Origin: a virus
Virus record (IMG/VR): IMGVR_UViG_3300018080_001728
Location: 1 to 29,483 of that record
Reading direction: 5' to 3' (one strand)
DNA: 29,483 nucleotides
In this document: one piece after another, positions 1-29,483 of the stretch
Position numbering within the stretch: position 1 is the first letter of the stretch
Layout: the number at the start of each line of letters is the position of its first letter
The notes under the pieces: model-generated
What the model was told of the DNA's origin: nothing
Databases searched by the model: none
Seen by the model: only the letters and a program-made list of their open reading frames with translations
Program-made: the position numbers and the translations under genes

Positions 1-687
1 ACAAGTGGAACAGATGGTTCATCAGGAACTAGTGGTAGTTCAGGTATCTCAGGTTCATCAGGAACAAGTGGTTCATCAGGTTCGAGCGGAACATCAGGTA
101 CTAGTGGAACTGCGGGTGCGGCAGGTTCAAGCGGAACATCAGGTGTTAGTGGAGCTAGTGGAACATCAGGTAGTAGTGGCACTTCGGGAGCCGATGGCAC
201 CTCAGGAACTTCAGGAACATCATCAGCATCCGCCCTGCAGAGTACAACAGACTCTTCGGTAGTAAGTGGAACTACAGATGAAACTATATGCGTTGATGTT
301 TCAATTCCCGCAGATACTTATTCTGTTGGTGACATAGTTGAATTGTTATTTAGATTTAAAAAGACAACAAATAATTCTTTTTCTTCCATAAGAGTTTATG
401 TAAATACTTCGGTTTCATTAACTGGTGCTACCCAAATTGCTACAGCTATTGCTTTTCAGTTTGATTATTACTCACAAGTAAGAAGGTATTTAATAATCAA
501 GGCATCGGACGACACAGAGTTAATAAATGACAGTTATGATGAGAATGATGATATAGTACAATGGCAAGATACACCAAGCAATCTAGATATAGATTGGTCA
601 GTTCAGCAATATCTTTTGATTACTATACAAAACAATGCCTCTTCTGAGAGTGCGAGGATTTCATTTTACCGACTCTTATCAACATAA
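1..687 (+). CDS. Collagen-like fibre/virion protein, 3' part (5' end outside window)
   Basis: The frame is open from base 1 to the TAA at 685-687, so the start lies upstream. Codons 1 to about 75 encode an almost unbroken Gly-X-Y repeat in which X and Y are mostly Ser, Thr or Ala (SGT, SGS, DGT units), a phage-type collagen-like triple-helix segment. It is followed by about 150 residues of mixed beta-type sequence that probably form a trimeric head domain. The closing segment (WSVQQYLLITIQNN and then an SFYRL-type end) lines up by eye with the end of the collagen-like protein at 9997-10764, so the two appear paralogous. A fibre or other surface virion role is inferred from the repeat type and from the tail-collar gene just downstream. 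The Ser/Thr density makes it a candidate substrate for the nearby glycosyltransferases. No enzyme motif is visible. Confidence 0.8.
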   Translation, partial: TSGTDGSSGTSGSSGISGSSGTSGSSGSSGTSGTSGTAGAAGSSGTSGVSGASGTSGSSGTSGADGTSGTSGTSSASALQSTTDSSVVSGTTDETICVDVSIPADTYSVGDIVELLFRFKKTTNNSFSSIRVYVNTSVSLTGATQIATAIAFQFDYYSQVRRYLIIKASDDTELINDSYDENDDIVQWQDTPSNLDIDWSVQQYLLITIQNNASSESARISFYRLLST

Positions 688-703
688 AAATAAATAAAAT
701 GAT

Positions 704-928
704 ATGTATTTATTAGCAGAAATAAAAATTTGGCCATCTAACAAAATCCCTGCAGGTTTTCATAAATGTGACGGTACAACCCTTCCCGTTACAGGAAATG
801 AGATGTTGTATGATATTATTGGAAATAAGTTTGGTGGGGTACCAGGTCAGAGTTTCCAACTCCCGAATATTGATTCCACAACCGATTATGATTACATCAT
901 TTGCATCTCAGGAAAGCATAGAGTATAG
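704..928 (+). CDS. Small tail-collar-domain protein
   Basis: This 74-residue protein is nearly all one Phage Tail Collar (microcystin-dependent-protein type) domain. It shows the family signature I-x-I/W-P at the start (KIWPSNKIPAGFHKCDG), then LP, then a YDIIGNKFGG segment and a FQLPNI end, in the usual order and spacing. In larger phage fibres this domain sits at the start of a tail or collar fibre. Here it is a stand-alone minimal version. It begins 16 bases after the collagen-like fibre gene, in an A-rich leader without a Shine-Dalgarno site, and was probably transcribed with it. It ends 16 bases before the convergent DUF6165 gene. A tail-fibre or collar accessory role is inferred from the family. 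Confidence 0.8.
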   Translation: MYLLAEIKIWPSNKIPAGFHKCDGTTLPVTGNEMLYDIIGNKFGGVPGQSFQLPNIDSTTDYDYIICISGKHRV

Positions 929-944
929 ATTTGTGAAAAGTGGG

Positions 945-1331
945 TTATATATTATAATAAGATTTTTGTTCTATCAAATTAGATTTAGTTAAAATGTTTA
1001 TTTCTTTTTTAATTTTACTTCTGAAATCATTAAATTTATATACAGACCTGGCAATTTGAATAAATTCATCATCAAATTCTGATAAAGACTCTTTTTCTCT
1101 TATTCTTTCTTCTATATCCCATAGTTTTTTGTTGATATTAATCAACTGATTAAATAGAATCTCAAATTCAATAGGAGAGCACTCTTTTTTTATTATAGGT
1201 AAAGCATCTTTTAGAATGTCATACTCTTTTTGTATATTTTTTAATTTATCTTCATCTTTAATGTTTTCTTTTTTAATTTCCAAGATTGTTAATTTATCTA
1301 CAATCTCACCAATTGATACTTCTATTTTCAT
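945..1331 (-). CDS. DUF6165 family protein
   Basis: The 128-residue product opens with MKIEVSIGEIVDKLTILEIK, the characteristic start of the DUF6165 family, followed by a charged, mostly alpha-helical and probably coiled-coil body rich in Lys, Glu and Ile. Length fits the family. The molecular function is unknown. From memory, family members tend to sit beside glycosyltransferases, and here its start codon overlaps the stop of the GT4/TibC-type fusion by four bases (ATGA), so translation of the two is probably coupled. It is the last gene of a seven-gene minus-strand operon. I infer an accessory role for the glycosyltransferases, such as a partner or length-control subunit, but nothing in the sequence proves it. 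Confidence 0.75.
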   Translation of the reverse strand: MKIEVSIGEIVDKLTILEIKKENIKDEDKLKNIQKEYDILKDALPIIKKECSPIEFEILFNQLININKKLWDIEERIREKESLSEFDDEFIQIARSVYKFNDFRSKIKKEINILTKSNLIEQKSYYNI

Positions 1332-3433
1332 GGTAATAAATGTTGTATTTTTTCTATAACCATTTGTGAGGTTATTGATTTATGACACTCAAAATGTCTT
1401 TCAGTTCCTTTATGTTCGGGACACCAATTCCAATCCCCTTTATCAAATTTAAACATTGGGTTATTCCAACATCCATGACAAACAAACGTGTTTGTTATTC
1501 TTGTACAATTTGAAACAAATTCATGGTCTTCTTCCGTGAAATTAGAAATCATTACCACATGTTTACCTAACCCCCAAGTTAACCAAGATAATCCACTTGA
1601 TAGACCAATAAAGAATTCACTATGATAAATTGTGTTCATAGTATTTTCAATTGACGTGTCTTTTAATTGGGTAACCCCATCAATACGTTCACCATTTTTG
1701 GATACATTAACAACTCTATAACCTTTTGATTTTAAATAGTTGACTAATTCTGACCAACCGTTTGGATTGTTCCATAGTTTTAATCCTGCGGTAGACTCAT
1801 TAGCGATTGTTATATATTTTTCCTCAAACAATCTTTGTTTAGGTTCAAAATAAATTCTTGGTTGTATCTCTTTAAATTCTAAACCTAATATATTGGTTAT
1901 TGCTTTTTGTAATGGTATTGTACTTGGTAATACAGGTTCTTTGTTATTATCATAAAACCACCCTACTCTATACATAGCTATTAAATCATTTACAACATTA
2001 CCTGGCTCAATAAATTCAAGTTCAGGGTATACCTTTTCAAATAATTTATTCCAAAATGTGGAAACAATAACATGACAATTATGTTTGTTTTTAAATTCTA
2101 AAACATATGGTATCCAAGAAATACTATCACCTAATGATTTGGAATCAAATGATACAAAAACTCTTTTACCCGTAAAATTTAATTTATAGTTGTAAATCAA
2201 TTCATCTTCGTCATAAACTTTAATTGTCCAATCTGTAAAATATTCTCGGTTTAGTTTTGACCACATGTTAGCTTTAAGCTTCGTGGTATATACCAACACA
2301 TCCCCATCATAAAACTCAACACCATACTCTTTGTCTGAATCACCCAAAATTTCAAAAAACGGATTATTAACAAAATGGATATTATATGATAAATTACGTT
2401 CTTTTTTAATATCAACTTTTCTGGTATTTTCTATATTATCAATTAATAAATTTTTGGTTTCTTCAGAATTATATTCTTTTTTTATAATACCAACCAATTT
2501 ATACATTTTTAATAACCTGTTGGTTATAACACCCCAATCAAATTTTTCTCTACTTTTATTTGTTTGGTCGACATAAAAATTATAATTGTTAATTATTTCT
2601 TGAATTGAGTTCGCAACCGAATCACTATTTCTTTCGGTAACAATCATTCCGTGTATTTTTTGTGTTCCGTCATAAGTCCCAACAATTGGTAAATTACATG
2701 AAATCGCTTCAAGTAATGTTAAGTTTGGGTGACCCGCCTCTAATGAAGATGGGTGTAGGAATATTGAATGGGTTTTATATAATTCTAAAATACTTTCTTC
2801 ATTTGGGTTATCAAATAATAATGTTAGTTTATCATAATCCAATAAATCTAAATGGTGTTGAAAAAAGTTTTTGTTATTTTCTGGTCCTGATACTGTTATA
2901 GGTAAATTTAATTTTTTGGCGGCTTCAATTGCGTATCTAAACCCTTTCCTATCATAAGACGAATCACCACCAATTCCGTTATTTGCTAAACATAATAATT
3001 TGTGCTCTGTTCTATATTGATTATCTACTTTAAAGAAGTTTGTATTTACTCCATGAGATAAATAAAATAACTTGTCTGTTTCTTCAAAATAATCCACCAA
3101 ATATTCGGCATGACAAAAAGATACAATTGATTTTTTAATTGCTTCTAAATTTTGTTTGTAATTAAATGAATCTTTGCCGTTATATACAACATGGTGGTCG
3201 TGTAATGAGAATATATAAGGTATTCCCATTTTATGAGCTTCAATAGCTAAATTGGCAATATGAATGTGAACAATATCACCTTCTTGATAATTAACTTCAT
3301 TTAAATATTTTATATGGGATTCAACCCCCATTGATTGTAAATTTTGGTGATATTCCCAAATTATCTTCTCAACCGCACCCCAACCATTAGGTGGGATTGG
3401 TATCATTCCTGGTGTTACATGGATTACTCTCAT
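1328..3433 (-). CDS. GT4 glycosyltransferase fused to TibC-type O-heptosyltransferase
   Basis: This 701-residue protein has three parts. Residues 1-320 form a GT-B glycosyltransferase of the GT4 type, with a Gly-rich N-terminal loop (PNGWGAVEKI) and the nucleotide-sugar site around E232-E242 (EAGHPNLTLLEA). Residues about 350-420 are a beta-rich domain. Residues 420-701 match the autotransporter strand-loop-strand O-heptosyltransferase family (Aah/TibC): KSLGDSISWIPYV, a WNNPNGW segment, and GLSSGLSWL near the donor site. The C-terminal four cysteines C652, C655, C671 and C683 are spaced CX2C-X15-C-X11-C, which to my recollection equals the iron-finger of TibC. Characterised members transfer heptose from ADP-heptose to Ser residues of autotransporter repeats. 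It overlaps its operon neighbours by 1 and 4 bases. Protein glycosylation of Ser-rich phage proteins is inferred. The acceptor could still be a glycan. Confidence 0.85.
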   Translation of the reverse strand: MRVIHVTPGMIPIPPNGWGAVEKIIWEYHQNLQSMGVESHIKYLNEVNYQEGDIVHIHIANLAIEAHKMGIPYIFSLHDHHVVYNGKDSFNYKQNLEAIKKSIVSFCHAEYLVDYFEETDKLFYLSHGVNTNFFKVDNQYRTEHKLLCLANNGIGGDSSYDRKGFRYAIEAAKKLNLPITVSGPENNKNFFQHHLDLLDYDKLTLLFDNPNEESILELYKTHSIFLHPSSLEAGHPNLTLLEAISCNLPIVGTYDGTQKIHGMIVTERNSDSVANSIQEIINNYNFYVDQTNKSREKFDWGVITNRLLKMYKLVGIIKKEYNSEETKNLLIDNIENTRKVDIKKERNLSYNIHFVNNPFFEILGDSDKEYGVEFYDGDVLVYTTKLKANMWSKLNREYFTDWTIKVYDEDELIYNYKLNFTGKRVFVSFDSKSLGDSISWIPYVLEFKNKHNCHVIVSTFWNKLFEKVYPELEFIEPGNVVNDLIAMYRVGWFYDNNKEPVLPSTIPLQKAITNILGLEFKEIQPRIYFEPKQRLFEEKYITIANESTAGLKLWNNPNGWSELVNYLKSKGYRVVNVSKNGERIDGVTQLKDTSIENTMNTIYHSEFFIGLSSGLSWLTWGLGKHVVMISNFTEEDHEFVSNCTRITNTFVCHGCWNNPMFKFDKGDWNWCPEHKGTERHFECHKSITSQMVIEKIQHLLP

Positions 3434-4122
3434 TAATTATTCCATTTTTTTATAAATTTATAATAATCTTCTTCCATTTTTTTGTTCCTATCTTCATCAA
3501 CATTTGATTTAAAAAAGTTAATATTACCTATGTGTAAAGTCAATGAATCTCTCACCACAGCATGTTTAATTCCTTTTGATTCTATTGTTTTAGCATAATC
3601 ATTGTCTTGGTAATAAAAATCAAAATTTTCATCCCATGGATAAATCTCATCCCAAACTCTTTTTCTCATAACTAACGACCAACCCATTACCGATTCAGTA
3701 ACTCTATAACTTTCAAAATAATCATCTCCACTGTCAAAATGGTCACCATATATTGTTGAGTAGAATAAAACTTCTTTTGGTGAAAAAGATTCAATGTCAG
3801 GTCTTTTATTATAGATTTCCAGTATTTTTGAAAACCACTCTCTTTGATATATTACATCATTATTTGTTATTAAAACCCAATCTGAAGTTAAATATTCATT
3901 TGCAATATTTAAATATTTGTTATAATTAAACTCTTCTTCGGGTCTTATATAAACATCAACATTTTCATATGTAAAATTAGTTTCTTTATTACTTTCTAAA
4001 AGTATTATATTAAATTTTACATTTTTTTCAGAGATACGTACTGATTTAATAACCCTATTGGTTACTTCATACATACTATTATCGTATGTATTGGTTAAAC
4101 AAATAACATCGATTGACATCAT
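3433..4122 (-). CDS. GT2-like glycosyltransferase (GT-A fold)
   Basis: The 229-residue product fits a single-domain GT-A glycosyltransferase. It opens with a beta strand (IDVICLTNTY), has a YNKYLNIANEYLTSDWVLITNND stretch in which the acidic NND at residues 87-89 stands where the metal-binding DXD usually lies, then a GWSLVMRKRVWDEI acceptor-side segment. A PWDENFDFYYQDNDYA segment contains the acidic residues typical of the catalytic base region, followed by the common LTLHIG histidine. Donor and acceptor cannot be read from the sequence. Two adjacent ATG codons (4122 and 4119) could start it. It overlaps the methyltransferase stop and the next gene start by one base each, so it belongs to the same operon. 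Confidence 0.75.
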   Translation of the reverse strand: MMSIDVICLTNTYDNSMYEVTNRVIKSVRISEKNVKFNIILLESNKETNFTYENVDVYIRPEEEFNYNKYLNIANEYLTSDWVLITNNDVIYQREWFSKILEIYNKRPDIESFSPKEVLFYSTIYGDHFDSGDDYFESYRVTESVMGWSLVMRKRVWDEIYPWDENFDFYYQDNDYAKTIESKGIKHAVVRDSLTLHIGNINFFKSNVDEDRNKKMEEDYYKFIKKWNN

Positions 4123-4667
4123 TATTTTTTAATTCCCCAAAAATATAAATCACATGATGTTGGTTCATATTCAAAATTATATGAACTAAAAATATCATCT
4201 ATATTTATTACAGCTCTAATATCATCTTCGGTTAAATTTTTGTAATAGTTTGCCCATTTTTCATCAATATTAGATAAAAACGGAGCATCACTTGGTGTTG
4301 ACCTTAATGTACCATGTTCGGGTCTACCTGTTGATGCACAAGTAAAAATCATCAAACCGTTAGATTTTAACAATCTAATCATGTTTTGTATTGTTCTAAC
4401 GTAATACATGTCATGTTCAAAACATTCTGACGACATTACAACATCGAACAAAAACCCTGAATCATACAAATGACCAGGACAAACCACATTTACATTATTA
4501 CCTTCAGAAAGGTCAACACCAACGTAGTAAAACGGGTGTTTAAAAAAATGTTTAGTGTTACCATTAATGTCTAATGAACCTATATCTAATACTTTAACAT
4601 CTCTAAAGTATTTTGGGAAAGTTTCTTTAACCCTCGAAAAAAAATTTTGTTGTTGTCCGTGTGACAT
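4122..4667 (-). CDS. Class I SAM-dependent methyltransferase
   Basis: This is a 181-residue Rossmann-type methyltransferase. Motif I is VLDIGSLDINGN (from residue 27), the acidic end of strand 2 is GVDLSEG (D52), and the motif IV region is FDVVMSSECFEHD (residues 74-86). That is followed by IRLLKSNGLMIFTC, the usual strand-5 region. It resembles the small-molecule or sugar methyltransferases that accompany glycan clusters. There is no nucleic-acid recognition domain, and the DPPY/NPPY motif of DNA-adenine methyltransferases is absent. Its place between two glycosyltransferases, with a one-base gap on one side and a one-base overlap on the other, suggests that it O-methylates or caps the glycan. 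Capping of a sugar chain is inference. The substrate is not readable from the sequence. Confidence 0.8.
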   Translation of the reverse strand: MSHGQQQNFFSRVKETFPKYFRDVKVLDIGSLDINGNTKHFFKHPFYYVGVDLSEGNNVNVVCPGHLYDSGFLFDVVMSSECFEHDMYYVRTIQNMIRLLKSNGLMIFTCASTGRPEHGTLRSTPSDAPFLSNIDEKWANYYKNLTEDDIRAVINIDDIFSSYNFEYEPTSCDLYFWGIKK

Positions 4668-4668
4668 A

Positions 4669-5658
4669 TTAATTAAAATCTATTATTCCTTTATCTATTA
4701 AGACTTCTAATAAGTCTTTGTTTAAAATATACGTTTTATTTTCTTGGAGTATATCATTATCATAGACTTCTATTGATAATGTATCACCAATTAAATCAAA
4801 TACGTTGTAAAACCAACTATGTTGGTTTATTACAACATCATTTATTACTTCGTTATTTAATTTTATAATAATTCTGTTTGAGTTATCGGTTACCCTGTTA
4901 CCGTAACAAAATAAAGTTGGTTTGTCGGGATTCTTACTGTTATAAACTAAATCTATTAATAGATTCTCAACCCTAAAAATATTAATTAAACTATTATTAA
5001 AATATTCATATGAATGTTGATTAATTATTAAAAAATCATTCTCATATTTAGATAAGCTATTATAAAACCCCAATTCCAAACTAACAGGATATGATGGGTT
5101 TGAAAAATACTCATCCTCGGTTATTGGTAGTTTAAAAACCTCATTAAAATATTTTGGTGAGACACCAAAAAGTTGTGTTTCATATACGTAAGAACCATTA
5201 TCTTTATACGTTTCAGGTTTAAAGAAAACACATTTTTTATTTCCCTCATTCATTAATTCAACTAACTCATTAAGTTTCATAACATCGGTTTCTGAAAACC
5301 AATTATCATTTTCAATAAAATAAACAAAATCATAGTTTTTTATTTCTGAAAATTTAAAAGCGTTATTCATACTTTGACTAATAGGTAGAGCGTGTCTTGA
5401 GTTATTAAATCTAACTAAAAAATTCTCAGTTCTAAACCAAAAATAAGTCGTTTTATCTAAAGGTGTTAGTGTTTGATTTTTATCGTAAATGTAATAATCT
5501 ACCATTTCTTGTATGTCTGTCAAAACAGGATAATGTGTCACCAACATAAAATCAAAACCCAAAGATTTTAAAGGACTTAACGATATAAGTTGATTCAATA
5601 AAACTTCGTGTTTTTTAGGTGTATTAGGATACGCACCAATTATTATTAACTTTTTCAT
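4669..5658 (-). CDS. GT-A-like glycosyltransferase with C-terminal beta domain
   Basis: The 329-residue protein starts with KLIIIGAYPNTPKKHEVL and a MLVTHYP...VDYYIYDK block. This block is clearly paralogous to residues 326-380 of the 894-aa protein encoded just upstream in the operon (IGTYPNT, MLVSHYPV, VDYYIYDK). FVYFIENDN at residues 112-119 provides the acidic cluster expected for metal and donor binding in a GT-A fold. Residues about 245-325 form a small beta-rich domain (IKLNNEV, SIEVYDNDI, TYIL) that also occurs in the 894-aa and 701-aa proteins. I do not recognise the exact family, so glycosyltransferase is inferred from fold features, paralogy and context. It overlaps the preceding gene by one base. 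Confidence 0.6.
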   Translation of the reverse strand: MKKLIIIGAYPNTPKKHEVLLNQLISLSPLKSLGFDFMLVTHYPVLTDIQEMVDYYIYDKNQTLTPLDKTTYFWFRTENFLVRFNNSRHALPISQSMNNAFKFSEIKNYDFVYFIENDNWFSETDVMKLNELVELMNEGNKKCVFFKPETYKDNGSYVYETQLFGVSPKYFNEVFKLPITEDEYFSNPSYPVSLELGFYNSLSKYENDFLIINQHSYEYFNNSLINIFRVENLLIDLVYNSKNPDKPTLFCYGNRVTDNSNRIIIKLNNEVINDVVINQHSWFYNVFDLIGDTLSIEVYDNDILQENKTYILNKDLLEVLIDKGIIDFN

Positions 5659-8342
5659 TATTTTCTAAATGTTTTAAATTCTTTATCAATCAAAGATACA
5701 CCATCAACCTGTGTTGTTATTCTATTTTTAATAATACCCATATTTAAACCATACTCCGCAAATATGGTATTGAAATATATGTCCGCGGCGTCCCATTTAT
5801 GTTTTCTTAATTGGTCATGTAAAAACTTTTTCATTTTTTTGGGAAACATAATACATTGTAACCCTATAATTTTGTCTGTTATAAACAACAAGTCTTGATT
5901 GGGTATTTCTCGGATTACGTTTGATTGGCGCCAACCAAAGTCTAATGTTTTTGTATCCCCAAATGAATAATAATGAATATCATTTTCATTAATTAAATCA
6001 CAAGATTGTTTAACTTTATTAATAAACTCCTCAATTGGAACTTCAATTAAACAGTCTCCTTCACAAACAATTAAAAAATCTAAATCATCATCAAATTCTG
6101 ATAGTATTCCATTTTTAAATGATTCAAAACAACCGTAATGTGCAGGTGTTAAAGCGGTACCTAAAAGTTTTGTTGTATCCTCATTAAATAATTCCATTGA
6201 GACACATTGAGGTCTCATACAATTATGTGATGGTGGTAAAGATTTATATATTTCGTTTGTGTGTAAAACATATTCAATACCATGAGGAATTATCTGTTGT
6301 AGTGAGTTTCTTGATAATTGTTCCCTTTCATCATTATTTGTTGTCTGTAAATGAACCAATTTAATTTTTGGTAATTTTTTATGTTTAAACCACCCATTGT
6401 TTTTATATGAATTAATGGTTTCATTATTTAAGATATATTTTTCATTTTTATAGATAATATTATCCTCATAAAAAGTTAATCTTAATTCTATTTCAGAACC
6501 ATTGTATTCTAATTCCTTTAAAAACTCTCTTTGTTCCAATATGTTAAATTTTTTAGAAAAGGTTATATCACCATTTTCAATCACCTCAAAACTAACACTT
6601 CTATTATCTAAATTATATGTATAAAAATAAAACATCCATTTATTTTCAGTGTGTTTTACTGGTAATATTGAATAGTATTCAGAATTTGATGAAACACCTT
6701 TACCTGAATTTATTAGGAAAGTATTATGTTGGTTAGTTATTATTTTAATATTATTTTCTTTTGAGAAGACATTCCAAAAAAAGTCTTCTAAGAAATTATG
6801 ACAATTCATTTTAATACACTCCTGTTTATATTCTTCAGGTGTTCTAATATTTTGTAATTTTTCTAAAAAATAATTAGTTTTAAATGTCATAGCGGTTGTC
6901 TCAATACCACGACCTAAATCAGTAGGTAAAGTACATAAATAAGCATCATACACTTCAACCTCGTTAAATGAATTATTAACATATTCAATGTCGTCAGGAT
7001 TTAAAATTACATCATATGTTATGTAAAAAACCTTATCAAAATTTAAATCTTTTGCTGATTTAAAACCATTAATTAAGTTAGTTAAAACAGGTAAAGACTG
7101 ATTAGTATTCTTTAACCCATTTATGTTTATCTCAACATCAAAGTTGTGTTTATAGTTGTAAAATTTTGTATAATATGAGTGTTCGGTATTCGGATTATAC
7201 TTATCATAAATGTAGTAATCCACTTTTTCCTGTATCTCAAAAGAAACAGGATAGTGTGAAACCAACATTATTTTTCTACCCAATTTTTTAACCGATTCAA
7301 TACATTCTAAAGTTAATTTTTCTCTTGATTTAGTATTAGGGTATGTACCAATCATTACTAATTCATTAGTATAAAATTCTTTATTTGGTTTAAGAATTTC
7401 TAATAATTTTTCAGCATCTTTTTTTGCGTCACCCGTTAAAAAAGTTATGTTATCATAATCATCGTATTTACCACAGTACACATCTAAATTGTGCATCATC
7501 ATAGGTATTTTATATTCTAAAGCTTCTTTTAAAGCGATTGGATTTAATTCTTTGTTGTATCTATCGCCTTGTGATGCAAAGAAGAACAAATCAGACGCTT
7601 CTATGAAACTTTGAACGTCTTTTCTTTCACCCCAAATGACACAATTATCAGGTTTATTATTTATTAAAGGTTCCCAATATTCTCTAAAATTATCAGCTTG
7701 ATTACCTAAAAAATGAAATTTAATTTTATAATCTTTAAGTAATTTTGCAATTTCAAATATATAACCTTGATTTTTTCTTCGTGTAAATAAACCAACATTT
7801 AAAACATGTTTATATGACGGGTCAAAATTTAAAATGTGTTGATTTTCTTTTTTATTTTTAATTTTATAGTCTACAGGATATTCAACAATTTCATAAGGGA
7901 TATCATATATTGAATATCTAAACGCATTAAAAGCACTAACAAAAACAAATTTATCAGGAAACCATCTTTTTTCATTTACAGGAAAACTTGAGTCATGTGT
8001 TGTCTCTAAAATTGTGTAGTTTCTTTTTTCATTATAGATTTGTTTGGTTATTTCATCAGACATAAAAAACTCAGGAAACTCCTCCATAGAAACAACTTCA
8101 GGTTTAAACGCCTCAATAATTTTTAATATGTCACTTTTGTCATCACCCAATGATATAAAATTTTCATTAAGTAGTTCTTGTATTTGGCTTCTTTGAATGA
8201 CATAAGTCCAAGCGACAAAACTATGTTCAACACACATTATGTCATATATGTCCATTAATAATTTTATTTTATTTAATGTTACTTGTGGTCCCCCACCAGT
8301 ACTTAAATGAGGTGTTATTATTAATAATTTTTTTTTATTCAT
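5658..8342 (-). CDS. Multidomain glycosyltransferase (GT4 + GT-A-like + beta domain + GT25-like)
   Basis: This 894-residue protein appears to hold three transferase modules. Residues 1-325 look like a GT4-type GT-B enzyme: STGGGPQVTLNK glycine-rich loop, VLNVGLFTRRKNQGYIFE, FLGNQ and a KELNPIALKEALEY nucleotide-sugar segment. Residues 326-560 are paralogous to the separate 329-aa protein encoded next. Residues about 565-640 are the beta-rich domain shared with the 701-aa and 329-aa proteins. Residues 655-894 resemble GT25-type (LPS or collagen galactosyl-) transferases: LGTALTPAHYGCFESFKNGI followed by DFLIVCEGDCLIE, where EGD would be the DXD equivalent. The fusion suggests stepwise assembly of a short glycan by one polypeptide. 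It overlaps the heptosyltransferase gene by four bases. Donor sugars are unknown. Confidence 0.75.
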   Translation of the reverse strand: MNKKKLLIITPHLSTGGGPQVTLNKIKLLMDIYDIMCVEHSFVAWTYVIQRSQIQELLNENFISLGDDKSDILKIIEAFKPEVVSMEEFPEFFMSDEITKQIYNEKRNYTILETTHDSSFPVNEKRWFPDKFVFVSAFNAFRYSIYDIPYEIVEYPVDYKIKNKKENQHILNFDPSYKHVLNVGLFTRRKNQGYIFEIAKLLKDYKIKFHFLGNQADNFREYWEPLINNKPDNCVIWGERKDVQSFIEASDLFFFASQGDRYNKELNPIALKEALEYKIPMMMHNLDVYCGKYDDYDNITFLTGDAKKDAEKLLEILKPNKEFYTNELVMIGTYPNTKSREKLTLECIESVKKLGRKIMLVSHYPVSFEIQEKVDYYIYDKYNPNTEHSYYTKFYNYKHNFDVEININGLKNTNQSLPVLTNLINGFKSAKDLNFDKVFYITYDVILNPDDIEYVNNSFNEVEVYDAYLCTLPTDLGRGIETTAMTFKTNYFLEKLQNIRTPEEYKQECIKMNCHNFLEDFFWNVFSKENNIKIITNQHNTFLINSGKGVSSNSEYYSILPVKHTENKWMFYFYTYNLDNRSVSFEVIENGDITFSKKFNILEQREFLKELEYNGSEIELRLTFYEDNIIYKNEKYILNNETINSYKNNGWFKHKKLPKIKLVHLQTTNNDEREQLSRNSLQQIIPHGIEYVLHTNEIYKSLPPSHNCMRPQCVSMELFNEDTTKLLGTALTPAHYGCFESFKNGILSEFDDDLDFLIVCEGDCLIEVPIEEFINKVKQSCDLINENDIHYYSFGDTKTLDFGWRQSNVIREIPNQDLLFITDKIIGLQCIMFPKKMKKFLHDQLRKHKWDAADIYFNTIFAEYGLNMGIIKNRITTQVDGVSLIDKEFKTFRK

Positions 8343-9280
8343 ATTATTTCCATTATTTTTTCAATTACTTTATCTACAGTTGGGTGACACTCGAAAGTAG
8401 GTTTATTCTCTAAACATTTAATTAATAGTGGAACTCCCTGTATGTCACCCCATTCTTTCACACCATATTTCATATCTGATGCACACATTAAAGGACAAGT
8501 CCCACCAACATAATGGTATTTATATTGCTGACCACCATTTCTATATGGTGCTCTAAATTCAGGATTAATTGAACTACCTAATTGAATGATTTCACAATCA
8601 GTAGTTCCTGCCAAATGTAATAAACCTGAATCCATTGTAATAAAACAGATTGATTTATTAATTAAATGCCAACTTTGACTTATAGTTGTTTTGTTCATTA
8701 AATTTAAACCTTTCTTAATTTTAAAATTAAAAATCGGTTTACTAACATTGAAAAATCCTGTTTCACTAGAATCTTTACCTATAGACACTACACTAATACC
8801 TTTGTCATTTAATTTTTCAGTTAGTGTCATCCAATTCACTGCGTCCCAAGTTCTACTTGGCCAATTTTGAACAGGGTGAATTAAAACATATTTTTCAGGT
8901 AAACCATCAATGGGTTCAAATTCGTCAGGAATATAGTCTAGTTCCATCTCATCTTTAGTCAGCATAAATCCTAACTTAATTGCGTGATATTGTCTAATAT
9001 CTATGGTATTGTGTTTAAACTCAATACCACGATTATTTTTTTGACCATTTTCGTAAAATGAATTATGGGTTATAAAATGTTCGTTTATATAATCCATATT
9101 AATAGAGTTGGACTCATAAACTTTTTCAACATACGGATTATGTTTAAATAAGTCAGGATGTTTGGTTACAACAACTACTTTTGAATTGTATGAATGATAT
9201 ATTTTTCGTAGTACTGGTGTTGAACAAAGAGTATCTCCAATAGCATTTGCTTCACTTAAATTTAAACATATCTTTTTCAT
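8339..9280 (-). CDS. GT9 heptosyltransferase-like glycosyltransferase
   Basis: This 313-residue protein matches the ADP-heptose:LPS heptosyltransferase superfamily (GT9, GT-B fold). It has an N-terminal AIGDTLCSTPVLRKI, where the GD pair is the family's catalytic Asp region, a YVLIHPVQNWPSRTW acceptor/donor segment, and FITMDSGLLHLAGT near residues 213-226 for donor binding. Its C-terminus carries four cysteines (C262, C266, C289, C298; CX3C-X22-C-X8-C) followed by a Val-Ile-rich helix. This recalls the iron-finger of TibC-type enzymes but with different spacing. It is the first gene of the minus-strand operon and reads away from the virion-protein gene at 9373. LPS heptose transfer and protein O-heptosylation are both possible. 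Its relatives in the same operon make the second attractive. Confidence 0.8.
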   Translation of the reverse strand: MKKICLNLSEANAIGDTLCSTPVLRKIYHSYNSKVVVVTKHPDLFKHNPYVEKVYESNSINMDYINEHFITHNSFYENGQKNNRGIEFKHNTIDIRQYHAIKLGFMLTKDEMELDYIPDEFEPIDGLPEKYVLIHPVQNWPSRTWDAVNWMTLTEKLNDKGISVVSIGKDSSETGFFNVSKPIFNFKIKKGLNLMNKTTISQSWHLINKSICFITMDSGLLHLAGTTDCEIIQLGSSINPEFRAPYRNGGQQYKYHYVGGTCPLMCASDMKYGVKEWGDIQGVPLLIKCLENKPTFECHPTVDKVIEKIMEII

Positions 9281-9360
9281 ATGGGAAATATAAACAAAAA
9301 AGAGTAAAATTACATATCAAGTTTAATCAATAATCTATTTATGGTAAACCACATCGTGTT

Positions 9361-9370
9361 ATATTTATAA
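9361..9370 (+). promoter_or_regulatory. ATATTTATAA motif before gene 9373
   Basis: The motif lies two bases before the ATG at 9373 and matches similar motifs before other genes here (14509, 15142, 23041, 26642, and 19658 on the minus strand). Read on the other strand it is TATAAATAT, a T4-type late promoter core, which would face the glycosyltransferase operon starting at 9280. Promoter function is inferred from recurrence only. Confidence 0.35.
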
Positions 9371-9372
9371 GA

Positions 9373-9960
9373 ATGTATACCATTGAGATTACATCATTTA
9401 CTGGTACAACTCCGTTTAGTGTTACTATATGTGATATGACACTAACATATTGTTATGTTGTTGCAACAGGTGTATCGTCTGTTCCTGTCACTGTAAATGT
9501 ACCAATGCCGTTAACAGGGGCACCACAATTAATTGTTAAATTGGTAGACGCTAATAATTGTGAATATTTTCAATTATACAAATGTATTACTCCAACACCA
9601 ACTCCAACATTAACACCGACACCAACACCTAGCATGGTGATAGAATGTAATTGTATTACTTTTGATAATTCATCGGGTCTTACAGACTATAATATAAGTT
9701 TAACTCAATGTGATGGTACTATTCTGTATACAACAATTAACGCTGGTGTTATATCATATTATTGCGGTAAATTACCAAGTGCTGACCCTGAGGTAGTTAT
9801 TTCAATAGGATTGCCTTGTGTATCTAATAGTTGTCCCGCACCTGAATTAACTCCGACACCAACACCTACACCATCAAATACGCCTGGAATACCATTCTTA
9901 TTACAGGAAAATGGTTTTTATATTTTACAAGAGGATGGATTTAAGATAAAAATAACATAA
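9373..9960 (+). CDS. Thr/Pro-linker virion protein
   Basis: The 195-residue protein has two Cys-containing beta-type segments, each followed by a Pro-Thr linker. Residues 1-75 (ICDMTLTYCYVV and an NNCEYFQLYKCI end) are followed by TPTPTPTLTPTPTP. Residues about 90-155 (ECNCITFDNSSG and an SNSCPAPE end) are followed by TPTPTPTPSN. The protein ends in two copies of a seven-residue motif (LLQENGF, ILQEDGF). Two similar Ig-like or lectin-like modules joined by O-glycosylatable linkers are inferred. I do not recognise a named family. It sits between the glycosyltransferase operon and a collagen-like gene, which suggests a surface virion protein. Confidence 0.7.
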   Translation: MYTIEITSFTGTTPFSVTICDMTLTYCYVVATGVSSVPVTVNVPMPLTGAPQLIVKLVDANNCEYFQLYKCITPTPTPTLTPTPTPSMVIECNCITFDNSSGLTDYNISLTQCDGTILYTTINAGVISYYCGKLPSADPEVVISIGLPCVSNSCPAPELTPTPTPTPSNTPGIPFLLQENGFYILQEDGFKIKIT

Positions 9961-9999
9961 ACTAATATTTACTAATAACAACTAATAACTACTAATATG
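9961..9999 (+). repeat. Four 10-nt tandem repeats ACTAATANNN in a gene leader
   Basis: ACTAATA occurs at 9961, 9971, 9981 and 9991, exactly one DNA turn apart. The fourth copy runs into the ATG at 9997. The repeat fills the whole gap between the stop of the previous gene and the start of the collagen-like gene. Confidence 0.8.
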
Positions 10000-10764
10000 T
10001 CAGATTTACCAATATCATCGTTACCTTCCGCATCCACAGGGTATTCAGATTCCTTAATGGTTATCGTTAATTACAATCCAATTGCCACTGGTAGAACAGA
10101 GTCCATACCTTTTTCAGCAATAACTGCATCTACAATAGGTACATCGGGTACAAGCGGTGTTGATGGAACTTCAGGAACCGATGGTAGTAGTGGGACAAGC
10201 GGTTCATCAGGTACTGCAGGAACAAGTGGAACATCACCATCAAGTCCATATCCGTATGTTTATGGTCTGTTTACTCAAACAGGTGACACGTCAATATTAA
10301 GTGGTACGACAGAACAATCTATTGTTGATGGTGGTTTAGGTGTATTAACCGTAGGTGCTAACCAATTTCAGATAGGTGATACTTTTCACGCCGAAATCAA
10401 AGGTCATTTATCAAATAATAATGATTTTTTACAATTTAGAGTTAAATCTGATAGTGTTGTTTTAGCGGACAGTACATCAATTCAGTATAACACTAGTGGT
10501 GACGAAACACTTATGACATTAGATATATACTTTATAATACGACAAACAGGTACAACAGGAAATGCTGAAATATTAACAAAAGGATTTTTAAGTACTATTA
10601 AAAATTCTAATTTTAGTGTTAATGGGTACTCATTTGAAAGTACTAATAACACTACTTTTGATACCACCATTGAAAATACTTTAGATGTTACCATTCAGTT
10701 TGATGCAGAAGACCCGCAAACTTATATTTATACCGACTTTTTTATTTTAAACAAACTTTATTAA
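9997..10764 (+). CDS. Collagen-like virion/fibre protein
   Basis: The 255-residue protein starts with a short N-terminal segment (ISSLPSASTGYSDSLMVIVN and then an IPFSAI stretch) of the type that anchors phage fibre or appendage proteins to the virion. Residues about 47-75 are a Gly-X-Y collagen-like stretch of GTS, GTD, GSS and GTA units. The remaining 175 residues form a beta-rich head domain, with an LDVTIQFDAEDP region and an FFILNKLY end, that parallels the end of the protein at 1-687. Such proteins are usually trimers. The next gene, 35 bases downstream, encodes a GT60-type polypeptide GlcNAc-transferase-like protein, so this Ser/Thr-rich protein is a good candidate for its substrate. 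The substrate link is inference. Confidence 0.8.
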   Translation: MSDLPISSLPSASTGYSDSLMVIVNYNPIATGRTESIPFSAITASTIGTSGTSGVDGTSGTDGSSGTSGSSGTAGTSGTSPSSPYPYVYGLFTQTGDTSILSGTTEQSIVDGGLGVLTVGANQFQIGDTFHAEIKGHLSNNNDFLQFRVKSDSVVLADSTSIQYNTSGDETLMTLDIYFIIRQTGTTGNAEILTKGFLSTIKNSNFSVNGYSFESTNNTTFDTTIENTLDVTIQFDAEDPQTYIYTDFFILNKLY

Positions 10765-10799
10765 GTCTATTTTTATTTTATATTTCAATAAAAAGAAAT

Positions 10800-12047
10800 A
10801 TGAAAATATTCGTCCAAATCGCGGCATATAGAGACCCACAACTTATCCCAACTTTAGAATCAATGTTAAAATACGCTAAGTTTCCAAAAAACTTACGTAT
10901 AGGTATTTGTCGTCAGTATCATCCTGAAGATGGATTTGACAATTTAGATAAATACAGAAAAGATAAAAGGTTTAGAATCTTAGATGTTTTATATTCAGAA
11001 TCAAAAGGTGTTTGTTGGGCAAGAAATCAAGTACAACAACTTTACGATGGTGAAGAATATACTTTACAGATAGATTCTCACATGAGATTTGAAAAAGAGT
11101 GGGATGTAGAATTAATCAAAATGATTAAACAACTCCAAGATAAAGGATTTGAAAAACCTTTACTAACAGGTTATGTATCATCTTTTGACCCCGACAATGA
11201 CCCTGCAGGTAGAGTTAAAGAGCCTTGGAGAATGTCTTTTGATAGATTTATCCCTGAAGGTGCGGTATTCTTTTTACCCGAAACAATACCTGGTTGGCAA
11301 GAATTAACCGAACCCGTACCATCTAGATTTTATTCAGCACACTTTTGTTTTACTTTGGGGCAATTCAGTACTGAAGTACAGCATAACCCTGAATACTATT
11401 TCCACGGTGAAGAAATTTCAATTGCAGTTAGAGCCTATACTTGGGGTTATGATTTGTTTCACCCGCACAAAACTTTGATTTGGCACGAATACACTCGTAA
11501 GGGTAGAACCAAACAGTGGGATGATGATAGACAATGGGTTGATAAAAATAATCATTCACACTTAACAAATAGAAAACTATTTGGTATGGATGGTGAAACC
11601 CAGGAAGGACATGACGGACCTTATGGTTTTGGCCCTGTTAGAAGTTTAAAAGATTATGAAATTTATGCGGGATTAAAATTCTCAAGAAGAGCGGTACAAC
11701 AATATACCTTAGATAAAAACTACCCTCCAAATCCAACAATTTATAACACTGATGAAGAATGGGAAGCAAGTTTTGCGTCCATATTTAAACACTGTATTGA
11801 TATTTCATTTTCACAAGTTCCCGAAGATGATTATGATTTTTGGGTTGTTGCATTTCATGATGAAAAAGATGAAACTATCTTTAGAAAAGATGCTGATTTA
11901 AATGAAATAAAGAGAATGAAAACAGACCCTGACGGATATTGTAAAATTTGGAGAGACTTCCAAACGATACATAAACCAAAGTATTGGGTTGTGTGGCCAC
12001 ATAGTATGTCAAAGGGGTGGTGTGATAGAATAACTGGTAATTTATAA
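10800..12047 (+). CDS. GT60-type polypeptide GlcNAc-transferase-like protein
   Basis: The 415-residue protein matches the GlcNAc glycosyltransferase family (GT60) typified by the Dictyostelium Skp1 hydroxyproline GlcNAc-transferase. The start IFVQIAAYRDPQLIPTLES, the GVCWARNQVQQLYDGEEYTL block, and the DXD-equivalent IDSHMRF (D92, H94) are all family features. FHGEEISIAVRAYTWGYD (residues 201-218) and the downstream WHEYTR (H229) complete the GT-A active site. Characterised members add GlcNAc to hydroxyproline or hydroxyamino acids of proteins, not to lipids. Residues beyond about 260 are an extra C-terminal part of unclear role. It lies directly behind a collagen-like gene, and triple-helical Gly-X-Y proteins are classic glycosylation substrates. 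The true acceptor here is unknown. Confidence 0.8.
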   Translation: MKIFVQIAAYRDPQLIPTLESMLKYAKFPKNLRIGICRQYHPEDGFDNLDKYRKDKRFRILDVLYSESKGVCWARNQVQQLYDGEEYTLQIDSHMRFEKEWDVELIKMIKQLQDKGFEKPLLTGYVSSFDPDNDPAGRVKEPWRMSFDRFIPEGAVFFLPETIPGWQELTEPVPSRFYSAHFCFTLGQFSTEVQHNPEYYFHGEEISIAVRAYTWGYDLFHPHKTLIWHEYTRKGRTKQWDDDRQWVDKNNHSHLTNRKLFGMDGETQEGHDGPYGFGPVRSLKDYEIYAGLKFSRRAVQQYTLDKNYPPNPTIYNTDEEWEASFASIFKHCIDISFSQVPEDDYDFWVVAFHDEKDETIFRKDADLNEIKRMKTDPDGYCKIWRDFQTIHKPKYWVVWPHSMSKGWCDRITGNL

Positions 12048-12056
12048 CATATTAAA

Positions 12057-12809
12057 ATGTATAATGTTATCATATCACTAACAACTATTCCAAACAGGTT
12101 AATATCCCCGCATCAAAATGGAGGTGTAAGACCTGTTATAGACCTATTAGTTAATCAGGATTACCCTTACTATGAAATACATTTTAATATACCTTATGTC
12201 AATAAAAAAACTAATGAAGAGTATAAATTGCCTAATTGGTTATTGGACTATGGTGATAATAAATTAAAAATTTTTAGAACTGATGATTATGGTTCCATGA
12301 CTAAACTTTTACCAACTATTGAGCGTGTAAATGACCCTGAAACAATAATAATTACCGTTGATGATGACTTAAATTATGAGAATGGGTTTATTGAATACCA
12401 TTTAATGAAACGTGAGGTTTACCCCAATTCAGCACTAGGATTTGCAGGTATTGGTAGTATAAATGGGTCTTGTCATTTTTGCACAACTTTAAAAGAAGAT
12501 ACGAGAGTAAAAATTATTGAGGGATACAAAACGGTTTCATATAAAAGAAAGTTCTTTGGTGATGACTTTAAAGAATTTGTTTTAGGTAATTGGAATGATG
12601 ATATGATAATATCAGCATACCTTGGTAAAAATAATATTCATAAAATTGTTATGAACTATAATCGAGATACTGATTTTAGACCACGAGTTGAGTCTTTTCC
12701 TGTAATAGGACATTTACCAAATGAAAGTGGTGGTTGTAATATTTTTAGAACGGAGCAAGTACCCGACAACCACCAACACTACTATAAATTAGGTTATTTA
12801 GAAAAATAA
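12057..12809 (+). CDS. GT-A-like glycosyltransferase
   Basis: The 250-residue protein shows a GT-A pattern. It starts with VIISLTTIPNRL, has a YPYYEIHFNIPY segment and a DYGSMTKLLPT segment typical of sugar-nucleotide-binding folds, then IIITVDDDLNY, where D102-D104 form the metal-binding acidic cluster. GNWNDDMIISAYLG carries further acidic residues near the expected catalytic base. I recognise the general type but not a named family with a known substrate. It lies nine bases after the GT60-type gene, and its stop abuts the ATG of the HtrL/YibB fusion gene at 12810, so the three are probably one transcription unit. Confidence 0.65.
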   Translation: MYNVIISLTTIPNRLISPHQNGGVRPVIDLLVNQDYPYYEIHFNIPYVNKKTNEEYKLPNWLLDYGDNKLKIFRTDDYGSMTKLLPTIERVNDPETIIITVDDDLNYENGFIEYHLMKREVYPNSALGFAGIGSINGSCHFCTTLKEDTRVKIIEGYKTVSYKRKFFGDDFKEFVLGNWNDDMIISAYLGKNNIHKIVMNYNRDTDFRPRVESFPVIGHLPNESGGCNIFRTEQVPDNHQHYYKLGYLEK

Positions 12810-14483
12810 ATGAGTATTACATTAGTTACTGGTTTATGGAATATAGGTAGGGGCGAACTATCTGAAGGTTGGTCACGTTCTTATCAACATTATTTGGATA
12901 AATTCAATCAACTTTTAGATACACCAAATAATATGATAATATTTGGTGATAAAGAACTACAAGAATTTGTTACAAAAAAAAGAAAATCAGAGAATACTCA
13001 GTTTGTAGTTAGAGATTTAAGTTGGTTTAAAAATAATGAGTTTTATAATAAAATTCAAAAAATAAGAACTAACGAAAATTGGTATACTCAAACAGGGTGG
13101 TTGGTTGATTCAACCCAATCTAAATTAGAAATGTATAATCCTTTGGTAATGTCCAAAGTATTTTTATTACATGATGCAAAGATTTTAGATAAATTTAATT
13201 CAGAATATCTTTTTTGGATTGATGCTGGTTTAACAAATACTGTTCACCCTGGTTATTTTACGCATGATAAAGTTTTTGAAAAATTACCAAAATATATTAA
13301 TAAATTTTCATTTGTGTGTTTTCCATATGAGGCGAATACTGAAATACACGGGTTCAATTATAATAGGTTAAATGAGTTATCGGGTAATAAAGTAAATAAA
13401 GTTGCTAGAGGTGGATTTTTTGGTGGACCTAAAAACACAATATCAGATATTAATTCAATTTATTATGGTTTATTGTCAACAACCCTTGATGAAGGTTATA
13501 TGGGAACTGAAGAATCAATCTTTAGTATTATGTGTTATAAACATTCTGATATTATAAATTACTTTGATATTAACGGTGATGGTATGGTTTGGAAATTTTT
13601 TGAGGATTTAAAAAATGATTCATTGGTTATTAAATCTGAAAAACCCAAAGAAATTGTTAATAACAATTTGGACACCAACAAAGTTGGTTTATATGTAATT
13701 ACATTTAATAGTCCAAGTCAATTTGAAACTTTAATAAAATCCATGTTAGATTATGATTCAGATTTTATTGCCAAAACAAAAAAATTCTTATTGGATAATT
13801 CTACGGATTTATCAACAACACCAAGATATATTGAGTTGTGTGAAGAATATGGATTTGAACATATTAAGAAAGATAATATTGGAATTGTTGGTGGTAGAGT
13901 ATTTGTTGCGGAACATTTTAACGAAACTGATTTAGATTTCTATTATTGGTTTGAGGATGACATGACTTTTTATGATAAAAAAAATGAGATATGTAAAAAT
14001 GGGTTTAATAGATATGTTTCAAATTTATATTTAAAATCTTTGGAAATAATTAAAAAAGAAAATTTTGATTTTCTTAAATTAAATTATACAGAATTTTATG
14101 GTGATAATGGTGTCCAGTGGTCTTGGTATAATCTGCCACAGGATAAACGAAAAGAATTATTTCCTGAAAAACAAAACTTACCCATACAAGGTTTAGACCC
14201 TAATGCACCTAGAACTAAATTTAATTCAATAAAAACACATAAAGGGTTATCATATATTGATGGTGAAATATATCTATGTAACTGGCCAATTATTCTAACA
14301 AAAAAAGGTAATTATAAATGTTATTTAGAAACAAAGTGGGCTCATCCTTTTGAACAAACCCTCATGTCTTATTGTTATCAAGAAACTGTTAAAGGTAATG
14401 TAAAACCAGGTTTATTATTACTCACACCAACTGAACATAATCGTTTTGAATTTTATTCCGCTGATTTAAGAAAAGAGTCCTAA
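12810..14483 (+). CDS. HtrL/YibB family protein fused to glycosyltransferase-like domain
   Basis: Residues 1-275 of this 557-residue protein are a full HtrL/YibB domain. It begins SITLVTGLWNIGRGELSEGW, continues with MIIFGDKEL and RDLSWFKNNEFY, then an EYLFWIDAGLTNTVHPGYF block, a VARGGFFGGPK block and GTEESIFSIM. WIDAGL and GTEES are the acidic sites expected of a transferase. In E. coli, yibB lies in the LPS-core region and its function is not established. Residues about 290-557 look like a second GT-A domain (GLYVITFNSPSQFETLIKSM, YYWFEDDMTFYD with DD at 383-384). The fusion supports a glycosyltransferase role for the HtrL domain. It ends a cluster of three glycosyltransferase genes. Confidence 0.8.
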   Translation: MSITLVTGLWNIGRGELSEGWSRSYQHYLDKFNQLLDTPNNMIIFGDKELQEFVTKKRKSENTQFVVRDLSWFKNNEFYNKIQKIRTNENWYTQTGWLVDSTQSKLEMYNPLVMSKVFLLHDAKILDKFNSEYLFWIDAGLTNTVHPGYFTHDKVFEKLPKYINKFSFVCFPYEANTEIHGFNYNRLNELSGNKVNKVARGGFFGGPKNTISDINSIYYGLLSTTLDEGYMGTEESIFSIMCYKHSDIINYFDINGDGMVWKFFEDLKNDSLVIKSEKPKEIVNNNLDTNKVGLYVITFNSPSQFETLIKSMLDYDSDFIAKTKKFLLDNSTDLSTTPRYIELCEEYGFEHIKKDNIGIVGGRVFVAEHFNETDLDFYYWFEDDMTFYDKKNEICKNGFNRYVSNLYLKSLEIIKKENFDFLKLNYTEFYGDNGVQWSWYNLPQDKRKELFPEKQNLPIQGLDPNAPRTKFNSIKTHKGLSYIDGEIYLCNWPIILTKKGNYKCYLETKWAHPFEQTLMSYCYQETVKGNVKPGLLLLTPTEHNRFEFYSADLRKES

Positions 14484-14508
14484 TAAAATTTATTTCTATA
14501 AAGCAAAG

Positions 14509-14518
14509 TATTTATAGA
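14509..14518 (+). promoter_or_regulatory. GTATTTATAG motif before gene 14531
   Basis: This is a copy of the recurring TATTTATA-type motif, 12 bases before the ATG at 14531. It lies in a 47-base intergenic stretch after the glycosyltransferase block. Promoter function is inferred from recurrence. Confidence 0.35.
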
Positions 14519-14530
14519 ATAAAAATATAA

Positions 14531-15109
14531 ATGGAATTCTTTGTCAAAAAAAACGCCACCTTACCGGTACTTAAACTTTCTGTGGTGAAAGATGGTCGCA
14601 GTGATTATAATAGTTTCATGAAAACTATTGAACTTTCGGCTATTTTCTTTTCCATGGTGGATATTGAAACGGGAATACCAAAAATAAGTTCAAGACCGGC
14701 AGGATTTGTTGAAAAGACTTTTTTGGACCCAAATGCTGAAACAGAATATTATATATATTATCAATTTACACCGATTGATACGAATAGGGTTGGTAGATAT
14801 GAAGGTCAATTTATGTTAAGAAATGATGATGGTGTTTTAATCTTACCAATCAGGGAGAAATTATTTATAAATGTGCAAGAATCATTTATCGCAGATGACT
14901 TGGAATATAATTCTTGTTATACTTCAGAATTTCCATGTTGTGTTAATGGGCCTTATACGACAACAACAACTACGGCACCATGTCCAAGTTGTCCGACATG
15001 TCCTGAACCAACACCAACTCCAATACCAACGACAACCACAACAACATTTTTTCCAACGACAACAACAACCACATTTATACCTATAACAACAACCACGACA
15101 TTTTATTAA
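14531..15109 (+). CDS. Structural protein with poly-Thr mucin-like tail
   Basis: Residues 1-135 of this 192-residue protein form a beta-rich domain (MEFFVKKNATLPVLKLSVV, MVDIETGIPKISSRPAG, RVGRYEGQFML) that resembles the N-terminal domain of phage baseplate or receptor-binding accessory proteins. Residues about 136-192 are low complexity: a TTTTTTAP tract, a Cys/Pro section (CPSCPTCPEP), then alternating TPTP and TTTTTT tracts separated by FF and FIP. The tail looks like a mucin-type O-glycosylation target. The gene sits between the glycosyltransferase cluster and DNA polymerase, with its own ATATTTATA-type upstream motif. The structural role is inferred, and no named family is claimed. Confidence 0.65.
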   Translation: MEFFVKKNATLPVLKLSVVKDGRSDYNSFMKTIELSAIFFSMVDIETGIPKISSRPAGFVEKTFLDPNAETEYYIYYQFTPIDTNRVGRYEGQFMLRNDDGVLILPIREKLFINVQESFIADDLEYNSCYTSEFPCCVNGPYTTTTTTAPCPSCPTCPEPTPTPIPTTTTTTFFPTTTTTTFIPITTTTTFY

Positions 15110-15141
15110 TATAGCATTTGACTAAACTATTTTAAGTTATT

Positions 15142-15151
15142 ATATTTATAA
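15142..15151 (+). promoter_or_regulatory. ATATTTATAA motif before DNA polymerase leader
   Basis: This recurring motif is 57 bases before the polymerase ATG and 11 bases before a seven-codon ORF. Its TATATTTA core also resembles the Bacteroidetes -7 element (TAnnTTTG). Inferred promoter. Confidence 0.35.
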
Positions 15152-15162
15152 GGGTAAGGTAA

Positions 15163-15186
15163 ATGTCGTCTTGGTACGGCAGCTAA
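15163..15186 (+). other. Possible leader peptide ORF (MSSWYGS)
   Basis: An ATG at 15163 opens a seven-codon ORF ending in TAA at 15184, within the leader of DNA polymerase, and overlaps the hairpin at 15164-15181. It is too short to judge by coding statistics. Translation is unproven. Confidence 0.2.
15164..15181 (+). promoter_or_regulatory. Hairpin in DNA polymerase leader, possible translational operator
   Basis: TGTCGT (15164-15169) pairs with ACGGCA (15176-15181), giving a six-pair stem with one G-U pair around a six-base loop CTTGGT. T4 DNA polymerase represses its own mRNA by binding a small hairpin just upstream of its start, so an analogous role is plausible. Distance to the ATG is 27 bases. 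Confidence 0.3.
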
Positions 15187-15208
15187 TACACCACTTAAAT
15201 TTTTAATT

Positions 15209-18139
15209 ATGATTAGTCAAGAAGAAATTAAATCATTTCTTGAGGGTAATGACCCTGAAGAACACATCGTCTCAATTGAATTTGATTATGTAACAGATTC
15301 AATATTTAAAATCAAAGAAATTCCTGGAACTGGTAAAGTTATTAAAAAAGACACGTTTACTGCGTTTGCTTGGGTTGGAGACCTGAGAGGACTAAACTTT
15401 TACGAAACATCTAAAGACTTACAAAAACAAGCCATGACTAAGTATGGTATTGTGATTGACAGACTTGAAACCAAAGGTGACCAACGTTTAGAAAACGGGC
15501 TTAAATTTTTAGTAAAATCATTAAAAGGGTATAGAACTCTAATTCAGTTTTTTAGAGACGGAGGAATAGACCCTTGGTCTGAAAGGGCTAAAGATAAGAT
15601 AATGGTGTTACCCCCCGTAGAACAATATCTTATACAAAGAGAGAAAAGATTATTCAAAGGATATGAAGAATACAATGACCTTACAAGGTTTGTATTCGAC
15701 TTAGAAACGACCGCGTTGGAACCTAAAGACGGTCGTATATTCATGATAGGAATTAAAACAAATAAAGGGTTTAGAAAGGTTATTGAATGTTCAAATGAAG
15801 ATGAGGAACGTAGAGGATTAGTTGAGTTTTTTAATATTCTTGATGATATAAAACCTTCTATTGTTGGTGGATATAACTCATTTAACTTCGACTGGTATTG
15901 GATTGTTGAAAGGTGTAAAGCTCTTAATTTAGATATTAAGAGAATATGTAAATCACTAAACCCTAAAAGAACAATTACTCAAAAAGATGGGATGTTAAAG
16001 TTGGCTAATGAGGTTGAGAAATACGTTCAAACAAGTATTTGGGGGTATAATGTTGTTGATATTATTCATTCCGTAAGAAGAGCTCAGGCAATTAATTCTT
16101 CTATTAAATCCGCAGGTTTGAAATACATTACACAATATATTGAAGCGGAAGCCCCTGACCGTGTTTATATTCCTCACGAAGACATTGGGTCTATGTATGC
16201 TAAAAAAGAAGAGTATTGGTTAAACATTCAAAACGGTATATACAAAAAGGCAAATAGACCTGAGTTTGATAATTTAGATACACGTTTCCCTGGTGCTTAT
16301 ATTAAAACAACTGGTGATGATATTGTTGAGAGATATCTTGACGATGACTTGGAGGAAACATTAGCGGTGGATGAGGAATTCAACCAAGGGACATTTTTGT
16401 TGGCATCAATGGTTCCAACAACATATGAGCGTGTAAGTACAATGGGTACCGCAACTCTGTGGAAAATGATTATGTTGGCGTGGAGTTACAAACACAAATT
16501 AGCTATTCCGCAAAAAGAAGAAAAGACTGAATTTGTTGGTGGGTTATCACGATTACTTAAAGTGGGTTATTCTAAAAATGTGTTAAAACTTGACTACTCG
16601 TCACTATACCCATCTATTCAGTTGGTTCACGATGTATTCCCTAAGTGTGACGTTTTAGGTGGAATGAAAGGTATGTTATCTTACTTCCGTAACGCTCGTA
16701 TCATGTATAAAAACTTAGCGTCTGAGTGGTACGATAAAGATAAGAAGAAGTCACTTTCTTATGACCGTAAACAATTACCAATTAAAATCTTTATCAACTC
16801 GATGTTCGGTGCGTTATCAGCACCACAGGTATTTGCTTGGGGTGACATGTATATGGGTGAACAGATTACTTGCACAGGCCGTCAATATCTTCGTCAGATG
16901 ATTAAGTTCTTTATGAAACGTGGATATACTCCTCTTGTGATGGATACGGATGGTGTAAACTTCTCTAAACCTGAAGGATGGGAGAATCGTCGTTATATCG
17001 GTAAAGGTTTAAACTGGAAGGTTAAAGCGGGTAAAGAATATACGGGTGATGACGCTGACGTTGCCGAATTCAACGACCTATTCATGAGAGGTGAAATGGC
17101 GTTAGATACTGATGGAACTTGGCCATCATGTATTAACTTGGCTCGTAAGAACTATGCGGTTATGGAAGCAAGTGGTAAAATTAAGCTTACGGGTAACACA
17201 ATTAAATCTAAAAAACTACCATTGTACATTGAGGATTTCTTAGATAAAGGAATTAAACAATTACTTGAGGGTAAAGGACAAGACTTTGTTGAGTGGTATT
17301 ATGAATACCTAACAAGAATCTTCAATAAAGATATCCCCTTACTTAAAATCGCTCAGAGAGCCAAAGTAAAATTGTCTTTGGACGACTATAGACACAGGTG
17401 TACACAAAAAACTAAAAGTGGTTCACTAATGAGTAGAATGGCTCACATGGAACTAGCAATACATCATAAATTAAATGTTCAATTAGGTGACGTGATTTAT
17501 TATGTTAATAATGGTACAAGAGCGTCTCATGGAGACGTTCAAAAAGTTAATCGACCAAAAGCTGGATGGAATGATGAACAAATAAAATTATTTTTTTCAG
17601 ATTCTAAAATTTCTAAAACATCCTTCAAAGAAAAGGAAGAGTTCCTACTCAAAAATGGTTGGGAACAATCTTGGTCTGATGATAATTGGGTACGTAGTAA
17701 TTCAAAAAATAAGGAGGCTAATACTGGTATACCAACAGATGTTGCTTATAGACTAGCATCTACGGATTCGGTGATTCAACTTAATTGTTACAGAATTGAC
17801 CCATCAGATTTAGAAAACAATCCTGATATGAAAGGTGATTATAATGTCCCTAGAGCAATCACAACGTTTAATAAAAGAATAGAACCTTTATTGGTTGTTT
17901 TCAAAGATGAGATACGAGAATCATTATTGGTGACCGACCCAGAACAAAGAGCATTCTTTACCAAAGAACAATGTGAACTTATTAATGGTAAACCATTTAA
18001 AGATGGTGACCAAGATAGATTACAAGAAGATGTTTTGGATATTAGTGAAGGTGAGTTGAGATATTGGGAGAAACGAGGGTTAGACCCTAACTACATTTAT
18101 GATTTAGCTGAGCCAGGGTGGGAAGAATATGTTATTTAA
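15209..18139 (+). CDS. 43: Family B DNA polymerase (T4 gp43-like)
   Basis: This 976-residue protein is the replicative DNA polymerase. The 3'-5' exonuclease domain has Exo I FDLETT (D164, E166) and Exo II GGYNSFNFDW. The polymerase domain has motif A LDYSSLYPSIQ (D462), motif B KIFINSMFGALS and motif C MDTDGVNF (D579, D581). Both active sites look intact, and no intein or homing endonuclease interrupts the motifs. The length is slightly above T4 gp43 (898 aa). The start is the ATG at 15209 after a 99-base leader with a hairpin and no Shine-Dalgarno site. The stop overlaps the convergent small gene by four bases. It replicates the phage genome with clamp and helicase partners encoded elsewhere. 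Confidence 0.95.
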   Translation: MISQEEIKSFLEGNDPEEHIVSIEFDYVTDSIFKIKEIPGTGKVIKKDTFTAFAWVGDLRGLNFYETSKDLQKQAMTKYGIVIDRLETKGDQRLENGLKFLVKSLKGYRTLIQFFRDGGIDPWSERAKDKIMVLPPVEQYLIQREKRLFKGYEEYNDLTRFVFDLETTALEPKDGRIFMIGIKTNKGFRKVIECSNEDEERRGLVEFFNILDDIKPSIVGGYNSFNFDWYWIVERCKALNLDIKRICKSLNPKRTITQKDGMLKLANEVEKYVQTSIWGYNVVDIIHSVRRAQAINSSIKSAGLKYITQYIEAEAPDRVYIPHEDIGSMYAKKEEYWLNIQNGIYKKANRPEFDNLDTRFPGAYIKTTGDDIVERYLDDDLEETLAVDEEFNQGTFLLASMVPTTYERVSTMGTATLWKMIMLAWSYKHKLAIPQKEEKTEFVGGLSRLLKVGYSKNVLKLDYSSLYPSIQLVHDVFPKCDVLGGMKGMLSYFRNARIMYKNLASEWYDKDKKKSLSYDRKQLPIKIFINSMFGALSAPQVFAWGDMYMGEQITCTGRQYLRQMIKFFMKRGYTPLVMDTDGVNFSKPEGWENRRYIGKGLNWKVKAGKEYTGDDADVAEFNDLFMRGEMALDTDGTWPSCINLARKNYAVMEASGKIKLTGNTIKSKKLPLYIEDFLDKGIKQLLEGKGQDFVEWYYEYLTRIFNKDIPLLKIAQRAKVKLSLDDYRHRCTQKTKSGSLMSRMAHMELAIHHKLNVQLGDVIYYVNNGTRASHGDVQKVNRPKAGWNDEQIKLFFSDSKISKTSFKEKEEFLLKNGWEQSWSDDNWVRSNSKNKEANTGIPTDVAYRLASTDSVIQLNCYRIDPSDLENNPDMKGDYNVPRAITTFNKRIEPLLVVFKDEIRESLLVTDPEQRAFFTKEQCELINGKPFKDGDQDRLQEDVLDISEGELRYWEKRGLDPNYIYDLAEPGWEEYVI

Positions 18140-18513
18140 TCCATCTTGATACCGTCAGATGACATAATATACCAACCACCATCAATCTTTTGTAGTTCAA
18201 CACACGCCCCTTTACCAATAATTAATTCGTCATAATTTTCATCGATTTTAGAATTGGTTGGTCTTATAGTTGTGTTGGTTAAAGATTTTATTGTTACAAA
18301 ATCATTACTATTTTCATTTAAAAAAATGGTTGCCGATTCATTAGTTTTAACTAACAACAAGTCTTCGTTGTTTACAGTAAACTGTTGAGTGTAAACAACT
18401 TTGGTAATATTGGTTACTGGCTCAATTTTTCTTATCTTACTTAAAGTTTCCAAGTCTAGTAAATAATTTTTATCACTAACTTGTTTTCTTCCTAAATTTC
18501 TTCTAAACGACAT
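18136..18513 (-). CDS. Small beta-rich phage protein, function unknown
   Basis: The 125-residue product has a basic start (MSFRRNLGRKQ), then a stretch of alternating beta-type residues, and ends in a compact VELQKIDGGWYIMSSDGIK segment. That ending resembles small beta-helical or decoration-type proteins in other tailed phages, but I cannot name a family. It follows the gp13 gene by one base on the same strand, so it is probably co-transcribed with it. This suggests a virion-associated role. It converges on and overlaps the DNA polymerase stop by four bases. Confidence 0.65.
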   Translation of the reverse strand: MSFRRNLGRKQVSDKNYLLDLETLSKIRKIEPVTNITKVVYTQQFTVNNEDLLLVKTNESATIFLNENSNDFVTIKSLTNTTIRPTNSKIDENYDELIIGKGACVELQKIDGGWYIMSSDGIKMD

Positions 18514-18514
18514 A

Positions 18515-19636
18515 TTAAATTACATATATTTGACGAGGCATTGCTCTAAACTTAAGTTGTTTATTTAAATTTTCGGCTAATAACGCTTCTCTTTCCATAA
18601 CCTTATCAGGTTTTAATCTAGCTAGTGTACCTTCAGCACCTATTAATTCCTCAACTAATTTTAGTTTTTCATCTTTACCTTCAGTTAATAAACTTTGATA
18701 ATCCACAGTTAATTCACTATCAGGGGTTTTTATATTACCACTAAATTTACCTCTAACACGACCTAAAGTTTCTTTACATGTTGCAATAAAATATCTTCTA
18801 ACCCATTGTTGTGCAGGATTATTTAAATCAACCCAAGATATTTTATCAAAAGGAACATCTGAAGGTAATTTAATGATATCAGGATTATCTTTTAAACATT
18901 TATCTCTATCATCAGGACCAACATCATAATACCAATACCAAACTTTACCTCTCATTAATGTTGCATTACCAAAATCAAACTTACCACCAGGTGTATTCAT
19001 CAAGTGAATTCCTTTTTTACCATCAGGTAACGCGGTTACACGATATGTTAAATCACCTGCAATAATTCTTCTCTGAATATTAATCTCTTGCATTCTCAAC
19101 AACATATCAAATGCGGGCATCATAAAGTATGAACCTGAATAACCCATTTGAGAATACCCCGCTGGACCACCAAGACCAGCTCCACCCAAAGCTCCAAAAG
19201 TCCAAGGGTCAAATAATAAATTATTTAACTCAGATGGTGTAAACCATAACAATTCGTTTAACTCTCTACCCGCAGGTATTTCGTAAATTTGTTGGTTTGG
19301 TACCAATTGTATGTAATCCTTTTTAAGTTCCCAATCACCACCAGCTTGTAATCCAACTATTTTAGAGTAAGCGTAAGTGTAACGAGTTTCAAAATCCAAA
19401 CTTTTTGTTAAGAAGGCCCTTGATAATGATTGTGTGTCTAAATTTAGATTCCACAAACTGGTCCATTGCGATTCTATTAACCAATTTTGAATATATTGTG
19501 AATAATCGTCTATAGCGAATTCTAATAAAGAATCCATTTGTTCATCCTCAAGTTCGACTGACCTAAGAGGTGCACCTAAAATGTGTCTAACTTTTTTATA
19601 TAGAGCCTCTCTTTCGTTTTGTGGTATAATAGCCAT
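18515..19636 (-). CDS. 13: Neck protein, T4 gp13-like
   Basis: The 373-residue protein matches the gp13 neck/head-completion family. It has an N-terminal helical part (REALYKKVRHILGAPL, MDSLLEFAIDDYSQYIQNWL). The diagnostic C-terminal block (ATCKETLGRVRGKFSG, then DSELTVDYQSLLTEGKDEK) corresponds to the conserved K/R-x-LGxxRxKF and G-E-G-x-E/D-K region of T4-like gp13, and a final helix follows. A Gly-rich loop (FGALGGAGLGGPAGYSQMGY) near residues 140-160 is unusual for the family and may be a surface loop. gp13 and gp14 close the filled head so that the tail can attach, and a gp14 candidate lies at 23054. The start is preceded by an ATATTTATA-type motif on the minus strand. Confidence 0.8.
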   Translation of the reverse strand: MAIIPQNEREALYKKVRHILGAPLRSVELEDEQMDSLLEFAIDDYSQYIQNWLIESQWTSLWNLNLDTQSLSRAFLTKSLDFETRYTYAYSKIVGLQAGGDWELKKDYIQLVPNQQIYEIPAGRELNELLWFTPSELNNLLFDPWTFGALGGAGLGGPAGYSQMGYSGSYFMMPAFDMLLRMQEINIQRRIIAGDLTYRVTALPDGKKGIHLMNTPGGKFDFGNATLMRGKVWYWYYDVGPDDRDKCLKDNPDIIKLPSDVPFDKISWVDLNNPAQQWVRRYFIATCKETLGRVRGKFSGNIKTPDSELTVDYQSLLTEGKDEKLKLVEELIGAEGTLARLKPDKVMEREALLAENLNKQLKFRAMPRQIYVI

Positions 19637-19648
19637 AATATCTTTTCT

Positions 19649-19658
19649 ATATAAATAT
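19649..19658 (-). promoter_or_regulatory. ATATTTATAT motif before gp13 gene
   Basis: On the minus strand, 12 bases before the gp13 ATG (19636), lies ATATTTATAT, the same motif seen before plus-strand genes. It also overlaps the last base of the stop of the dismutase fusion gene. Inferred promoter. Confidence 0.35.
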
Positions 19659-21196
19659 TATGATAGAGTATAAATTAAATCTTTTTCAGGAAAAACATAA
19701 TCACCACCAACAATCTTGGTGTTGTAATTTTTAAATATTAAAACTTCTTTATTATTTTTTGTAAAGATTAACCAGTCTGTTGTATATTTTTTAACATTTG
19801 CGGAACCATAAACAAATAACTTACCATCAATTTTTTTAAATGAAGAAAATGGTTTTATTTGACAGGTTATTTTTTTACCTTTAAGTATTATTTCACAATC
19901 AATACCACCTATCATATCCGCCTTACTACCTAACTTACCAACAGGAATTACATTTTCCTCACCAAATTTTTTCTTTAATATTTTAATAGTTTCATCTTCT
20001 CTTTTTTGACCCCAACTATCTGTTTGTGTCAATACTCTCATTATGTTTTGAAATGTTGATGATGCTCTATTAAAAATTCTGAATTTGTAATCATCAATAA
20101 GTTTTACAAATTTTTTAGTTTGTATTAATTGTTCTTTTGGAGTTAAACCAATAATTTTAATTTCTTCTTTACCACCATGTTTTAATACTTGATTAATATC
20201 ATTCAATAAAATACAAAAACAACTGTAATTGGTGTTTAATTTATTTATAACGGAACGACCTTCTTTTTCTAAATCATAAACACCAGCAGTTTCACCCTTT
20301 TCATATTCATTAACACCAAAATAGTTTTCATTAAAAACTTCTTTTAATATTTTATTAATTGCGTCTTTAAAAGTGTGTTTTATAATTGGGTTTACATTAA
20401 AAACAAATCTTATCGCTTCAGTTTCTTCTTTACTACATCTTTCGGATTTTCCTTCAGATAATACAGATTTTAATTGTACGGTTTCATTCAATTTGGATTC
20501 TATTTTCATCGTGTATAATTTATTAACAAAATCCCAATTTACACACTTCCAAAAGTTTTTAATGTATTCATCTCTTTTGTTTCTGTATTTTAAATAATAT
20601 GCGTGTTCCCATAAGTCTAATCCCAACAAAGGATAACCACCATCTTCAATAACGTTCATAAGAGGATTGTCTTGATTTGGTGTTGATACCACTTTTAATC
20701 TGTTTGTTTTAGTCAAGACCAACCAAACCCATCCTGAACCAAATCTTTCTTTAGCAATTTCCTCAAATTTTTGTTTAAAATTTCTATAGGTTTTAAAATC
20801 TTTTTTAATTTTTTCTAAAACATCCCCATTGGGTTCTTGTGTTTTAGGTGATAACATTTTCCAAAATAACGCGTGATTAAAAGCACCACCAGCATTATTT
20901 CTGATTGTTTTATCAAATCTACTAATTGATTTTATAATATCTTCAAGTTCTAAATCACCGTATTTTTTCTTACTAAGAGCCGAATTTAATTTGTCTACAT
21001 AACCTTTATAATGTTTATTATAATGGTAATTCATTGTTTCAGCATCAATAAATTGTTTTAGTGCTGAATAGGCGTAAGGTAGTTTTTCAATACCTATTTT
21101 TTTCATTTCATTTAGGAATAATTTTTGGTTTTCTTTTTTTTCAACCTCTAAAATTTGTTCCTTAATGATTTCTACTTTGTTTTCTATGTTTTTCAT
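19658..21196 (-). CDS. Mn/Fe superoxide dismutase fused to PD-(D/E)XK nuclease-like domain
   Basis: Residues about 35-225 of this 512-residue protein are a complete Fe/Mn superoxide dismutase. Metal ligands H58 (MNYHYNKH), H108 (FNHALFW), D194 and H198 (GLDLWEHAYYLKY) are all present. AGGAFNH together with TPNQDNPLM is the MnSOD pattern rather than the Fe type. Residues 230-380 are unassigned, helical and charged. Residues about 380-512 resemble a PD-(D/E)XK nuclease: a REDE helix, GSKADMIGGID (D433), then TCQIKP (Q446, K448) in place of ExK. The same C-terminal module occurs in the protein at 23859-25364. Dismutase activity is well supported by the residues. Nuclease activity is only a motif-level inference. 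It lies between helicase and gp13 on the same strand. Confidence 0.85.
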   Translation of the reverse strand: MKNIENKVEIIKEQILEVEKKENQKLFLNEMKKIGIEKLPYAYSALKQFIDAETMNYHYNKHYKGYVDKLNSALSKKKYGDLELEDIIKSISRFDKTIRNNAGGAFNHALFWKMLSPKTQEPNGDVLEKIKKDFKTYRNFKQKFEEIAKERFGSGWVWLVLTKTNRLKVVSTPNQDNPLMNVIEDGGYPLLGLDLWEHAYYLKYRNKRDEYIKNFWKCVNWDFVNKLYTMKIESKLNETVQLKSVLSEGKSERCSKEETEAIRFVFNVNPIIKHTFKDAINKILKEVFNENYFGVNEYEKGETAGVYDLEKEGRSVINKLNTNYSCFCILLNDINQVLKHGGKEEIKIIGLTPKEQLIQTKKFVKLIDDYKFRIFNRASSTFQNIMRVLTQTDSWGQKREDETIKILKKKFGEENVIPVGKLGSKADMIGGIDCEIILKGKKITCQIKPFSSFKKIDGKLFVYGSANVKKYTTDWLIFTKNNKEVLIFKNYNTKIVGGDYVFPEKDLIYTLS

Positions 21197-21200
21197 TTGG

Positions 21201-21221
21201 CTTATTTTAATAATAAATAAG
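21201..21221. repeat. Inverted repeat between helicase and dismutase-fusion genes
   Basis: CTTATTT (21201-21207) and AAATAAG (21215-21221) form a perfect seven-base inverted repeat around TAATAAT, within the 38-base gap. There is no U-run or GC-rich stem, so it is a weak terminator candidate. A protein-binding site four bases before the dismutase gene's ATG is also possible. Confidence 0.35.
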
Positions 21222-21234
21222 CTGAAATATCAAA

Positions 21235-23004
21235 TTATCTTCTTTGATTAATTCTGTTCATCATTTCCTCAATAAAATCACCCCTATCTAAGTTGTCCCC
21301 CATAACCGTCTCAAAAATATTTTTCTTTTTTATTAGTATATCATAGATAGCACCCTCAATCGTATTTTCAAATATCGGGTAGTAAATTGAAACATTTGAT
21401 TTTTGTCCGTACCTATAAGCCCTGTCTTCAGCTTGAGAGTGGTCTGAAGGTACAAATGATAAATCATTCATAATAACAGCTTCCGCTGCGGTTAATGTTA
21501 ACCCAACCCCTGCAGCTTTTAAGTTTCCAACAAACACTTTTATTTTATCGTTTTCTTGAAATTGGTCAACCGCGTATTGTCTTTGTGGTTTAGATGTTGA
21601 ACCATCCAATCTAACGGCTTGTTTACCAAAATGGTCGGCAATTTTATTTAAACTATCTGTAAAGTTTGTGAAGATAATAACTTTTTTATCTTGTTCAATA
21701 ATATTCTCAGCTAATTCAATTGTATTATTTATTTTCTCGTCAGCAATAACTTGTCTAACTTTCATTAGTTTACTAAACTGAACCGTTAATGAAGACGACT
21801 CTTCTTGTTTATTTTCGTACCAATCATAGTACTCACCCATTAATCCTTCATAAAGTTTTGATTTAAGTCTTAAATAAACAGGTGAAATTATTTTATCAGG
21901 TAAATCTAAAACATCTGTTTTTAATCTTCTTAAAACTTGTCTTGATGTTCTATCTCTTAATTCTTCTAAATTAGATGCCCCTGTAACATTCCAAACCTTT
22001 CTTTTACCCGCATTAAATTGATAACCTTGACAATATCTTATGGCGTAAGCCATCCAATTCTGAGCGACAGGACTTTCAATTAAATTAAGAAGATTAAAGT
22101 AATTCATGGGTCGTGAAGTCATTGGGGTTCCCGTTAACAACCAAAGTCTTTTTGCGTTTTTAGAAAAACTATTAACTAATTTAGTTCTTTGTGCTTGTCC
22201 GTTTTGTATGTAATGAGCCTCATCAATGATTATTAAATCAAAATTACCTTTTGTAATTAAAGAATTTTCTTTGTCTTTTATATCATAAAAGTTTTTAAGA
22301 ATGTCATAATTCACTATTACAAAGTCGTGTTCTATTGAAAAGTTTTTACCTTCCGCAATATAAACACTCCTATCTGTGTAATTTTCAATTTCTCTCTGCC
22401 AGTTTATTTTTAAAGATGCTGGACAAATTATTAAAACTTTTTTTATTCCTGTTTCTAAAGCGGCAATAATTGTTGAAGTTGTTTTTCCAAGACCCATATC
22501 ATCCGCCAATATAAATCTTTTAGAACCAACTAAACACTCAATAGCTTCTTTTTGATGTAATAGTGGAGGTCTATGTTCGTATTTAGAATAATCAATATTA
22601 ACTTTTTCTACGGTATGTGTTTTTAATAATGCTCCTTTAGGTAACCAAAAATCAACCAAAGAATCATTTTCCATAAATTTACCCCAAATGTGATAACTCT
22701 TATCCTTCTCAACTAAAAGTTTTTCAACATATACATTAGTCGGAATAGTTGTTAAAAGTTTTTCGTCTGCAATTTTTTTAGCAAAGTAGGGGTCTAATTC
22801 GACCCATTTTTTTGCTATTTTTGGGACAACATTGTTATATGAAATTATATAATCAGATTGAGCCCTAGTTGGATAAAACTTTTTATTGTTATCTTTTTGT
22901 TTCTTTAATTTGATTATATAGTTATTTGCACCTGAATAATTATCAAGTATTTCAAGAGCTCTAACCTCGAGTAATGATTTAGTATTTCCTGTTATATTTT
23001 CCAA
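21235..23004 (-). CDS. SNF2-type DEAH helicase
   Basis: This is a superfamily 2 ATPase of the SNF2/HARP type, 589 residues from the TTG at 23004. The Walker A motif is ADDMGLGKT (about residue 174), motif II is IIIDEAH (about 261-264), and motif III is LLTGTPM. The C-terminal RecA lobe carries KVIIFTNFTD, GVGLTLTAA and QAEDRAYRYGQ (motif VI). It may fill the place of T4 UvsW, remodelling forks and recombination intermediates, but motif VI is of the SNF2 form. No in-frame ATG exists near the N-terminus. TTG at 23004 is preferred because AAGG lies eight bases upstream and the alternative TTG at 23052 runs into the promoter of the divergent gene. The first residues (MENITGNTKSLLEV) then begin directly with the folded part. 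Confidence 0.85.
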   Translation of the reverse strand: MENITGNTKSLLEVRALEILDNYSGANNYIIKLKKQKDNNKKFYPTRAQSDYIISYNNVVPKIAKKWVELDPYFAKKIADEKLLTTIPTNVYVEKLLVEKDKSYHIWGKFMENDSLVDFWLPKGALLKTHTVEKVNIDYSKYEHRPPLLHQKEAIECLVGSKRFILADDMGLGKTTSTIIAALETGIKKVLIICPASLKINWQREIENYTDRSVYIAEGKNFSIEHDFVIVNYDILKNFYDIKDKENSLITKGNFDLIIIDEAHYIQNGQAQRTKLVNSFSKNAKRLWLLTGTPMTSRPMNYFNLLNLIESPVAQNWMAYAIRYCQGYQFNAGKRKVWNVTGASNLEELRDRTSRQVLRRLKTDVLDLPDKIISPVYLRLKSKLYEGLMGEYYDWYENKQEESSSLTVQFSKLMKVRQVIADEKINNTIELAENIIEQDKKVIIFTNFTDSLNKIADHFGKQAVRLDGSTSKPQRQYAVDQFQENDKIKVFVGNLKAAGVGLTLTAAEAVIMNDLSFVPSDHSQAEDRAYRYGQKSNVSIYYPIFENTIEGAIYDILIKKKNIFETVMGDNLDRGDFIEEMMNRINQRR

Positions 23005-23040
23005 AAGATAAACCTTAATTAGAATAATAATAATTTTTTT

Positions 23041-23050
23041 GATATTTATC
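23041..23050 (+). promoter_or_regulatory. GATATTTATC motif before gp14-like gene
   Basis: The recurring motif lies three bases before the ATG at 23054, in the divergent region between helicase and gp14-like genes. If it is a promoter, the mRNA would be leaderless or nearly so. Confidence 0.35.
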
Positions 23051-23053
23051 AAT

Positions 23054-23569
23054 ATGTCAGAGAATAAAGTGCCTATAACACGAATTGGTAAATTCTTCGG
23101 TTATGAAGATTATAATCTTGACCTATCTATGGGTGAGGAATGGTTGTATAATGATATGAATTTTACTTTGGTTTTATATAGAGTTGATAGATACAAAACA
23201 AAAACTGACGATGTTTATGGTGAAACAGTAGAAGACGGGATTAAATTTTTACCCCCTATTGAGTTTAAAGCTTATGTCCAAGTAATGGCACCTGAAAATA
23301 AATATCTAGGAAATTCAAGAATAGAACAATTTGAGCCTGGTAATATTAGAATATCAGTATATCAAAGACATTTAGATGAATTGAACATTGATATAAATTA
23401 TGGTGATTACATTGGGTATTATGAAACTGAGGATAGGGTAAGGTATTATACGGTAAATAATGATGGTAGGGTTGTTTCAGATAATAAACATACATATGCA
23501 GGTTTTAAACCATATTATAGAACTATAATGGCGTCTGCGGTGGTAAATAATGAATTTAGAGGATTATGA
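23054..23569 (+). CDS. Neck protein, probably T4 gp14-like
   Basis: This 171-residue protein begins MSENKVPITRIGKFFGYEDY and is predicted to be mostly beta. The block ending INYGDYIGYYETEDRVRYYTVNND has the shape of the GDLIYFPMDNSLFEINWVE region of T4 gp14, in which a Gly-Asp pair and an aromatic strand precede a turn. The context agrees: gp13 is encoded in the same neighbourhood, a gp15-like protein follows, and the sheath is next. The ATG at 23054 is chosen because an in-frame upstream TTG (23039) would add five residues lying inside the shared intergenic motif. Its stop overlaps the next gene start (ATGA). It would form the neck disc with gp13. The match is by eye and distant. Confidence 0.55.
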   Translation: MSENKVPITRIGKFFGYEDYNLDLSMGEEWLYNDMNFTLVLYRVDRYKTKTDDVYGETVEDGIKFLPPIEFKAYVQVMAPENKYLGNSRIEQFEPGNIRISVYQRHLDELNIDINYGDYIGYYETEDRVRYYTVNNDGRVVSDNKHTYAGFKPYYRTIMASAVVNNEFRGL

Positions 23570-23862
23570 AAATAATAATAACCGAATCTCAAATAGAAGT
23601 GGTAAGACGATTGTATGAAATTGGGGAAATTATTAATGAAGTAATTACACAACTTAACAATGATATAAAGAATGGGGGGTCAGGTAATAAACCTGACAAC
23701 TTTGGAGTATATGAAAATTGGGTAGTTAATAGAGTTTCAAGATATTTTAAAAATAAAAACCCTAATATTGATTATGATAGAATAGATTTTTTAATGTTAG
23801 TTTCAGGTCAGTTTAATGGAGAACTTAGGAAAGGTTTTAATAAGGTCAGAAAGAAAAAATGA
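23566..23862 (+). CDS. Small protein with MKIIITESQI start, function unknown
   Basis: The 98-residue product starts MKIIITESQIEVVRRLYE, followed by a helical, Lys/Asn-rich body ending in a basic KVRKKK tail. The first ten residues nearly repeat those of the next protein (MKIVLTENQI), which otherwise differs. Start and stop overlap the neighbours by four bases each (ATGA), so translation is coupled. The shared leader-like N-terminus could be a targeting segment, for example for packaging into the prohead, or just a common helix. No family is recognised. Confidence 0.65.
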   Translation: MKIIITESQIEVVRRLYEIGEIINEVITQLNNDIKNGGSGNKPDNFGVYENWVVNRVSRYFKNKNPNIDYDRIDFLMLVSGQFNGELRKGFNKVRKKK

Positions 23863-25364
23863 AAATAGTTTTAACAGAAAATCAAATTTATAGTTTATTA
23901 GAAAAAATTTCTAATCAAGAAGTTATTTGTGATAATTGTGGTTGGTCTTGGAACCTTTCAGAGGGTGGTGATGACCCATACACTTGTCACAAGTGTGGTC
24001 ATGATAATGCGGAAGATGAATTTATCGGTAAACGAGTTATGGTTTATTATAATTTACGCAAACATACTTTTTCAGTAACCTATAAGAGTAAGGTTATATT
24101 ACACGCCGATTATGTTAAACTTGGTGATGTTGAATTTAGAGTTAGAAAAGGCGGAAAGGAAAAAGTTAGAGTTGAGAAAAGTAAAAATGTTCACGCGTTT
24201 GTTATCGGTAATTTATTAGATTATTGTCAATATCCTTGTGATAATATACCATCAGAACCTAATGATAATATTGTAACATATAATCCATACAAATACGATA
24301 GTTTTGTTTATAAAAATACTGAAGAGCCAGTTTATAACGCAAAAGAGGTTGAGATGATTAACTTAAAAAATAAATTATTTGTTATAAATGAAATTAAATC
24401 ATCAATTTTAAGAGAGGCTGAAGAAGAACCAACAAAGTACACCTACACAACACTTGGGCTTTATGATAAGTGGGGAATTAAAAGATATTATTTTAATAAA
24501 GTTTTACCTGTTGTTGATGATTCGCCAATACCTAATAAAATAAAAATTTTTGGTAGTGATGGTGATTTTATTTTAAATAAAGAAAACGTTAAAATAGATT
24601 ATTTAAATAAAAAAATACATGTTGACAAAAAATATTTTGATTTAGTTTATCCAAATTTTAAATTTAAGTCTACTGAAAAATTATCCGAAAAGATTGGAAT
24701 AACTTCGTCTAATGTTAGAGAGGCTTTAAAACAGGCATTCCCTAATGAATGGGAAGATGAAACACCCGAATTTACCGCAGGATTAAGGGGTATTTACACA
24801 ATAGGTGAAAAATTAGGAACCGATGAAGATTGGTCAATTATGAATTACTTTGATACTAAAGATGAAATTCATTCATTAATTTATTTGAAATATTTTGATT
24901 ATTTAAAAGAAAATCCTGACAAAGAAATTAATGATATTGTTTCTTGGATGGCCGAGTTATTTACAACTGATATTGATTTTACAAATTTATTAGTAGATAG
25001 ACAATGGTCATCAATTGAAAGTGGATTAAATCTTGAAAGATATTCAATAGATAATTTTATAGATAAAATAGGGACTAGTGATGTTAAATATTATCCACAC
25101 GGTTCTAAGATGGATAGATGGTTTAGTGTTGATGTAACAGTAAATAACACTAATTTTCAAATAAAACCTTTAACCTTATTTAAGAAAGAAAACGATGAGT
25201 ATATTGTGGGTACTTATGGTATGACGGATTATAAATCAAAAAAGAAGGTTGATAAAATAGCTTTTGTAAATTTTAGTAAATGTATAATAATTGATAATAA
25301 AGATTATAAAGTACTTTCTAAAACCAAAGTTTCATTTAAACAAAAACCACAAATAATTAACTAA
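23859..25364 (+). CDS. Zinc-ribbon protein with PD-(D/E)XK-like C-terminus
   Basis: This 501-residue protein has several modules. Residues 1-17 repeat the MKI(I/V)xTExQI leader of the previous protein. Residues 24-46 form a zinc ribbon (C24, C27, C43, C46) around GWSWNLSEGGDDPYTC, a cassette I recall from other phage proteins fused to varied domains. Residues about 53-110 form a small beta domain (VMVYYNLRKHTFSV, KSKNVHAFVIG). The middle part is unassigned. Residues about 390-501 have an acidic helix, GSKMDRWFSVDV (D425) and FQIKP (Q434, K436), then a run of strands like the C-terminus of the dismutase fusion at 19658. A nuclease-like end is inferred, and catalysis is unproven. It is coupled to the genes on both sides. 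Confidence 0.7.
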   Translation: MKIVLTENQIYSLLEKISNQEVICDNCGWSWNLSEGGDDPYTCHKCGHDNAEDEFIGKRVMVYYNLRKHTFSVTYKSKVILHADYVKLGDVEFRVRKGGKEKVRVEKSKNVHAFVIGNLLDYCQYPCDNIPSEPNDNIVTYNPYKYDSFVYKNTEEPVYNAKEVEMINLKNKLFVINEIKSSILREAEEEPTKYTYTTLGLYDKWGIKRYYFNKVLPVVDDSPIPNKIKIFGSDGDFILNKENVKIDYLNKKIHVDKKYFDLVYPNFKFKSTEKLSEKIGITSSNVREALKQAFPNEWEDETPEFTAGLRGIYTIGEKLGTDEDWSIMNYFDTKDEIHSLIYLKYFDYLKENPDKEINDIVSWMAELFTTDIDFTNLLVDRQWSSIESGLNLERYSIDNFIDKIGTSDVKYYPHGSKMDRWFSVDVTVNNTNFQIKPLTLFKKENDEYIVGTYGMTDYKSKKKVDKIAFVNFSKCIIIDNKDYKVLSKTKVSFKQKPQIIN

Positions 25365-25365
25365 T

Positions 25366-26403
25366 ATGCCGTTACCTAAAAAAATAAAAAAACATATGCC
25401 TTTAACTTCTTCAAAGACTTTATTTGCTAGAAGGGAAGAACTTGTTGATAAAATTAATAAGGATGGGACATACCTTCCCAAATCATTATTACATGCTGAT
25501 TTGGACAAAGGATTTTTGGATTTTGTAAAAGAAGATTTAAAAACTGTTGTTACGGGTAAAGTAATACCAATGGTTGATATTATTGTTACAACACAAAATT
25601 GGTCTCAATTTACAGAGACTTGGAATTTTCAAAATATAGATAAAAATGTTGAACCACCATTTATTACTGTGGTAAGAGTTCCCGAAGTAAAATTTGGAAC
25701 TAATCCCGCGTTACTTTATAACATACCAAATAGAAGACAATATTTTTATGCTCAAGTTCCAACGTGGGACGGACAACGACATGGAATGGATATTTACAAA
25801 ATACCACAACCTGTACCTGTTGATATAACTTATCAAGTTAAAATCATTTGTAACAGAATGAGAGAATTAAATCAATTTAATAAAGTTGTTTTAGAAAAGT
25901 TTGCATCGAGACAAGCGTATGCCGTTATTAAAGGACATTATGTTCCAATAATTATGGATAACATTTCAGACGAATCTGTGATGGAATTAGAAAAAAGAAA
26001 ATACTACATACAAAACTATGGGTTTACTATGTTAGGATTTTTAATGGATGAGGATGAGTTTGAAGTTTCACCAGCCGTTTCAAGAGTTTTACAGGTAGTT
26101 GAATTTGAACAAGGTACAACTAAAAAACAAAAAAAGAATTTGGTTGATAATAAAAAGGTCTCAAGTGATGCAATATTTGTTGTGGGTAATAATACAGTAA
26201 CACAACTATTTGATTATACGACCGATATATCTGTAGGAGAAACATTAAACATTGATAGTTTTGATGTTTTTATTAATAATGATTATTATGGTTCTGATAT
26301 TAGTGAAATACAATTAAACACTAATGACGTTTTAAGATTAGTTGTTACCAAAACTGATAACACTCAAGAAAGTAAAATTAACCTAATTAATTTGGTGATT
26401 TAA
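25366..26403 (+). CDS. Tail sheath terminator, probably T4 gp15-like
   Basis: The 345-residue protein fits the gp15 proximal tail sheath stabiliser family in pattern. A YKIPQPVPVDITYQVKII strand parallels the SPIKMIYELSIFT segment of T4 gp15. A helix (LNQFNKVVLEKFA) then matches the MFQIVEQIL region, and VPIIMDNISDESVMELEKR followed by YYIQNYGFTMLGFLMDEDEF matches the aligned charge-turn-strand end. The last 75 residues (IDSFDVFINNDYYG) are an extra domain not found in T4 gp15 (272 aa). It follows gp14-like and two unknown genes, and the sheath gene is next, as expected for the gp13-14-15-18 order. gp15 caps the tail at its head end. The assignment rests on a by-eye pattern. Confidence 0.55.
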   Translation: MPLPKKIKKHMPLTSSKTLFARREELVDKINKDGTYLPKSLLHADLDKGFLDFVKEDLKTVVTGKVIPMVDIIVTTQNWSQFTETWNFQNIDKNVEPPFITVVRVPEVKFGTNPALLYNIPNRRQYFYAQVPTWDGQRHGMDIYKIPQPVPVDITYQVKIICNRMRELNQFNKVVLEKFASRQAYAVIKGHYVPIIMDNISDESVMELEKRKYYIQNYGFTMLGFLMDEDEFEVSPAVSRVLQVVEFEQGTTKKQKKNLVDNKKVSSDAIFVVGNNTVTQLFDYTTDISVGETLNIDSFDVFINNDYYGSDISEIQLNTNDVLRLVVTKTDNTQESKINLINLVI

Positions 26404-26564
26404 TCTTCACCATATATATCAGGTTTATCCTTACATTTTTCAATAATTAATTTCTCTAAAAACTTATACATCTTGAATCCCCTCTTTTCACAATATGTTT
26501 TTAATATATCGTGAACTTCAACTGAAATCTTTAAGTTTTTTATTTTCTTTTCGTTTTGTTTCAT
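26400..26564 (-). CDS. Ribbon-helix-helix (Arc/MetJ-type) DNA-binding protein, 54 aa
   Basis: An ATG on the minus strand at 26562-26564 opens a 54-codon ORF ending in TAA at 26400-26402, so it overlaps the plus-strand gene's stop by three bases. The protein has a basic N-terminus (MKQNEKKIKN), a strand (LKISVEV), a first helix (HDILKTYCEKRG), the turn FKMYK, and a second helix (FLEKLIIEKC), which is the ribbon-helix-helix layout. Small phage repressors and accessory regulators of this fold bind inverted repeats as dimers. One such repeat lies at 26602-26628, upstream of its start and upstream of the divergent sheath gene. It is therefore a candidate for autoregulation and control of the sheath. 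No target has been shown. Confidence 0.75.
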   Translation of the reverse strand: MKQNEKKIKNLKISVEVHDILKTYCEKRGFKMYKFLEKLIIEKCKDKPDIYGED

Positions 26565-26598
26565 GGTAGAAAAAAGGTAGAAAATAATCTGCCTAATT

Positions 26599-26606
26599 TA
26601 TAAATA
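26599..26606 (+). promoter_or_regulatory. TATAAATA, T4-type late promoter core
   Basis: TATAAATA equals the T4 late promoter consensus and faces the sheath gene, 81 bases before its ATG (26688). A late structural gene is the expected client. It overlaps the inverted repeat at 26602-26628, so a bound repressor could block it. Confidence 0.5.
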
Positions 26607-26628
26607 CTTCGTATAATGTAAAGTATTT
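26602..26628. repeat. Inverted repeat, possible RHH operator
   Basis: AAATACTT (26602-26609) and AAGTATTT (26621-26628) are perfect eight-base inverted repeats with an 11-base spacer that contains TATAAT. It sits in the divergent region between the RHH gene and the sheath gene. Centre-to-centre spacing is about two DNA turns, which suits a dimer-of-dimers repressor. Confidence 0.5.
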
Positions 26629-26641
26629 TGGTTTTTTAATT

Positions 26642-26651
26642 GATATTTATT
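26642..26651 (+). promoter_or_regulatory. GATATTTATT motif before sheath gene
   Basis: A further copy of the recurring motif, 36 bases before the sheath ATG. The 26404-26687 stretch otherwise holds the RHH gene, the inverted repeat and an A-rich leader, with no other RNA or coding signal seen. Confidence 0.35.
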
Positions 26652-26687
26652 TAAAAAATAAAATAAAACAAGAAAACAAAAAGACTA

Positions 26688-29483
26688 ATGGCAACAAACA
26701 GTAAAGTATTCGTATCACCTGGTGTGTATACCTCTGAAGTAGACTTAAGTTTTGTAGCTCAAAGTGTTGGGGTAACAACATTAGGTATTGTTGGTGAAAC
26801 TTTAAAAGGACCAGCATTTGAACCTATATTTATCACAAACTTTGATGAATTTTCTACTTACTTTGGAGATACTTCACCAGAAAAATTTATCAACACTCAA
26901 ATCCCTAAGTATGAGGCGGCTTACATAGCCAAGGCTTATTTACAACAATCAAATCAATTGTTTGTAACTAGAATATTAGGATTATCAGGTTACGATGCGG
27001 GTCCATCGTGGACAATAACAACAAAGGCGAATGTAGACCCATTAACAATAGATTTTTATTGTGAAGACCCAGTTATTGTAAACTGTGAACCAGATTGTAA
27101 TGACTTTTTAACTATTGATTTCGCAATAGACTTTTCGGGTTGTACTAACAGTATAGACTCTATTGAGTTTTTAGACCCAACACAAATACCAACTGTAATT
27201 GCGAATAGAATTGATATTCCTTATGAATTGTTTGATGGTAGTACTTCTACATTGAGAACAAACATGGAAGACCAAATTTTTGACATTTTAAATGACACTA
27301 ATTTGGAAAACACATCAATTTATTATTATGGTGCAATTTCAGGAGATACCTACAGTGGTTTTAGTCCTGTGTTCACCGCAGAAACTAATGTGTTTGGTGT
27401 TAACAGTGTTGATGCTTCAGTAATTGATTATTCGGCACCTCAAAACGACCCTTGGTATTATGCATTATTTGATAATTTAGGTAATGCTGCTTATACAGGA
27501 TATTCATTTTGGAGTGTTGTTACAGGTTTAACTTTAACACCACCAACAACTACGACAACCACAACATCAACAGGTACTACAACAACCACAACAACTAATC
27601 CTTGTGTGACACCAACACCAACAAGTACAACAACTACGACTACCGCAGCTCCTGTTAATTGTTATACAGGTACTTTAATCGGTAGGATTTATGTGTTCTC
27701 AGGAACCGCATATACTGATTATGATGATTTGGTAATTGCAACTCTTCGTTCAAGAGGTATTGCAACTTACAGTTCAGACAATGGTCCAGTATATGAAGTA
27801 TCAGGTTTGACAGATGTTATTATGGACTGTACAGGTCAATATTCAGGTGTAACTAAAAACCCATATGCAACCTTTGGTTTAAATGTAACAAATAAAAATG
27901 GTGAGAATTTCTTCTTTGAAACATCTTTCCAAAACTCAGACCCTGAATACTTACCTAAAGTTTTCGGTTCATCAAATTTTGCAAAACCAAGAACGGTTGT
28001 TCCATTATTTGTTGAGGAAAGATTCCAAGCTCTTTTAAACTACGGTTGGAGAAAAGGATTCATCAGAGGTTTAAATTGTGATTTAACAGCGTTACCTAAC
28101 GCAAGACAAGGTAATGACCCAACGTCAATTGCTTGGTATTTAGAACAATATCAATCACCAACATCACCTTGGGTCGTATCTGAATTAAGAGGTAACAAAG
28201 TTTACAACTTATTTAAATTTACAACAATCGCTGATGGAGATGATGCAAATACTGAAGTTAAATTATCAATTTCTAATATTTCATTTAATAACGGAACATT
28301 TGATGTTTTAGTTAGAGATTTCTTTGATTCAGACTCAAACCCAGTTGTTTTAGAGAAATTCACAAATTGTAATATGAACCCTAACGATAACGCGTTTATC
28401 GCTAAAAAAATTGGTACTACTGATGGTGAATACCAACTAAACTCTAAATATATTATGATTGAAATCAATGAGGATGCACCTATAGATGCGTTACCTTGTG
28501 GATTCTTAGGATTTAATTTTAGAGAATATGCGGGTGTTAGACCTCCATTCCCAATTATTAAAACTAAATATGATTTCCCTGGTGAAGTAATTTATAACCC
28601 ACCGTTTGGATTATCATCAGGTGCAGATGACGTTACAAGAAGTAATGGTGATAATGTTCGTAGAACCTACTTGGGTATTTCAGATACTATAGGTATTGAC
28701 GTTGATTACTATTCTTATAAGGGTAAACAATTACCGTTAGACATATGTTCTGACTCAACAGGTGAGGATTGGGCGTTTAGAAGTAGAGGTTTCCATATGG
28801 ACATTAATGCTAGTGCAATCACAATCCCTAATGCGTTTGTAACTAGTGGTACACCAGCGTTTTATGTTGGTAGTGCACCTTTCACTTCAGACCCTGATAA
28901 CGAAGATAATCCATACTACAGAATATTCGCTCGTAAATTTAGTTTATTGTGTCAAGGTGGTTTTGACGGATGGGACATCTATAGAGAATACAGAACTAAC
29001 CAAGATAGATTTAAATTAGGTAGAAATGGATACTTGAACGGAGCTTGTCCTTCAATCAAATACCCAACAGCAACAGGATGGGGGGCATTTAAACAAATTA
29101 CTGTTGGCGACAACACTCAAGATTATGCAAATACTGACTATTACGCTTATCTTTTAGGTCAAAGAACATTTGCTAACCCTGAGGCGGTAAACATTAACGT
29201 GTTCGTAACACCAGGTATTGACTATGTAAACCATTCAGACTTGGTTGAAAGTGCAATTGATATGGTTGAGAATGATAGAGCAGACTCTTTATATATCTGT
29301 ACAACACCTGACTACAACATGTTTGTACCATCAACTCAAGGTAATCTTGATTTAATTTATCCACAAGAAGCGGTAGATAATTTAGAAACAACAGGTATTG
29401 ATTCTAACTACACCGCAACTTACTACCCTTGGGTATTGACTCGTGACAGTGTTAATAATACTCAAATTTACATACCAGCAACT
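26688..29483 (+). CDS. 18: Tail sheath protein (gp18-like), 3' end outside window
   Basis: The frame is open from the ATG at 26688 through the last base, 932 codons, with no stop, so the C-terminus is missing. It starts KVFVSPGVYTSEVDLSFVAQ, the sheath family start, and near its end has SNYTATYYPWVLTRDSV, which matches the sheath C-terminal domain (YYPW). FRGLNCDLTALPNARQ and NVFVTPGIDYV are internal sheath blocks. Residues about 105-400 are an expansion. They contain a Cys-bearing region and a poly-Thr stretch (residues 284-322, 25 Thr of 39) rich in TTTTTT and TPTPT. Polymers of this protein contract to drive the tail tube through the envelope. The expansion would sit on the outside of the sheath. 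T4 gp18 is 659 aa, so this one is far longer. Confidence 0.9.
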   Translation, partial: MATNSKVFVSPGVYTSEVDLSFVAQSVGVTTLGIVGETLKGPAFEPIFITNFDEFSTYFGDTSPEKFINTQIPKYEAAYIAKAYLQQSNQLFVTRILGLSGYDAGPSWTITTKANVDPLTIDFYCEDPVIVNCEPDCNDFLTIDFAIDFSGCTNSIDSIEFLDPTQIPTVIANRIDIPYELFDGSTSTLRTNMEDQIFDILNDTNLENTSIYYYGAISGDTYSGFSPVFTAETNVFGVNSVDASVIDYSAPQNDPWYYALFDNLGNAAYTGYSFWSVVTGLTLTPPTTTTTTTSTGTTTTTTTNPCVTPTPTSTTTTTTAAPVNCYTGTLIGRIYVFSGTAYTDYDDLVIATLRSRGIATYSSDNGPVYEVSGLTDVIMDCTGQYSGVTKNPYATFGLNVTNKNGENFFFETSFQNSDPEYLPKVFGSSNFAKPRTVVPLFVEERFQALLNYGWRKGFIRGLNCDLTALPNARQGNDPTSIAWYLEQYQSPTSPWVVSELRGNKVYNLFKFTTIADGDDANTEVKLSISNISFNNGTFDVLVRDFFDSDSNPVVLEKFTNCNMNPNDNAFIAKKIGTTDGEYQLNSKYIMIEINEDAPIDALPCGFLGFNFREYAGVRPPFPIIKTKYDFPGEVIYNPPFGLSSGADDVTRSNGDNVRRTYLGISDTIGIDVDYYSYKGKQLPLDICSDSTGEDWAFRSRGFHMDINASAITIPNAFVTSGTPAFYVGSAPFTSDPDNEDNPYYRIFARKFSLLCQGGFDGWDIYREYRTNQDRFKLGRNGYLNGACPSIKYPTATGWGAFKQITVGDNTQDYANTDYYAYLLGQRTFANPEAVNINVFVTPGIDYVNHSDLVESAIDMVENDRADSLYICTTPDYNMFVPSTQGNLDLIYPQEAVDNLETTGIDSNYTATYYPWVLTRDSVNNTQIYIPAT

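Follow-up and report, generated by a model that had tools for sequence, protein, structure and literature searches.

The enzyme-rich stretch of the 29,483-nt window analysed here (the whole stretch of DNA, a genome fragment of an uncultured large aquatic phage) probably encodes a cytosolic O-glycosylation system, by which the phage would decorate the Ser/Thr-rich proteins of its own fibres and tail before they are assembled; a probability of roughly 0.74 is assigned to this reading. Its observed base is the gene content, the family membership of the enzymes, their catalytic residues and two enzyme-to-repeat associations.

The initial annotation described seven minus-strand and three plus-strand genes, nearly all glycosyltransferases or sugar modifiers, and the ORF calls and family searches agree with it. 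Seven contiguous genes occupy the minus strand at 945-9280 and three enzyme genes the plus strand at 10800-14483, with the genes of Ser/Thr-tract proteins interspersed among them. Every claimed tract was found. The collagen-like gene at 1-687 falls outside the 945-15109 region given for the system. Among the proteins called virion-like, only the sheath is clearly so by homology, whereas the others are so by composition and position. The features are as follows.

1..687, plus strand: collagen-like fibre gene (3' end), truncated by the window edge; G-[ST]-[STD] triplets at codons 7-222, then a globular C-terminus
945..1331, minus strand: DUF6165 protein (PF19662 51 bits, cut-off 27)
1328..3433, minus strand: GT4 + TibC-type O-heptosyltransferase fusion (TIGR04414 284 bits, cut-off 200)
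3433..4122, minus strand: GT2-type glycosyltransferase (PF00535 at cut-off; phrog_22332 glycosyltransferase 1.3e-12)
4122..4667, minus strand: SAM-dependent methyltransferase (PF13489 30.9 bits; phrog_32762 1.3e-56)
4669..5658, minus strand: 329-aa putative GT-A-like protein with a C-terminal beta domain, no family (AlphaFold pLDDT 89.8)
5658..8342, minus strand: 894-aa multidomain enzyme; GT4 (PF00534 40 bits), a repeat of the 329-aa domain and an unassigned C-terminal domain
8339..9280, minus strand: GT9 heptosyltransferase-like enzyme (PF01075 53.8 bits)
9373..9960, plus strand: TP-tract protein; TPTPTPTLTPTPTPS at 9589-9633 and TPTPTPTPS at 9850-9876
9997..10764, plus strand: collagen-like GTS/GSS protein; repeat at 10138-10236
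10800..12047, plus strand: GT60 polypeptide GlcNAc-transferase homologue (PF11397 218 bits, cut-off 21)
12057..12809, plus strand: putative GT-A glycosyltransferase, 250 aa, no family (low-confidence model, KfiA best match)
12810..14483, plus strand: YibB-GT2, fusion of HtrL_YibB (PF09612 68 bits) and a GT2-like domain
14531..15109, plus strand: Thr-tract virion-like protein; T/P runs at 14957-15100
26688..29483, plus strand: tail sheath (tail-sheath homologues) with a T/P insert at 27537-27644

The TibC-type and GT60-type assignments proposed for two of the enzymes hold, as both exceed curated cut-offs and keep key residues. The fusion carries GT4 at its N-terminus and the TibC-type domain in its C-terminal half (residues about 376-698), which matches the TibC structure 4rap with an E of 1.6e-50. 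SLGD436 aligns to LGD110 of TibC, D436 being the counterpart of D110, and C652/C655/C671/C683 reproduce the spacing of TibC Cys-339/342/358/370; the D110A variant of TibC is inactive, and the roles of its iron-finger cysteines have been described (PMC4358343). The four-Cys spacing is exact in 60 of 68 TibC-type relatives, and K552 is also present among the residues checked. As regards the N-terminal beta-barrel and the beta-hairpin thumb of TibC, the alignment begins at TibC residue 62 and shows a gap after residue about 266, near the thumb. The demonstrated substrates of TibC are autotransporters and not collagen-like fibres. The window contains no autotransporter gene, and the TibC-type gene has a collagen-like fibre gene as its neighbour instead.

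The GT60 homologue displays the DxH motif as D92-S93-H94, replacing DxD. DxH is the signature of GT27 and GT60, which have polypeptide Ser/Thr O-glycosylation in common (PMC7185993), and DSH is present in 114 of 114 GT60 relatives. GT60 was absent from 14 control genomes, and a sequence search of the PDB with it gave no match. The C-terminal domain of the YibB fusion has bacterial homologues that match GT2, and full-length YibB-GT2 homologues lie close to GT60 in XacN1/RAS14 and in Saprospiraceae. The 250-aa gene occupies a variable slot between the two; its product has an invariant DDD motif in an alignment of relatives, and its AlphaFold model (pLDDT 66), GT-A/nucleotidyltransferase-like by Foldseek in the N-terminal half only, hints at a GT-A glycosyltransferase. 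On the best reading, GT60 and YibB-GT2 form a conserved initiating pair and the extending enzymes are variable.

For the 329-aa protein, the Foldseek matches of the model are to GT-A enzymes and nucleotidyltransferases at low TM-scores (0.35-0.53), so that a GT-A-like fold is faintly suggested. The C-terminus of the 894-aa enzyme, suspected by eye to be GT25-type, has no family or structure match, and this assignment was dropped. The GT9 enzyme reaches only 33 bits against TIGR04414, and the TibC-type iron finger is absent from it. The methyltransferase could possibly cap glycans. In the closest relative too, the DUF6165 gene (L523:355-735) has the TibC-type gene on one side and the gene of the giant fibre described below on the other.

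The tracts themselves exceed what composition predicts, since in none of 5000 shuffles per protein did the residues in runs of at least 6 reach the observed number. Their Thr codons are mixed (ACA/ACT/ACG/ACC); the tracts are therefore not simple DNA microsatellites, and such an origin was ruled out.

Co-occurrence of enzymes and tracts across phages, suggested as a check by the initial annotation, was borne out as two specific pairings, controls included. G-[ST]-S repeats occur at 37 of 69 TibC-type loci (19 of 39 clusters), as against 0 of 50 random loci and 3 of 80 GT60 loci; in the reverse count, a TibC-type gene is carried by 18 of 38 collagen-repeat contigs and by 0 of 41 controls (p 1e-7). 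In the closest relative, the TibC-type gene adjoins the gene for a collagen-like fibre of 3,343 residues, which is taken as the counterpart of the truncated gene at 1-687. This equation relies solely on position and type of repeat, and no homology was found between the cut gene and the C-terminal domain of the giant fibre. In this fibre 925 Gly-X-Y triplets of the Gly-Ser/Thr-Ser kind (2,775 residues) follow one another without a break, X being Ser or Thr in 98% of them and Y being Ser in 91%, with no proline in the run; proline and charge are nearly absent from the fibre. If it forms a triple helix, the run would be about 0.8 micrometre long. A tentative extension, which we consider rather doubtful, is that TibC-type heptosylation enables giant proline-free collagen-like fibres in large aquatic phages, dense Ser/Thr glycosylation replacing hydroxyproline as the stabiliser; it would imply a heavily glycosylated fibre that exceeds, to our knowledge, all characterised phage fibres in length. 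The smaller GTS/GSS protein of the window scores 21.6 bits against PF01391, under the cut-off, and matches tail-fibre PHROGs at about 1e-3.

The second pairing joins GT60 to Thr/Pro tracts. Tract genes fill 66 of 144 gene slots at offsets -3 to -1 of GT60, compared with 39 of 886 elsewhere (62 clusters), under a tract definition loosened before the comparison, two stricter ones having missed the window's own TP protein; 26 of the 39 encode the Thr-tract protein or the sheath. The former is conserved beside PolB throughout the lineage while its tract varies. Homologues of the TP-tract protein are located upstream of GT60, and it is proposed to be a GT60 substrate. Among (TP)4T contigs of at least 30 kb, 11 of 41 carry GT60, as against 0 of 23 random contigs, but the contigs are not independent, the GT60 lineage being one phage group, XacN1/RAS14/CM1 a second, with a few divergent GT60s (28-43% identity) besides. 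A presence/absence test for GT60 within the lineage gave no clear true absences, as most GT60-negative contigs end upstream of PolB; jumbo-phage and pattern-based controls were therefore used instead. Three cultured GT60-positive jumbo phages have 85, 36 and 36 TPTPT sites, whereas 13 GT60-negative ones (190-490 kb) have 0-4. In XacN1 the sites are spread over the entire genome, beyond one island, and several TPTPT genes adjoin sheath, head-completion and baseplate genes.

The sheath insert, also claimed as a substrate, fared less well. In an alignment of 106 unique sheaths, the GT60-positive relatives G030, G031, G033, G034 and G037 have tract-less sheaths, and the sheath tract was rejected as a marker of GT60; judged by this alignment, the insert is a possible substrate that would be optional even in GT60-positive relatives. 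On the whole, the initial observation is confirmed, and its interpretation, that the phage glycosylates its own fibres and tail, is supported.

In the mechanism proposed, of which the sugar donors, linkages, step order and benefit are presumptive, GT60 would add GlcNAc to Thr of the Thr/Pro tracts and its YibB-GT2 partner would extend this GlcNAc. In a second step, the TibC-type domain would take heptose from host ADP-heptose and attach it to Ser/Thr residues in the Gly-Ser/Thr-Ser repeats of the collagen-like fibre. Finally, the GT4, GT2, GT9 and GT-A-like enzymes, a set that would differ between phages, may lengthen the sugars, and the methyltransferase may cap them. The likely benefit is that long low-complexity fibres are stabilised and protected and the virion surface is diversified.

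Large T4-like phages often group fibre genes and glycosyltransferases in a host-recognition island, so enzyme/fibre adjacency is possible without an enzyme-substrate link. The enzymes might alter LPS core, O-chain or capsule at the host surface, blocking superinfection or changing the receptor, and share an island with the fibres because both are under the same selective pressure. Glycosyltransferases of pelagimyophage host-recognition clusters are read in this way (PMC7029224); the GT9 enzyme is heptosyltransferase-like, and YibB homologues are found on Bacteroidota chromosomes. This explanation is nevertheless unlikely, as the two enzymes identified best are members of families that glycosylate proteins and have intact signatures, the associations are repeat-specific and the XacN1 TPTPT sites are genome-wide. 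Moreover, no membrane or lipid-carrier enzyme was found within the window, and for Gtr-type serotype conversion (membrane GtrA/GtrB/GtrC) the cluster enzymes gave no Gtr family match and no transmembrane-like segment, their maximum 19-residue hydropathy being 1.32.

It is less probable still that the tracts are flexible linkers and the collagen repeats unmodified, the enzymes co-varying with long fibres as large phages collect both. Pro/Thr linkers are common, and GT60 is absent from 30 of the 41 (TP)4T contigs, so the tracts alone are non-diagnostic. The GT60-negative jumbo phages, however, nearly lack TPTPT sites, and collagen repeats favour TibC-type over GT60 loci as counted above. Even without glycosylation, a collagen-like fibre from a prophage folds into a stable triple helix when made in E. 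coli, but it is thought to depend on proline and charge (PMC3368898), which are scarce in the giant fibre. Hypermodification of phage DNA against restriction, a common reading of phage glycosyltransferases and the first option of the moraphage paper for four core glycosyltransferases (PMC12619734), finds an echo in a weak TAGT match, below cut-off, of bacterial YibB-GT2 homologues, but is most improbable, as no hydroxymethylase or other base-modification gene was found in the window (a fragment), the tract pairings are not predicted by it, and GT60 and TibC-type enzymes are polypeptide-acting families.

The usual annotation of phage glycosyltransferases makes them modifiers of DNA or of the host surface (PMC7029224, PMC12619734), and no open-licence paper was found that connects tracts in phages with GT60 or with TibC-type enzymes. 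That two enzyme types each predict one substrate repeat type gives a rule that can be tested on hundreds of uncultured phages (relatives in scope: 345 GT60 and 69 TibC-type), and public virion proteomics of one cultured GT60 phage, XacN1 (PXD008065), makes the main prediction checkable by re-analysis. If phage-encoded virion glycosylation is correct, many large aquatic phages would be glycoprotein particles, with a bearing on adsorption, stability, decay and recognition, and phages would be a source of polypeptide O-glycosyltransferases working in the bacterial cytoplasm.

Among known systems, the Xanthomonas phage XacN1 and the Stenotrophomonas phages RAS14/CM1 resemble the window in having GT60 (46-48% identity) and YibB-GT2 (40-43%), in that order with other enzymes between, and TPTPT-rich genes; they differ in their hosts and in showing no TibC-type match in these three. 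At least two glycoproteins were reported for XacN1 and ascribed by the authors to phage enzymes including ORF334, which is its GT60, while the main text gives no glycosylation sites and draws no link between the enzymes and T/P tracts (PMC5852040). The phage TibC-type enzyme shares sequence family, catalytic Asp and identically spaced iron-finger cysteines with the TibC/AAH autotransporter heptosyltransferases (PMC4358343), but is phage-encoded, fused to GT4, neighbour to a collagen-like fibre and gapped near the thumb. The phage and Bacteroidota GT60 homologues share PF11397 and the DxH motif with the protist polypeptide alpha-GlcNAc-transferases, but are paired with YibB-GT2. Chlorella virus PBCV-1 also encodes glycosyltransferases for its virion (capsid) proteins, although it is a eukaryotic virus and its capsid glycosyltransferase 2p6w has only fold similarity to the 329-aa protein (TM 0.36-0.53). 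In the mycobacteriophages Che8, Corndog and Myrna, a phage glycosyltransferase is reported to glycosylate the phage's own structural proteins (Freeman et al. 2023, as cited in PMC12363180 and PMC12619734), and phage-encoded glycosyltransferases near structural genes, the mark of this type of virion glycosylation, are found here as well; the targets reported there are the capsid and tail tube, whereas those proposed here are T/P tracts and collagen-like fibres, modified by GT60 and TibC-type enzymes.

The window, a 29,483-base fragment from an uncultured tailed phage with a GC content of 26-38%, encodes DNA polymerase B, an SNF2 helicase and a contractile tail sheath. All ten enzyme genes and every tract listed in the initial annotation were found in it. 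The TP-tract protein and a collagen-like protein, both virion-like and on the plus strand, stand between seven minus-strand genes and three plus-strand enzymes; the Thr-tract protein comes after the latter, and the sheath with its T/P insert lies 11.6 kb beyond the Thr-tract protein. The left edge of the window truncates a second collagen-like gene. Two further genes were also recorded:

19658-21196, minus strand, Fe/Mn superoxide dismutase fusion (PF00081 and PF02777)
23859-25364, plus strand, L5 gp82-like protein (PF25735)

The dismutase fusion, which adjoins the SNF2 gene in many relatives, has a long C-terminal region whose final GSKADM...CQIKP stretch resembles a PD-(D/E)xK nuclease core. 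A similar stretch, GSKMDR...FQIKP, lies in the C-terminus of the L5 gp82-like protein, and the two may have a nuclease-like domain in common. The plus-strand gene at 23566-23862 and its neighbour, the L5 gp82-like gene, open with near-identical short segments (MKIIITESQI / MKIVLTENQI).

Two of the cluster enzymes, GT60 and the TibC-type, can be named with confidence from sequence. Pfam places the product of 10800-12047 in GT60 (218 bits against a cut-off of 21), and all 114 relatives found share the DSH that it has at residues 92-94. GT27 and GT60, both families of polypeptide Ser/Thr O-glycosylation, are marked by having DxH instead of DxD (PMC7185993). The C-terminal half of the 1328-3433 product scores 284 bits with the NCBIfam equivalog model of TibC/Aah O-heptosyltransferases, whose cut-off is 200, and aligns with TibC at 1.6e-50. 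It retains the catalytic Asp of TibC and four cysteines spaced identically to the TibC iron finger (Cys-339/342/358/370), and TibC activity requires both (PMC4358343). The remaining enzymes are identifiable only to the glycosyltransferase or methyltransferase level, the 329-aa (4669-5658) and 250-aa (12057-12809) proteins being weakly predicted as GT-A-like. Transmembrane-like segments are absent from the cluster enzymes.

A scan of IMG/VR gave 345 GT60 relatives, 80 of which were fetched. Their conserved order starts with fibre-like genes that carry tracts, followed by GT60, in most cases one or more small genes that vary, the HtrL_YibB and GT2-like fusion (YibB-GT2; 12810-14483 in the window), the Thr-tract protein and PolB. 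When 62 non-redundant clusters were compared, T/P tracts were present in 37/58 genes at offset -1 from GT60, in 18/46 at -2 and in 11/40 at -3, together 66/144 as compared to 39/886 over all other offsets; the Thr-tract protein or the sheath accounts for 26 of those 39. Adjacency by itself could be explained by a shared host-recognition island, and whole genomes were therefore compared. In the phage collection GT60 occurs in three records only, the cultured Xanthomonas phage XacN1 and the Stenotrophomonas phages RAS14 and CM1, which carry 85, 36 and 36 TPTPT codon-pattern sites, respectively, against 0 to 4 in 13 other large phages without GT60, chosen as relatives of the XacN1 polymerase. The reversed-pattern control gave 0 to 4 sites throughout these genomes. 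The XacN1 sites are scattered across many genes, several adjoining baseplate wedge, head completion and tail sheath genes. Among the matches listed, GT60 is encoded in 11 of 41 IMG/VR contigs of at least 30 kb with a (TP)4T stretch (some divergent, 28-43% identity) and lacking in 30, as compared to 0/23 random contigs. The random contigs do not reach the length of the longest pattern contigs; contigs are fragments rather than independent samples, and the p-values assume independence.

The TibC-type enzyme displays a corresponding association with collagen-like repeats. Unbroken runs of six or more Ser/Thr collagen triplets lie within 10 kb of the TibC-type gene in 37/69 viral loci (19/39 clusters), against 0/50 random, 0/160 polymerase and sheath, 3/80 GT60 and 4/120 TP loci. 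In reverse, 18 of the 38 contigs of at least 30 kb with a (G-T-S/T)4 DNA pattern, among the matches listed, encode a protein above the TIGR04414 cut-off, and 0/41 random or TP-pattern contigs do so (p = 1e-7, contigs treated as independent). One of eight polymerase-lineage contigs exceeds this cut-off, and that contig, G001, itself has the collagen pattern. The check for co-occurrence of enzymes and Ser/Thr-tract proteins that the initial annotation proposed is positive for both families, GT60 pairing with T/P tracts and the TibC-type with G-S/T-S repeats. One IMG/VR contig (IMGVR_UViG_3300021598_001271) has TP tracts, 64 collagen-pattern matches and a TibC-type enzyme, with PF11397 absent.

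The window's closest relative, a 195.5 kb contig (L523), holds a giant fibre gene:

L523:765-10796, minus strand, collagen-like fibre of 3,343 residues

The DUF6165 and TibC-type genes converge on it, and the truncated collagen-like gene of the window occupies the equivalent position, their C-terminal domains being unrelated. The fibre has a single unbroken run of 925 G-S/T-S triplets, with Ser/Thr at 98% of X and Ser at 91% of Y positions, and proline absent from the position counts. A helix that lacks proline and has few charges would have to be stabilised in some way, and glycosylation of threonine is listed among the means of stabilising collagen (PMC3368898).

XacN1 and RAS14 also hold GT60 (46-48% identity) together with YibB-GT2 (40-43%), separated by other enzymes, including in XacN1 a carbamoyltransferase (ORF333, L311:13409-15706), a hint of carbamoylated glycans. 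Saprospiraceae and Bacteroidia genome contigs carry GT60 (72-74%) and YibB-GT2 (58-62%) side by side. In three such Bacteroidota contigs (L433, L434 and L435) the fetched flanks have no T/P tract, and in L435 the pair is fused to an FkbM methyltransferase domain. GT60 and YibB-GT2 thus occur as a unit in each of three settings, the window lineage, XacN1/RAS14 and Bacteroidota. The apparent exchange of this pair with Bacteroidota suggests a Bacteroidota host for the phage. The recently described 'moraphages' are presented as large aquatic phages of Bacteroidota hosts with four core glycosyltransferases (PMC12619734), and the window's group may be identical to them.

The glycosylation reading has as its observed basis the gene content, family membership, catalytic residues, the two repeat-specific associations and enzymes without transmembrane-like segments. 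GT60 would initiate on Thr within T/P tracts and YibB-GT2 would extend that sugar, while the TibC-type domain would heptosylate the collagen-like fibre with host ADP-heptose. Variable enzymes would extend the glycans and the methyltransferase cap them, all in the host cytoplasm ahead of assembly. The modification might stabilise the fibres, confer resistance to proteases and make the surface variable. The proposal that the phage glycosylates its own virion is supported in its wider form, by comparison rather than chemistry; the sheath insert is a possible substrate, the tract there being optional. One site of the sheath (26688-29483, plus strand; residues about 272-360) carries in different relatives a short loop, a folded insert or domain, or a T/P tract with two conserved Cys, and some contigs that encode GT60 have a sheath lacking the tract.

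That phage enzymes glycosylate virions is already reported for mycobacteriophages (PMC12363180) and suggested for XacN1, described as having at least two glycoproteins, for which the authors name ORF328 (GT9) and ORF334 (GT60) (PMC5852040). Within the literature searched, the two enzyme-to-repeat pairings, the occurrence of giant collagen-like fibres alongside TibC-type enzymes, and the pair of GT60 and YibB-GT2 common to phages and Bacteroidota appear to be new.

Follow-up and report, generated by a model that had tools for sequence, protein, structure and literature searches.

Genes and features of the locus

The window, that is, the whole stretch of 29,483 nucleotides that was analysed (IMG/VR virus record IMGVR_UViG_3300018080_001728, an uncultured bacterial virus), ends within a gene for a contractile tail sheath protein of the T4 gp18 type, and the middle of this protein carries a threonine-rich tract. 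The features of the sheath gene, together with two further genes of the window that are considered below, are collected in Table 1.

Table 1. Coordinates of the sheath gene, its parts and two further genes in the window
Feature	Position	Strand	Description and evidence
GT60-like polypeptide GlcNAc-transferase candidate (PF11397)	10800..12047	+	E 3.2e-64; DSHMRF motif
Second poly-Thr protein	14531..15109	+	Thr tracts at the C-terminus; Thr tracts also at this junction in homologues, in some cases joined to a papain-like domain
T4 gp18-type tail sheath protein	26688..29483	+	Residues 1-932 of 1111, the window stopping short of the 3' end; Pfam, profile, model
Variable accessory region	27006..28022	+	Residues ~107-445, after the conserved N-terminal segment; identity, model pLDDT ~90
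Cys125, Cys133, Cys137, Cys152	27060..27143	+	Co-occur with Cys306 and Cys325
Upstream hairpin strand	27489..27539	+	Residues 268-284; strand in both AlphaFold models
Thr-rich tract, exchangeable slot	27537..27653	+	Residues 284-322, predicted disordered loop at hairpin tip; composition, pLDDT ~45, 194 relatives
Cys306, mid-tract, [ND]PC motif	27603..27605	+	xPC...C[YFW]xG pair in 93/93 poly-Thr or PTS slots, 0/64 empty slots
Downstream hairpin strand	27660..27710	+	Residues 325-341, from Cys325 on; both AlphaFold models

Several other genes were recorded in the window. Positions 945-14483 hold a glycosyltransferase cluster (GT1, GT2, GT9, GT60, HtrL/YibB-like, methyltransferase and DUF6165 genes) around collagen-like and TPTP-bearing genes. 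A minus-strand gene at 19658-21196 encodes a phage Fe/Mn superoxide dismutase (PF00081, PF02777) whose C-terminus is extended by about 290 residues, and this extension showed weak similarity, in a QIKP region, to the open reading frame at 23859-25364 (BLASTP E 0.066). Just upstream of the sheath gene, a minus-strand open reading frame of 54 amino acids (26403-26564) gave a weak match to PF10723, below the cut-off (E 0.011).

Identity and architecture of the sheath

The complete sheath was recovered from a relative (L002:43-3375), which is 1111 aa long and identical across residues 1-932. When the sheath as it stands in the window (residues 1-932) was searched against PHROGs and Pfam, no sheath family was returned, because the diagnostic C-terminal domain falls beyond the end of the window; in the C-terminal half of a full-length orthologue (L055), Pfam recognised the subtilisin-like sheath domain (PF04984, E 3.9e-9) and the C-terminal sheath domain (PF17482, E 8.4e-9). 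The profile of the family matched gp18-type sheaths with an E-value of 4.7e-37, residues 9-98 being aligned weakly to gp18-type positions 4-85 and residues 751-1106 strongly to positions 295-653.

The AlphaFold model of the sheath, built on an alignment of 92 rows that included distant sheaths, reached a mean pLDDT of 81.8 and a pTM of 0.76. An earlier run with 43 close sequences had given a pLDDT of 40 overall with confidence in the accessory domain only, and the accessory domain of that model had no useful Foldseek or VIA match. The second model matched the T4 sheath in Foldseek (E 5.5e-16) and sheath cores in VIA (Z 24 across residues 29..1090), the core fold being formed by the N- and C-terminal segments. 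When single-domain sheaths (about 350 residues) are aligned to the model, they span its residues 29-1090 but match at only about 300 positions, which indicates that the two ends of the protein together form the core and that the middle is added material. The original prediction had named the protein a contractile tail sheath, and Pfam, the gp18-type profile, Foldseek and VIA all agree with it. The same plan, in which extra domains are inserted between the two terminal segments that form the core, is seen in T4 gp18 and the multi-domain (type 3) sheaths (PMC9230969). The size of the protein, which had been put forward as an oddity, is a weak argument, as published sheaths reach 1283 aa (PMC9230969). 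A scan of bacterial genomes with the sheath found no relative and thus provided no link to a host.

The accessory region, which follows the conserved N-terminal segment, is the most variable part of the sheath. Mean identity among relatives was 0.41 for residues 106-274 and 0.55 for residues 325-445, in comparison to 0.89 for residues 1-105 and 0.79 for residues 751-1111.

Composition and predicted position of the threonine-rich tract

In the frame that starts at 26688, the tract reads TPPTTTTTTTSTGTTTTTTTNPCVTPTPTSTTTTTTAAP, and of its 39 residues 25 are Thr, 6 are Pro and 2 are Ser; both the position and the threonine count had been predicted exactly. Since Thr makes up 8.7% of the sheath elsewhere, the binomial probability of such a tract is 1.5e-17, and among 20,000 shuffled versions of the complete sequence the best 39-residue window contained 16 Thr. 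Three Thr runs with unlike spacers can be distinguished by eye. With Thr, Pro and Ser accounting for 33 of the 39 residues and a pLDDT of about 45, the tract is dominated by the residues of a mucin-like (PTS) domain and is predicted to be disordered, as such domains are.

Both flanking strands have high pLDDT in the second model, and the tract between them is the sole stretch of the accessory domain that AlphaFold leaves disordered. The tract is predicted to be a disordered loop that caps a long beta-hairpin, and the hairpin belongs to a domain that interrupts the contractile core. This low-confidence loop comes after the N-terminal half of the core and before the C-terminal half, in agreement with the earlier assignment of the insert to the protruding-domain region. 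Extra sheath domains have been placed between the N- and C-terminal core segments, away from the tube (PMC9230969), and from this published placing, the hairpin-tip topology and the exchange of the tract in relatives, we infer that the tract faces the tail exterior. As for the further claim that the insert would coat the outside of the tail, the structure prediction, made for the protein outside the sheath lattice, upheld a loop at a hairpin tip and showed no sign of burial.

Exchange of the tract among related sheaths

A total of 194 distinct near-complete sheaths from IMG/VR were compared. The results showed that the slot is empty in 64 of them, poly-Thr in 78 and Pro/Thr/Ser-rich (PTS) in 15, and that it holds a domain of about 80 residues in 28 and the same domain with a nested insert in 9; the 28 take in one sheath (L121) with a different domain that has TTTTT tracts on both sides. 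The tract is not confined to the present virus, as 78 distinct relatives have poly-Thr.

To place these contents on a phylogeny, a quick core tree was built under LG+G4 with the accessory region excluded from the alignment. The slot class needs 18 changes on this tree in comparison to a mean of 42 for shuffled classes, and the well-supported (starred) branches force at least 10 changes for poly-Thr and at least 7 for the domain class. The slot contents thus appear to switch repeatedly on the tree with the core largely conserved, although recombination within the sheath gene could inflate the count of switches. The replacement of the tract by whole folded domains in relatives makes its burial unlikely, as a buried segment would hardly tolerate such exchange.

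The slot domain of about 80 residues may be beta-sandwich-like. Of its 22 members, 6 gave a weak match to the cadherin-like family PF12733 (best E 0.0072), and there was a weak similarity to the N-terminal part of solved glycoside hydrolases at E 0.002 (4jrl, E 0.0019). In being small, perhaps a beta-sandwich, presumably exposed and exchanged among relatives, the folded slot domain (class D) is similar to the Ig-like decoration domains known from virions; the differences are that its fold match is weak (PF12733, E 0.007) and that the slot of the present virus contains no domain. In the published work on sheaths (PMC9230969), the additions described are mostly Ig-like, and threonine tracts are not mentioned. 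What distinguishes the present sheath from T4 gp18 and the type 3 sheaths is a hairpin tip that serves as a slot, for which five kinds of content were seen, poly-Thr included.

Selection on the tract

The distance from the PC motif to the following Cys, which covers the second half of the tract, was 17 to 19 residues in 78/78 poly-Thr slots and 19 residues in 15/15 PTS slots. The original prediction had raised the presence and length variation of the insert in related phages, and the answer is that poly-Thr occurs in a large number of them and with near-constant length. Among close relatives, 76.5% of the changed codons at slot Thr were synonymous in comparison to 62% at the other Thr of those proteins, and the expectation for ACN codons under random single-base change is about one third. 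The constancy of length together with the synonymous excess indicates that the tract is kept as Thr by selection at the protein level.

The same measurements bear on the possibility that the tract is neutral low-complexity filler, that is, a slippage-prone repeat of ACN codons which has no function and is tolerated in a loop. Loops do tolerate repeats and similar Thr/Pro tracts are found in many proteins of the lineage, but the lengths are near-constant in 93 diverged sequences, the Thr codons show a synonymous excess, the codons are mixed and do not form a pure DNA repeat, and the mid-tract cysteine is always retained. We thus judge filler to be very improbable, slippage being disfavoured by the codon and length data. 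A different reading is that the tract may represent a linker style of the whole lineage without a specific task, as Thr-rich linkers are common in the other proteins of these viruses. Thr/Pro linkers were found in many other proteins of these viral genomes, and none of the eight empty-slot (class A) records that were scanned had a run of six Thr codons; such runs were present in the majority of the other records, though not in every one.

Other Thr-rich proteins were noted as well. Homologues of the second poly-Thr protein (L371-L400) share a conserved N-terminal part of about 125 residues, which is followed by a Thr tail, a papain-like domain (so named from a reading of its sequence), various other domains, or no tail at all; in a 322-kb record (G025), the match to this protein sits in an open frame that spans 3709 residues. 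Giant proteins in two genomes (L264-L274 in G003, L283-L291 in G001) carry very long TPTxTPT tracts, the longest single stretch measuring about 645 residues.

Cysteines of the slot region

Six cysteines (C125, C133, C137, C152, C306 and C325) are present in essentially all of the 130 slot-filled sheaths, with single exceptions at C125, C152 and C325. They are absent from the 64 empty-slot sheaths, save for C152 and the base cysteine in two of them (L053 and L054), in which the slot cysteine fell in column 306 in one alignment and in column 325 in another and is assigned to 325 by its context, GCYTG or GCFTG. This pattern suggests that C152 pairs with C325 and that a second group ties C306 to a neighbouring loop via disulfides or a metal, with the shared ancestry of the slot-filled clade being a confounder that yields the same co-occurrence. 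With Cys306 in the middle of the tract and Cys325 at its base, both co-occurring with the four cysteines of neighbouring loops, we infer such tethering, and the tract is probably two short tethered loops and not a free brush. The word brush in the original prediction is thus probably too loose.

Another pair, C381 and C464 (window positions 27828-27830 and 28077-28079), covaries in 98/99, in empty and filled slots alike, and probably forms a disulfide that is independent of the tract.

The cysteines could also be viewed as an inter-subunit staple, in which disulfides of the slot region lock neighbouring subunits and the Thr tract is the flexible arm that gives C306 its reach. The six co-occurring cysteines, along with the separate covarying pair, are in line with this, and the sheath of Agrobacterium phage Milano is known to be locked by inter-subunit disulfides (PMC10811340). 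Milano resembles the present case in having a contractile sheath with structurally important cysteines, but its disulfides were solved and lie between subunits, while the pairing here is deduced from co-occurrence. Relatives with an empty slot do without these cysteines and their tails presumably still work, and four of the six cysteines could equally bind metal, which makes a staple improbable in our opinion.

A candidate enzyme for glycosylation of the tract

The gene for the GT60-like protein is located directly downstream of the fibre/adhesin region, where many genes are Thr/Pro-rich or collagen-like. Its product matched PF11397 with 218 bits in comparison to a cut-off of 21, and the DSHMRF motif, which we take to be the catalytic DxH-type metal motif of the GT60 family, was found in 16/16 of its phage relatives. 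Solved structures for the protein were searched for by sequence and none was found. The polypeptide GlcNAc-transferase of Trypanosoma cruzi presumably belongs to the same family (PF11397/GT60). The enzymes of T. cruzi and Dictyostelium start Thr-linked GlcNAc mucin glycosylation (PMC3769586). In two unrelated jumbo phages that carry a GT60-like gene, XacN1 and CM1, a giant open reading frame with TPTPTP linkers lies within about 10 kb of it.

These observations lead to the possibility of a mucin-type O-glycosylation by the phage, in which the GT60-like enzyme would put GlcNAc on Thr in the sheath loop as well as in other virion proteins that are Thr/Pro-rich, neighbouring glycosyltransferases would extend it, and the resulting sugar coat would shield the virion or mimic host glycans. 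The PF11397 gene with several further glycosyltransferase genes around it, its invariant motif, the mucin-initiating activity of family members, its position next to the fibre/adhesin region and the TPTPTP frames of the two jumbo phages all speak for it, and capsid and tail tube subunits of mycobacteriophages are cited in PMC12619734 as bearing glycans. On the other hand, the GT60-like gene does not track the sheath tract, as it is also found in genomes of class A (empty slot) and of classes D and E (folded domain), and the targets of the glycosyltransferases may be DNA or surface glycans of the host. We therefore treat glycosylation of the tract, and with it the sugar-ready brush of the original prediction, as plausible in view of the GT60-like enzyme but unlikely. 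Also unlikely, in our view, is the broader proposal of a phage-made mucin-type coat over the sheath and other Thr loops of the virion, in which the virus would use the slot to change its tail decoration between a loop with glycans and a folded domain. The use of the PF11397 gene as a marker of the Thr tract was rejected, since the gene turned up irrespective of the slot content.

The likeness to T. cruzi mucins consists of a Thr-rich segment and a candidate transferase of the same family in one genome; the differences are that the present tract is a single 39-residue loop within a structural protein, not a whole mucin, and that the enzyme does not follow the tract. A search of the available literature found no report of Thr-rich sheaths or of GT60 in phages.

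Interpretation and significance

Taken together, we consider it quite likely that the gp18-type sheath has an exposed slot for exchangeable decorations, which is filled here by the tract as a constrained Thr loop. The slot would be the hairpin tip of the accessory domain, at a distance from the regions in contact with the tube and with neighbouring core domains. It would hold in the present virus about 40 disordered Thr-rich residues tethered at mid-tract by Cys306 and at the base by Cys325, and two short, extended, hydrophilic loops would then project from each of many sheath subunits. The likeliest job of such loops would be to set the presentation of the tail exterior, such as spacing, shielding and weak contact with glycans of the host envelope, and not contraction, with O-glycosylation by the GT60-like enzyme of the phage as a possible further step.

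Extra domains on phage sheaths are already known; in the present sheath family, a single site can be traced through many replacements. As the contents of the slot appear to have been replaced many times with the core largely conserved, the purpose of tail decorations could be tested by swapping them. If the Thr loops were indeed glycosylated by the enzyme of the phage, a virus of bacteria would possess its own counterpart of mucin-type O-glycosylation.
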